Source: Paracyclopina nana
Taxonomy: Eukaryota; Arthropoda; Copepoda; Cyclopoida; Cyclopettidae
Assembly (NCBI GenBank): GCA_019096065.1
Contig: JAGUCH010000004.1
Span: 1-64,000, forward strand
DNA: 64,000 nt
Direction of reading: 5' to 3'
The notes under the pieces are model-generated. The model worked only from the letters and a program-made list of their open reading frames with translations, searched no databases and was not told the DNA's origin. Shown here piece by piece: positions 1-64,000 of this stretch; position 1 is the first letter of the stretch; every line of letters starts with the position of its first letter. A program made the translations under genes and the position numbers.

Positions 1-217
1 GAACCAAGGACTGTTCGTTCTCAATGTCGATCCAAGTCTTGTCTATCCAGGTAACGTTCGTTTTTCTTGGCTAACCAAGTACAGTATGTTCTGGTCTATC
101 TAAGGACTGTGTGTTCCCTTAATCGACCCAAGGACGATTCCTTTTGTCGATCCAAGTCCGGTTCGTCGTAGTCTTTCCACGGACGGTACGTTGTCGATCC
201 AAGGGTAGAAGGATTCC
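1..217. repeat. Foldback family A, copy A1 (cut by window start)
   Basis: Tandem degenerate units built on GTCGATCCAAGGAC, all in one orientation, ending at GGATTCC near 217. This terminus is the reverse complement of the left end of copies A2 and A3 (GGACTCCT.CCCTTGG), so A1 is inserted in the opposite orientation. The other end lies outside the window. It lies downstream of the OGDH stop codon. Confidence 0.7.
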
Positions 218-247
218 GTTCCATTTTAAGGATGACCAAATAAAGAG

Positions 248-253
248 TTTATT
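248..253 (-). promoter_or_regulatory. OGDH polyadenylation signal
   Basis: TTTATT on the plus strand reads AATAAA on the minus strand, 79 nt after the OGDH stop codon. This is a normal position for a poly(A) signal. Confidence 0.6.
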
Positions 254-331
254 TCTCGCATCGCACATTGATGATTACGCACATAAATATGTATTTTTTT
301 TTTTGGTGTTTTCGAGTGTCTACATCTGGCT

Positions 332-3300
332 TTACTGCACGTCCATGGCGGATTTGATCATGTTGTTGAACTCCTTGTAGTGCTGAGCCTTGGATCCTGT
401 CGCTGGCGACGGGGCAACCTAAATTAAAAAAAATCAATGAATTAAAGTCATTACTCAAAGCCGCAAATATCAATTAATTGTTGATTTCAGCTGGTTGTTC
501 ATTGGGTCGCACACTGAAGTTTAGCCCAAGCAAAAAAATCGCACAGTAGGGTCACTCCTAATAAAAAATCATTGAAAGATTCCTAAGTGGTAAAAATTCC
601 CATAACCTGGATAAATTGCATTCCAAATCATATGAAACTCATTCCATAGCCAGGAAAATATCATATTTTAACATTTTTAAGCATATGTCAGCCTCACTTG
701 TGCAAAAACATCCAAATATACTAAGAAAAAGCCGCAAGTTTAGGCTTCAAAAATTGCACCAAATCTCAAAAGATTGCAGATATATGAACACAATTTTTTT
801 TGAAATGATCCCAAGGTGTTTTTTCATAAAGTATCCTTGAGGAACGCTCAAGTCCAAGGGATCTGGAGAAAAATTATTTCTTCTTCATTTTCAATGTTCA
901 TTTCGCATCATGAAATTAATTATAAAAATCTGAAGCTTGATAAAGTAAATTTCAAAATCAGAAAAGGAAGTAATTTTGAAACTTTGGAAGCAATTTATAA
1001 TGGTCTCTTTTGGGACTCCTGCCCTTGGATCGACAACGGATCGTCCGTGGATAGACTACAACAAACCGGACTTGGATCGGAAAAAGGAATCGTCCTTGGA
1101 TCGATTAAGGGAACACACAGTCCTCAGATAGACCAGAACTAACTGTATTTAGTTAGACGAGAAAAACAAACTGTACCTGGATAGACAAGACAAACCGTCC
1201 ACAGACCGACTATGAGAACGCACAGTCCTTGGATCGACAAAACGAGTCATCCATTAGATTGACATCGTGTCTTTCTAGTCTGTCTTTTCCCATTAGTACC
1301 AGGCTAGCTCTAGTCTATCCAGGGACTGTTTGTTCTAACAGTCGATCCAAGGACGATCTGTTTTTTATTTCTGGTACAGTTCGTTCAGCCAGTCTATCCA
1401 AGAACAGTTCTAGTCGATTCATGTTCTTATCTGTCATGACTGACGATCCAAGTACTGAACTGTCTTGTCGTTCCAAGGACAGTGTGTTCACATAGTCGAT
1501 CCAGGGACTATTAGTTGCAGTCGATCCAGGGACAGTATGTTCTAGTCGATCCAGGGTCGGCCGCCCCTCTTTTGCTACGTTTTCTATATGAAATGACTTT
1601 TATGCTAGTTAGTGACCCTTCTGTGTCTTAAGTGTGGAAGGATCAGTGAATAAATGGCTCACGTCTCTGCCGCAGTAGGTGATTCTTCGGTCGTATCCGC
1701 CAATGGCCGTCTGGAACCTGGGCTGGATGTAGCTCCAAGCGCCCTGGTTCTTGTGCTCCTCCTGGCACCAGACCAGCTCGGCCGAGCTGTACTTGTTGCT
1801 CTCCTCCAGCACCTTGTCGAAGGGGAACGGGCAGATCTGCTCGATGGTGTCGATGGCAATCTCTTGCTCGAGGCCGGCCTCGCGCCGCGCCTTGATCAGG
1901 TCGTAGTAGACCTTGCCCGTGCAGAAAATCACCTTCTTCACGCCGCCGGGGTTGGCCGAGGCCGGCCCCTTGTCGGCAATCAGCCTCAGGAACTGGGAGT
2001 CGGGGGTCATCTCGTCGAAGCTGGACTTGCACTCGGGATGTCTAAGCAGGGATTTGGGGGTCATGATCACCAGCGGCTTCCGGAACGGGAGCGCAATTTG
2101 ACCTGAAAGCATAGATTGCATACTTTATATGATGGAAAGCAATTTTCGCATGTATAATTCAGTTTACCAATTTGTCTCAGTTCATATAACTACACATATA
2201 TAAAAGCTCTAATATCTTACTTTACCAAGTGACATACATTATAAAGTATTTTATAAGGTGTGTCGCTCCTCTGTTTGACCAGATATTGTCCAAGAAGTAA
2301 ATGCCATTGCAGAAAAAAGGAGAAAAAATGCCGTGTATGGGGATCGAACCCTGATCATCTAGATTAGGAGTCCAACACTCTACTGACCGAGACACTGATA
2401 TAGTTAATTAGATTAATGCTAACAGTGACATTTGTTCTCTACTTAGCTCAGCTGAGCTGAGCTTAGTAGAAGAGTACAGTCTTTTTCAGAGATACCAGAC
2501 AATACTTGATCTAACATATCTTTTAGTTTCAAAAAGTGCCAAATTCAAAATGCGCAATTTTTTATTTGATTGATTATCGCTTTCAGCTACTCTTGCACTA
2601 CTGAGGGCCTCTCGACCCAAGCCCTCAAAGTGATCAGAAGCTAAGTCGAGATTGCCTCATCTGGTAACTTCATTAACATTTGAAAATTTCTTTCCCTATT
2701 ACAAAATCCTATATACATGTAAACAATTTATAAAACAGTCTTACAAAATATCTGAGCTCGTTTTACAGAGTATGAATCTCGTAGCATCACTTGGCTCTCG
2801 CAAGCTCTTGCCCGCAAAGTTGCCACTCGATTTTCGCTTAACAAAATTTGCTCAGCTATTGTATAGGCTTGATTTACAAATTGTCTACATATATGAATAG
2901 ATAAAAGTGTACGTACGCCTGAGGATGTGGAAATAGTTGGCGGGCGTGGAGCAGTTGGCCACGATCATGTTGATGTGGGTGAGCTGCTTGATGGCGAACT
3001 CGTCCTCGAGGGGCGGGAAGTACTCGGGGTCGTCGGCGCAGAGCTGGAGGAAGCGCTCGGGCCTGGCCGAGGAGTGCTCGGGCCCCATGCCCTCCATGCC
3101 GTGGGGCAGGAGCATCACGAGTCCGGACTGCCGCACCCACTTGGCCTGGCCGGAGCTGATGAACTGATCGATGATGCACTGGGCCGTGTTGGAGAAGTCT
3201 CCGAATTGGGCCTCCCACAGGACCAGGGCGTTGGGGTTGGTCATCGAGTAGCCGAGCTCGAAGCCCAGCACTCCGTACTCGGACAGCGAGGAGTTGCACA

Positions 3301-6300
3301 CGGTGTACGGCGCCTGGTCCGGGTACAGGTTGGCCAGGGCGTTGTAGGTCGACTTGTCCATCACCTGATTGTGGAGCACATGATGCCTGGAAACAATTGG
3401 AAATAGTATCGTTAGATGGCGCTTTCTCGAGCAAGTATTTTGGGGCAAACTGCCATTCACGAAACTTTTTACATGGTTAGGATCTGATATTCGAAATTTG
3501 GAGCCACGCTTGAAAAACTCTAGTTTCAACTATGAAAAGCTCGAAAATGGTTTTATGGCTCAAAAACATAACTTGCAAATAAAGTCTTTGATTAGAAATC
3601 CAAAAGCCAAAAAATTGCCAAATTTTTGTTGATCATTATAGATTTTTGTTATGGATCCACGCTCGAAAAACTCTAGTTTCATCAATGAAAGCTCGAAAGT
3701 TGGAAAATAGATGTATGAATCGAAGGGGTGCCATTTTGTCTGTAGAAGATTATCTTTTGTTAATGAAGCTTTCCAAAAACAATCTCCAATTTTTGATCAT
3801 TGATGAAGCACAGCCATGACAAATGTACTTGCTCAGGTTGCAGAAATAGATGGCACAGTGAATCTAGTAATTGTATGCCTTTTAAAGACGAAGGACATTT
3901 TGTTCACATTTCTAGGCCATGAAAGTGACACTGTAAGCTGTCATAACTTCTTTGTGAGCTCAATCCTTACCCTGTTATGCTTTGTACAAATAATCTAGAG
4001 CATGCCAAGTTGAATCTTTAAGCTAGACACATTTTGCTCGAAAGTTCGAAAATAGTTTTATGGCTCGAAAATAAGACTTGCAAATAAAGTCTTTGATTAG
4101 AAATCCAAAAGCCGAACAATTGCCAAATTTTTGTTGATCATTATAGATTTTTGTTTTGGATCCACACTCAAAAAACTCTAGTTTCATCAATGAAAGCTCG
4201 AAAGTTGGAAAATAGATGTATGAATCGAAGGGGTGCCATTTTGTCTGTAGAAGATTATCTTTTGTTAATGAAGCTTTCCAAAAACAATCTCCAATTTTTG
4301 ATCATTGATGAAGCGCAGCCATGACAAGTGTACTTGCTCAGGTTGCAGAAATAGATGGCGCACTGAATCTAGCGAATATACGCCTTTGGCTTATAGAGGA
4401 AGGAAATTTTGTGCTCATTTCTAGGCCATGAAAGTGACGTTGTAAGCTGTCATAATTTGTGAGCTCAATCCTTACCCTGTCACGCTTTGTACAAATAATC
4501 AAGAGCATGCGAAGTTGAATCCTTAAGCTAGACACATTTTGCTCGAAAGTTCGAAAATAGATGTATGAATCGAAAGGCTGCCATTTTCTACGTAGAAGAT
4601 AATCTTTTGTTAATGAAGCTTTCCAAAAACAATCGCCAATTTTTTATCATTGATGAAGCACAGCCATGACAAGTGTACGTGCTCAGATAGCAGAAATAGA
4701 TGGCTATCTATTTACGCCCTTGGCTTATTATCTATGTATAGTATATACCTGTGGGAGAATGTGCCTCTTTCGACGTCCTGGCCGGAGAGGCGGACGTGGA
4801 TGCCCTCCTTCATGAGTGATCCGAAGGCCATGGCCTCGGCGAGGGCCCAGTCCACGGTGCGGTTGTCAATCATGTCGGCCCTGGCCTTGAGGATCCTGGT
4901 CATGGCGCGGTGGATGACAAAGTCCTCGGCGTTGGGCGGGCCGGCGCTGAACTTGCGGCCGATGTGGGTGAGCGTCTCCTCGCGGACTCCGGTGACTCCG
5001 GACTTGAGCGGGTCCTTGCCCTCGAAGAAGCCGGACCAGGGGCTGTCGAGCCAGTACTTGTGGTACACCTGCTTCTCCGCAGCCGCCTTCTTGTACGCCT
5101 CCTCGCAGATCTTCTCGTACTTGTCAATCACCTGCTCCACCTCCTCCTTGCTCACCACGCCCTCCTCGATCAGCTTCTTGGCGTAGATGTCCAGCACGTT
5201 GGCGTGCTTCTTGATGATGCTGTACATGATGGGCTGGGTGAACATGGGCTCGTCGATCTCGTTGTGGCCGTGCTTCCGGTACCCCACCAAGTCCACGACC
5301 ACGTCCTGCATTAAAATTGGGCAACTTCAGTCAACGGAAAAAAATAAAAAATAAAAAAAATAGTCATCCAAGTAACTTTGATCTAAATCAAATTCAAGAT
5401 CTAAACTAATTCAAGATCTAAACTAATTCAAGATCTAAACTAATTCAAGATCTAAACTAATTCAAGATCTAAATCAAATTCAAGATCTAAATCAAATTCA
5501 AGATCTAAATCAAATTCAAGATCAGAATCAAATTCAAGATCAGAATCAAATTCAAGATCAGAATCAAATTCAAGATCAGAATCAAATTCAAGATCTAAAT
5601 CAAATTCAAGATCTAAATCAAATTCAAGATCTAAATCATATTCAAGATCTAAATCAAATTCAAGATCTAAATCAAATTCAAGATCTAAATCAAATTCAAG
5701 ATCTAAATAACCTTAAGATCTAAATAACATTAAGATCTAAGTAACCTAGAGATCTAAATAATCTAGATAACTTTAAGATCTTTAGGATCTAAATAACTTT
5801 TAACAAGGCCTAAGTAACTTGGATCAAAATCAAAATTATTTGGATCCAGGTTCAAATGATTTGGATCCAGGTCCAAATGATTTAATTCAAGTTCCAATTG
5901 ATTTGGATCACAAGGTCTAAATTATTTGGATCAAGGTCCGGATTGCTTGAATAAAGGTCTGGATTGTTTGGATCAAGGTCGGAATTATTTGGATCAACCT
6001 CTATGAGATTCCAGCCCTAAAAGTTTTTTATCTCTCAACTTCCCAAAGATTCAGCTCAAGCAGTAAAACATTTGAATACTCTAGATTATTTGTGCAAAGC
6101 TTCAAAGGGTAAGAATTGAGCTCGCAAAGATTGACACAATGTCACTTTCATGCCAATTCTATGGCCTAGAAACCGTACATCGAATTGCCTTCCCCTATTA
6201 GCCAAAGGCGTACGTTGGCTGGATTTACAGCGCCATCTATTTTTGCAACCTGAGCAAGTACATTTGTAGTGGCTGCGCTACATCAATGATCAAAAATTGG

Positions 6301-9300
6301 CAATTGTTATTGGATACCTTCATTAACCTAAACTAATCTTCAATGTATAGAATGGCCCCACCCTTTTGAGCCATAAAACTATTTTCAACTCACGCAAACT
6401 TTTGTTCTTTACATAGTTGAAACCAAATTTTCCAATTTTTCCAATATTACAATGTTTCATGCCAATTCTATGGCCTAGAAACTGTAAATGGAATTGCCTT
6501 CCCCTATTAGTCGAAGGCGTATATTTGCTAGATTTGCAGTGCCATCTATTTTGGCAACCTGAGCAAGTACACATAATGATCAACAAAAATGGGCAATTGT
6601 TCGGCCTTCAGATTTCTAACCAAAGACTTTACCAACAAGTTTTAATTTCGAGCCATAAAACCATTTTCGAGCTCTTCATTGCTGAAACTAGAGTTTTTCA
6701 AGCGATGCTCCAAATGTCGACTTTCAGATCCTAACCATCTAACAACTTTAGTTAATGGCAGTTTGCCCCAAAATACTTGCTGGAGAAAGCGCCATCTTAT
6801 ATCAAAAGTTTGCCCCTCCATTGGGCTATCAGAGGTTGTCTAACTTTTTTCACAATTTTTACAATATTGCAATGTTTCATGCCAATTCTATGGCGAAGAA
6901 ACTGTGCATAAAATTGCCTTCCTCCATAAGCCAAAGGCGCAAATTAGCTAGATTTGCAGCGCCATCTACTTTGGCAACCTGAGCAAGTACATTTAATGAT
7001 CAACAACAATGGGCAATTGTTTGGCTTTTTGGATTTCTAACCAAAGACTTTACCAACAAGTTTGATTTTCGAGCCATAAAACCATTTTCAAGCTCTTCAT
7101 TGCTGAAACTAGAGTTTTTCAAGCATGGCTCCAAATGTCGACTTTCAGATCCTAACCATATAACAAGTTTCGTTAATGGCAGTTTGCTCCAAAATACTTG
7201 CTGGAGAAAGCGCCATGCTATATCAAAAGTTTGCCCCTCCACTGGGCTATCAGAGGTTGTCTAAGGTTTTTCACAATTTTTACAATATTACAATGCTTCA
7301 TGCCAATTCTATTGCCTAGAAATGTGCACAAAATTGCCTTCCATTATAAGCCATAGGCGTATATTAGCTGGATTTGCAGCGCCATCTATTTTGGCAACCT
7401 GAGCAAGTACATGTAATGATCAACAAAAATGGGCAACCGTTCGGCTTTTGGATTTCTAATCGAAGACTTTACCAACAAGCTTCATTTTCGAGCCATAAAA
7501 CCATTTTCAAGCTCTTCATAGCTGAAACTAGAGTTTTTCAAGCGTGGCTCTAATCATCGAATATCAGATCCTAACCACGTAAAAAGTTTCGCTAATGGCA
7601 GTTTGCCCCCAAATACTTGCTGGAGAAAGCTTATATCAAAGAAGTTTGATCAATGATCATATACCTTGTGGAAGGTGGCTCGGTACTCGGCGGCGATCCT
7701 GCAGACGTGGATGACGGCCTCGGGGTCGTCGGCGTTGACGTGGAAGATGGGCGCGTTGACGACCCTGCCGACGTCGGTGCAGTAGGGCGAGGACCTGGAG
7801 AACCTGGGGTCGGTGGTGAAGCCGATCTGGTTGTTGGCCACGAAGTGGACGGTGCCGCGGGTGGTGTAGTCGGGCAGCTCGGACATGTGGAGCGTCTCGT
7901 AGACGACGCCCTGACCGGCGAAGGCCGCGTCGCCGTGTAATAGTATGGACATGACCTTCTTGCCCTCGGAGTCTCCGCGGTAGAACTGCTCGGCCCGCAC
8001 CTTGCCCTGGACGACGGGGTCGGCGGCCTCGAGGTGCGAGGGGTTGGCGACGACGCTGAGCCGGATGTTCTTGTTGGTGACGCGGTTGAGGCGCTCGATG
8101 TAGGTGCCGAGGTGGTACTTGACGTCGCCCGAGCCCTCGTCCGCCGCCTCCAGCCCCGCGAACTGCGTGAGAAGCTGGTCGAGCGGCTTGCGGCAGACGT
8201 TGGCCAGCACGTTGAGCCGCCCCCGGTGCGGCATCCCGATCACCACCGACTCCACGCCGTGCAGCGTGGACACGTCCACGATCTCCTTCATCCCAGGGAT
8301 CATCATCTCCACGCCCTCCAGCCCGAAGCGCTTCTCCGAGCTGTACTTCTTCGCCAGGAAGTTCTCGAAGCCGGCCGAGCGCGAGATGCGCGCGAGCAGC
8401 AGCCGCTTCTGGTCCGAGGTCAGCGCCAGCGACCCAGGACTCTCCAGCTTCTCCCGGATCCAGTTCACCTATGTTCAAATTCAATTAATCCATATGGCTA
8501 AGCAATCCTTTATTGACCGTCCCTGAACATGAGCATTTACTCTAATGACGCAGACCAAAGATTCCAATTGTGGTTAAATTAATTAAAGTCGACAACACTT
8601 TTCGTTGCCTCATAAGAAGAAAGTCGCTGAAACAGATTTACAGCTGTATCAAATAAAACGAAAGCTAATTTTTATGTAGAAGCAGTGTACGTGCTATGTT
8701 TCTTATTATGTTTAATGGACTCCTACCCTTGGATCGACAAGGGATCATTCGTGGATAGACTAGGAGCAACTAGCAGTGCATCAACGAAAAAATCTTACCT
8801 GGATCAACAATTGCTACGGACAGTTCCCAGATCAACAAGATCCTTGGATCGACTGTTAGAAAAGTCCTTGGATAGACCAGGACTGACACGTATTTGGTTA
8901 GAAAGAAAAACGAACTGTACTTGGATCAAATATACGGATCGTCCTTGGATCAACTATCAGAACATACAGTCCTCAGATCGTCCTTGGATAGGCAAAAGAC
9001 GGGTAGTACTAAGGACAGCTCGCTCTAGTCTATCCAGGGACAGTTTGTTGTAGCAGTCTAACAATGCACAGTACATTCTAGCTGTCGATCCAAAATCTAA
9101 CAATGTACAGTACATTCTAGCTGTCGATCCAAAATCTAACAATGTACAGTACATTCTAGCTGTCGATCCAAAATCTAACAATGTACAGTACATTCTAGCT
9201 GTCGATCCAAAAACAATCCCTTTATCAATGCAGGGACAGTCTGTTCTGTCAGTCTATCCTAGCACAGTTCGTACTATTCGATCCAGGTCCTGCCAAGTCA

Positions 9301-12300
9301 TAGCAGTCGATCCAAGGATATCCGTTTCATTGATCCTAGGACTGTTTGTCTGCAAAGTCGATCCAAGGACAGAATTCGATCCAAGGACAGAATTCGATCT
9401 AAGTACGGCCGCCCTGTTCAATCATTAACTGTTAATAAAAATTAATTTTTTACTTCATAATATAGCTGAGAATCTAAACTTTCTTCTTATGAAGCAACGA
9501 AAAGTGTATTAGACTTTTTATATACTGTAATACGATTTCCTCGTGTTATAATTCAGTTTACCGATCCGACTCAGCTCTTTTATATCACAGTTCTTTCTAA
9601 GCAATTTGGGGGATATTAAATACTTAACGGCCCTGGAATCAAATTCGAGGGATTTTAAGTAGCTTAATGCCCCTCATATTCCATGGAACTAATCAACATT
9701 CCAAAGAAGTTAGAAAAAAGAGAGAATCATCCAAGACTTGAACCTCAGCCAGTTGAATCAGCATTCCAATACTCTAACGACTGAGCTATGGAAGCATCAT
9801 GAAAATTGCATGCTATGTATAGGACTTAAGCATAATTTAAGCCAGATAAAGAAACCAAAAAAAACAAGGAATGACTGGGGTTTGATGCCTAGACTGCGGG
9901 ATCAAGAGCCAAGCGCTCTGACCACTATGCCATGGCTGCAACCCACAGGAAATGTATTTTTAAGTCTGTTTTATTGCTCTCAAACCACTGGATGCTAGCT
10001 AATGAGAGCCAGTGATATATAGCATAAAAACCGAGCAGCATTTTCTAGGGCACAGGGCAGCCCGGTAACTTCATTAAAACCCTCGAAAATCGTATTACAG
10101 TATATAAAATTGTATATACTTAAGCAGGCTCGGGCTAGTAAAGCTGTACTCGAGTTTTCCCATTTTAAAATCCTCGCTCAGCTATGTAATGACCCTACTT
10201 TACGTGCCCCAGCTCGAAATAAATAACTATTATAATTAATACACAACTGGAATCTTGGCAGCGCGATATTTCAGAAAATACTCATGTTCAGGGACGGTCA
10301 ATTAAGGTTTGCGTATGGTATGGATCATCAAAATCCATTTAAATAAGTAAGACTTAAGCCAACACCGAGCATAGACTATCAATGTTCTGTCCAAATCCGT
10401 TTCCACAATAATCCTTACCATTAAAATCCTTAATGTTAAAATCCGTACTGATAAAATCCGTACTATTGAAATCTGTACTGTTGAAATCTGTACCGTTAAA
10501 ATCCTTACTGTAAAAATCTGTACTGTTGAAATATGTACTGTTGAAATCTGCACTGTCAAACTCCGCACTGATAAAATCCGTACTGTTAAAATCTGCAAAA
10601 GTCCGCTCTGTCAATCTTTTCTTTGTGAAAATCTAAGTCAAAAACTAAAAACTCAAGTATTTTCAAACTAAATATATTCTTTAGAGTTTTTTTTTGGTGC
10701 CAAAAAAAAATTGGTGCTGCATCACCAAAATGTTTGGTTTATCAGCGTTTCTCTGCAATATTTTGACAAAATACAAATGTAGATATGTTTTAACATTTAT
10801 GCTGTGGATAGCAGCTATTATTTTACCTTTTTATGGGCCATTATTGAGTGATAAGCTAATGATTTGCTTTTAAGCATCTTAGATGATAATTTGGTCATTT
10901 TCCACACATTCTGGTACAAAACCTGTAGTCTGATAGCTATGAATTGCAAGTTATGCACCATTTGTAGTAAGATCAAGTCATGGATGGCATTCTATGCAAA
11001 AGTCAATCATTTTATGGTCAAGTCAACCAATGCGGTTGCAAAGTAAGAAAGTAGAGAAAAGTAAACAAGTAAATATGACCAATGTATAAGACTTAAATAA
11101 TAGGAGAAGTGCTACTGGGCGTGGCTTAAGGGGGTGCGTTTGCAGATCTACTGCACGCCCTAAAAGTGACTACAATGGAATTTTGGTTGCGGCTGACTAA
11201 ACTTGGGCCGGGGCAGACTTTTCGTAGCTCGTAATTCCTAAATGAGTCGACTTGGCCAAAATAGTCATAAATTAGGAGCTGCTCAATTCTGCTAGGGCTA
11301 TCTTAAATATTTCATCAATATTTTCCCAAATATTAGGAATTAAAGTTGTAAAATAGAGGTGCGGGTTGGCGTTTTCCTTTCTGGATCAATACAGTCCGCT
11401 GACTATTTCATTAGATCAGCAGACCCAAACGTTTTCAAAATTACTAGTAGCACTTGGCGCGCGCGCGCGCGTGCAGAGAGAATGCAAGAAGTAGCACTTC
11501 TCTTTCTATATAAGTCTCTGACCAAGACTAGGATCAAGATCAATTTGTTTTCGGATCCCTTGTTCAGTCAAGTTACCGTCATCAAACGAATTTTCAAAGA
11601 ATGGAATTTTGCTGAGCGGATTTGAACAGTGCGGAATTTAGCTGAGCGGATTTGAACAATGCGGATTTTTGCTGACTCGGATTTTAACAGCGCGGATTTT
11701 AACAGCGCGGGATTTTGCTGACACGGATTTGAACAGACATGCGACCGCTTCTAAGTAAACGAAAAATGATAAAGTTACCGCAGATATCTTGCCAGTGTGG
11801 TCGTCAGCCTTGCCAAATAATGAAAAAGAAAATCAAGTCATGCACAAGCTACAAAATCAAACTCGCGACGACGGATCGAGCCATCATTTTTCAAAATTCG
11901 CAAGTGTTCCAAGCTTTTTAAAAGTTTAGCTTCCAGGGCTCGATCCATCATCGTTCAAATCTGAACGCCAAACTCTGATTATAATCACCTCATCCAGGTT
12001 GTGAATGTGCATGAACTCTGCTCCGATGGAGCCACAGTAGACTTTTTCCAGCCTCGAAATGATCTCTCGCAGAGGCAACGCCTTTTCCTGAAATGAAGTA
12101 AACTCCATTAGAAATTCAATCAAAAAAAGATAAAGATAAAAGAGACCCAAATTGGTACCAGAATTAAAATATTTCCAATCGAATTTGCAAAAAAAAAAAA
12201 AAAAAAAAAAAATACCAAAACAGCCATTTAAGGCTGTTTTCCATTTCTATTTTCTATTAACTTTCGCTTGCTTCGAAATAAGATGGAATATTAAGACCTC

Positions 12301-14361
12301 ATCAGTACTTCATTGTCAATTAAGATTGGCCACTTTAAATAAATAAAATAGATAATAGATAAAGGAAATTTTTATAATCCAATTGCTCAAATCATCAAAG
12401 GCGACAAAGTACTGCTTTACCACCTCGGACGCCTAATTATAAATTAGCCGGATTTCAAATTGTTTCTGTACCAGGATCGACAAGCCAAACCGTCCTAGGA
12501 CCGACAGTCCTTGGATCAACAAAACGAATCGTCCCCAGATCGACAAAGTGTCTTTCTTGGTTTTGAAATATATGTAAAAAGAAATTTTTGATATATTCCT
12601 AGAAGTACCAGGTTAGCTCTAGTCTATCCAGCGACTGTTCGTGATAACAGGGGTGCCGTCACTAAGGCCTAAAATGAGGTGGGTTTTAGGATCTGAAATC
12701 AAAGTGGGTTTTACGATCTAACAAATTGGGTTTTAAAGCCTACAGATTTGGCATCAGGGTACTAAGATCTAAGTGGAAAAATCAAATATAGTTCATCATG
12801 GGTTTTATTATCTAAAGGCTAGGGTTTTAATATCTAACGGCCTAGGTTTTATGATCTAACACCGTGGGTTTTAAGATCTATTGCATCAGAACAAAAAAAA
12901 GTATTCTCAAAACCATGTTGCCAACTAAATCCTGAGCAAGCATTAGATGAAAATTAAATGCTAAATGCTATTAGTGAAGTTTTGATAATTGACATTAAAT
13001 GTTCCAACATTTTAGACTTTAAAACCCACGCATTTAGATCAAAACACCCAGGTACAACAAAATGATGCTTTTCCAATGTAGATCTTAAAACCCAGGAGAC
13101 TAGATCTTAACATCCAATTGTTAGGCTTTAGCATCCAAATCTTTAGAACTTAAAACCTTGGAGAAAAAAGCTTAGGCTTTAAAACCTATCTTTATAGTAG
13201 ATCCTAAAACCCACCCCTATTTTAGGCTTTAGTGACTTCTCCCGATAACAGTCGATCCAATCCGTTTTTCAATGCTGGTACAGTACGTTCTGCCAGCCAA
13301 GTACAGATCGTTTTAGTTGACCCATGTCCTTCTCTGTCATGACTGTCGATCCTAGATCAATCCTGTCTTATTGTTCCAAGGACAGTGTTCTCATAGTCGA
13401 TCCAGGGACAATCTGTTGCAGTCTATCCTGGGACAGAACGCTCTAGTCGATCCAAGTCCTTTATTGTCATGACTGTCGATCCAAGTACGATCCTGTCTTA
13501 TCAATTCCAGGAGTGTGTGTTCTCATAGTCAATCCAGGGACGATCTGTAGCAGTCTATCCAGGGACCGAATGCTCTAGTCGATACAAGTCGTTCATTGTC
13601 ATGACTGTCGATCCAAGTACAATCCTGTCTTATCGATCCAAGGACATTATTCTCATAGTCGATCCATGGATGATCTGTTGGAGTCGATCCAGGGACAGAA
13701 TGTTCTAGTCGATCCAGGTACGGCCGCCCACTTAAATAAAGTAAAAGAATCATAATAAACTCGCCTTTCCACCGATCCAAGTTGTGGGCGGGAGCTGGAA
13801 CACGGTGTCCATGTCGGACTCTTGGACCGAGACGCTCCGGATGATGAGCTTGGCCGCGGCCTCCTTGCTCATGTTGTTGATGTGGAGGGGGTCGATTTGG
13901 GCGGCGAGGTGGCCGCGCACCTGGTACGACCGGATCGTGGCCTGGACGGCCAGGTGGGCGTCAATCACTTTGGAGGCCACTCCCCCCTGCGCGGAGGCCA
14001 CGCCCACGGCCGCCGATCCCGCCGAGGCGGCCGAGAGGGCGGGCAAGAAGGCGGAGAGGGGCACTTCGTTGGCGCGGGTGTTGCCGAGGGAGGGCGGGGG
14101 CGTGTAGCTGATGCCCCTGAAGTAGGCGTCCCAGGAGGCGTGGACGGAGGCGGGGTCCGCCGCCCACGACTCGTACATTTCGTCCACGTACGCCGAGCTC
14201 GAGCCGCTCAGGAAGGACTCGGCATTATTTAGGGTTGGGGGCGGCGGAGGGGGCGGGGCCGAGGTCAGGAAGGCCACCGGAGCGCCACGCCCGTTTTGAT
14301 TGAGGGCGTGGCCCAGCCGCTGCTGCCAGAGCAAGTTGATCGCGCACCTGGATCGATGCAT
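332..14361 (-). CDS. OGDH: 2-oxoglutarate dehydrogenase E1, mitochondrial (complete, 7 coding exons)
   Basis: Thiamine-diphosphate E1 component of the 2-oxoglutarate dehydrogenase complex (TCA cycle, mitochondrial matrix). Coding exons: 14361-13765, 12087-11989, 8468-7665, 5305-4749, 3386-2917, 2102-1663, 418-332. Together they encode about 1017 aa, close to the roughly 1023 aa of animal OGDH, and phases agree at every junction. Visible landmarks: conserved start of the mature region ([17 protein letters not shown]), [12 protein letters not shown], the cofactor region [10 protein letters not shown] and [31 protein letters not shown], and a short last exon with PSPATGSK. Start: the ATG at 14361 follows a 3' splice site (TTTTCAG at about 14369), so the 5' UTR is probably spliced. 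The first intron is GC-AG (AAG|GCGAGT). Exons are strikingly GC-rich compared with the other genes here. The introns carry most of the local repeats. Confidence 0.97.
1013..1566. mobile_element. Foldback family A, copy A2 with 8 bp TSD
   Basis: Lies in the last OGDH intron. The left half has units reading CTTGGATCGACAA and the right half has the same units inverted (GTCGATCCAAGGAC). The ends are GGACTCCTGCCC and GGCCGCCC. They are flanked by an exact 8 bp direct repeat CTCTTTTG at 1005-1012 and 1567-1574. No protein is encoded, so it is non-autonomous. Foldback elements with iterated inverted arms and 8 bp TSDs are known; the superfamily here is not established. Confidence 0.8.
2330..2400 (-). 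tRNA. tRNA-like sequence, probably pseudogene or SINE head
   Basis: On the minus strand there is an A-box-like GGTCAGTAGAGTG, a putative anticodon arm with loop CTCCTAA (CCT), a B-box GGTTCGATCC, and a T run downstream. The acceptor stem does not pair well, so a working tRNA is doubtful. It sits in OGDH intron 5, which otherwise shows nothing recognisable. Confidence 0.35.
3390..4735 (+). repeat. Family F dispersed repeat, several units in OGDH intron 4
   Basis: Imperfect tandem copies of a unit of several hundred bp marked by GATGGCGCTTTCTCGAGCAAG, GGAGCCACGCTTGAAAAACT and GTACTTGCTCAGGTTGC. It fills the intron between exons 4 and 5. The same family occurs inverted at about 6.1-7.6 kb and as single copies near 56.4 and 63.3 kb. 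The small ORFs in it are not conserved between units. Confidence 0.75.
5371..5960. repeat. 18 bp satellite array in OGDH intron 3
   Basis: An AT-rich tandem array of an 18 bp unit, AAATTCAAGATCTAAATC, about 20 clear copies. Sub-blocks carry shared variants (CAGAATC, ACTAATTC), showing local block amplification. It then decays into a looser motif around TTGGATCAAGGTC. Confidence 0.9.
6100..7645 (-). repeat. Family F repeat, tandem inverted copies in OGDH intron 3
   Basis: About three to four copies of a unit of roughly 400 bp in the opposite orientation to the copies at 3.4-4.7 kb. Recognised by GCGCCATCTATTTTGGCAAC, GAGCCATAAAACCATTTTC and CTAGAGTTTTTCAAGC. With the array in the next intron it forms a large inverted repeat around OGDH exon 4. 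Confidence 0.8.
8717..9414. mobile_element. Foldback family A, copy A3 with 8 bp TSD
   Basis: Same ends as A2 (GGACTCCTACCC and GGCCGCCC) and the same change of motif orientation across the element. It is flanked by TGTTTAAT (8709-8716) and TGTTCAAT (9415-9422), an 8 bp TSD with one mismatch. Its right arm contains a 39 bp unit repeated about four times (9061-9213), which creates a spurious repetitive ORF. Located in OGDH intron 2. Confidence 0.8.
9516..10109. mobile_element. MITE M1, copy 1, carrying two tRNA-like modules
   Basis: A 594 bp element with a near-perfect terminal inverted repeat of about 23 bp beginning TTTTATATACTGTAATACGA. Inside, on the minus strand, are two tRNA-like segments: one near 9735-9795 (CATAGCTCAGTCGTTAGAG and GAGGTTCAAGTC) and one near 9880-9935 (TGGCATAGTGGTCAGAGCGC). 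An inverted second copy lies at 22481-23075. No coding capacity is seen. Confidence 0.75.
10381..11740. mobile_element. Foldback-like family C element
   Basis: The left arm (10381-10615) is a tandem array of a 15 bp unit like ACTGTTAAAATCCGT. The right arm (about 11590-11740) holds the inverse motif (GCGGATTTTAACAG). The outermost sequences AATGTTCTGTCCAAATCC and GGATTTGAACAGACATG are near inverse. The middle (about 0.95 kb) has no recognised gene and includes a short GC dinucleotide run near 11458. No clear target duplication was found. Confidence 0.6.
12468..13729. mobile_element. Foldback family A, copy A4, interrupted by family B
   Basis: Family A motifs in one orientation from about 12468, then inverted from 13250 to the GGCCGCCC terminus at 13729. 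The left terminus is not clearly preserved and no convincing TSD is seen. It lies in the GC-AG first intron of OGDH, a few dozen bp from exon 1. The family B element is inserted inside it. Confidence 0.7.
12651..13243. mobile_element. Foldback family B element nested in A4, 8 bp TSD
   Basis: A 593 bp element with outer ends GGGTGCCGTCACTAA and TTAGTGACTTCTCCC and an exact 8 bp direct repeat GATAACAG at 12643-12650 and 13244-13251. The left arm repeats GGGTTTTAAGATCTA; the right arm repeats the inverse TAGATCTTAAAACCCA. Its sequence is unrelated to family A although the architecture is the same. Confidence 0.8.
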
Positions 14362-15452
14362 GATGTGACTGAAAATGGGAAACAAAAATTAAACTTTTTT
14401 TTTGCCTTTTTTTTGGCAACTTGTCAGCGATTCAAAGGAAAGCCAAAATGTGACCTCATTTTCACTGACATCAAGGATACCGAAAAAAAGCTCCAGAAAA
14501 CGGCTTGAATAAGATCAATTCAGATGAAATTAAGTTGATCAATTCTGGTCACTTTAAATTATTTCATGAAAATGAACTAAATGAATTTTGGTTGGTTTGA
14601 ATTTCAATATCCTTAAAGTATTCAAAAGTTTCAGACCTTACCTTTAATTTTCTAGGCTGCTGCACTTGAAAACTCTATTCTTCTTATTAAGTACTCTTCT
14701 CCGGATTTTCCAGAATTCCCAACTTGAAATTCGTGGAAAATTTCAGCAGCCACCTTGTGTTATTTCTTCAAGTTGACAGATCGACTGAGAGCCACTATCT
14801 TTTGAAAAGATCTCAAGAATACTCAAAAATAAACTACATTCAACTTCGAGAGGTAATTATTTAGAAAATTATTATTTCACCTACCAAAGAAGAAGCTTTA
14901 ATTGTCCATGGTTTGGATTCTTCACTGGAAAAGAAACTAAAACAGTGCTTTTCAGATGCCTTAGAATTGATTAGTCAATTCTGCGCAACCTTGACCACGG
15001 AGAGCGCCATTCGAAACGTCAAAATGTTCAGACATTGCAATTTTTCAGGTTTTCCTTGTAAAAAATGGCTTCTTTTCGCAGTTTTGCAGCGCAGATATTG
15101 CAGATAGCAATATCAAGTTAACACCTCCTCATTTGGCGAAAAAATCAATCAGACCAAAAGTTCAAGCCTGTGCCGCAAATTCTAAGGCAAACCTTTTAAA
15201 TAAGCAACACCTTATCTATCTTAACTTAATCATTTAAAAAATGATTAAATTCAAGGCAAACGTAAAATTCATGGTTTCATAATTTTAAAACTTTTGAGCT
15301 CAAAAAAGCGCTATTTTAAACCAATCAATTCTGAAAGTAATGCGAGCCCGACTCTTTTTTCCGAGCCATTTTTCTTTTACTGTCAACAAATTCTTGTGTC
15401 ACGTCATCTGAGCTTTTCGAAAGTCAAATTTCAAAAAAAAGAGCTTTTGAAG
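14362..15452. other. Divergent intergenic region OGDH / ZFPL1
   Basis: Separates the OGDH start (minus strand) from the ZFPL1 start (plus strand) and must hold both promoters. The OGDH side shows a 3' splice site at about 14369, implying an untranslated first exon further upstream that I cannot place. No TATA box, repeat or conserved ORF is evident. Confidence 0.5.
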
Positions 15453-18231
15453 ATGGGGCTGTGCAAATGCCCGAAACGCAAAGTGACGAACCAGTTTTGC
15501 TTCGAGCATCGTGTCAACGTCTGCGAGCACTGCATGGTTCAAAAGCACCCCAAAGTAAGCCAAAAATGCCAATTCATTGAACTCATTGCTTACATTTCTC
15601 TTTTGATTTAGTGTGTGGTGCAAAGTTATCTGCAGTGGCTCCAGGACAGCGACTACAACCCGAATTGCTCCTTTTGTGATCAGGAATTGGCGGACGAGCT
15701 CTGTGTGCGGCTCGCATGCTACCGTAAGAGCCTTAAAAATGAGTAAATATTTTAATGGGTCAATATTAGATCAAGCTTCTTTTTATTGAAATGCAGCATT
15801 TATGGGGTTCAAACTTGATGAAGCAATTTGTAAAGAAGTGAAGAAGCCAAAAATGAGTACATGAAATTTTTTTTGTAAATTTGATTATGGGACTTTTTCA
15901 AGGAGATGGGCATAGCTTTTTAGTAAAAGTTAAATATCATGATCTTATTGTTATTATTAGATGGAGGGTGATGATAGTAGTGGTTGACCTGACAGCAATC
16001 CTCATAGTAATCTTCTTCATAGTCATTGTAGTAGTAGTCGTTCCTCCGGCTTCGCTTCCTGCTGCTACTGGAGCGTTTCAAGAAATCCTTGCGATTCTTG
16101 AGCTTGGAATAGTGACGTTGAGCCTCGGTCATGGCCTCGTAAGCGGCCTCAATTTCAGCCTCGACTTGCTCCTTCGTCAGGTTTTCGTAGTACTCATCCG
16201 TCTTCTCCAACTGCTGCCCATTTCCGCCATTTTCCCCTTGATTCTGGCCTTGATTCTGAACTTGAGCCGCCACGTGGTCCGCCATGTTAATCCAATTCAG
16301 CTTTGTTACCCGTCAGCCGTATGAGCAGAGCTACCAGACTGAGAATGTACAAAATCGCCGTTTCCTTTGCAGATGTGTTTCATTGGGTCTGCCTGGACAA
16401 ATGGGCGCGAAGCTTGCCCACGAACACTGCGCCGGCCGGATATCAATGTCAGAATTGCTCAGAGTGCATTTTCCCCTCGGATAACTTGGTTTCGCCTGTG
16501 GCTGACGCCCTAAGGAAGTTGCTTACAGATGTCAATTGGGCCAGAGCTGGCCTCGGCCTCCCACTCCTCGAGGAGAGAAGCGAGAAAAGGCCAGAATTCT
16601 CCATTCCTGCCGGCCCGAGGCCGCCCCCAGATGGAGAATCCGTCAATTCGACTTCTTCGCATAAAGATGTCCCCAGGTACACAAAGTGAGTTATAAGATT
16701 AATCCGGAGAAAAGTTTTCAAGTCCGCAAGATGGAGCTGCCATTTGTTTAGGCGGAAATAGCCGACTAGACACTACATTTTTCCCCATTTAATGCTGGAA
16801 AATGCCATAAAGTGCAGATAGTGATACAATCCACTTTTGGTATTTTTCTCCAACATAGGAAAATGAATGAGCAAAATCTCTTGATCAAGGCGCTCTGCAT
16901 CAATTTAAGTGCGTTAGATGACTTGAATGATCATCTACTATTTTTGACCCGTTTTCAGTCCAAATATAGATGATGTTTGCCAATCATCATCTATATTTGC
17001 ACCACTAATCTCCTGAACTTACAAAATGTATAAATAAAGAGGGACTAATTTAGATTATTGCAACTAGCTATTTTCAAGGTAAACAAAAAATATTTCAAAA
17101 TACATCTTTCACCTACCATTGGACAAATAAAAGAAATTAAAACTATTCTTAAGAATTTTTAAATAAACTGTGCTTTCCCAACATTTCAAATTCTTTTTCT
17201 TTGGCATATAAATCAAGAGACATATTGAACTTCTGGCTCTAATTTTTGCTAGCTTTTTGGCCCACTGAATATGTATTTTTTAAATCTAAATAATAAAAAT
17301 AGTTCCTTAATAGGTAGTTTTTCCTATATATAGATTTTTCAAGAGTAATATTTTGCATATTTACATGAGCTTGATAAACATCAAAAATCACCTAATTTGG
17401 TCCAATTATGACGGCTGATCCAAGAATCATCTATATTTATACCACACTTGAGCTCAGGAAAGTAGCAGTGCAAATATAGATTATGATTGGCATTTATCAT
17501 CTATATTTGGACTGATATATATATACGGGTCCAATAAAATAGATGATCATCTAAATCATCTTAACCATTTATATTCAAACAGAGCACCTTGATTAAGAGA
17601 TTGTGTTCATTCATTTTCCTTTGTTGGAGAAAAATACCAAAAGTGGATTTTATCACTATCTGCACTTTATGGCATTTTCCAGCGTTTAATGGGGAAAAAT
17701 GCAGTGACTAGTAGGCAATTTCCGCCCAAACAAATAGCAGCTCCATCTTGCGGACTTGAAACACATTCAGCAATTTAAATTACGTTTAAAGCTTTCCTGT
17801 GATACTTAAAAACTTGCCTCAAGAATCAATCTCAATCCGGATTTGAGTTTGTCAATGTCATTTTTTGCAGTCCCTTGGCCAATCGGACGAGCAGCTTGAG
17901 CAAAGATGTCGCTATGGCTGCAGCCTCGAACCAATCCTTGATGTCCTCCACAACGTCAGTCAACTTGAGCGATGACATTGATGAGAACAAATACAAAAGG
18001 AGGTCGGCGATGACCTGGCTTGCCAGATGGTGGAGGTCGTATGTAGCTCCCAGCCTCCGAGGACGGAGGTCAAGCAAAAAGCAGCAGCAGCTCATCACTG
18101 CTCTCCTAGCTTTGCTTGCATTTGCTTTACTGATATTCTTGTTTGCACACTTTGGCCGCTCTGGTGACAACGACAACAGCAATCCCATGCTGGATCCCAT
18201 GAACAACCCAAACATACGCATTGGAATTTAG
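15453..18231 (+). CDS. ZFPL1: Zinc finger protein-like 1 (cis-Golgi membrane protein)
   Basis: Exons 15453-15554, 15612-15723, 16373-16685 and 17871-18231 give 295 aa (human about 310). The N-terminus [20 protein letters not shown] and [17 protein letters not shown] are near identical to animal ZFPL1. Cys/His pairs form the B-box-like and RING-like zinc fingers (about residues 1-105), followed by [15 protein letters not shown] and [12 protein letters not shown]. The last exon has [15 protein letters not shown], a hydrophobic segment [18 protein letters not shown] and the typical end [13 protein letters not shown], that is, a tail anchor. Family knowledge: ZFPL1 is an integral cis-Golgi protein that binds GM130. 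Intron 2 contains an antisense gene and intron 3 a long inverted repeat. A candidate AATAAA lies at 18254-18259. Confidence 0.96.
15920..16285 (-). CDS. Small antisense gene nested in ZFPL1 intron 2, unknown function
   Basis: A single-exon ORF of 121 aa lying wholly inside ZFPL1 intron 2 on the opposite strand. I do not recognise the family. The N-terminal third is rich in Asn, Gln and Gly. The middle (about residues 30-68, from [20 protein letters not shown]) looks helical and charged. Then come a Ser/Arg basic patch and a Tyr/Asp/Glu-rich tail. Supporting features: good start context (AACATGGCG) and AATAAA on the same strand at 15787-15782, about 135 nt after the stop. The promoter would overlap ZFPL1 exon 3. 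It could be a retrogene or a chance ORF. Confidence 0.5.
   Translation of the reverse strand: MADHVAAQVQNQGQNQGENGGNGQQLEKTDEYYENLTKEQVEAEIEAAYEAMTEAQRHYSKLKNRKDFLKRSSSSRKRSRRNDYYYNDYEEDYYEDCCQVNHYYHHPPSNNNNKIMIFNFY
16719..17758. mobile_element. Long-inverted-repeat element (family E) in ZFPL1 intron 3
   Basis: About 1.04 kb with arms of roughly 270 bp. The left arm begins CAAGTCCGCAAGATGGAGCT and the right arm ends with its inverse AGCTCCATCTTGCGGACTTG. Both arms share GGAAAATGCCATAAAGTGCA or its complement. No ORF is seen and no clear target duplication was found. Confidence 0.8.
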
Positions 18232-18236
18232 CATTT

Positions 18237-18554
18237 ATGAACAAATTACCCGAAATAAAGACTTCAGCATCAGTCAACTTGAGCGATGACATTGACGAGA
18301 ACAAATACAAAAGGAGGTCGGCGATGACCTGGCTTGCCAGATGGTGGAGGTCATATGTGTCTCCCAGCCTCCGAGGACAGAGGTCAAGCAAAAAGCAGCA
18401 GCAGCTCATCACTGCACTCCTTGCTTTGCTTGCATTTGCTTTACTGATATTCTTGTTTGCACACTTTGGCCGCTCTGGTGACAACGACAACAGCGATCCC
18501 ATGCTGGATCCCATGAACAACCCTAACATATGCATTGGAATTAAGCATTTGTGA
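18237..18554 (+). pseudogene. Second copy of the ZFPL1 terminal exon
   Basis: Repeats the ZFPL1 tail-anchor exon from [19 protein letters not shown] through the membrane segment to [14 protein letters not shown], intact in frame and highly similar at DNA level. It starts after a possible acceptor (GACTTCAG|CATCAG) and is followed by AATAAA at 18568-18573, so use as an alternative last exon is possible. A non-functional tandem duplicate is equally possible. Confidence 0.8.
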
Positions 18555-18889
18555 ACAAATTAACCTTAATAAAGACTTCAGCATCAGTCAACTTAAGCGA
18601 TGACAATGACGAGAACAAATACAAAAGGAGGTTGGCAATGACCTGGTTTGCCAAATGGTGGAGGTCGTATGTAGCTCCCAACCTCCGAGGATGGAGGTCA
18701 AGCAAAAAGCAGCAGCAGCTCATCACTACTCTCCTCGCTTTGCTTGCTTTTGCTTTACTTATATTCTTGTTTGCACACTTTGGCCGATCTGGTGACAACA
18801 ACAACAGCGATCCCATGCTGGATCCCATGACCAACCAATACATATTCAATGGCATTAAATATTTAAGAGCAAATTTGCCTTTTTTATGA
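18555..18889 (+). pseudogene. Third copy of the ZFPL1 terminal exon
   Basis: A more diverged third copy ([20 protein letters not shown], then membrane segment, then MLDPMTNQYIFNGI). The frame is still open. It is preceded by the same ACTTCAGCATCAG junction as copy two, showing that the unit was duplicated stepwise. Confidence 0.8.
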
Positions 18890-18939
18890 GGCCGATATTT
18901 GAAAACATTGTTTGAGAGTTCTCTAATGCAAATCCGCAT

Positions 18940-19270
18940 GAAATTCCTTCATAGATTTGAAGAAGCGTTGTTATTAGTCTACATAAGATTATTATTCCAA
19001 AGCCTTGACTAGGCTTTCTGCGGTCTCCAAAGCAATTTCGGCCTCAGCTTTGGCAACCTCATCTGCAGCAGACGATGCTGAAGCCTGACCTTCTTTTAAC
19101 AACTTCTTGGCATCACTTAATTAAGCTACTGCAAACTGCAATTTTTCTAGTATTAGCTTTAAATTAAGACTTGATAGCCCACTTTGGCCGGCCTGGTGAC
19201 AACAACATTATCGATCCCATGCTGGATCCCATGAACTCCAACATACGCATTGGGATTTTTCACTTATGAA
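18940..19270. pseudogene. Broken duplicate of ATP5F1D last exon plus ZFPL1 exon fragment
   Basis: 18960-19115 duplicates the minus-strand last exon of ATP5F1D (DEVAKAEAEIALETAES is readable) but has an in-frame stop further upstream. 19180-19260 then repeats the end of the ZFPL1 exon (CACTTTGGCCGGCCTGGTGA). The order shows that the whole tail-to-tail ZFPL1/ATP5F1D junction was duplicated, not only one gene. Confidence 0.75.
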
Positions 19271-19378
19271 CAAATTAGGCCGAGATTTGAAAACGTTATT
19301 CAAGACTTTGAAAAGAAAATCCGCATGAAGATCCTTCATAGATTTGAAGAAGCGTTGTTATTATTCTACGTAAGATTA

Positions 19379-19906
19379 TTATTCCAAAGCCTTGACGAGG
19401 CTTTCTGCGGTCTCCAAAGCAATTTCGGCCTCAGCTTTGGCAACCTCATCTGCGGCAGCCGACATTTGAGCCTGTGCTTCCGCCAACAACTTCTTGGCCT
19501 CGCCCAAGTCCAACTGGGCCAAACTGTGCGCCTCCTCGGCCAAAATTTGAACACTGAAAAGAACTATGAATAGATGGAAACCTCAGCTAAACCTGCACAA
19601 GTACCTGGAGTCCTCGTTGATGGTGACGGTTCCGGAGGAGACGAAAAACTTGCTGGTGTCTCCGGACTGCTCGTAGACGGTGACAACTCCGGGCTTGAGG
19701 ACAGCCAAGGAGGGGACGTGAGCGGGCAAAATGCCGAAGGATCCGGAGAACGACGGCACGTCCACTTGCTTCACGTCGGCCTTGTTGTAATGGATGCCAT
19801 TGGGAGCGGCGAATGTGAAACTCATCTGGGACATTGAGTGGCTCTGCACCACACTTGTCCTCCTCAGGGAACGAAGCAGAGTCGAAGATCCAAACCTGAG
19901 AGCCAT
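19379..19906 (-). CDS. ATP5F1D: ATP synthase subunit delta, mitochondrial (F1 central stalk)
   Basis: Exons 19906-19605 and 19553-19379 (51 bp intron) encode 158 aa, near the 168 aa of the human protein. The N-terminus is a basic, Ser-rich mitochondrial presequence (MALRFGSSTLLRSLRRTS). The mature part starts MSFTFAAPNGIHYN, with VDVPSFSGSFGILPAHVP and SKFFVSSGTVTINEDS in the beta-sandwich domain. It ends in the Ala/Glu-rich two-helix hairpin (EEAHSLAQLDLGEAKKLLAE). The subunit joins gamma and epsilon in the rotor stalk of F1. It is convergent with ZFPL1; its last exon exists as a broken copy upstream of ZFPL1's last duplicate fragment. Confidence 0.96.
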
Positions 19907-20388
19907 TTTTCGCTGTCTCTTCTTCTTCTTCTGGTCCTCGGAAGGAAAATGGCCGAAATTTTGATTTGTCGGCTCGCTAAGCCAAAAAGGAAGGAACTAT
20001 AAAAAAACTGTCTTTTTTGAGATAACGGCCATAAAAATAGCGCACTAGGCCATTTAGAGAAGTTATACTAGAATTTTTTCTGTTTTGGGCTAACGGCCTA
20101 GAGGCAACAGCTGTTTGTTGACATTTTCAAATTCTTGCGCGGGATTCATTGATTTGGTTAAAAAACTCGCGAAATGGACATACGTCACATTACGCGAGTC
20201 TTTTCCAAGACTTTTCATGAAAAATTGAAAAGTAATAAGTGAGTGTACTTAAAAAAGGTGCTAAATGGACAGTAGGGAATCAGGTAAGCAAATTAAGTTT
20301 ACTTTTCTTGATTTTCAAGCTTTTGCTTAGCGTACTTTAATTTCTGGCAGGATTTTTGCTTGAGTTATATAAGACATATGATGCCCAA

Positions 20389-21462
20389 CGCATTGACTTG
20401 AAGAAGGTCCGAACCCAAACTCTTTACAACGCCCAAAAAATATACATTTTCTGAAAGCTTATGTTCTAAAGGTTCATTTGGTAATAATTTAAAAATCCTG
20501 GCCTATGGCTTCCCATAACGTAAAATTTTCAAAAACGTCTAGCGCCTACAGTTTATTATTTTTTGAGATTATTTATAACAATGACCCCCTATGAAATAAG
20601 AAAATCAAACTTTTTTATTATATAAGCAAGCCTGTAAAATGCACTCAAATTCAGATATTTGCTACCAAACTTATTATGCCAAATTAATCAAGTTGGTAGT
20701 AAACAACTTTTAGCATGGCTATATCTCCGTTTTTGTTCATCCTAGCGATTTTCCTATGAAGTAACATAAGCTTTATTTTTGAATTTTAGTGGGGGTTATT
20801 TAAGCTAATTATCCCTAAGAAATGAGCCGTTTTTGCGCTAAACGTTTTAAAAAATTTTCTGTTTTTGGAAGCGATAGCCGAGGATTTTTATTTTATCACC
20901 AAATTAACCCTTGGGACATACGCTTTCAGAAAATATACAGTCTTTTTCAGAGAATTCTAAGTACATTGAAATCAAAAGTTTGTGTTACGGATTTGATAAA
21001 TGCTAGACATGATGGATATCGTTGGAAACCTTGAAACTCTGGTCTTCTTTTTTATTGATATCACTTCAATGCACACATTTCAAATTGGTCAAAATTGCTA
21101 ATTTTGAGGGTTTCTTTTTTGCGATAAAGGATTAATTGTTCCTCTTAGTATTAAAATAGCAAATGGTTCATCGGTGATTTTGATTTTATTATGAAAATAC
21201 TTGATTTTAGTTGCATTCAGTAGGTGAAAAATTGCACTTTTGCTCTAAAAAAGTTGCCCCGGAAAAATTTAATTTTCTTATCTTTTTTACTTTTATTTAG
21301 TGATTTTCACTGCTACAAAACAGATGGCCAAAGATTCAAGCTTTCCAACGATATCCATTTTGTACCGCATTTCTCAAATCCGTAACACAAACTTTTGATT
21401 TCAAAGTGCGTAGAATTCTCTCAAACAGACTGTATAATTCTTAGGTTTGCCAAGTCAATGTG
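20389..21462. mobile_element. MITE M2, copy a, interrupted by M3
   Basis: Ends CGCATTGACTTG and CAAGTCAATGTG, flanked by the 4 bp direct repeat CCAA. The sub-terminal inverted repeat is long (AAGCTTATG...GGTTCATTTGGT and inverse). The middle is non-coding. The M3 element is inserted inside its right arm. Confidence 0.8.
20938..21432. mobile_element. MITE M3 (Tc1/mariner-type), nested in M2
   Basis: 495 bp with ends CAGTCTTTTTCAGAGAATTC and GAATTCTCTCAAACAGACTG, flanked by TA on both sides, and long internal inverse similarity (TTTGTGTTACGGATTTGA and complement). The TA target and CAGT ends point to Tc1/mariner mobilisation. It interrupts M2 copy a. Confidence 0.8.
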
Positions 21463-21530
21463 CCAAATAAGAGTTCGAAAGTGGTTCTTTTTTTAAATAT
21501 TGTCAAAGAAAGATTTAAAAGTGATTTCTT

Positions 21531-22134
21531 CACATTGACTTGAAGAAGGTCCTAACCCAAACTCTTTGCAACACCCCAAAAATATACATTTTCTGAAAGC
21601 TTATGTTCTTAGGGTTCATTTGGTAGTAATTTAAAAATCCTGGCCTATGGCTTCCCATAACATACAATTTTCAAAAACGTCTAGCGTCTACAGTTATTTA
21701 TTTTTTGAGATTATTAAAAGCAATGACCCCCTCTGAAAAAAGAAGATCTAGCTTTTTTTATTTCATAAGCAAGTCTGTAAAATGCACTCAAAATGAGATA
21801 TTTGCTGCCAAACTAATTATGCGAAATTAATCAAGTTGGCAGTAATCAACTTATAGCATAGCAATATCTCCGTTTCTGTTGATCCTAGCTATTTTACTAT
21901 AAAGTAACTTAAGTTTTACTTTTGAATTTTAGTGGAGGTCATTGAAGCTAACTATCCCCAAAAAATGAGCCGTTTTTGCGCAAAACGTTTTTAAAAATGT
22001 TATGTTATTCGAAGCGATAGGCCAGGATTTTTATTTCATCACCAAATGAACCCTTGGGACATAAGCTTTCAGAAAATATATAATTATTGGGTGTTGTAAG
22101 TAGTTTGGGTTAGGTCCTTTGCCAAGTCAATGTG
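21531..22134. mobile_element. MITE M2, copy b
   Basis: 604 bp with perfect ends CACATTGACTTG and CAAGTCAATGTG, flanked by TCTT on both sides (4 bp TSD). It shares its whole length with copy a outside the M3 insertion. No ORF. Confidence 0.85.
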
Positions 22135-22480
22135 TCTTATGATAGGTTATCACCAAGTGTACATGTCCACAAGGGTCGAGCACCTTTCTACATGTAGGCT
22201 CCTACTAAGGGCAAAATGACAGACAGCCCCATGTACCATGGTACTTCTTAATGCATTTTTAAACGCTTCCCAAAACATAATAGTTATTTATTTCGAGCTG
22301 GGGCACGTAAAGTAGGGTCATTAAATAGCTGAGCGAGGATTTTAAAATGGGAAAACTCGAGTACAGCTTTACTAGCCCGAGTCTGCGAGGGCTGTAATTG
22401 TACGAGTGTTTTTCATTTTAAAATCCGAGGTCAACTATTAAATGGCCCAATTTTACGTGCCCCAGCTCAAAATATACAAT

Positions 22481-23075
22481 TTTATATACTGTAATATGAT
22501 TTTCGAGTGTTTTAATGAAGTTGCCGGGCTGCCCCGTGCCCTAGAAAATGCTGCTCGGTTTTTATGCTATGTATCACTGGCTCTCATCAGCTAGCATCCA
22601 GTGGATTGAGAGCAATAAAACAGACTTTAAAAAATACAATTCTTGTGAGTTGCACCTATGGCATAGTGGTCAGAGCGCTTGGCTCTTGATTCTGCAGTCT
22701 AGGCATCAAACCCCAGTCATTCCTTAATTTTTTTGGTTTCTTTATCTGGCTTAAATTATGTTTAAGTCCTATACATAGCATGCAATTTTCAAGGTGTTTC
22801 CATAGCACCGTGTTTAAAGTAATTGAATGCTGGTTCCACTGGCTGAGGTTCAAATATTGGAAGAATCTCTCTTTTTTCTAACTGCTTTGGAATGTTGATT
22901 AGTACCATGGAATATGAGGGGCATTAAGCTACTTAAAATCCCTCGAATTTGATTCCAGGGCCGTTAAGTATTTAATATCCCCCAAATTGCTTAGAAAGAA
23001 CTGGGATATAAAAGAGCTGAGTCGGATCGGTAAACTGAATTATAACACGAGGAAATCGTATTACAGTATATAAAA
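22481..23075. mobile_element. MITE M1, copy 2 (inverted relative to copy 1)
   Basis: 595 bp with the same 23 bp terminal inverted repeat and the same two tRNA-like modules as 9516-10109, here on the plus strand (TGGCATAGTGGTCAGAGCGC near 22660). Next to it (about 22270-22480) is a separate palindromic repeat with GAGCTGGGGCACGTAAAGTA arms, part of which also lies beside copy 1 near 10120-10230. Confidence 0.75.
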
Positions 23076-24287
23076 TCTCAAAAAAACGTGTAGCTCAGCT
23101 TGAGTTAGTTTTTCGGCCATGGTGATTAAAATTGACCATCTCCAAAATCTAAAGATCTAACTTTTATTTGTTCATAAGAAAATCGCTAGAGCCATCAGGA
23201 AAGGAGATACAGTCTAGCAAAAATTACATCCTACTGTGATTATAAGTTTTAAAATCTCCCTTTCAGAGACATTTGAAGACTTGCTCATGAAATAAAGAGT
23301 GCTATTAATGGGATTTTTACTGGCAGCCATTGCTATAAAGCACCTTTAAAAAATTATAGGTAAAGGTACCTGAAGTTTTTTCAGATTTTTTGTTATGGAG
23401 TTAAGATTTAAAAATAACTTCCAAATGATCCCTTGGGACATGGACATGAGATTTCAGAAAATATGCATGTTTTTGGTGCGTAATTTTGTTTGGGTTAGGA
23501 TGATATGATACTATAAAACTTAACTTAGCTTTTTAGAAAGCAGAGGTTTTTTTAAAAAAAAGTGTTGGTATATTTATTTCTTATTTCATTGAGTCTTGAG
23601 CTCCACTTTTGCATTGTCAAGTTCGATAGTTTCAACGTTTGGAGATCGTGAGAAAGCTCTGGTGAATTTCCGCCAAGAACTCGAGCATGACCTGACCGAG
23701 GAATGGTGAGTGATTTCCCTAATAATGAAAAAAGTCGAGCAGCCTCTAAATCAATCATGAATTGCTATAAGGAACGATGGCGTCTGTTACGTAGTACAGT
23801 CAGCGCACCCTAGCGTGAAAAGCCGTGTAGTATGTTCACTACAGAGGCAGCTAAATAGCAATTTGAAATTTGCCAAAAAATTGGCCTTCCCATATGATTT
23901 CTCAAAAATTCGATAAATAATATTTGATCCCTATTACATTTCATGCTACTTAGTTTAAAAAAATCAGGCCAATAATCAGCAGAAAAAAAGCGGGAAAATG
24001 CTAAAGTTCTTCAATTGCAATGTAATTTCAAATTTTCCGCCTTTTTTTTAGACCAATCAGAGCAGAGTTAAATAATGTTGGCTTTTATGGCGCTACCAGA
24101 TAAAAACTTTTTCATCACGTAATTTGTGATTTGGGCTGTTTTATGAAAATACTGGCAACTTTTAGCAGCTTTTGAGTGCGTAAGCTTAAAATATTTTTTT
24201 CACACTTTTCTGTCAAAGCGTCATGCGTAAACAGCTGTACTACCTTACAGTGGCGCCATCTGGCATGATAAATTTCAAAATCAGCTC
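23076..24287. other. Intergenic region before the Methuselah-like gene 3' end
   Basis: 23100-23520 is a diverged relative of M2 (TTTCAGAAAATATGC and CTTCCAAATGATCCCTTGGG). The remainder to 24287 is AT-rich with no supported gene. The small ORFs here lack homology that I recognise. Confidence 0.5.
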
Positions 24288-27200
24288 TTATAGATACCCG
24301 TATTGGTCTGTCATGGGAGCCACAGTGGCTGATTGTTTTCCAATGATGATTTGCAGCTTGCTCCATAGACTCTGGATTTTGACAGTATCAAAGTAGATGA
24401 CACAAAACATGAACAAGCCCTGGAGAAAAAAGGCAACAACTTAGCTAATGACACTATGGAAGAAACAAGTCATACTTGTAAAGCATTGATAAAGTCAAAG
24501 ATGAAAGTGACTTTGTAGACATTTTCCAGCTTTGAGTTGGTGCTGGAGGTCTCGTGCAAGATCCAGGACACGATTTCCGCGATCCAGGTGACGCCCATGA
24601 CAAAGTACATTTTGATCACAGCTTTCATGCGCGTCTTGTCGTTCTGCCGGATCCTCGGATCCCCGCTCGAGTTGGACCAGATTCCGCAGAGCATGTTCCA
24701 CAAGAACAGGCCAAAGAAGAAGAAATTGGCAACCTTGAACACACAGGAAATCGGGTTATGCTGGTAAAAGGCACTATTTTTAAAGGCACTTTTTTGTAAA
24801 ATGCCTAATTATTGCAAAAAGGCACTTTTTTGTAAATGGCACTTTTTTTGAAAAAGGCACTTTTTGTAGAAAGCACTTTTTTGTAAAAGGCCCTTTTTTT
24901 ATAAGTCACATTTTTGTAAAAGGCGCATTTTTGTCAGCTTGGCGGTGGGTTCACTACATACGGCAGTGAAGCGAAAATCCCGGTATTTTGCTGAGATTTG
25001 GCGTGCGCTCGCATCTACCGTACAATAATGACTTATTTTCATCACATATGCACATGTGAAGAAATAATATCCATTATTGTACGGTTGGCAACTTGAGAGT
25101 TCTTCTTCAATTAAAAAAAGACTCGACCGGGATTCGAACCTGGGTCTGCTGAGTGAAAAGTCTGCACTCTGCCAATGTACTATCAGAGCACACTTAATTT
25201 TGTGTACTTTATGGCATACTAAAAACCGATTACATTGCGGTTTAAAAAAGTCTTCGAAACCATTCCTAATGAAGAACATCAAAACACATGAAGCATCCTC
25301 AATCAATTTCAAGCCAAAATAGTTGTTTTGGTGCTTTTGGGAAAAATTCTGGCTAAAAATCACTCAAAATATCTGGTTACCCTGCAAGTGCTGAGCTCTA
25401 GCTGGAGATGCGCGTGCGCGATTGACCGCAAAGTTTTACCTGCAACCGAGCAGTCTTTTTTAAGGCTAATTTCTTGATTAAATTGATAATATTTTAGCAT
25501 TCAAAAGTAGTATTGAGACTTTTAACCGTCACGAAGCTGACAAAAATGTCAATACTGTCCTGATGACTCGTCCATATAGGGTTTTTCGCTCATTCGTAGT
25601 AAAATTCCAGATCACTCGTGGCTTCGCCACTCGGTGATCTTTCATTTGACTACTCATGAGCGAAAAACCCTATATGGACTCGTCATCAGGACAGTATTGT
25701 TACATTTTTGTAAAAGGCGCATTTTTTGTAAAAGGCACTTTTTTTAGAAGGTACTCTTAGCAAAAGGCACTTTTATGTATAAAGCACTTTTTTTGTAAAA
25801 GTCATTATTGTAAAAGGCACATTTTTTGTAAAAGGCACTTTATGTAAAAGGCACTTTTTGTAAAAGTCACTTTTTGTAAAAGGCAATACTAACATGACAA
25901 CTGCATTGGATATAAGTAGCTGATGAGCAAAGTTGGCTTTACTCAATACTGCAAGCTTGAGACGCGACAAATCTGACATTTTTTGGCTAAGTTCAGTTTG
26001 GCAACTTAACTTTGTAAGCAATTATCAGATTGGCAACTTGACTTAGCCAATGAAACTCAGTTTGGCAACTTAACCTAGCAATCAATCAAGCTGAAACTAC
26101 ATGAAAATAAGCGAGATTATGGCGTGCCTGTAAAATTATCTGGGAGCCGAGCTAAAGTCACGTTAACTTTTTTAATAATCCTCAACTTGAGTAATGACTT
26201 AATGTGGGATCATTTAGTACTATGGAGCCTTTTTTGATTTCAAAGCAAAATCATAATAATTATCTGATTGCATTAAAAACATTTTTTGTGTCTTCAAATG
26301 AATAGTGCCTTTTATTGAAGAGCCTATTTTTGTGGAGACAATTTTCTGCAGGTGCCTTTTCCAAGAAGTGCCTTTTACCAGGAGAGCCAGTAAACAATAT
26401 GAATCTAACTTATGTGGATTTGGGGCACTACTTACCAACACTGGAGCATTGATGAGATGGAAGTAGAAGAGAGTTGGCAGGCCTGACTCGAGGAAGCAAT
26501 GCAGGTTTCCTATGCCTGGTGTGTACAAGTGCTTGGTGGACTCACTGGGCAAGTGTTGAAGAGTGAGGGTGACAATTGTGACGCAGAGTGGACATCCCCA
26601 CGAATACAAGGCGTACCACTTGTATTTGGGGTCTCCAATGCCGGAGCTGGCCTTTGGCACTGAGCCAGGCTGAGGGGCTCGGATCCGCCTGAAGCTCTGC
26701 CAAATCATGTGGCTCATGGCGTTCAGCCAGAAAACAGCTGACATGTAGCTGAACTGGATCACCAGCGCCTCAAACTCGCACGCGCCAGGGAAGTCCTTGC
26801 GGTGATCTCCGCCTAAAATGAAGCAGCCAATCAGAGAGCAGCATTTCTGCCCGGCCATCTAGCGGCCCATTTGAGAACCACTTTGCATAACATTAGTTAC
26901 CTGCAAGTTTGACCGCGGTGAGCACAAGGTAGAAGATGAAGAGCATCAGAATGGTGCTCATCATCATGCAGCCAAACAGTGTTTGCCTCTTGTGGTACCA
27001 AACATGGAGGAACAAGAGGCCGAGGAAGATCATGGAGAGGCAAAACAGTCCTGGGATCACCTGGAGGTCCACCATGCAATGCCATTGGCCAACTGGGCCC
27101 TCGCAAGCCTTGGACTCTTCAGCACACACATAGATCTCTGTCCAAAATGTTGATCTGTTGTTTTTGCCACCAGAGTCCTCAATGTGGTTGATGCAATACT

Positions 27201-28078
27201 CAAAGGGTTGGAACCTCAGCCCACCAATGACAACTGAGGCATCCTGGAAGAACTTGAGCTCGTGCTTTCTCCCACTGTAGGGGTAAGTTTTGTTGCATTT
27301 CATCCCATGATCTAGGCCATCAAAGAGCTCTTTGAGATCTTCAGGACGTTTGGCATGTTCCCCAGCATCATTCCAGAAGGTGACATTGAAAACGCTTTCA
27401 TCATTCTCAGCATCAATGATGTTTTCACAGGTGCCAGTGGCAGAGCTGAAGTATTGATGCCAAGAGCAGCAATGCCTGATGCAGGGGTGATGTTGGCAGT
27501 AAATGTCATCTTGAGCCTCACACACCACAGCAACAGTTCCAAAGAAGGAGTCCTTCAAAATCAATTAAAATTAACATATGTCTTTAATTTTTAATTTCAG
27601 ATTTTACTGTTTTTGCATAGGGGCTGTCGATGTAGCCCTTGTCGAGGCAAAAGTCACTGAATATTTTGCCCGTCAAAGTGTCGACCAGACTGAAATGGTC
27701 CCCATTCAAAAAGGTGGCAAAAATGCTTCCAATGGAGATGTCATTGTCCGGAATCGTCATGACATGCCGCTTCGAGTCCTCATCGCACTTCTCCATGCCA
27801 TGGCCGATGATTTTCATGTCAGTGATTTCAACTGAAGCATTGACATAAACATAATTGGGTTGAATGTACGCCTCTTCGTCTTCAAGAGTCAAAACTTTGC
27901 ATTTACTGCTTGAGATGTCAAACACCTTGGAAAAAATATGTGAGGTTACATGCAATGCGTGATCACTTAAAAAATTTACCTCATTGTATTTGCAGCATTT
28001 GGTAATGATCAGCACTTCACTGTTGCTCCCAACAGCCAATTGGCACAGAATCAGCCACAAAAAAGTGGCCAAAGGCAT
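24288..28078 (-). CDS. Methuselah-like G protein-coupled receptor
   Basis: Six coding exons: 28078-27980, 27925-27608, 27552-26901, 26812-26436, 24733-24476, 24419-24288, about 611 aa with consistent phases. The N-terminus is a signal peptide (MPLATFLWLILCQLAVG). It is followed by a Cys-rich ectodomain of roughly 315 residues (CCKYNE, FCLDKGYIDSP, VAVVCEAQDD, CIRHCCSWHQ). The seven-helix part begins near LQVIPGLFCLSMIFLGLLFL, has the family's SYMSAVFWLNAMSHMIWQSF region in helix 3, and ends with ALQGLFMFCVIYF in helix 7. Methuselah-type class B receptors are typical of arthropods; the ligand cannot be inferred. Two introns are only 54-55 bp; the 24734-26435 intron is swollen by family D. Confidence 0.93.
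25117..25190 (-). tRNA. tRNA-like sequence (pseudogene or SINE-derived)
   Basis: On the minus strand there is a strong B box and T arm (CCAGGTTCGAATCCCGG) and a loop CTTTTCA (anticodon TTT), but the D arm is irregular and the acceptor strands do not pair. Probably tRNA-derived rather than a working tRNA-Lys. Confidence 0.3.
25550..25699. repeat. 150 bp palindromic element
   Basis: Arms of about 70 bp start CAATACTGTCCTGATGAC and end with the inverse. The apex is CACTCGTGGCTTCGCCACTC. It would extrude as one long hairpin and is probably a minimal foldback MITE. TA lies inside both outer ends, consistent with but not proof of a TA target. Confidence 0.8.
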
Positions 28079-28274
28079 CTTCGATGCTCAAAACTCACTC
28101 TGCCACTTTGTTTAAAAGTCCTATCTTGGCTTTACTGCATTCCTACCAAGACTTCTTCACCTGGAGGCGAACAACGCATAACTGGCCAACAGCAAGGCAG
28201 AATTTGATGCATGCACGTACAGCATCGAGAGTGCTACCACATGCACGAAGCCAAAGTGACGCATGACATGTACC

Positions 28275-28445
28275 TCAAAATATTGTTTCCAAAGTGTTTG
28301 ACATCTCGAGCAACAAATGCAAAGTTTTGACTCTTGCAGACAAAGAGGCGTACATTGAACCCAATTATGTTTATGTCAATGCTTCGGTTGAAATCACTGA
28401 CATGAAAATCATCGGCTATGGCATAGAGAAGTGTGATGAAGCTGT
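28275..28445 (+). pseudogene. Inverted fragment of the GPCR ectodomain exon
   Basis: On the plus strand this reads VFDISSNKCKVLTLADKEAY and continues through NYVYVNASVEITDMK, closely matching exon 27925-27608 of the neighbouring GPCR on the other strand. It lacks signal peptide and membrane domains and soon meets a stop codon. It is therefore a broken, head-to-head duplicate, about 200 bp from the gene's start. Confidence 0.8.
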
Positions 28446-29051
28446 TTATGTCTGCTATCATTAGAAACATCAAATAATGTGGAAAAAAATTGGCGCAGTT
28501 TCTAGTCTTTGCAGCAAGCTCATAAATTGCTTGCTTTCTGTGCAAAAATATCAGTTTTTCTGAGAAAAAAACATCATTGCTATGTCTGCCAACTCTGGAG
28601 CAACTGCAAATTTAAATTCATTTGTCTGAGTTGCTGAGATTTTTTTGCTTTAGCTTCATCACTTTTGACCTTTTAGAATTTGCTAGCTTTATGGCTAGGT
28701 GAGATACAAGTCAGGTTATCACACTCTCACTTCCTTTCTGCTTTATAATTTCAATTCAAGAGAAAAATATCAACTTGTAGAGCATTTTATCATGCATGAC
28801 AAATACAGTCTGAATCAAGACTCTCATGATTTCGTAGCTTCTGAGCTGAATTCTCAAACCTAATAATGAGTGGTACTGATACAAAATCTGAGAGCAATCA
28901 CATTTTTCTCGAATATTGGCTCTGACAGAAATCCTGCATAGGTACTTGATCGTTTTGCACTTTCTTGAATCCCCTTTGAATGGACCTTCATGTTATGAAG
29001 GATCTACCAGAGAACTTTGATGACATTTTTTATAACATACTATAAGCTATT

Positions 29052-29656
29052 CACATAGACTTGAGAGAGAACCTAACCTAGACTTTGTCAACCACCCCTA
29101 AACCTATATATTTTCTGAAAGCTTATGTCCCAAGGGTTTGTTTGGTGGTAGTTTTAAAATCCTGGCCTATCCATCCTTATAACATAAAATATTAAAAAAC
29201 CTCTAGTTCTCTTCAGCGTACTTTTTTCGATAAGTTAAGCTTCAAATACCCCTCCTAAAATCAAAAGGGCTAACCATTTTTATTTCATAAGCAAATCGCT
29301 AAAATGTCCAGAAAAGGAGATATGGAGTGCCAAACTTTATGTTTGATTGTTACAAATGTTTTGCTACTTGAAAACTTGTCCCTCTCTATCTCTTTTCCTG
29401 GTCATCCTAGCAACTTGCTTATGAAATAAAAAAGTTAGCTCTTTTGATTTTATGAGGGGTCTTTGAAGCTGTGTTCAGTGAAAAAAGCATGCCGAAGAGA
29501 GCTAGAGGTTTTTTAAGATTTTATGTTTTAAGGAGGGATAGGCCAGGATTTTAAAACTACCGCCAAACGAACCCTTTGGACATAAGCTTTCAGAAAATAT
29601 ATAGGTTTAGGGGTGGTTGACGAAGTCTAGGTTAGGTTCTCTCTCAAGTCAATGTG
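29052..29656. mobile_element. MITE M2, copy c
   Basis: 605 bp with ends CACATAGACTTGAG and CTCAAGTCAATGTG, flanked by TATT on both sides (4 bp TSD). Same internal layout as copies a and b. The stretch 28446-29051 before it shows no gene. Confidence 0.8.
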
Positions 29657-29782
29657 TATTGGAGACATTGTCATATGCTTCAAGTTGAACTGTTTTTGTA
29701 TAGACTTGCCAATTGGGAAAGCTTTATTGCTTGTCATTCAAATGGTTGAAAGCTAAAAGTCCAGGATTTTGAAACTACTTCC

Positions 29783-30088
29783 TGTTGTCTTAACGCAGAG
29801 CTGGCGGAAAGACCTTCGAAGGCCGACCTCGGAAGGCCGCGAGCGGCGGTGATGATGGCGGATCTCGGCGATGTGGCGGCGATCACGATGGCTCCGGGTC
29901 GGCGATGATGAGATATCACGAAATAAAGTGCAAAGTCAGGGAAATGCGGTGTAGTGTCGTTTATTCAGACTTTTCGCGAGAAAATCTAAATAACAACTAA
30001 CTGTCATTTGTTATGATATATACAGCTATTTGTTTACAATCGGAACTTACAGGTTATGCAAAACGCAACCTCCCGAATATATAATACA
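29783..30088 (-). repeat. BEL/Pao 3' LTR
   Basis: 306 bp, the same length and apparently the same sequence as 47586-47891. Includes AATAAA on the minus strand (TTTATT near 29960) as the likely poly(A) signal. Confidence 0.95.
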
Positions 30089-30224
30089 GTCCCCCTGTTA
30101 AGTTTTGGCTTATTCGAGTTTGTAAACGATCGTGATATGTCAGATGTGGTTATGCTTTGCTAAGTTGTCATTTTCTACAATAAACGTGCGCTCAGTGGTT
30201 TTGTTAAAACATACAATGAATTTA

Positions 30225-33200
30225 TTAGCGTTGGCCGATTTGCTTGAATTCGAAAGTTGACCCGCGCTTTGCCATTTTCAGCCTCAGGTCCTTATCCAGG
30301 GTCATGATCGTCATGGAGTGCATGTGGGCGACGATTCTTCTCAGCACGTGTAGCTGGACGAGGTTGAACTTCTCGTGGTCCCTTGGTCGGTGGCCGAGTT
30401 GACCACATTCTTCGCATCTCTCCAGCGCCATTGGGCAGGCTCCCAACGTGTGGTCATTACCGAGACAAGTTGGATTTGTACATCCTTCTTTACGGTTGCA
30501 GTCTTCGGTCTTGTGCCCGTTGTAGCCGCACACGTTGCAGGGGTGAGGTGTCTCGACAGCGTAAGATTTCCTCACATCCTTGAATGGCAACAGTATTGCT
30601 GTCACTCTGTCCTGGTAGGTGTCGATCTCGGTTTGATCCATCCAATGGTTGATTGAGCTGCCGACCTCGCATTCCCATTGTGTGACGTCCGAATCGCTGA
30701 CCATGTTGATCACGCTTCTGTCAAAGGCAAATTCCAATCCAAATTTTGCAAAGTTGTCGCACGCTTCCCTGTGGTTATTATAATAGTGGTAGGTGTGCAC
30801 CAGAGGCCTCAGCGATCGCTCGTCAGCCTCCTCCGGACTACTAGGATCCAGTAGGAGGCCTTCGAAGTATCGCACGGTTTTGCCACCAATCTCGATTGGC
30901 CGATGAAGATATGTTGCCGCCAGATACATCATCAATCCTCTCACGCAGCTATCCTTGCTCATGCCATTCTGCAGGGCCAACTTTGCTGCTGTGAATTCCA
31001 ACAGTGCCAGTGGAACAAACTGATCCTCTCGGTCGTAGTACAGAGTGCTAGGAAGGTACTTGTCCACGGCCATTGCTCTGTGCTCCTTCTTCCAAAATGG
31101 GGCCTTGATTGTTGTTTTGACTCCCAACAACTTTATTGCAGCATTTTTCGACGACGGTGGTTGCTGCTTATCCCAGGCTGGATTGAGGAGTATCACGAGA
31201 TGGCGAGCATCCATCCAGCTTCTGATTTTGATTCCAATCCTGGCGAATTTTGGCAGGTCTTCATAGACACTGAATCCCAGCTTGACAATTGATTCGTCCT
31301 CCAACATTTGCTTTATCTTTATCGGTATCTCCTTCCCTAGCAAGCTGTGGCCAACATACATGACTCTGACTCCCGCTGCGACTCCATTGGTTGCCCCGAA
31401 GTGGGCATATGCAAACGTGTTGCTCTCCTGGCCGACGGTGACGGGTTTCTGGCAGTGATATGTGACCTTGTAGCTTTCTGAGAGGCCCTCGGTGTCGAAG
31501 GTCATAATCCTCGTTTTCTTTATCTCCTGATAAAATTCGTTCCTTTCGAGCATAATGTCGAACTCTTCAGGGTGCTCGGTGCAGTACTCGCTCTCCGTGT
31601 CCTCCACCAATCCATACATGAAGGTTTTTCCCCTTCCAGCCGTCTCCAGGTCATAGACTGTATTCTTGCTCATCTTGGCCCTCTTCAACGCATTTGCCAC
31701 CGACAAATAGGGGTAAGTTCCTTTTTTCCGATTGACACAGTCTTTTTCCTGGAAAGGAGCCGAAGCTTGGCAGAGTAATCTCTCGCACTTCTTACCCTGG
31801 TATTTTTCAAGGTCGACCGGTCCGTACATTGCTCCTGCGACTGTCTCTGGGCATCCATCCTTTTGGGCTCGTTTTACATCTTTGTCGAATCCAGGCACGT
31901 CAATCTCCTTTGAGGGCAGCTTCAGAGTCAGTGCTCTCAGATCGCAATAAGGTTCATCACCAAAGTTGAGCTCTGTCAGTCGTTCTGCTGCGATCTCATC
32001 CTCCATTCCCGCTGGGATGTAGGTGGTGTGCTCCGATGGGGCTGTTGATGAGACTCTGGATGACCTCGGCTCGCTCTTTGCTTCTTCGACCTCCATTGGC
32101 TCCTGCTCGCTTGTGCCAGCCGGGCTACTAGGACCCAGTCCGGCACTCGCGTGCTTTTGGGCCTCCTTGTCGGTCTGGCACTCGGCTTGCATCAACTCCG
32201 GTGCTGCCTGGGCTTCATTGTCCTTCACGATCACGATTTGATGGTTTCTTCCAGCTGCTTCGTTGGTGATGCGCACCAGTTCCAGCATTTTCTGCTCCGT
32301 TTCTTCGGTGTAAAAGCGGATTCCTTTCGGCAGCTTCGCGATGTCTTGAATTTGCTGCTCTGTCATTAATTCGCCGGTCCTCGCCAGATAGATTTTTCCC
32401 TCCATTGGTCCAGTCTGCATCACCTTTATCATGGTTGGCAATGAGGCTGCCCCTTTTCCTTGTTCTAGGGCCACGAAAATCTCCTCGTCGGACATTCTGT
32501 GGTCCCAGCTCTGCTTGATGATCCCCTCCAAAATCTTCCTCTGTTGCTCGAACTGGAGCTGATCGATTGGCTGCAGCATGGCCATTTGGGGTATCTCGCC
32601 GTACTTGTCGATCAATTTTGCCATTTGGGGTCCGTGGGAGATGGCCATGGCAAAGTTTGGTGTGACCGGCATTGACATCATCTGGGCGCGTCTCAAGGCT
32701 TTAAATTGGTCGCATCTTTGGGACTTGTACCTCTGCTTCTGCGTTCTCTTATCGTCTTCTGCTCGTGGGCCGAAATTGAAGGTCGTGCCTAAGATCAAGG
32801 TCCCTGGGTCCAAGTAGTGCTCGGTGAACACCTCCCTGAGCTCTTCTAGATTGTTGTCGTTATAAATGATAATTTTTGATACCTTGATCTTCTTTGCCCA
32901 AGCTGACCTGACGCTCTCGATGTCGAATGGTGTGCCCTGGATGAGGTCGATTTTCCATGGCTCATTGTCGTCGCCTTCCACTACCACTCTCCTTGCTGGA
33001 GATGATCCGCCGAGCACAATTTGCTCAGTCGTATCATTCAAGCTCGAGGTGGACGAATCCAGAGGCTTTGCTGCCTTTGCTTTCTTGTCCGCGGACTTCG
33101 ATGTTCCTGGCTGCGGGGAAAGCGGGGTCGATTGCCGTGTTGGTGGTCCTAGTCTTGACCTCACGTCCTTCTTGTCCTTCTCGATCTTTGGGGTCACCGC

Positions 33201-33656
33201 CTTTCGCTCCGTCGATGCTTGGATTTCGCGGTTTCGTTTGATCGCATTTTCTTCCTCTTCGGTCTTCGGTTTTTTCGACGCGGTGCTGCGAGATCTATCG
33301 CGATCCTTATCGCGGCCTCGATCGCGGTCTCGGTCGCGGTCTCTACTGCGGTCACGCTTGCTTTTACGATCGGACATCTTTTTCTTTGTTTTGAACACCG
33401 CTGCTGCTAAGTCGAATTCGCCGGAAACGGTTCGAAAATTTAACCCGGTTTTGTTTGACGAGTTTTGTTTTTTCATTCTTACTGTTTCCGTTAGGTTGCG
33501 CGAGTACATGTAAAATTTGCGTTTTATTGCTCGATATATTGCATAGATATTACTCAGAATCATTATTTTCTTTTCCCGTGGTCGTGGTTGTGGTTGTGGT
33601 TGTGGTTGTGATTGTGATTGTGGTTGTGGTTGTGGTTGTGGTTGGTGGTTGGCCAT
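30225..33656 (-). CDS. BEL/Pao accessory ORF with DEDDy exonuclease domain and zinc knuckles
   Basis: An ORF of 1143 codons between the pol stop (33680) and the 3' LTR, where BEL elements have nothing or an env-like gene. First ATG 33656; a second candidate at 33377 (MSDRKSKRDRSRDRDRDR). Layout: Gln-Pro repeats (residues 4-25), RS/RD-rich basic segment (94-125), long middle region of unknown fold, 3'-5' exonuclease-like domain, C-terminal zinc knuckles. Exo I is FDTEG (D721, E723), Exo II is KLGFSVYEDLPKF (D800), Exo III is YDREDQF (Y874, D878), as in RNase D/WRN-type DEDDy nucleases. Knuckles: CNVCGYNGHKTEDC from 1040, then a C-x4-C-x4-H-x4-C variant and CEECGQLGHRPRDH. All catalytic positions are present, so activity is plausible. 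Role unknown: cDNA or RNA trimming, RNA binding or anti-silencing are guesses. Confidence 0.85.
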   Translation of the reverse strand: MANHQPQPQPQPQSQSQPQPQPQPRPREKKIMILSNIYAIYRAIKRKFYMYSRNLTETVRMKKQNSSNKTGLNFRTVSGEFDLAAAVFKTKKKMSDRKSKRDRSRDRDRDRDRGRDKDRDRSRSTASKKPKTEEEENAIKRNREIQASTERKAVTPKIEKDKKDVRSRLGPPTRQSTPLSPQPGTSKSADKKAKAAKPLDSSTSSLNDTTEQIVLGGSSPARRVVVEGDDNEPWKIDLIQGTPFDIESVRSAWAKKIKVSKIIIYNDNNLEELREVFTEHYLDPGTLILGTTFNFGPRAEDDKRTQKQRYKSQRCDQFKALRRAQMMSMPVTPNFAMAISHGPQMAKLIDKYGEIPQMAMLQPIDQLQFEQQRKILEGIIKQSWDHRMSDEEIFVALEQGKGAASLPTMIKVMQTGPMEGKIYLARTGELMTEQQIQDIAKLPKGIRFYTEETEQKMLELVRITNEAAGRNHQIVIVKDNEAQAAPELMQAECQTDKEAQKHASAGLGPSSPAGTSEQEPMEVEEAKSEPRSSRVSSTAPSEHTTYIPAGMEDEIAAERLTELNFGDEPYCDLRALTLKLPSKEIDVPGFDKDVKRAQKDGCPETVAGAMYGPVDLEKYQGKKCERLLCQASAPFQEKDCVNRKKGTYPYLSVANALKRAKMSKNTVYDLETAGRGKTFMYGLVEDTESEYCTEHPEEFDIMLERNEFYQEIKKTRIMTFDTEGLSESYKVTYHCQKPVTVGQESNTFAYAHFGATNGVAAGVRVMYVGHSLLGKEIPIKIKQMLEDESIVKLGFSVYEDLPKFARIGIKIRSWMDARHLVILLNPAWDKQQPPSSKNAAIKLLGVKTTIKAPFWKKEHRAMAVDKYLPSTLYYDREDQFVPLALLEFTAAKLALQNGMSKDSCVRGLMMYLAATYLHRPIEIGGKTVRYFEGLLLDPSSPEEADERSLRPLVHTYHYYNNHREACDNFAKFGLEFAFDRSVINMVSDSDVTQWECEVGSSINHWMDQTEIDTYQDRVTAILLPFKDVRKSYAVETPHPCNVCGYNGHKTEDCNRKEGCTNPTCLGNDHTLGACPMALERCEECGQLGHRPRDHEKFNLVQLHVLRRIVAHMHSMTIMTLDKDLRLKMAKRGSTFEFKQIGQR

Positions 33657-33679
33657 GATTTGCGGTGGTTTTTCTTCTT

Positions 33680-35530
33680 TTAGTCTGTTTTTTCTGATAC
33701 TATTGGTAGGTGTTGTGTTGGGGCCAATTGTCTGATGCCCCGTTCTAATGTACCATTGCTTGTTTTGACCACCGCTGATCTGACCATTCCATCGCTGCTC
33801 TTGTATACTTTTGTCACAGTGCCCACCAACCACCGTGGCCTGTGTTTTTTGAGCAGATCCTCTTCTGTTACAACCACTCTATCTCCTACGCCGACGTTTT
33901 GATTAGCTCTTGTCCATTTGGCTCGCTTTTGTAGTTCTTGGACATAGTAGTCGACCCAGATGTCCTGATATTTTCTGATTCCTCTCGCCATGATTCTCAG
34001 CTCGGGCATGTACTCCGCTCCTTCTTCCACCGAGCTCACGTAGCCATTTCGTCCCACCAGCATATGATTGGGTGTCACCACGTCCAAGCCATCCTTGGTT
34101 TTTAAGATCGCTATTGGCCGGCTATTTATCAGATTTTCTGCTGCTGCCACCAGTGTTCTGAATTGTTCAAATTGCACCTCGCCGTGTTCGCAGTGTTGCA
34201 TTGCTCTTTTTGTGAGCTTTACAAATGCTTCGCTGAGGCCGTTTGCCTCGTGGTCTTTTGGTGCGTTGAATTTCCATTCCCTGATGTTATTGCTGGTTTT
34301 GAGTTGGACCCTGTTCCAATCCATCTCTGAGCTCGTGTAGATTTTGGCGTCTGGGATGGTGCCAGTTGAGGTCACGACAAGTTTGTCATTGTCCCTCTCT
34401 TTTTTGCTGATCTCAGTCATTTGGGTGCCTAATTGTCCAAAAGACCCCTCATTATCGCTGTAGACCGTATCGACGTTTCCTCTTCTGGAAGTGATTCTCT
34501 CCATGGCCATTATCAGTGACTCTGTGTTCCTGCTTATGGTGGCCTCAAGCGTCGCTACTTTGGTTTGCAGGCACACCGTCACCAGAACATATGCTTTCAC
34601 TCTTTGTCTTAGGAATTTTACCCAGTAAAAGCCAGTGAAGTCCATTGCCAACTTTTTGCAGGGTCGGATTTCTCTGAGGCTGAGCTCCTGCATTGGTCCC
34701 ATCAGTTGCTCGTATGGTTTCGAGTTTCTCCTTGTGCACAATGGGCACTGATTTGTGATATGATGTGCCACCTTTTTTACAAATGGGCCCCCGAAATGAT
34801 GCGTGAGCATTAGCCAGAATGTGTCGAACGCTGGGTGGTTTTCTGTCTTGTGTATGTACCATGTCATCATCAGGAAAGGCCATGTCTTTGTCATCAGTAT
34901 TGGGTACTTTCTTGATTCTTGCATTTCAGCCTGATTCACGCATCTCGTGCTTACCCTGATGATGCCTTCTCCGTCTATAAATGGGCAATACTTCGCAAGC
35001 TTCTTGTTTCTCCAGATTTTTGTTTTCTCGAAGGCTTCTACATCCTCCCTGAGTGCCAAGCTCTGGCCGTATATCATTAGATCTCTCACCACTGTGGCCA
35101 TCGCTTCATCTGGTATTAATTCGTCCTGTTTTTTCCCAAATCCTTTTGCTCGCGCCAGGGCTCTTGTCATCCTAGGCCACTGGGTTATTCTTCTCTCCAG
35201 TGTCAATCTCTTCATTTTTTGGAAAGTCACTGCGTGTATGTGTAGCCAGTTCTTGTCTGCCGTTTTTATTTTGTGGTCCAATACTTTCCCACATTGTGTG
35301 ACCCTGAGGCTGGTCGGACTATTGTCGTCCAATCCTGCCCATAGCTTGATCTCAAGCTCCTTCCCAAGCAGTTCATTTTGTGTTACTTTCAAGTCGAACT
35401 TTGGCCACTCTTGCTCGTCATCTTCCGTGAAAAATGGAGCACCCGTCCAATATGTTGGGTGGTTGATGATTTCTTCCGGTGTCCCCCCCCGTGAGGGCAG
35501 ATCAGCAGCGTTAACACTTGTCTTTATGTA
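33680..35530 (-). pseudogene. BEL/Pao pol, 3' part: integrase (cut off by Gypsy insertion)
   Basis: C-terminal part of the BEL polyprotein, open from the Gypsy junction at 35530 to the stop at 33680. Visible: end of the RNase H region (NAADLPSRGG), HHCC zinc-binding motif (THHFGGPF...HHITNQCPLC), integrase core D (AMDFTGF), D (VYSDNEGSF) and E (HEANGLSEAFVK), and the BEL-type C-terminal domain (KHRPRWLVGTVTKV). No frameshift or stop besides the insertion was seen. The accessory ORF begins 24 nt after this stop. Confidence 0.9.
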
Positions 35531-35535
35531 GTGCC

Positions 35536-35821
35536 TGTTATATCACGTTGAAACGTACTTCCCTATATTGACTCTCACGTGTAACCTACATAGCTAGATA
35601 CTCCCCTCTCGCGCGTGCATGCATTCATTCTTTCTGTCTCGCTTAAGCTTGCACTGAATTACACTCAGTACACATCTCGTATCAAAGTGGATACGTTCGC
35701 CTCGATCTGGTAAATCTCGGCGTAGTAGTGCTCACGGTTTCCTGGTACAAGACCAGGGATCCAACCGACGTAGCTCGAGTAGTAGTGCCTTAAGTGTCAC
35801 CCACGAGGTCGGGACCAACCA
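35536..35821 (+). repeat. Gypsy 5' LTR
   Basis: TGTTATATC...CAACCA. The TATA-like site reads TATCAAA (about 35690) here but TATAAAA in the 3' LTR, the only difference seen between the two. Confidence 0.9.
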
Positions 35822-36044
35822 TGGCGTCAGTTCTCAGTCTCTTTGCATAAGAGGCCCTTTCCTAGAAGAGGGAAGGTTTGAGAAGCAGCCGAAGAAGGTT
35901 AGTGAGTGGAAAATTTCCGCCACCCTTGGCAGCATCACGACAACAAAGTGTGAGAGGCAGCCGGAGAAGGTTTCGTGAGCGGAATTGTGAAAGTTCCGCC
36001 ACCCTTGGCAGCATCACAACAAAAAAAGTGTCAACAAAGTGTCC
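35822..36044 (+). promoter_or_regulatory. Gypsy leader with duplicated segment and possible splice donor
   Basis: The untranslated leader carries an imperfect tandem copy of a roughly 65-70 bp segment (CCGCCACCCTTGGCAGCATC occurs twice). GAAGAAG|GTTAGTGAG at 35897/35898 resembles a splice donor and could pair with the acceptor at 41554-41556 to make a subgenomic mRNA. Not proven. Confidence 0.4.
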
Positions 36045-39000
36045 ATGAGCCAGGACTCAATTAAAAGTGCTGGCGAAGAAGAGTGGCATACTGCAGATCA
36101 GAACGTATTTGCAGCACTTCAAAGGCAAGTGAAAGCCTTAGAAGAAGCCAAAGAAGAAGCGGAGGGCCCCGAAGATACGCTTTTGGCAGCCACAAATAGT
36201 GACGAGGACACATTTGACACAAGTGCGGTCAGAGCAAATTTAGCGATGACCGAGAAGGAGATTCCAACTGACTTGCAATTGGCAATCGGAAAGCTTTCCG
36301 AAGCCAGAGGTGCAAGAGCACTCGAGGACCTCACCAAACAAATACATAGTCTCAATGGGCACAAGAGTTGGTTGTCCAGGCACATGAATGCCGGAGAGAA
36401 GCTATGCGAGGCCCTGGAAAGGCAGAAGGACATTTCAGTTTCAGAAGCAAAAGAGCTCCAGAAGCTGAAACAAAAGTTGGTCGACCAGGAGAATAGCATC
36501 ATGCAGATTTTAAATAACCTGCCGGACGAGACCCGAGTCACTCAAGCTGACAAGGTCAAGGAGATGTTCGAGAGAAAGGATGCCCTGGAATTAAAAGCAC
36601 TGGCAATCACAGGCCGGTACGAAAAGGCCAATCCAACTGCAATATCGGCATCAAATGCACCGGCATCAGAGGACAGAAAAATTGTCAAGCCGGATGCAAA
36701 TTTGAAGCCGAAAACGCTGAAGACTGGTGCTACAGCCATTGAGCTGCAGGTTTTTTTGAGGACTTGGAAGACCTACGTTCAAGAGTCGGAGATCCAGAAG
36801 AAGTCCATCGATGCCCAGCACACTTACAGTCTGGTATTATTTGATGCCAATCTATCAGCCAAGATTTCAGCAAAGTTGAGTGCGGAATCGCCCCTTTTCA
36901 TACAAGATGAAAATGTGGGCACTCCTTGGATCCTTTCAATGGAGAGGATCGTAGTAAACGAGTTCCAGCTGGCGTTTCCATTGTCTAAGAGAAGACTGGA
37001 GTGCTTTCGTCACAAAAGTACAAACCCAAGCGAGCTGCATGGAACGAGTTGGGCTGCATTTGAGCTGAAATGCAAAGCAGCCGAGTTCGAGAGCATGGAC
37101 ATAGAGACGGTAATGAAGTACCTCTATATGAGCTCTCTAGCTAATAAAGCCTTACGGAAAGAGCTTATCAAGGCCGACAACTTAGCTGGCGGCAAAGCAA
37201 CGATGGATGAGCTCAAATCGGCTGGCAATATGTATGATGTTAATACAGCCACCGAAGAGGGTTACGAGAACCCTACCGTGAAGAAGGCTGGGCCTACTGC
37301 TTATCGCAAGAAAAAGGCCATGGGCTCGAATGCTGGGGCTGAGGCCGCAGGTTCAAGCCAGAAGAAGAAGCATGGAGGTTGCTTTGAATGCGGAAGTAAA
37401 GAGCACCTCCGACCAAATTGTCCGAAGGCACCAACCTGTCAATTTTGCAAGAAGAAGGGTCATGGGGCGGACAAATGCTTCAAGAAGAAAGGCAAGGGCG
37501 AGGGTGGCGAGAAGAAGCCGAACGGGAACCCGACGAAAGCCATTAAAAAATTCACAGTTAAGTTGCCTTTGAGTTTTGATTTTTCTAGCACGTTGGAGTG
37601 TAAAAACGCTATTGCTTGCAATGAGGCAATACGCATTATGAAAAAATCAAAAGATAGATACTCTCTGCCGTTCATTTTTCAGAGTCGCATCAAGAGGATG
37701 GAGGAAGATGACGGAGGGGCAGGGGTTATCAAGATGGCGAAGACCAAGAGCAGAAAAAAGAAGGAGATGCAGCAGAAGATCTCCAAGGCAGTGAGCGGGC
37801 TGCGGCCCTCATGCCTACCCAATGCTACCAGGGTCACGTCATCAAGGCCAACTCCCAAGGCCAAGCTATTATTTTGCCCTGAGGTAGGGTCTGCTTTCTC
37901 TACGTATTGCCTGCCAGATACTGGAGCAACCATTACTGTGGTTGATGAGAAAGTAGCAGCGGACATGGGGATGCCAATATATCCCAATCCGGAGACCGTC
38001 AGGAGCGTCGATGGCACCGAAGTGAAGACGAGCAGAACATGTGAGATTGCAATATCACGTGGCATGAAAGTGGTTGTAGTAACCAATGCAGTGGTCGCTT
38101 CACTTGGTGACGATGAAGAGGTGATTGTCGACTGGCAGACACTGGAGATATTAGGCGTGGTTGGCCTAAACATTAACTCCACGGCAATCGCAGCAACCAC
38201 AATGGATATGACTCTGGAGAGCTTGAAGCTCAAATATGCAGAGGTCTTTGCAGACAAGCTTGACAAAACCAGGTTTATGAAGGGTGAACCCATGAAGATC
38301 CACCTAGTGGATGGGGACATAAAACCTATGAGGATCTCTTCAACCAATGCCATACCGGTGCATCTCAAAGCAGCGGCGGATAAGTGCATTAAGGATTTGG
38401 AGGATGCCGACATTGTCAAGAAGCTGAAGCCAGGGGAGATGACAGACTGGACCTCTAGAGGTTTCTTTGTCATCAAGTCTGATGGCAAATCAGTCAGGTT
38501 GGTTACGGACTTCGTTCAGCTGAACAAGTACGTGAAGAGACCAACCCACCCCTTTACGTCTGCATTCCATTTGTTGAAGAGCATCCCTGCAAAGGCTCAG
38601 TGGTTTGTGGTCGGAGACTGTGCGCAGGGATACCACCAGATCAAGTTGGAAGAAAAGTCATCCTACTTGACTACATTTTTGCTACCACAGGGAAGATTCC
38701 GTTATGTGAGAGCTCCCATGGGGCTCACATCTTCCAGTGATGAGTGGTGCTGCAGGAGCGACATGATCATGACTGGCCTGAACGGAAAGGGAGTCAAATC
38801 GGTCGATGATGTCCTCATCTGGGGGGAAACAGAGCAGGAAGCCCTGCACAATCTGGATGTCCTCCTCAGCAACTGCAAAACCTATGGTGTCAGCTTATCA
38901 CCCAAAAAGCTGCACATGGGTGAACGTGTCAAGTTTGCTGGATTCATGGTCAGCAAGTTGAATGGTGTAGAACCACACGATGACAACTTGAAAGCAATCA

Positions 39001-41534
39001 GGGAGTACCCAAGGCCAGCCAACCAGTCGGATGTGCGAAGCTTTTTGGGATTGGCTCAAACTTTAGGAAGTTTCTTGCCTGATTTGGCCCACATGTCAGC
39101 TTCATTGAGGGAGCTAACCAAGGCCAAAGTTCAGTTTCAGTGGTTACCAAGACACGAAGAAGACTTCAACCAGCTGAAGAAGATCCTGACCGGACCTTTG
39201 TTGGTGAAGCATTTTGATGTCAACAAGACCACAGTGTTGACAACGGATGCCAGCAGGTTATATGGCATCGGCTACATTCTAACTCAGTATGACCCAAAAG
39301 ACCCGGACAGGAGCTACCTGATTACCTGTGGGTCCAAGGTAAACTCCGCTGCTGAGAAGAATTATGCAACTATTGAGCTGGAGTTGCTGGGAATAGTCTA
39401 TGGATGTGAGAAGAGCTCGCATTTTCTGCATGGCTGCCCAAAATTTTTGGTGAAGACTGACCACAAGCCTTTACTTGGTATTATGAATAAGGACATGGCA
39501 GAGATCACTAACTCCAGACTCTTGAGGCTTAGAGAGAGGCTACTACCGTTCAACTTCGATTTGGTCTACCTGGAGGGGAAGTTAAACTTCATTGCAGATG
39601 CCTTGTCAAGACATCCAATTAACTTCTCAGATGACCACCCAGACGCTGAAGAAGCAGAAACTTTGAAGAACTCAAAGATCAGCGTAATCTCAGCCCTCTC
39701 TGTCTCAGCACAAGAAGATCCGGCATTCCAAGAAATCCATGATGCAGCGAAAGCTGACAAGGAGTATCAGGATCTAATTGAGGCCATCCAGGAAGACCTT
39801 CATCATCATAAGAAGAAGGGCGTGGCCATTCATGCATTAAAGCTGGTGCCCCAAAACCTTTGGGGGCAGCTTTCGGTCCAAGATGGAATGGTTGTCATTG
39901 ATGGGAAACGTGTCTTCGTACCAAAGGAAGCACGTCCATTCATCTTGAGGACTCTTCATATTGCGCACCCTGGGCAAACGAAGAGCCTGGCTACGGCCAG
40001 ACAATTCTACTATTGGAGTGGTATGACCAAGGATATCAGACAATCAGTAGAAGAGTGCGAAATGTGCCAGAAGTACATGGCCTCTTTACCGCATGATGAA
40101 GAAGGCGAGAACATGGTACCAACGGCCCCAATGCAGAGTATTGCAATGGATTTGGGCCATCATGAAGGGGCAGACTATTTAATAGTTGTGGACACCTTCA
40201 GTGGTTGGCCTTGGATTTTCAAGATGGTAAGATACACTAGTGAGGAAATCATCAAGAAGTTGACGATCATTTTTGCCACATTTGGGTACCCGATCGTGAT
40301 GAGATCCGACAACGCTGGATGCTTCATCTCTCATGAAATAATTGAGTTTTGTAAAGAGCATGGCATTATCGCCACCACCAGCAGCCCCTATCACCACGAG
40401 TCCAATGGGACCGAGGAAGCTAGTGTGAAAAACATGCAAAGGCTGGTTATGAAAACCAAGACCCTAAGGGAGATGGATGTCGCTGTGCTGGAATTTCGAA
40501 ATCTGGCACGTGCTGACGCCAACTCCCCTGCGAAGATGTTTTTGGGCTGTCATTTGAGGACAAAATTACCAATCTTGTACGAGATGACAAAGCTTGAGAT
40601 GCCAGAACCCAGAGCTGAAAAGAAGCAATTGCCTAAGGAGATCATTCCAGATTTCAAGGTGGGGGAAAAAGTGCGCATGCAAAATGCGGTCACTAAGCTA
40701 TGGGAGGATGTTGTAGTAATCCTCGAAGTTCGGCATTCCAGTAGAAGCTACGTCATCAAAAATGATGATGGCGTGATAATTGTGAGGAATAAGCGCTTCT
40801 TACGCAAGCATAATGCGCAGGTGGCTGACCTCGATGCAAATGCATCTTTATGGCTAGTAATTGAAGCACCTCACTCAACGCCCAGCATCGAAAAAAATTG
40901 TCCCCCTGTAAATTGCACCTGGTCGGAGGTTCTTATGGGTTCAGGTCAAAGTACAACCAACAGCGCTGACAAAGCAAAGACCCAGGTTGTTGATGAGACC
41001 AGCCACACTGGTATTAGGCTAGCGGACATCGATATCATGGCTCCGCAAGGCTCCAGTGAGGAGGACAAGTCAGCTGCTGAGGCAACTGGCAGAGATGTCA
41101 TGCATTGGATCTTCTATGGAGTGGCCTTTTGCGCTTTGATGGCTTTGCTATGGATTGGACTGCGGTTCAGGAAATGGCGGAAGAAGGCCAGCGCGAGGAA
41201 AAGAGCCAGAGACTCACTGTTGATCATGCACTCCCAAGCTGCAAATGTGCAGCCACCGGTCTACCCCCAACAAGCCCCTGCCCCATATGGCTGTCCAGGC
41301 TATGCGTCACCCTATGTCACGCCCTTCGCCTCGACAATGTCCATCGCCCCGACCCCTCATCCGATGGTTTATCAACCTTTCCCAGGAGTTGTACAGAGCT
41401 TGCCAAACATGGCTTATGGAGCCTCCCCGCTGGGAAGTTCACCAACGGTTTCGCATCCTGACTCGCCCCCCTTGCAGGAGGAGGAGCAGAGACGGCGAAA
41501 TCGTCTCTTTGCCATCTCTTACAACAATATCTAA
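36045..41534 (+). CDS. Gypsy gag-pol polyprotein with C-terminal membrane extension
   Basis: One uninterrupted ORF of 1829 aa. Gag with two CCHC knuckles (CFECGSKEHLRPNC, CQFCKKKGHGADKC, around residue 450). Protease LPDTGATITVV (about 625). Reverse transcriptase with SVDDVLIWG instead of the usual Y/F-x-DD. RNase H (LTTDASRLYGIGYIL). Integrase zinc finger H...H...C..C (LHIAHPGQ, CEMCQKY) and core D (IAMDLG), D (RSDNAGCF), E (NGTEEASVK). After integrase about 200 extra residues follow, with a hydrophobic helix IFYGVAFCALMALLWIGL, a basic RFRKWRKKASARKRARD stop-transfer and a Pro/Tyr-rich tail. The start ATG 36045 lies just after an in-frame GTG. Confidence 0.93.
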   Translation: MSQDSIKSAGEEEWHTADQNVFAALQRQVKALEEAKEEAEGPEDTLLAATNSDEDTFDTSAVRANLAMTEKEIPTDLQLAIGKLSEARGARALEDLTKQIHSLNGHKSWLSRHMNAGEKLCEALERQKDISVSEAKELQKLKQKLVDQENSIMQILNNLPDETRVTQADKVKEMFERKDALELKALAITGRYEKANPTAISASNAPASEDRKIVKPDANLKPKTLKTGATAIELQVFLRTWKTYVQESEIQKKSIDAQHTYSLVLFDANLSAKISAKLSAESPLFIQDENVGTPWILSMERIVVNEFQLAFPLSKRRLECFRHKSTNPSELHGTSWAAFELKCKAAEFESMDIETVMKYLYMSSLANKALRKELIKADNLAGGKATMDELKSAGNMYDVNTATEEGYENPTVKKAGPTAYRKKKAMGSNAGAEAAGSSQKKKHGGCFECGSKEHLRPNCPKAPTCQFCKKKGHGADKCFKKKGKGEGGEKKPNGNPTKAIKKFTVKLPLSFDFSSTLECKNAIACNEAIRIMKKSKDRYSLPFIFQSRIKRMEEDDGGAGVIKMAKTKSRKKKEMQQKISKAVSGLRPSCLPNATRVTSSRPTPKAKLLFCPEVGSAFSTYCLPDTGATITVVDEKVAADMGMPIYPNPETVRSVDGTEVKTSRTCEIAISRGMKVVVVTNAVVASLGDDEEVIVDWQTLEILGVVGLNINSTAIAATTMDMTLESLKLKYAEVFADKLDKTRFMKGEPMKIHLVDGDIKPMRISSTNAIPVHLKAAADKCIKDLEDADIVKKLKPGEMTDWTSRGFFVIKSDGKSVRLVTDFVQLNKYVKRPTHPFTSAFHLLKSIPAKAQWFVVGDCAQGYHQIKLEEKSSYLTTFLLPQGRFRYVRAPMGLTSSSDEWCCRSDMIMTGLNGKGVKSVDDVLIWGETEQEALHNLDVLLSNCKTYGVSLSPKKLHMGERVKFAGFMVSKLNGVEPHDDNLKAIREYPRPANQSDVRSFLGLAQTLGSFLPDLAHMSASLRELTKAKVQFQWLPRHEEDFNQLKKILTGPLLVKHFDVNKTTVLTTDASRLYGIGYILTQYDPKDPDRSYLITCGSKVNSAAEKNYATIELELLGIVYGCEKSSHFLHGCPKFLVKTDHKPLLGIMNKDMAEITNSRLLRLRERLLPFNFDLVYLEGKLNFIADALSRHPINFSDDHPDAEEAETLKNSKISVISALSVSAQEDPAFQEIHDAAKADKEYQDLIEAIQEDLHHHKKKGVAIHALKLVPQNLWGQLSVQDGMVVIDGKRVFVPKEARPFILRTLHIAHPGQTKSLATARQFYYWSGMTKDIRQSVEECEMCQKYMASLPHDEEGENMVPTAPMQSIAMDLGHHEGADYLIVVDTFSGWPWIFKMVRYTSEEIIKKLTIIFATFGYPIVMRSDNAGCFISHEIIEFCKEHGIIATTSSPYHHESNGTEEASVKNMQRLVMKTKTLREMDVAVLEFRNLARADANSPAKMFLGCHLRTKLPILYEMTKLEMPEPRAEKKQLPKEIIPDFKVGEKVRMQNAVTKLWEDVVVILEVRHSSRSYVIKNDDGVIIVRNKRFLRKHNAQVADLDANASLWLVIEAPHSTPSIEKNCPPVNCTWSEVLMGSGQSTTNSADKAKTQVVDETSHTGIRLADIDIMAPQGSSEEDKSAAEATGRDVMHWIFYGVAFCALMALLWIGLRFRKWRKKASARKRARDSLLIMHSQAANVQPPVYPQQAPAPYGCPGYASPYVTPFASTMSIAPTPHPMVYQPFPGVVQSLPNMAYGASPLGSSPTVSHPDSPPLQEEEQRRRNRLFAISYNNI

Positions 41535-41558
41535 AGTGTTTTTCTCTGTGTTGCAGGC

Positions 41559-42332
41559 ATGTCAGAAGCCCGAGGTGACCGTTCCCCCATTGATTGGGAT
41601 CATCCCGATTGGGACCCCAACGCACCTGTAGATGAGCGCCTGATCGCACCAGCGCCACTCGATGTAGCCACCCTCAATGAGCTGGACGATGTAGCCAAGC
41701 TCAAAGCCGAATTGGCGAAGGCCAAGGAGGAAGTCTATGATGCCCAGTACAGGATCACCGAACTGGAGCATAATCTGGCTGAGGCCAACCAGGAGGTCAG
41801 GGACCTCATTTGGACGAAGGATGTGCTGCGTGCGGATTTGAAGCACCAGTACAATGGCTACAGGCGAATGCTGGACAAGATCTTCGACAACATCCACAAG
41901 GCCATGAACTCGCCTGGCAAGAAATGGAAGCGGACTCGGATTGTCCCCATGACACCCCTGAGGGTAGTTGTTGACGCCGATGGGGTCCGCAGAATCTCCA
42001 GACCGTGTTACGAGAACGCGGAATCTGCCAAGCATGATGGGTTCTCGGCCAGGGCCGGTAAGGCATATACCCGTCAAGGCATAATGCTGGAGGCCGAGCT
42101 CATTGGATTCGGTCAACTGGACAAGGCATGCAAATTGGATGATGGTTCCGAAGATGAAGCTTCCGTCACGAAGTCCGAGGTCATCAAGATCCTAGACTTG
42201 AAGCGTGACGAGTTGGCCAGAGATGATCGCCAGAAGTACGGCATTTTTGTAGCTGCAATGGTAGCTATTGGTGTTGGCATGTTCATATGGTGCACCAATG
42301 GAGGGGAGGTTGCTTTGACGACATCGCCTTGA
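41559..42332 (+). CDS. Gypsy third ORF: coiled-coil protein with C-terminal membrane helix
   Basis: 257 aa, starting 24 nt after the gag-pol stop. Its ATG follows a textbook 3' splice site (TTTTTCTCTGTGTTGCAG|GC, CAG at 41554-41556). I do not recognise the protein. Residues about 38-85 are heptad-like and charged (KLKAELAKAKEEVYDAQY). The C-terminus has one hydrophobic segment (YGIFVAAMVAIGVGMFIWC). There is no signal peptide, Cys-rich ectodomain or furin site as in true env. It occupies the env position and may be made from a spliced RNA. Confidence 0.8.
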   Translation: MSEARGDRSPIDWDHPDWDPNAPVDERLIAPAPLDVATLNELDDVAKLKAELAKAKEEVYDAQYRITELEHNLAEANQEVRDLIWTKDVLRADLKHQYNGYRRMLDKIFDNIHKAMNSPGKKWKRTRIVPMTPLRVVVDADGVRRISRPCYENAESAKHDGFSARAGKAYTRQGIMLEAELIGFGQLDKACKLDDGSEDEASVTKSEVIKILDLKRDELARDDRQKYGIFVAAMVAIGVGMFIWCTNGGEVALTTSP

Positions 42333-42569
42333 AAAGCAACATAGAGAAATGAAGACACTGGATCGGATGATGGAACTGAATTTTGATACGCTATGCATTT
42401 TTCCTATTTTTCTATTTCATTAGGTTTTTTATGCTCTTATCAAAATTCTCGCTTGCTAGGTATGTCATAAATCCTAGGCCCCAAAATTAGTGTAGTTCGA
42501 GGTCAATTGATAGGCTAATATGTTAGTGATTACAGCTACCCAGGGGTATCCGTACCCACTTGGGGGAGG
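42333..42569 (+). other. Gypsy 3' non-coding segment
   Basis: Non-coding stretch between the third ORF and the 3' LTR, ending in the polypurine tract TTGGGGGAGG. Confidence 0.6.
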
Positions 42570-42855
42570 TGTTATATCACGTTGAAACGTACTTCCCTAT
42601 ATTGACTCTCACGTGTAACCTACATAGCTAGATACTCCCCTCTCGCGCGTGCATGCATTCATTCTTTCTGTCTCGCTTAAGCTTGCACTGAATTACACTC
42701 AGTACACATCTCGTATAAAAGTGGATACGTTCGCCTCGATCTGGTAAATCTCGGCGTAGTAGTGCTCACGGTTTCCTGGTACAAGACCAGGGATCCAACC
42801 GACGTAGCTCGAGTAGTAGTGCCTTAAGTGTCACCCACGAGGTCGGGACCAACCA
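42570..42855 (+). repeat. Gypsy 3' LTR
   Basis: 286 bp copy of the 5' LTR, with an intact TATAAAA. Its outer edge is followed by TSD GTGCC and then BEL pol sequence. Confidence 0.95.
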
Positions 42856-45800
42856 GTGCCATCGATCGAGTCTGGTGGTGTCGCTGATCTCTATGGTTCT
42901 GTTCCTGATGAACACATCTCTTTCCACCCCTGGCTTTCTGATCCAGCAGAGCACCGGCTTATTATCTACCCAGTACCAGATGTCCTTCTCATTGATTTTG
43001 ATGATACTCGCCAATCTGTTTGCCAGCCTCGCTGCCATCAATGCTCCAGCTAGCTCTGCCTTTGGAATATTGAGTGATTTGGTTTTTTGGAGCTTTGTCT
43101 TGGTGGTGAGCAGTTGTAATGTCCCGGTTTCTTTGTCTTGGATCATGGCCGTGCAGCCAAATGCGGTGTCAGAGCCGTCGCTGCACATGATTAATCTTGG
43201 AATCGCCTGCAAGCTGATCGCTCTCCTTGGATATGTTATTTTTGCCGCGTCTGACATTTGATTTAGCCACTTCGCGAATTGCTTAATGGCCTTTTGCACC
43301 TTTTCATTTTTGAGGCTCTCTAAGTCTGTGTCCCACTTGATCTTGATCTCGCTCCCAGCTTGGCAGATCCATTGGAAGCACTGTCGTGCCGGGATCACAA
43401 ATGGGCTGATAATGCCCAGTGGATCGAATATTTTTGCAATTGTTTGCGCAATGGTTCTTTTCGTAATTTTTGTGATGTCTGGCCTTTCAAACTTGTATCC
43501 CAACGTGTCCTTGTCTGGGTTCCAGTCGAGCCCCAGTGTTGCGTGTGTGTAATCACCGTCATCTTCAGTCGTCATGATGGCCATTGACTTTTCTATGTCC
43601 TCTTTTGGTATGTTTTCCAATATCTCCGGCTCATTCGTGACAAATTTTCGTAATTCCATTCCGCAATCACTTAGAACGGCCTTTGCTTCCTCGATCACTC
43701 TTTTTGCTGTGTTTTTGTCCGGAAATGAGACCAGGAGATCATCCATGTAGATCCGGATGTTGTTTTTGAGTTCCTGTGATCCATATGTCGCTATGTGGTG
43801 CTTGATGACGAAATTTGCGACGCTTGGGGCTGCTCTCAGGCCAAATGGCCATCTTTTGAACTGGTATGCTACTCCATCCACCCATATCCTGAGGTACTTC
43901 CTTTGTTCTTCTGATGTCTCAATCATAAGAAACATTTTCTCGATGTCTGCAGCGGCAGCTACGTCACCCAACCTGAATTGTGTCAGCGTGTCGTATATGT
44001 CTGCCAAGAAGTTAGGTCCTGGGTATTGTTCGTCATTGATGCTCGTGCCGTCGAACTTTTGCTTTGCATTATAGACAAATCTGTATTTCGTGGTGAGGCT
44101 GGTTCTTTTTGGCACGCAGAAAAAGGGCATAAAGTATCCATTCTTTATTTCACTTTCTGGAACTTTTTCGATTATACCTCTTTCTTCGTACTCGTCCATG
44201 GTATTAAGTACTGCCTCCCAGACGTCGCTTTCTGCCTTCATTCCCACATCGATCCCTCTCTGAATTGCTTTGCATTGTTTCCAGTTATTTGGTAATTTTG
44301 GTGGGTTGTTCATGAATGGAATGTCGACTATGTATCGGCCACTCTCCGCTCTTCTGATGCTCTTTTTCATCATGTTTAGGGCTGTTTCTTCTGCCAGTGT
44401 TAGTCTTGGTTGTGCTTTTTCTCCTGGCTGGATTCCTAGGCCCTCAATTCCATTATTTCGTTCCATGAGATATTCCAAGGCATCATCATTGAGGGAGTCG
44501 CTCACATTCTTTTGGGACCATTCGTTGACCAGCATGCTGCTCTCCTCTCCACCTGATAAAGGGTGGTATAACATGGTCCACCCCAGAGGTGTTTTGCGCA
44601 CTAATGGTCCATCCTCCACCAAAATGTCTCTTAAGCTTTTCATTAGCCTGAGATTGTCGAATCCCAACAGCATCCTGACTGGTCCTTGTACTGGTGTTGG
44701 AAAATTGACGTCCTTTATTTGGGCATATGAGCTTTTTATCTCGTTTGGATCGATTGCTTCGATTGTGGTTGGCAGGCCGAACGTCCTTGTTTTCACTTCA
44801 TAACTCTTCTTTGATCCCACGGGCCTCATGTAGACTTTACTTTTGAGGGAGTCTCTTTTTATCCTTTTGTTGTTGCCCACCACATGCACCGTCATTGTCT
44901 CAGTTTTTCCTTCAAGATTTAGGGCTTTTTCGACCTCGGCATCATTGATTGTTACACTCGAGCCCTCATCCATCACCATATTAATTGCAATTGCTTCTTC
45001 GAAGTCTGGTGTTTTTGAGATTTCTACAGGTACTGTTCGCCATGACTTTGTCATAGCTCCAAAGAGGGCGACAACCTCCTCTGCATTTTTTCCTGCCTGT
45101 TGAGTCTCTGGCGTCGGGCTACTAGGACCCAATCCAACCAGTGCAACTCCATCGTCTTGTTTCTTCACTAGTTTTTCCACGTTCATGTTCAATTGTTGGA
45201 TGGAGGCCAGCAGTGCGGCGTTGATTTGACCTTCAGACGCGCTTCTCCTTTTTGGTCCGATATGGAGTTTTGGGTGGTGTTGATCACTTCCACACTTTGT
45301 GCACACAATTTTTGACTTGCATTTCTCCATCTTGTGCCGCCCCGCCACACATCGCTTGCAAAGCTTCGCTTCTTCAACTTTTGACAATATTTCTTTTAGT
45401 GGGTAGTCCCCCCATTTTGGGCAGTCTATGCCCTTGTGGCCATCTGTGTCGCACACGAAGCATGGTCCACCTCTATGGGCAAGAAATATTCCGTCTTCGT
45501 CGCTGTCGCTCTGGGAGTCTTCGTCCTCCGAGGCCGAGTATTCTTCTTCGGCTGCTGCAAGCACTTTTTCTGTCCTTGTTGACTTAAATTTGTTGTACTG
45601 CTTAAATGTGCTCCCCTGTCGTTTGGTATGCTCTTGCTTATCGACGGTGCCAGTTGTTATGCTTTTGAGTATGTTCTCTGCCTTGAGGCTGCTCATGTGC
45701 TCCTTTGTTCTCTCCCTCGCCCATGTGAAGAAGAGTCTCAGCGAGTTTTCTGATTGCCATCTTTGAGACTTGTAGTTCTTGTAATCTTTCTCTGTCTCTC

Positions 45801-47505
45801 TGTCCATCCTCAAGGTTGCCAGCACTTCATCCTCGCCGTTAAGTGGGTCTTTTCCTTGTTTGGCTTTTTGCACCAGGAGCTTGCTCACCAGATTTTGCAC
45901 GTCGTCAATTGTATTGGCGTTTCTGATTGACATTGGGGGCAATTGTCTCAGTTTTTCCAGTAGTGTCTGCACTAGTTCTTTTGCTTCGCCTGGCCAGTGG
46001 CCATAGTCTGTCTCCAGGGTGTCCAGTGCCGTGATGAACCCAGTGGCGTTGCAGTCGAAGTCGTAGATCTTAGCGAATGCCCTTCCTGATGTCCATTGTT
46101 TTAGGGTTGTCATCTTCTCGAACCAGTCCATGTTCCTTTTCATTACTATTTTTGCATGCACGAATTCGCGGAAGACCCTGTATTTGTCAGGATTTTCGCC
46201 GTCGAAGGTCATCTTGAAGTTGTCCCTGTAATTGTCGCGAGGCAGCGTTGGGTCGTAGTACTTGTCCAGGTCCTTCCTCTGGATCAAGTCTGCCCAGCAT
46301 GTGTCATCTCTGATGATTTGACGTGCTCTTTCAATTGGTGTGTTTTGTGCTAAGAACTTTTGTTCTTCTTTGCACCTGCTGTCGTATTCTTCTGGCTTGA
46401 TTGTTGTGCCCGCCATGTGGGGACCGAAGCTCGCGGGCATGAGCCCACTGTAGCTTTGTTGTCCCCCTGTTCCGTCCGGAGTTGGTGGCGGGACATATTG
46501 GAAGAATGCGCCACTCGCTCTCGATGTGGAATTGGCGATTGGCTGACACCATGTAGTTTGCATGAATTTTATTTCCTCCGCTGATTGCCTCGCTCCGCAC
46601 ACTATCGAAGCTGTGTTCACCTGGAGGTTGCCCCTCGCTATGGCATCCTTGATGTGTTTCTCTATGAGTTCTCTTGACTGCTCCCTCGCCTTGGCCTCCT
46701 CCATCAATCTCAGCCTCGCCTCCGTGGAAGCATCTCTGCCTTTTTTTGCGCAATCCTGCACTGCTTTGACTGCTTCTTCATGCCTCTTTATGAGCTCGTC
46801 AACCTCGGCCTGACTCCTGGGCGTCTCTGTTTGCTCCCCTTGGCCTTGTTGATCACTTGTCTCCTGTGGAGTCCCTGGTGGGCTTTTCTCCACGTCCTCT
46901 GCCCAATTCCTGGTGTACAGTGATCTATGCAGTCTCTGGGCTCTCTGTATCACTCGTCTGTAGTCCTGCAGCAGTGGTTGGACGTGGGTGGTCTTGAATT
47001 CAGCTGCCGCCGCTTGTGGGAGTACTCGCATCACTTCCGTCGCCGTGGTGGCAGCATCCTTCTGGAGTTGGACGAGTCGGCCCCAAATCGCTTTGGCCTC
47101 CTTTTCTCTCACTTCTGGCTTCGCTAGGTGGTTATCGATGTCTTTTAGCCCTTTTTTCCTGTCGTCCAGATCGTCCACCCAGTCACTGACCATCTCCTCT
47201 GGCGTGAGCGCCAGAAGGTCCTCCACTTGGCCGCCCGAGGCCATTGTTGAGTCCGTGACTGTTTCTGTGATGATCACTTCCTCCTCGTCTGACAGCTCCA
47301 GCCTCGAGGCCTCCACCGCCTGCGTGTAGTCCAGCAGTGATTGGTCCAAGTTTATTCTGGCCTGAAAGTCCTCGCTCAACTGTTGAGTTCTGTCAAGCCT
47401 GCTGTCCTTCTTTTTGATCTCCTTGCCGTATACCCAGTCCCCCAGTCTCAACGGGGCCTTGCGTTTTCGTGATGGGTACCGGTCCTCTTCGTCTTGCTTG
47501 GACAT
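42856..47505 (-). pseudogene. BEL/Pao gag-pol, 5' part: gag, protease, reverse transcriptase, RNase H (truncated by Gypsy)
   Basis: Open from ATG 47505 to the insertion site, about 1550 codons. Gag of the DUF1759 type (FREFVHAKIVMKRNMDWFEK). Three knuckles (CFVCDTDGHKGIDC, CKRCVAGRHKMEKC, CTKCGSDQHHPKLH). A protease-like site DEGSSVTI. Reverse transcriptase with IRIYMDDLLVSF. The Pao-type connection (IAKIFDPLGIISPFVIPARQ). RNase H (IMCSDGSDTAFGC) cut near its end. Beyond the junction the frame runs into the Gypsy LTR. Excluding the insertion and one TSD copy the frame continues at 35530, so the element was probably intact when hit. Confidence 0.93.
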
Positions 47506-47585
47506 TAGCTACCCGGGATCACCCAGTGTAGGGAATGTCAGCTGAGTCTCGAAATCTCCCGCGTGAATTTGCTAGTTGGGCGCCA

Positions 47586-47891
47586 TGTTGTCTTAACGCA
47601 GAGCTGGCGGAAAGACCTTCGAAGGCCGACCTCGGAAGGCCGCGAGCGGCGGTGATGATGGCGGATCTCGGCGATGTGGCGGCGATCACGATGGCTCCGG
47701 GTCGGCGATGATGAGATATCACGAAATAAAGTGCAAAGTCAGGGAAATGCGGTGTAGTGTCGTTTATTCAGACTTTTCGCGAGAAAATCTAAATAACAAC
47801 TAACTGTCATTTGTTATGATATATACAGCTATTTGTTTACAATCGGAACTTACAGGTTATGCAAAACGCAACCTCCCGAATATATAATACA
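47586..47891 (-). repeat. BEL/Pao 5' LTR
   Basis: 306 bp, with the tRNA-Lys-type primer-binding site adjoining at 47585-47575. Confidence 0.95.
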
Positions 47892-47896
47892 CTTCC

Positions 47897-48946
47897 AAAT
47901 GAACTCTTGGGAAATGATCTATCAGAAAATATACATTTTTCGGTTGGCTATCTATTCTGGGTCATTGTGTGACACTTTACACTCTGATATTTACATTAGT
48001 ATCATAACAAAAGCATTGATGTAGCGCGATCCCAGCGGCGAATAATGGCAACATTTGGGATTTTTGGCTACCTCTGCTAGAGAGAAAAAACTGAGCTACC
48101 GTGTTTTTGCGACTTGAGTTGTTGTTCCAAATCAAACCAATTAGTGTAATCAAACTTTTGCAAGGTTTACTACATGATGCTAAAAAGCCTAAAATAGAAT
48201 GGCTTAAATCTACCATAACCATGAGACACTCAATAAAAAGAGTCCCAATGCTAAGCATTAGTAAAATATAAGTAACTATTTTTAATAATTATTCACCCTA
48301 AAATAAAAGTAGTCATGACTCATTTAAATAAAACTTGATATTGAGCTCAACTCCCAACTATTTCTTCAAAAATTTTGGTAGATGAGATGTCATTGTTATG
48401 ACACTATGGAGCTTTTCCCAAGAAAAACTATATGCAGTTAAGGATTATTAAGTAAAATCTCGTGCTTTCTTATTTATACTCTGTTTGTAGCCTGCAAGAT
48501 TTTGCAAAAAAGCTTTCTTATGAAAGTCTAAAATCCAAGTTTGTACATACTCCATTTTCAAAAATTGCTCTAGTGCGCGCGCGCGCTTTTAAAAGCAGCA
48601 AGAAAAATCTTGCAAAAATAGGACGGCTAGGTGAGCCACACTTTCTAAGGCGTCAAGTTCATTTTCAAATGACCAAAACACACATTTTAAGCATGGTTTA
48701 AGTACGATGTGGCGCTTATTCATCATTATTTGATTAATATTGTAGCAAATTGATTTAATTTTCGGCGATTCCCTCCAATTTGTTGCCGATGAAGGTGATT
48801 TAAAGCTGGGATCGACTTGGAATCTTGATCTCATTTTCGCCGCAGGATTACGAAATATTCCGCGAAACCGCAACTCGCAAACAAGTGCATTAAAGCGCTC
48901 GCTGATTTTGAGATTTTTGATTTGTCAATGTCAAGGTAGGGTCAAA
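47897..48946. other. Region between BEL and p53
   Basis: 47897-47960 continues the M2-like repeat split by BEL. The rest holds no supported gene and must contain the p53 promoter. A GC dinucleotide run lies near 48576-48587. Confidence 0.5.
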
Positions 48947-50431
48947 ATGGACGGATTTTCGGGTGGCAAAGACAATTCAGCAATGAAAAATGGCCAAGAT
49001 CTGCCAAAATTGAGTGAAGAGGAGATGGCTCAATTGTTGCTTGAGCTTGGACCTCAATTCCAAGCTGCTCAAGAATTCAAGTTAGTAGCTTTTCTTTCAT
49101 GATTCTTGCTAATGTCTAAATTTTACTTTTGGCACCAGTGCTCTTCCCAATCCAGAAGAGGCTGAAAAGAATCTTCTTGAGCGAGACTTTTCGCAGCCTC
49201 CATCATTGGTGAGATCCTGTGCAATAACTCAAGAAGAACCGAAAGATTTCATCGCCAAAGGAGAAAGTGAATACGAAATTTGCTACAAGTAATGCTACAT
49301 TTTATTTCCATTTGAACAAGCTTCAAAAATTGCTTTTCAGTGATGCCAGCGAGCTTTGGAGCAACATTGGCAGCAATGTTGTCACGAACGAGGCAAAAGT
49401 TGACGAAGAAGATCAATTGATGAATGATCCCCTTAACTATCATTTCCATCATGGGGATTTTCAGTTCAATGTCAGGTTTGAGCATTTGACATCCGGAAGG
49501 ACAAACAAGGACTGGATTGTAATTTTATTTATTATTATTTACTTAAAGAAAATCACCATGTTACTTTCAGTTCTCAGACAAGCTGAAGAAGCTGTTCATC
49601 AATATGGACAAGTATGTGATGACAGCCTTTGAAATTGGGTCAAGTTTCCCCACTGAAGGACTTTCCATCCGAGCTGTGCCCATTTTTCCTCAGGCTCAGT
49701 TCACCCATGAGCCTGTGAAAAGGTGTCCAAATCACAGCAGTCCATCTCACATGTCAAACATTGGAGAGTTTTCTCAATACAGAGAGCATTTGATTCGAGT
49801 CCAGTCTAACTTGGCCATTTATCAAGAGGATCTCAACAAGCAATTGTCAGTATTATTTCCAGTCATCAATTCTGGATCTTCCCACTTTTTCATTCCAATC
49901 AAGTTCATGTGCCTTGGCTCTGATGCTGGAGGCATCAACAGGTATGTAAAGTAAAAAAAAATATTTTAATTTTTATCTAATAAAATGATTGCTGTAAGGA
50001 GACCAATGACTGTGCTCTTCACCTTGGAACATGGGGAGGCAAATGTGATTGGGCGTCAATCTGTGGATGTTCGGGTCTGCTCATGCCCCAAAAGGGATTG
50101 CAGGACAGAAGAGAGCCGCCTTGAACAAACCCCCAAGCCCCCCAAAAAGGGCAAAAATGTCGAGGAAATGGTCCTGGTTCCTGTTGCCAAGGGCGACTAC
50201 TCGGATGTCAACACTGTCGCTGAGGCTTTGATGGTGCAAAGAAATCCTGAGAAAAAGGAAGACATCAAGCTGATCAGGGGCAGACTGCTCAGCAGGTACC
50301 TTTTTAAACCTAGTCCTTAGTTTTTGTTCAAGCTCAGTACTCATCATTATATTTTCAGGGTGAACTCTTGCTTTAAGCCGCCTTCCAAGAAACCCAAGGT
50401 GGATCATCTCAAAAAAGACAATGACAAGTAA
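48947..50431 (+). CDS. p53-family transcription factor
   Basis: Exons 48947-49080, 49139-49288, 49341-49518, 49571-49941, 49999-50295, 50359-50431 give 400 aa; introns are 52-63 bp. The N-terminus is acidic (KLSEEEMAQLLLELG). The DNA-binding domain covers about residues 130-310: FQFNVRFEHLTSGRTN, VKRCPNHS (zinc ligands C and H), FMCLGSDAGGINRRPM, VDVRVCSCPKRDCRTEE. DNA-contact Arg residues equivalent to human R248, R273 and R280 are present. The second Cys zinc ligand (human C242) is Asp. EMVLVPVAKGDYSDVNTVAE aligns with the beta-strand/helix tetramerisation domain. The C-terminus PPSKKPKV looks like a nuclear signal. No SAM domain. The start codon is the first ATG of the conserved frame. Confidence 0.93.
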
Positions 50432-50503
50432 CAAAGCTATTCAAATGTAGCCTTAAAGAAATCGTATATATTTATGCTTAGCAAAGAATACATGTTTGGG
50501 TGA

Positions 50504-52465
50504 TTAATCCACTTCTTCGACAGTTGGTCCAGAGGATCGTCCAAAGCCTTGGCCACTTTGAGCTCCACAACTTCCTCCGGGCACTCCTTGGGTTGAGGTT
50601 GCTGCTCCTCCTGCTTGTTGGTACAGTCTGGTGACAATGGGTGTGCACACCGACTCCACTTCTTTCTGCTTGTCCTTGAACTCGTCAATCTCTGCCATCT
50701 GGTTCTGGTCCAACCAACGGATCGCTTCATCACATTTGTTCAGGATTGTCATGCGATCATTCTCAGGAATCTTGCCCTTCAGGCTCTCATCTTCAACAGT
50801 TGTTTTCATGTTGAAGCAATATGACTCGAGGCTATTTTTGGCTGTAATTCGCTCCTTCTGCTTATCATCGTCAAACTTGAACCTCTCAGCATCAGCAACC
50901 ATCCTCTCAATTTCCTCGGAGCTCAATCGGCCCTTGTCGTTGGTGATGGTGATTTTCTCTGATCGCCCCGAAGACTTGTCCACTGCAGATACGTTCAAGA
51001 TGCCATTTGCATCAATGTCGAAAGTGACTTCAATCTGGGGAACGCCTCTTGGTGCTGGCGGAATGCCAGTCAAATCAAATTTGCCGAGGCTGTGGTTGTC
51101 CTTGGTCATTGCTCGCTCACCCTCAAAAACTTGAATTGTGACAGCAGGCTGGTTGTCAGAGTAGGTGGTGAATGTTTGAGTTTGCTTGGTTGGGATCGTT
51201 GTGTTCCTCTTGATGAGCGTGGTCATCACTCCACCTGCTGTCTCAATGCCCATGCTCAAGGGAGCAACATCGAGCAGAAGAAGGTCAGACACAGACTTGT
51301 GGGTTTCTCCAGTTAGTATGGCAGCCTGAACAGCTGCGCCATAGGCTACCGCTTCATCTGGATTGATGGACTTGTTCAGTTCCTTGCCATTGAAGAAGTC
51401 TGAGAGAAGCTTCTGGATTTTTGGGATGCGAGTCGAGCCTCCAACCAAGACAATGTCATCGATGGATGACTTGTCCATCTTTGCATCCCTGAGCGCCTTC
51501 TCAATAGGCTCCAGGGTTCCTCTGAATAAGTCGGCGCAAAGCTCCTCAAATCTGGCTCTGGTGATTGATGTGTAAAAGTCAATGCCTTCAAACAAGGAGT
51601 CAATCTCAACGCTGGCTTGAGCAGATGCCGACAGGGTCCTCTTGGCCCTTTCACAGGCTGTCCTCAGCCGCCTCAAGGCTCGCTTGTTTGAGCTGATGTC
51701 TTTCTTGTGTTTCCGCTGGAACTCCTTGATGAAGTGGTCCACCAGCCTGTTGTCAAAGTCTTCGCCTCCCAAATGGGTATCTCCTGCTGTGGCCTTGACC
51801 TCAAAGATGCCATCATCGATGGTGAGAATGGACACATCGAAGGTGCCACCGCCCAAATCAAAGATGAGAACATTGCTCTCCCTCCCCTTGCCTTTCTTCT
51901 TGTCCAGTCCATAGGCAATGGCTGCTGCAGTGGGCTCATTGATGATTCTGAGCACATTGAGGCCAGCAATGACTCCAGCGTCCTTTGTTGCTTGCCTTTG
52001 TGAGTCATTGAAGTAGGCTGGCACAGTGATGACTGCATCCTTCACAGCCTGTCCAAGATGAGCCTCGGCAGTTTCCTTCATTTTGGTTAAGACCATTGAT
52101 GAGATTTCCTCAGGCGTGAACTGCTTGGTTTCGCACTTGAACTCTACTTGAAGCTTTGGCTTACCACTCGCCTCCTTGACAACCTTGAACGGCCAAAGCT
52201 TGATGTCTTTCTGAACGGTTGGCTCATCAAACTTGCGCCCAATCAGCCTCTTGGCATCAAAGATGGTGTTGTTGGGGTTCATGGCCACTTGGTTCTTGGC
52301 AGCATCGCCAATGAGCCTTTCGGTATCGGTGAATGCAACATAGCTCGGTGTTGTCCTGTTGCCTTGATCATTGGCGAGTATTTCCACTTTGCCATGTTCA
52401 AACACTCCTACACAAGAGTAGGTGGTGCCAAGATCAATTCCAACTGCAACACTCTTGGGTGCCAT
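50504..52465 (-). CDS. Heat shock protein 70, cytosolic, intronless
   Basis: 653 aa in a single exon, full family length. Hsp70 signatures: [13 protein letters not shown] near the N-terminus, [14 protein letters not shown] near 200, [17 protein letters not shown] near 340. The substrate domain, helical lid and C-terminal GPTVEEVD follow, the last being the cytosolic tail that binds TPR co-chaperones such as Hop and CHIP. Absence of introns plus heat-shock elements upstream indicates a stress-inducible paralog rather than Hsc70. The short C-terminal tail has few GGMP-type repeats. It is convergent with p53, stop codons 72 bp apart. Confidence 0.97.
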
Positions 52466-52730
52466 ATTATGTTTTCTAAGTTTTAAGGTTTGCTTGTTGA
52501 TTGCTCGATTTCCCTTTTGGATCTGACAGCCTAGGACAAAAGGTCAAGTTTATATAGGAGCATCAAGTAAAATCCTAGAAAGTCCCAGGGCTTGCTTGAA
52601 ACCTCTAGAAACTTGGATGCATAACTTTAATTCTTCTAGCTTATTCTGGGATGTTCTTGAAGTGTGATCAGAAATGAACTATTTAAGGTAGACAAGGCAT
52701 GAGTCTGGCCTTTTCGAGAACTTTCTGGCT
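52466..52730 (-). promoter_or_regulatory. Hsp70 promoter: TATA box and heat-shock elements
   Basis: TATA box TATATAA (52556-52550, minus strand), about 85-90 nt upstream of the ATG. Heat-shock elements of alternating nGAAn units: a perfect three-unit TTCgaGAActTTC at 52713-52725, TTCtgggatgTTCttGAA at 52644-52661 (one imperfect unit), and further GAA units at about 52576-52612. HSF trimers bind such arrays. Confidence 0.85.
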
Positions 52731-52867
52731 CTTTTTGCCAATAACAAAGCTTGTCACCATGCTAGCACAAATATTGATAGCAAGCTTCATAAATTGGAAC
52801 TAGAAGCATTTGTCTTACTATTCTGCACATCAAATGCTTTTAAATTAGAGAAAACAGCTAGAATTTC

Positions 52868-52873
52868 TTTATT
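52868..52873 (-). promoter_or_regulatory. Poly(A) signal of the THAP gene
   Basis: AATAAA on the minus strand, about 58 nt after the stop codon at 52931. Confidence 0.6.
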
Positions 52874-52930
52874 CAAATTTTTGAACATATCAGGTATTAT
52901 CAGATAAAGCAGGTATTTTCCTATGTTAGT

Positions 52931-54192
52931 TCATTCATCTAGAGAGATGCAAGCTTTGTCAACACAATTGATGACATGAGCCAAAACAACCAGAATGTAA
53001 TCAAGGTTGTCTCTCATGTGACAGTCAAACAGTTTGAGAATTTTGAACTGGATCAGCCTCTGGACAGCTTTTTCTTTAAGGCTCAACTTGTTGTCCCCAG
53101 CATTGCTTAGCTTGCCATCATCATTGACAAGTCCACTGCCAGCTGTGCAAATGAAGGTGATCTTACCATTAGGCTCAATTCCCAGGATGACCTTGACCTT
53201 TTTCTGCGACTGAACCTTGACCTCGAAAGCATCGATGATGGCTGTGGAAGTGGGACACTTGAAGCTCCCACTTGTCTTGGCAGGCCAAAGGAAAAACTCC
53301 CTCACATGGTTGAAATGTTCATCAAGGATGTCGTTGAAGACCTTCGAGACTGTCACCGCTGTTGTTCCATAGAAGATGGCCAAATTAGCAAAAGTCTCAC
53401 CGGTCTTGAGCTTTTGGAAGTAGACCACCAGCTGGTCTTCTTTGGTCAGCACTTTGCATGCCCTCAAGGTTTTGTCGAGCAGCGCTTTTGTTTGTTGGAA
53501 AAAGGCCAGGGTCACCCCGCAAATTGAGCGACAATTGGCATCAGTTTTAAGCACTCGATTGGTGAGGTCATTGTTGAAGAAGTGGCTCTGAAAGTCATGA
53601 TAGTATCAATAAAATTCATAAAGTCAATTTCATTAGTTACATCAGTGACTGTTGCTTTGTCCAAAATGATGAGTCCTCCTGTCCAAGTGCCAACACTTTT
53701 GGCAGCCACTCTCTTGGCCTTTTTAGCATCATTGGGACTGTCCCACTCTTCTGGATGAAAATGTGTAGTCTTGCCATTTCCAGCTTGGCCTTGATTTATC
53801 ATGAAATTGGCCTTTCTGCTGTAGGTTTTCAGGGGTGGAATGAAAAGGGGATCTTGGCTTGGCATTGGACTGTCATCAGTCAGCTCGTGATGGGATGAAA
53901 TGGGCTTTGCCTCTTCCAGGACTCTGACATGTTGGCCATTTTCCAAGATGATTGGAACATAGGAAGGACTGGAGGGATTTTTGTGCGGAATTCCCGCCAA
54001 GAAGTGAAGGCCGCAAATTTTCGAGTCAGTCTTTGGAGTCCACGGGGATCCATCTGGATTTTTCTTGTTGAGAACTCGAAGCCATTCCTCGGTTTGATGC
54101 GGGCATTTTCGAAGCACTCGGAAAAATCCGGCATTGGGAGCGTTTTTGTGGTTGGATTTGCACCCATCGACAATGCAATACACTCCAACCAT
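52931..54192 (-). CDS. THAP-domain protein with degenerate PIF/Harbinger transposase domain
   Basis: Exons 54192-53641 and 53587-52931, 53 bp intron, 402 aa. Residues 1-85 form a THAP C2CH zinc finger: YCIVDGCKSN, conserved Trp, ICGLHF, PSYVP. The second exon has a helix-turn-helix (YFQKLKTGETFANLAIFYGT) and a piece of a DDE_Tnp_4 core (STAIIDAFEV, KVILGIEPNGKITFICTAGS, VNDD). A segment usual between the first Asp and VKVLIGI is missing and the third acidic residue region is not recognisable. It therefore seems unable to transpose: either a domesticated DNA-binding protein or a decaying relic. The open frame over both exons favours domestication. Confidence 0.8.
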
Positions 54193-54874
54193 TTTATCAT
54201 CCCAACTTGTTTTTTATTTTTTGGAAAGTCAAGATTTGTCACTTGTTTTGGTTTTGAAATTATGCCTCGACAATTTCACGAGTTTTCTTCTGAAAAGAAA
54301 ATCAATGAAAAAATTTGAATTACTTATTTTAATGTGTGAATACTAAATAAAATGAAATTATATGCCAAGCGTAATTTATGCAAGATAATGCAGAGAAACT
54401 TGAAAAATCTGGAATTGCAGCGATTTTGAAAAGGTTTTTTTGGCCTTAACTCAGAAAGCTCGCTCCACCGCTGTTTTAAACTTGCGCCACAAAATGTAAA
54501 CATTACACACAATATTCACATTTATTCAAATTAAGAGGAATTTGTAAGTTGACAAAGTTTTATTCCATTCCAGCCTGAAAAAATCTCTTTTAACCATTTC
54601 CCAATGTAGAATACTTGAAATTTCAAATGAAAAAAGATCATTTTTAAACTTTTTTAAACTTAATTTTTCAGGTTTTTAGTTTTTTTCCTTTTGCTTGCTT
54701 ACTATTGGTAAAAAGGAGAACACTTGTGCTCATGGTGCCAAGCTGGTTTTGGAATTTTTAGGCAGCTTGGGGCAGTGTTTGAACCAGCAAAATGCCCACC
54801 CAAATAAATGAGGTGAAAGGAAAGCTCAAGGCAGAAAAAAGGCCAAAATAGACTATGAAGAGGCTCTCAAAACA
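54193..54874. other. Divergent intergenic region THAP gene / GRTP1-like
   Basis: Contains both promoters. No repeat, TATA box or conserved ORF is evident. A short ATG frame at 54791 ends after 19 codons and could act as an upstream ORF of the TBC gene. Confidence 0.4.
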
Positions 54875-56124
54875 ATGGCAGCTTCTGTATACACAACTCT
54901 CATCAGGTGAAACCTAAAAAAACCAAATTTAAAATTATAGCAATGTTTCAATAGCCGAGTGGATGAGTATGGCTTTCAAAGGCCCAAGGGATTTGACTAC
55001 ATTGCCTATGACAAGTTCATGACTGATTATGTTGGCATTCTGGTCCGGAGAGCCAAAAGGTGGGAGGAAATGCTTGGCAAGAAGCAGGAGGTGTTCAAGC
55101 TGAAAAGGAGCAAAAAGCTGGAGAGGTTTGTGCACAAAGGGATCCCAATGAAGTACAGAGGGCCAGTCTGGATGGTCATCAGTGGAGCAAAGGCCAAAAG
55201 GGACAAAGAGCCTGATTTGTACCTCAAACTCATTGGCAGACGAGTCAAGCCCAACGACACCTCAATCGAACAAGTACAATATTAATGCATCCAAATATTT
55301 TTCTTTAAGTGATTTTTTAGATTGCCACTGACATTCCAAGGACTTTTCCCTCCAATATTTTCTTCAGGGGCAATGACCCCAAAAGCTTGGAGCAGCCTTT
55401 GTTCAATGTCCTTTTGGCCTTCGCTAACCACAACCCTAGGGTTGGCTACTGCCAAGGCCTCAATTATGTGGCTGGCTTGCTCCTCTTGGTGACAAGAGAT
55501 GAAGACACTTCATTTTGGCTGCTCAAAACCTTGATTGAAGACATTCTCCCAGATTACTACAGCCCAAATCTCCCTGGACTCTTGACTGACATCAAAGTAT
55601 TCACTCACTTGATCAGGTCAGCTGAAAAAACAAATTAAAAATGATACATCCTGTGAAGTTATCCTTTAGGGAACAATGTCCCAAGGTTCAAGGGCATATG
55701 GAGCAGTTTGAGGTTCCTTGGGAGCTGATTTGCTCCAAATGGTTCATCTGCTTGTTCTGCGACATCCTGCCAATTGAAACTCTGTTCAGGATTTGGGACT
55801 GCTTGCTCTACCAAGGATCCAGGATTGTCATGCAGGTGGCAGTGCTCATAATCATCCTGCACCAGGATGACATCTTGGCCACCAATGAGTTCAGTGACAT
55901 CGTCACTGGATTCAAGCAGCAATTCCTGGTGAGCAAGCAGACTCTCTACTGCCACACATTCATGGAAGTAAGGCTTAGTCACTTTCAACTTTCCAAATTA
56001 TATGATTTATTTTCAGAAATTGCTTGCTAAAGAGCAGCAGGAGAACTTGGCTGAAGCCAAGCTGAGCAAGCTGAGACAAGAGTATGACAAGGAAGTTCAA
56101 GCTGAGCTAGAAAGAAGAAAATGA
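54875..56124 (+). CDS. TBC-domain Rab GTPase-activating protein, GRTP1/TBC1D6-like
   Basis: Exons 54875-54906, 54955-55273, 55321-55616, 55670-55967, 56017-56124 give 350 aa; introns are 47-53 bp. Starts MAASVYTTLIS, then RVDEYGFQRPKGFDY as in GRTP1. TBC motifs are complete: GIPMKYRGPVWMVISGA, the arginine finger in IATDIPRTFP (I-x-x-D-x-x-R), and the glutamine finger VGYCQGLNYVAG. Further: SFWLL, LPDYYSP, SKWFICLFCDILPIETLFRI, IWDCLLYQGS. A charged C-terminal helix ends the protein. Poly(A) signal AATAAA at 56193-56198. The target Rab cannot be inferred. Confidence 0.94.
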
Positions 56125-56379
56125 AAGAAAGAAAAATGAAAAAGAGGGCGCCACTGAATGAACATGTGATACTTTGTTTACATTTTACAAAAAATAAACT
56201 AGGTAAAGGCGTCCATAAATGGACAGCGGGGGGCGGGCCTACGGTTTTGAGCAAAAGTTTGTACTAATTTTGTACCATCATAACTATTAATTATTTTTCT
56301 CTAACGGCAACCGAAAATCCCTGATAAGGTTTCGATTTCAAAATAGTTCTCAGTTTATTTCTCTTCCAAGGCTACCACA

Positions 56380-56605
56380 TAATAAGCCATTGGAGGGACA
56401 AACTTTTTCGCTAGATGGCGCTTTTTGGGCAAGTATATTTGGAAAACTGCCGCGCGCGAAACTTGTTACGTGATCAGGAGCGGCAATTTGATTGGCTCAC
56501 CAGCGGAGCCAGGCTAGAAAAAATCGGTTTCAGCAATGAAAAGCTTGGAAATTTGTGTGAGTTGCATATGGTTTTATGGCTTGAAAGGGTGCCATTTTAT
56601 CTGTA
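56380..56605 (+). repeat. Family F repeat, partial copy
   Basis: Shares ATAAGCCATTGGAGGGACAA, AGATGGCGCTTTTTGGGCAAG and a GTTTCAGCAATGAAAAGCTTG region with the OGDH intron repeats and the copy at 63.3 kb. Confidence 0.65.
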
Positions 56606-56939
56606 GATTATGTCATATTAATATAAAGTTTTAAGAATTAGGGCACCAAAAGCCAAAAAATAGCCCGCCAAGTGAGCATGTGTTGACTTGGGTCACTTTA
56701 TGATGGATCAAAATAGTAGGTCGAGTCCATCTTTGAATTTCAACCTGGGATTTTTGGTGATTGTTATAGAGAAAAATGAATCCCTATCACCCTCAACAAA
56801 AGTTAGACCCCGTGACAAATCCCTGATAGGTCAGTAATAATTAGAGAACCTCGCAAATAGCTTATTCCAAAAAATTTCTGCAGCCAAGTTTGATGAATAA
56901 TCAATAAATGAATTGTTTCTGATTAACCCTCTCAGTCTT

Positions 56940-58512
56940 AATTGAAAAGTAACTGTCCACATTGGAACTAGTAAATTATTTGGGAGCTCTGTGTGTATAC
57001 TTTCAGCAGGCAACCTGAAATTTGGCAAGTGCATTCCTCTCCTCATCGTGCATGATCATTATTGGCGCCATTTCTTGATTTTCCGCCAAATGACAGACTT
57101 TCATTTTTCTCTGCTCCCAATTAACAAAATGAGCTGAATTTTTTGATTGTAACTCTTATTTTGCCAGGGCTACAATTTGTATTTGCAACTTTTTTCCTGA
57201 TTCTGATCCCCAAGGGTACTTCTTTATAAGCATTTTTAGTATATTTGCAATATCTCCAGCAGGCCTTAGCCAAATAAGCTGATCACTGTGACAACACTGA
57301 CTATGCTAGTCTTTCTGATTACACTAAAGACGCTGGATGATGTAAGAGACATTATTGGACCAATCAAAATCAGGTGCAAATTTGCAATGACCAATCAGAA
57401 GTAAGTATTTTGTTGTCGTTTTCTGTTCTTGCGAAACGAGACAATTTTTTTAAGGGTCGTGTTAAGCATAAAGTTTTTCATATTTTGCAAAACAAAATCG
57501 CTGCTTCATCTTTTGAGACATTTTCCGCGAAGAAGATTATGAAGCAACATTTTAAGCCTACAAAACGATGGGTTTATTGATGAACATATTGAAAAGCTCA
57601 ATTTTATGGCGGCTTGTACTTTTGCACCAAGAAAATGTCATGCCGCTCTTACTTCATCTAGCCTCTTAAGATTACACTGTACACATTAAATATACAGAGT
57701 AGCTGATCTGGATGAACACTTTGAAACTGATAATGGGTGGCCATACTTGTATTGCCTAGAACATACAATAGTGTCTCTAGATAGACTACAACAGATAGTC
57801 CAAAGATTGACAGTAAAAACTTAGTCCTTGGATTGACAAAACAGAACTGTCCTTGGATCGACTGCTCTGATGTAGAAGAGTCCTTGGATTGACAGTTAAA
57901 ACATACAGTCTATGGATGGGCTAGAAGGATGAACATGATTTGCCACCCCCAAAGATACTATGTTATTCTAGTCTATCCAAGGATGATCATAACAAAAACA
58001 TGACATGGGCCTACAATTTTGAAGAATCACTTAAGGGTAAAAATGATACTTATAAAGTTATGGGGAATGCAAAATTAGGGCTCCACGCTAAAATTAACTT
58101 CATTTGGCCAAGGCTTGCTAGAGATATTGTAAATACAGTATGAGGCTCCGAAACTGCACACAGCGGGCTGCTCTGAAGTAGTAAATAAACCGGCCGAATT
58201 GGCTGTAGCACGGTTGCATTTTCGGCGCTGCACCCTGTATACTAAAAACGCTTGGTACAAGTACCCTTACCAAATCGAAAAAAAGTCATTAATACAAATT
58301 GTAGCCCTGGCAAAATGGGAGCCGCACATAAAAATTCAACTCTTTTTGTTTCTTGAGAGCAGAGAAAAATAGAAGTCTGTCATTTGGTGGGGGAAAAATG
58401 GTCCAAATAAAGATCATGCACTATTGGGAGAGGAATGCACATGCCAAATTTCAGGTTGCCTGCTCAGTATATGCACAGGGCTTACAAATAATCATACTAG
58501 TTCCAATGTGAA
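56940..58512. repeat. Long inverted repeat interrupted by other inserts
   Basis: The arm at about 56940-57190 (CACATTGGAACTAGT, AGCAGGCAACCTGAAATTTG, GCCAGGGCTACAATTTGTAT) recurs inverted at about 58285-58512 (ATACAAATTGTAGCCCTGGC and so on). The roughly 1.1 kb between them contains a foldback A remnant. No gene is seen in 56225-58520. Confidence 0.7.
57770..57985. repeat. Foldback family A remnant A5
   Basis: Degraded family A motifs in both orientations (CCTTGGATCGAC near 57855, TCTATCCAAGGATGAT near 57974). Ends and target duplication are lost. Confidence 0.55.
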
Positions 58513-58528
58513 CGTCTCCTTTTCATTT

Positions 58529-59345
58529 GATTCCGCTAAATGTGGAGGGTGGGCCTTCGGCCCACTCCCTAATTACTATGTAATGGCAAGCCTATGGCCT
58601 GCCCTAAAGTGTTCAATTAAGTAGAAGATAATTAGATTCCCGCTAAATGTGGAGGGTGGGCCTTCGGCCCACTCTCTAATTACTATGTAATGGCAAGCCT
58701 ACGGCCTGCCCTAAAGTGTTCAACTAAGTTGCAGATAATTTGATTCCGCTAAATGTGGAGGGTGGGCCTTCCGCCCACTCCCTAATTACTATGTAATGGC
58801 AAGCCTATGGCCTGCCCTAAAGTGTTCAATTAAGTAGAAGATAATTAGATTCCGCTAAATGTGGAAGGTGGGCCTTCGGCCCACTCCCTAATTACTATGT
58901 AATGGCAAGCCTACAGCCTGCCCTAAAGTGTTCAATTAAGTAGCAGATAATTTGATTCTGCTAAATTTGGAGGATGGGCCTTTGGCCCACTCCCTAATTA
59001 CTATGTAATGGCAAGCCTATGGCCTGCCCTAAAGTGTTCAATTAAGTAGCAGATAATTTGATTCCGCTAAATGTGGAGGGTGGGCCTTCGGCTCACTCCA
59101 CAATTACTATTTAATGGCAAACCTACAGCATACCATTGAAGCTTTATGTTAATTGGCAGGCCTACGGCCTGCCCTAAAGTGTTCAATTAAGTAGCAGATA
59201 ATTTGATTCCGCTAAATGTGGAGGGTGGGCCTTCGGCTCACTCCACAATTACTATTTAATGGCAAACCTACAGCATACCATTGAAGCTTTATGTTAATTG
59301 GCAGGCCTACGGCCTGCCCTAAAGTGTTCAATTAAATAAGTAGCA
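58529..59345. repeat. Tandem array of hairpin-forming units, about 106 bp period
   Basis: Six to seven units starting TTCCGCTAAATGTGGAGGG. Each unit has two strong hairpins: GTGGGCCTTCGGCCCAC (7 bp stem, 3 nt loop) and GGCAAGCCTATGGCCTGCC or its perfect form GGCAGGCCTACGGCCTGCC (8 bp stem, 3 nt loop). Some differences keep pairing. Confidence 0.85.
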
Positions 59346-60016
59346 GATAAAATTGAGGATAAAGTATGTGTCTCAGGTGGCTCACTGGTAGAGTGTCTGG
59401 CTGCAAAACAGACTGTACCAGGTTCGAATCCCGCAGGGGTCAGAGAAATTTTTCCATTTTTCTGGACCACAATTTACTTCCTGGTCGATATCCTGGTCGA
59501 TATCCTTGTACAGTTTCCTGGTACAGTTTCCTGTCTGGAAATTGGATTCTGACATAGGTCACAGCGAAATGTGGGGGGCGGGCCTTCGGCCCGCCCCCCA
59601 ATTAAGTAGCAGATAATTTGATTCCGCTAAATGTGGAGGGTGGGCCTTCGGCTCACTCCACAATTACTATTTAATGGCAAACCTACAGCATACCATTGAA
59701 GCTTTATGTTAATTGGCAGGCCTACGGCCTGCCCTAAAGTGTTCAATTAAATAAGTAGCAGATAAAATTGAGGATAAAGTATGTGTCTCAGGTGGCTCAC
59801 TGGTAGAGTGTCTGGCTGCAAAACAGACTGTACCAGGTTCGAATCCCGCAGGGGTCAGAGAAATTTTTCCATTTTTCTGGACCACAATTTACTTCCTGGT
59901 CGATATCCTGGTCGATATCCTTGTACAGTTTCCTGGTACAGTTTCCTGTCTGGAAATTGGATTCTGACATAGGTCACAGCGAAATGTGGGGGGCGGGCCT
60001 TCGGCCCGCCCCCCAA
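59187..60016 (+). repeat. 415 bp tandem duplication with tRNA-Cys-like sequence and GC-rich hairpin
   Basis: Two apparently identical 415 bp copies. Each holds a hairpin unit, a tRNA-Cys-like stretch (59369-59440 and 59784-59855; GGCTCACTGGTAGAGTG, anticodon GCA, B box GGTTCGAATCC), direct repeats CTGGTCGATATC and CAGTTTCCTG, and a terminal hairpin with a 12 bp stem (GGGGGGCGGGCC). The acceptor stems do not pair well, so these are probably tRNA-derived SINE heads. The second copy ends 24 bp before the EndoG start codon. Confidence 0.8.
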
Positions 60017-60039
60017 CAAATGTGGCCAACAGCATAATT

Positions 60040-62559
60040 ATGTCAAAGTTGAAGATACTTTTGGCCAGTGGGTCAAGTTTCCTGGCTGGCATAGCTTACC
60101 ATAGGCATGTCCAGCAGACAAGTTCAAGCTCCAAGCCAGGACTGCCCATCTTTGGCACTGTCTCAGCTGCAACTGCAGCAGTGCTGTCACCAGCCATTTC
60201 TGAGCCAGCTGTCCCCTTGGTTCCATCAGGCAAAATGGATGTCATTCCACCTGAGCCTCAAAAAGGGTTCAGCAGAGTGGCTGAAATCATGAGATTTGGC
60301 TTCCCTGGTTTTGACAATGTCAGATCAAGAAGGTATACTATTTTAACCATTTTAAGTATTCACTTTTGTTATCATCTTTTTCCCAGGGATTATGTGGTTT
60401 CCTATGATGCAAGGAACAGAACTGCTCATTGGGTGTTTGAACACATCACAAAGGAATCTGTGAAAAGAAACGATGAAGTGGACAGAGCCAAATGTGACTT
60501 TAAAGAGGACCTCTCCATTCATCCCTACTTCAGATCAACCAATGCAGATTACAAGGTACAACATCAACATAGTTTGGCTGTAAATGGTCTCATCCACAAA
60601 TTTTCCTGTAACAAATGCATGGGAGATTGTGGAACAATTTCATATTGATTGAGGCTCGAAGCCATGGCATAAGTGGGAGCTCATCAATCAGCTTATTTGT
60701 TAAATTTTAAAGCTGTTCCTTCATCTTCTACCTTGGATACTTTTGAACCAACTTGCAAAGTTTCCTCCAACTCAATTTGCATTCATCTATTTTCTAAACT
60801 AAGCGAATAACTTTAAACATACCAAATGATGTATGTTGTCCTTCAAGCATCGTCATCTATTCATCCCTACTTCAAATCAACCAATGCAGATTGCAAGGTA
60901 CAACATCAACATAGTTTGGCTGTAAATGGTCTCATCCACAAATTTTCCTGTAACAAATGCATGGGAGATTGTGGAACAATTTCATAGTGATTGAGGCTCG
61001 AAGCCATGGCATCAGTGGGAGCTCATCAGTCAGCTAATTTGTTACCAATTTTAAAGAAGTTCCTTCATTCTACCTTGGATAATTTTTAACCAACTTTCAA
61101 AGTTTCCTCAATTTGCATTCATCTATGGGGAGCAAAAGACAGACAAAATCCAATAGATGGTGCTGAATTTTTGGTTCTTTGGCGCACAAGTAAGCGTGCG
61201 TAGCAATTGCGGCAAAAATAGCGCTTCAAACAAAAAGTAAACAAAAAGTTTTTTAGAGTTGTAGGCAACAAAATGACTAAGAAAGCTCTCTTTTTGAGCT
61301 TGTAACAGTACAATTGATTCAAGGAACATAATGGTACCATTTTGAGCAAGATTTATGAAAGTCGAGAAATTTTGGATCATGAGTCACATCATATCCAGAC
61401 CTGAGCATGAAGGATCGAATAAGAAAAAATAGCCTTACTTTTTACAGCTCCACTCTGTGTGAGTTCAAAACAAACAAGTTCATCTAGTGTGGGTTCAATA
61501 AAAAGAGCCAGTTTTTTCACAAATAAGCCATTTCTTGCAATGAATTGAGGAAAAAGTATTTTCTGGTAATCATGATGGCCATGCTATAGTTGTTGTACTG
61601 GCATGGCAAAAGCTAAGAAAATTGGAAAAAGCCAGCCCAAAAGTAGTGAATTGTCCCTAATTTTTAGAAATAGTCCTCAAAAACTTGATAATATCTTTGA
61701 TTCTAGGGCTTTGAAAATAGGTATATTTAGCATAGGAAATCTTTTAAACTACAAGTAGTTTAGAGAACCAAGGAGAACCATAAGATACTGCACCTCTATT
61801 CAGAGAACCAGCCAATTTTAATTGCGAGTCCACCTAGGTAAGGCAGTTCTCAGCCCTCCATGGTTTCAACTAAAATCCGCTAGCAGAAATATGGTACTTC
61901 TAGTTTCGCCCTATTTTCTAAGTTAAGCGAATAACTTTAAACATACCAAATGATGTACATTGCCCTTCAAGCATCGTCATCTATTCATAGTTTTTTGATA
62001 TTTCATGCAGGCAAGTGGATTTGATAGGGGACATTTGGCCCCAGCTGCCAACCATCGACTCAACCAAGACCTTTGCGATGAGACTTTCCTCTTGTCGAAC
62101 ATTTCTCCACAAGTTGGGGCTGGATTCAACCGAGACAAGTGGGAGCATTTGGAGAGGCATGTGAGGAGCACCACAAAGATCTACAAGAATGTCTATGTGT
62201 GCACTGGTCCCCTGTACTTGCCCAAGCTGGAACCGGATGGCAAAAGCTATGTCAAGTACCAAGTCATAGGGAGCAACAATGTGGCTGTGCCAACTCACTT
62301 CTTCAAGGTTCTTGTGGGAGAATTGGACAATCAGCAGCTGGAAATGGAGGCCTATGTCATGCCCAATGAAGTCATACCTGACTCTGTGCCCATTGCAGCC
62401 TTTCAGGTATGTTTTTCCTTGAATAGCTTGGAACAAAAGGTTAATGATCATCTTCATTTGCAGGTCCCACCTGATGCTGTTGAGAGAGCTTCTGGACTTT
62501 TGTTCTTTGACAAGCTGTCCAGGTCTAGGCTGTCTAAAATCAATGGCAAAAGGCTGTAA
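60040..62559 (+). CDS. ENDOG: Endonuclease G, mitochondrial
   Basis: Exons 60040-60332, 60387-60555, 62011-62406, 62464-62559 encode about 317 aa (family about 297-310). The N-terminus MSKLKILLASGSSFLAGIAY is hydrophobic/basic, fitting the mitochondrial presequence. The DNA/RNA non-specific nuclease domain shows FGFPGFDNVRSR, the DRGH active site (SGFDRGHLAPAANH), the metal-binding Asn in FNRDKWEHLE, and VYVCTGPLYLP, KYQVIGSNNVAVPTHFFKV, ERASGLLFF. Homologs act in mitochondrial DNA turnover and in DNA degradation during cell death. Poly(A) signal AATAAA at 62657-62662. The 57 nt third intron is in frame without a stop, so its retention would add 19 residues. Confidence 0.95.
60795..61045 (+). 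pseudogene. Duplicated fragment of EndoG exon 2 and intron inside EndoG intron 2
   Basis: 60850-61045 repeats 60510-60710 (CATCCCTACTTCA, AACCAATGCAGATT, donor AAGGTACAAC) with a Tyr-to-Cys change at the exon end. Its left flank (TAAGCGAATAACTTTAAAC) recurs just before exon 3 at about 61920-61985, marking the borders of the duplication. Confidence 0.8.
61046..62010. other. Rest of EndoG intron 2
   Basis: AT-rich. Two overlapping small minus-strand ORFs near 61119-61380 have no recognisable features. Apart from the repeated segment before exon 3, nothing is seen. Confidence 0.4.
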
Positions 62560-63094
62560 TAACTGCATAACTGCATAACTAGGCACTCAATGTAGCAATC
62601 AATTTTTGGCAGCCAGTGAAACCTTTGTACTTCAAAAGTGAGCCTTCCTTGCCCTGAATAAAATAATTATAGGTCTGATCTCAATTTTCAAGCTGACTAA
62701 AATAACTCAAACTTACAACTATGGTTAAATTCAACTGTTGTGTGCCTCTGTTTTGGTAATCTAGATATTTTGAGCTCAAATGCAGCCTAAAGCTTTTCAG
62801 CCAAAAATAAGATTGGTCCCCAAAATTGAAAGCAAAAATTAGCATTTTTAGTAACTTTTTAGCTGTACATTGTTTCAAAGGTTAAAGATAAAAAAATCCA
62901 GTAAAGCCAGTCTAATTTTAAAAATATTTTTGCCAGTACAACCTGGAAACCTTGTAATTTGCAAGTGCAATTTTCAATGCTATGAAAAATGTTCTAGTAT
63001 AATGAGCATATCATTTAAAAGATTAAAAAGTTTTTCCTCCCCTGTCATTACTAGTTCATTTATTGCATAATTTGAGGCTTGCAGGGTTTCTAGT
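62560..63094. other. Intergenic region EndoG / DEG-ENaC gene
   Basis: Holds the EndoG 3' UTR and the promoter of the channel gene. No repeats or motifs recognised. Confidence 0.4.
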
Positions 63095-64000
63095 ATGGCT
63101 AATTTTGGTACAAGCTCAGTTAAAAGTTTGAGCACCATGAAGAGAGTTGTCAAGTCAAATAAAGAGTATCTGCTTAAGTGGTTGGCAGAAACAACCATGC
63201 ATGGATTTAGGTACACAGTCAGCAGGGAGTTTCACATTTTTGAAAATGTATTCTGGGCCATCATCACAATTGGTTTCCTGGCCTGTGGCTGTTTTCTAGT
63301 GAAGGTAAAATTCCTGAATAAGCCGGTGGATGGGCAAACTTTTTTGCCAGATGGCGCTTTTTGAGCAAGTTCTTTTGGACAAACATTCGCGCGCCAAACT
63401 TGTCACGTGATTAGGATCTGAAATTCGATTGGCTGAACTTTGGAGCCACGCTCCAAAAATTTGGTTTCAACGATGAAAAGCTCGAGTTGAAAATAGTTTT
63501 ATGGCTTGAAAGGGTAGCGTTTTGTTTGTCGATTATTTTGTGTTAATGAAGCTTTCGACACTGGAAATGCCAAAGCCGAACAATTGCCAATTTTTGATCA
63601 TTTATGTAGCACAGCCATGACAAATGTACTTGCTCAAGTTGCAAAAATAGATGGCACTGCGAATCTAGCCAATGTACGCCTTTAGCTTTTTACCAAAAAA
63701 AGTTGATCTCCTTCATCTACAGTTGTCAGCTGACAATTGGGCTGAGTTCCCAGTGCTGACCTCCATTGACTCAGTTTCCCACTCAGTGTTGAATGAGAAG
63801 TTTCCCAGTGTTGTTGTTTGCCCAAAGCAAAGCAAAGGCTACTTTGACAAATGGGGCTTGGTCAAGGCCTCTTTCAACATGATAGACTTTGCCTGCAATC
63901 AATCCCCAAGAGTCAAATGCCAATTCTATGCTGAGAAATTTGCCCATCTTTTGGGGCACATCAAGGCATTTGTGGACATGCCCCCTGATTTGCCCTTGAT
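63095..64000 (+). CDS. DEG/ENaC sodium channel, pickpocket-like (5' part, cut by window end)
   Basis: Exon 1 63095-63304 (70 codons) and exon 2 from 63723 to the window end. The N-terminus is cytosolic and carries the conserved His-Gly gating motif (ETTMHGFRYTVS), followed by TM1 FENVFWAIITIGFLACGCF. Exon 2 opens the extracellular domain with the family's FPSVVVCPK motif. The pore, the second membrane helix and the rest are outside the window. The 418 bp intron consists largely of a family F repeat. Confidence 0.88.
63325..63690 (+). repeat. Family F repeat, single copy in the DEG/ENaC intron
   Basis: A near full-length unit: GGATGGGCAAAC at the start, GCCAGATGGCGCTTTTTGAG, GGAGCCACGCTCC, GTACTTGCTCAAGTTGC, and TGTACGCCTTTAGCTTTT at the end. 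It makes up most of a 418 bp intron in a genome whose other small introns are about 50 bp. Confidence 0.75.

What the first reader, a model, noticed from the sequence alone, without database searches (positions are those of the whole stretch)
30225..33656. A BEL/Pao retrotransposon encoding a DEDDy 3'-5' exonuclease-like protein with RS domain and zinc knuckles
Seen: a 1143-codon ORF between pol and the 3' LTR has Exo I FDTEG, Exo II KLGFSVYEDLPKF and Exo III YDREDQF in correct order and spacing (D721, E723, D800, Y874, D878), an RS/RD-rich N-terminal part and three C-terminal knuckles. Known: BEL/Pao elements normally encode gag-pol and sometimes env. Inference: a captured host nuclease fused to nucleic-acid binding parts, which may trim cDNA or RNA ends or counter host defence. 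I know of no described BEL element with this layout.
Basis: partly seen in the sequence, partly recalled or inferred. Interest (0 to 1): 0.9.

Follow-up and report, generated by a model that had tools for sequence, protein, structure and literature searches.

The report
Retrotransposon family carrying an RNase-D-like exonuclease
A family of animal jumping genes carries an extra gene for a protein that looks like a working 3'-end-trimming nuclease with nucleic-acid-binding parts, while sampled members of a sister family carry the same gene with its active site lost; related extra genes are known in rotifers, so this is a new variant rather than a new kind.

Summary
A BEL element (identical LTRs 29783-30088 and 47586-47891; minus strand) carries, between pol and its 3' LTR, an open frame whose five named catalytic residues (D721, E723, D800, Y874, D878) and twelve zinc-knuckle ligands are invariant in 27 of 27 aligned copies from the same genome, down to 25% identity. 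A family profile matches EXD2-like DEDDy exonucleases (97.9%, E 6.3e-13; reversed 2.0%, 30 shuffles at most 0.8%). Selection is purifying. It is no one-copy capture: 39 of 41 close integrase match rows have it downstream, and its distances track integrase distances (r 0.956, 21 elements). New here: a sister lineage keeps the protein without the active site in 15 of 15 sampled copies, and the closest pairs are constrained. DEDDy ORF3s are described in rotifer LTR retrotransposons (PMC5408684); my searches found none for BEL. This copy's pol is split by a nested Ty3/gypsy element. Most likely role: an RNP-associated 3'-5' exonuclease acting on the element's own nucleic acids; activity and substrate are inferred.

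The parts
29783..30088 (-). 3' LTR of the BEL element (306 bp, TG...CA)
   Evidence: identical to 47586-47891; 5-base target duplication CTTCC on both outer sides
30089..30098 (-). polypurine tract-like stretch (ACAGGGGGAC) before the 3' LTR
   Evidence: sequence read; label is mine
30225..33656 (-).
33267..33377 (-). RS/RD-rich N-terminal stretch after the conserved Met (residues 94-130)
32247..32966 (-). conserved middle domain (residues 231-470), no known relative found
   Evidence: alignment A1; low pN/pS; no match to the element's Gag
30942..31589 (-). DEDDy 3'-5' exonuclease-like domain (residues 690-905)
   Evidence: Pfam DNA_pol_A_exo1 in 16 of 27 copies at E<=1, best 1.3e-4; hhalign to EXD2-like family; fold model
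31485..31505 (-). Exo I, MTFDTEG with D721 and E723
   Evidence: invariant in 27 of 27 aligned copies
31245..31283 (-). Exo II, KLGFSVYEDLPKF with D800
   Evidence: D800 invariant in 27 of 27
31017..31040 (-). Exo III, YYDREDQF with Y874 and D878
   Evidence: invariant in 27 of 27
30375..30539 (-). three zinc knuckles (CCHC, CCHC, CCHH; residues 1040-1094)
   Evidence: all twelve ligands invariant in 27 of 27; same order as in the element's own Gag
   Evidence: alignment of 7 close copies; 16-base core occurs 7 times in the genome, each upstream of the conserved Met of a close ORF3 copy, 0 control matches
33680..35392 (-). 3' part of BEL pol: integrase (rve, below cut-off) and DUF5641
   Evidence: Pfam
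42766..47505 (-). 5' part of BEL gag-pol: DUF1759 (below cut-off), three zinc knuckles, RT, Peptidase_A17 (RNase H); its last codons run into the nested element
   Evidence: Pfam; knuckles; boundary
47586..47891 (-). 5' LTR of the BEL element; primer-binding-like TGGCGCCCAAC follows at 47575-47585 (label mine)
35536..42855 (+). nested Ty3/gypsy element that interrupts BEL pol (LTRs 35536-35821 and 42570-42855, 1 mismatch in 286)

Best explanation
ORF3 is a long-established accessory gene of a BEL/Pao clade. It encodes a nucleic-acid-binding protein (RS-rich start, conserved middle domain, three zinc knuckles) built around a DEDDy 3'-5' exonuclease domain related to EXD2/WRN/RNase D. Shown by sequence: its presence, recurrence, invariance of the active site in this lineage, purifying selection, co-inheritance with integrase, and a sister lineage with homologous parts but without the active site in the copies sampled. 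Inferred: the protein is made from a separate message or by re-initiation (its frame relative to pol differs between copies), sits on the element's RNA or cDNA through its knuckles, and trims 3' ends there with two metal ions (element RNA, or unpaired or mismatched 3' ends of cDNA). In the sister lineage the same protein would act by binding alone. Probability of the identity claim about 0.9; of own-nucleic-acid trimming as the main role about 0.4.
Against: No activity is shown. No relative outside this genome was found in the collections searched, so everything rests on one genome. The sampled sister-lineage copies do without the active site, so catalysis is not needed for whatever both lineages share. 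For the window copy alone Pfam stays below cut-off (E 0.062). The single-sequence fold model was worthless (pLDDT 37.6); the better one used exonucleases as its alignment, and EXD2 itself superposes poorly on it in Foldseek (TM 0.36-0.40, rmsd about 20). Synonymous sites are saturated in most pairs, and between distant groups the nominal omega rises to 0.24-0.41, which says little.
Confidence: 0.75

Rival explanations
1. Counter-silencing factor: ORF3 trims or destroys host small RNAs (piRNA or siRNA) or their precursors, as an element-borne counterpart of Nibbler/Mut-7-type DEDDy exonucleases.
For: Fold matches include Nibbler and Exd1 (their small-RNA roles are recalled, Nibbler's also seen in a reference title); the RS-rich start suggests nuclear location (inference); active and inactive lineages would fit an arms race.
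Against: Fold matches to NrnC, Klenow, WRN and RNase D are as good (rows within about 2 Z). Arms-race proteins usually evolve fast, yet the exonuclease part is a slow part. No small-RNA data.
Confidence: 0.25
2. Non-enzymatic nucleic-acid chaperone or particle protein: the exonuclease fold serves for binding only, and ORF3 acts like a second Gag-type nucleocapsid protein.
For: The sister lineage keeps the domain without the active site (15 of 15 sampled), the knuckles (in the two whole frames read) and constraint in the closest pairs; the knuckle order CCHC-CCHC-CCHH equals that of the element's Gag.
Against: In the window's own lineage all five catalytic residues are invariant in 27 of 27, hard to explain without catalysis. 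Zinc-knuckle similarity is no greater to BEL Gag than to the nested gypsy Gag (82.3 against 81.8).
Confidence: 0.2
3. Envelope-like or cell-exit role in the place of env.
For: Position between pol and 3' LTR, where env genes sit.
Against: No membrane segment is apparent on reading the protein; it is RS-rich, knuckle-bearing and nuclease-like. No dedicated membrane prediction was run.
Confidence: 0.03
4. A host gene or a one-copy capture that happens to lie in this element, or a chance motif match.
For: Pfam match of this copy alone is below cut-off.
Against: 39 of 41 close integrase rows carry it, co-inheritance r 0.956, invariance, profile match with controls.
Confidence: 0.02

Closest known systems
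DEDDy-type ORF3 of bdelloid rotifer LTR retrotransposons Juno and Vesta, and of Athena/Terminon Penelope-like elements (Rodriguez et al. 2017, PMC5408684; abstract and passages read)
   Same: RNase D-like DEDDy exonuclease encoded as ORF3 of an LTR retrotransposon; activity not demonstrated; the authors too suggest 3'-end processing of element RNAs. A Cys-His-Cys zinc motif is noted there in the Vesta2 and Vesta5 ORFs.
   Different: [quoted passage not shown] BEL is not among them); motif reported as changed to DEED; authors infer exchange between retroelement types, whereas here ORF3 and integrase are co-inherited; an RS stretch, three knuckles and an inactive sister lineage are not in the passages I read. 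Their sequences were not at hand for comparison.
EXD2 / WRN / RNase D / Nibbler (Mut-7) DEDDy exonucleases (Pfam PF01612)
   Same: Motif order, catalytic residues, predicted fold.
   Different: Remote (20% identity in the profile alignment), with a longer stretch between Exo I and Exo II and different flanking domains.
Maelstrom and EXD1 (inactive DEDD derivatives that keep RNA binding, as described in PMC5408684)
   Same: Model for the sister lineage: fold kept, active site lost.
   Different: Host proteins of the piRNA pathway, not element-borne.
BEL/Pao retrotransposons (PMC3118150, passages read)
   Same: gag-pol order, RNase H of the Peptidase_A17 type, integrase, LTRs; the 5-base duplication as typical is recalled.
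   Different: The passages read give gag-pol and, in few elements, env; 'exonuclease' occurs 0 times in that text.

Membership tests
DEDDy 3'-5' exonuclease (PF01612 clan) | Exo I D-X-E, Exo II D, Exo III Y-X3-D in order | tested here: met
   invariant in 27 of 27 aligned copies; the sister lineage does not meet it (0 of 15)
DEDDy 3'-5' exonuclease (PF01612 clan) | family profile match over the curated cut-off | tested here: inconclusive
   window copy below cut-off (13.5 of 23.6 bits); 4 related copies over it in the genome search
DEDDy 3'-5' exonuclease (PF01612 clan) | profile-profile homology over the whole domain | tested here: met
   hhalign 97.9%, E 6.3e-13, with reversed and shuffled controls
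DEDDy 3'-5' exonuclease (PF01612 clan) | RNase H-like exonuclease fold | tested here: inconclusive
   model fits, but its alignment consisted of family members (A5), so the test is partly circular
DEDDy 3'-5' exonuclease (PF01612 clan) | metal-dependent 3'-5' hydrolysis | not testable with these tools
   needs a bench assay
BEL/Pao LTR retrotransposon | gag-RT-RNase H(A17)-integrase order between LTRs | tested here: met
   Pfam hits and coordinates; rve and DUF1759 are below their cut-offs, Peptidase_A17, RVT_1 and DUF5641 above; aspartic protease got no Pfam match; pol interrupted by a nested element
BEL/Pao LTR retrotransposon | RT phylogeny inside BEL/Pao | not tested
   placed by Pfam families only
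Rotifer DEDDy ORF3 group (Juno/Vesta/Athena) | extra ORF besides gag and pol with a DEDDy domain | tested here: met
Rotifer DEDDy ORF3 group (Juno/Vesta/Athena) | closer to those ORF3s than to cellular DEDDy enzymes | not tested

The most novel reading that the evidence does not exclude
A BEL clade has carried its own nucleic-acid-bound 3'-5' exonuclease since its root, and has since split into catalytic and dead-enzyme lineages that live in one genome. In the catalytic lineage the enzyme serves the element in trans as a cDNA or RNA 3'-end corrector (a retroelement counterpart of viral proofreading exonucleases) or as an anti-small-RNA weapon, while the dead lineage does the shared task by binding alone.
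Probability: 0.3. Interest if true: 0.85.

Novelty: new variant of a known kind. Interest (0 to 1): 0.6.

Why it matters
Reverse transcriptases lack proofreading (recalled), and retroelements that bring their own 3'-5' exonuclease are little studied: the one paper found calls their catalytic activity yet to be demonstrated (PMC5408684). Here 27 open copies with an intact active site stand in one genome beside a sister lineage whose 15 sampled copies are open but lack it. That natural contrast makes the question 'what does an exonuclease do for a retrotransposon' directly testable, where the rotifer elements are described as scarce in full-length copies (same paper).

Tried and rejected
Chance motif match, one-copy capture and host gene: rejected. 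Gag as source of the middle domain: no signal (0.1%; the reversed Gag control scored higher, 7.0%). Gag as source of the knuckles: undecided, since BEL Gag and gypsy Gag score alike (82.3 and 81.8).

Led nowhere: protein database with residues 600-1143 of the window copy (4231 candidates, none) and with alignment A2 (8000 scored, none); viral contigs with one protein and with A3; solved structures with the single protein (3 rows at E 1.8 or worse, none an exonuclease); single-sequence fold. The scans of genome contigs, phages and plasmids were not used. The search of the genome with the sister-lineage protein L057 did not complete, so how many sister-lineage BEL elements carry ORF3, and whether some BEL elements lack it, is open; with the rows only 8 of 44 weaker integrase rows showed one downstream.

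Rows left out: of 28 ORF3 loci held (L001-L028, L001 being the window copy), L014 was left out of A1 (frame of 826 aa). About a dozen further first-lineage elements, several with stops, were not fetched, so their active sites were not checked. A2 and A3 drop L008, L018 and L019 (24 rows). The Mantel test used 21 of those 24, the ones with an upstream stretch at hand. For one search I gave the script all 85 integrase rows, 38 of 48 rows (second pieces of the same element left out) and 29 of 74 rows. The cut at 37% integrase identity was set after seeing the gap between 37% and 33%. The count 39 of 41 is of rows and includes the window itself; two rows belong to one element (C9:1351509 and C9:1352077); of the two misses one is a stop-ridden fragment and one has an ORF3 hit about 7 kb further on. 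The 15 sister-lineage copies are 15 of about 26 weak rows.

Host: not identified. One contig end shows CCTAA (TTAGG-type) arrays, which from memory points to an arthropod; weak.
Full report
What is there. The minus strand of the window carries a BEL element bounded by two identical 306-bp LTRs (29783-30088, 47586-47891) with a 5-base duplication CTTCC. Its gag-pol begins at 47505 (DUF1759, RT, Peptidase_A17) and is interrupted at 42855 by a nested Ty3/gypsy element (35536-42855, LTRs differing at 1 of 286 sites, duplication GTGCC). Integrase and DUF5641 lie at 35392-33680. This copy's pol is therefore split; without the insert the element would be about 10.8 kb. Between pol and the 3' LTR lies ORF3.

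Is it a gene of the element? Yes. 39 of 41 close integrase match rows have an ORF3 match downstream on the same strand (rows and limits under Tried and rejected). The 15 upstream stretches fetched for distant copies all show BEL RT and integrase. Distances between integrases and between exonuclease domains correlate at 0.956 over 21 elements (0 of 2000 permutations). Selection: in the young pair L017/L018 (dS 0.08) omega is 0.087; in the other nine pairs detailed, pN in the exonuclease part is 0.045-0.099 while pS is 0.68-0.91, mostly saturated; the N-terminal part is looser (omega 0.10-0.40). Between distant groups nominal omega is 0.24-0.41 among the rows printed, with dS saturated.

The sister lineage. 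A search with a distant copy's exonuclease domain returned 74 rows; besides the first lineage about 26 weak rows remain, 14 of them in open frames of 961-1105 aa (my count). I read two whole frames (L057, L058) and 13 further exonuclease pieces. The family profile finds homology over the middle domain, exonuclease domain and knuckles of L057 and L058 and over the exonuclease domain of all 15 (E 1.6e-8 or better for this small set). BEL integrase lies upstream of L057 and L058 (26-28% identity) and, by the pairing, of L066, L067, L070 and L071; for the other nine it was not tested. None of 15 keeps the active site: the D721 place is never D, E723 is kept in 2 (L068, L069), the D800 place is D in 4 and E in 10, Y874 is kept in 10, and the D878 place is D in 1 (L065) and E in 1 (counts depend on the alignment of a diverged region). 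So an acidic residue at Exo II mostly stays while the Exo I pair and the last Asp are gone. The 13 pieces are open throughout (366-367 codons), and the five closest pairs have pN 0.13-0.24 against pS 0.74-0.82, more distant pairs pN 0.35-0.50 against 0.71-0.84, so the inactive form looks maintained. Against the EXD2-like family the sister lineage scores 92.6% (reversed 0.2%), against A3 99.9% (reversed A3 0.1%). Since cellular relatives have the active site, loss in the sister lineage is the simpler direction (inference).

Expression. The frame of ORF3 relative to pol differs between copies (same frame after a stop in L002 and L003, another frame in the window), which argues against a conserved read-through and for a separate message or re-initiation (inference). 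A block of about 120 nt upstream of 33377 is conserved among 7 close copies; its 16-base core occurs 7 times in the genome, in 7 of the 8 close copies and nowhere else, with no control matches. The block lies in the longer open frame, so coding conservation is not excluded.

How it most likely works. The knuckles and basic RS stretch put the protein on nucleic acid; the catalytic lineage would trim 3' ends there. Which ends is not shown. Trimming of the element's own RNA or cDNA is my first choice (0.4), small-RNA trimming against silencing second (0.25), binding alone third (0.2).

What is known. Rodriguez et al. 2017 (PMC5408684; abstract and passages read) describe DEDDy ORF3s in Juno and Vesta LTR retrotransposons of bdelloid rotifers and in Athena elements, with 3'-end processing of element RNAs as one suggestion and a Cys-His-Cys motif in two of them; PMC6338049 (passages) lists a DnaQ-like exonuclease among accessory domains of LTR elements. 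The BEL/Pao survey PMC3118150 does not contain the word exonuclease (passages). Searches for BEL, Pao or Belpaoviridae together with exonuclease terms gave no paper that I could see to describe such a BEL element (listings, and passages of PMC3985635, PMC11599104 and PMC5603734). So: a known kind of accessory gene in an element class where I found none in print, with a new twist (co-inheritance and an inactive sister lineage).

Noticed in passing
33378-33500 (-): Block just upstream of the probable ORF3 start is conserved between copies whose synonymous sites are saturated elsewhere; might be a splice acceptor, leader or other RNA signal, or coding sequence.
   Followed up: partly
35536-42855 (+): Nested young Ty3/gypsy element with an apparent membrane segment near the end of its pol frame and an extra 257-aa ORF (41559-42332) that also ends in an apparent membrane segment (read by eye).
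   Followed up: no
L057 (G000:C4:74000-77800): An ORF3 of the inactive sister lineage lies only about 10 kb beyond the window's end.
   Followed up: yes
L052, L053, L055, L056 (contig ends): Contig ends carry CCTAA (TTAGG-type, L053) or GGCCA/TGGCC pentamer arrays (L052, L055, L056); the second is unusual (as printed).
   Followed up: no
52931-54192 (-): Two adjacent ORFs look like a THAP-type DNA-binding part and a DDE transposase (by eye, recalled).
   Followed up: no
50504-52465 (-): HSP70-like gene in one open frame; ORFs at about 1600-14400 look like pieces of an oxoglutarate dehydrogenase gene with satellite-like repeats between them (by eye; repeats).
   Followed up: no
L029-L033, L035: The host has its own set of DEDDy exonuclease genes; none looks close to ORF3 (no direct comparison with each was run).
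   Followed up: partly
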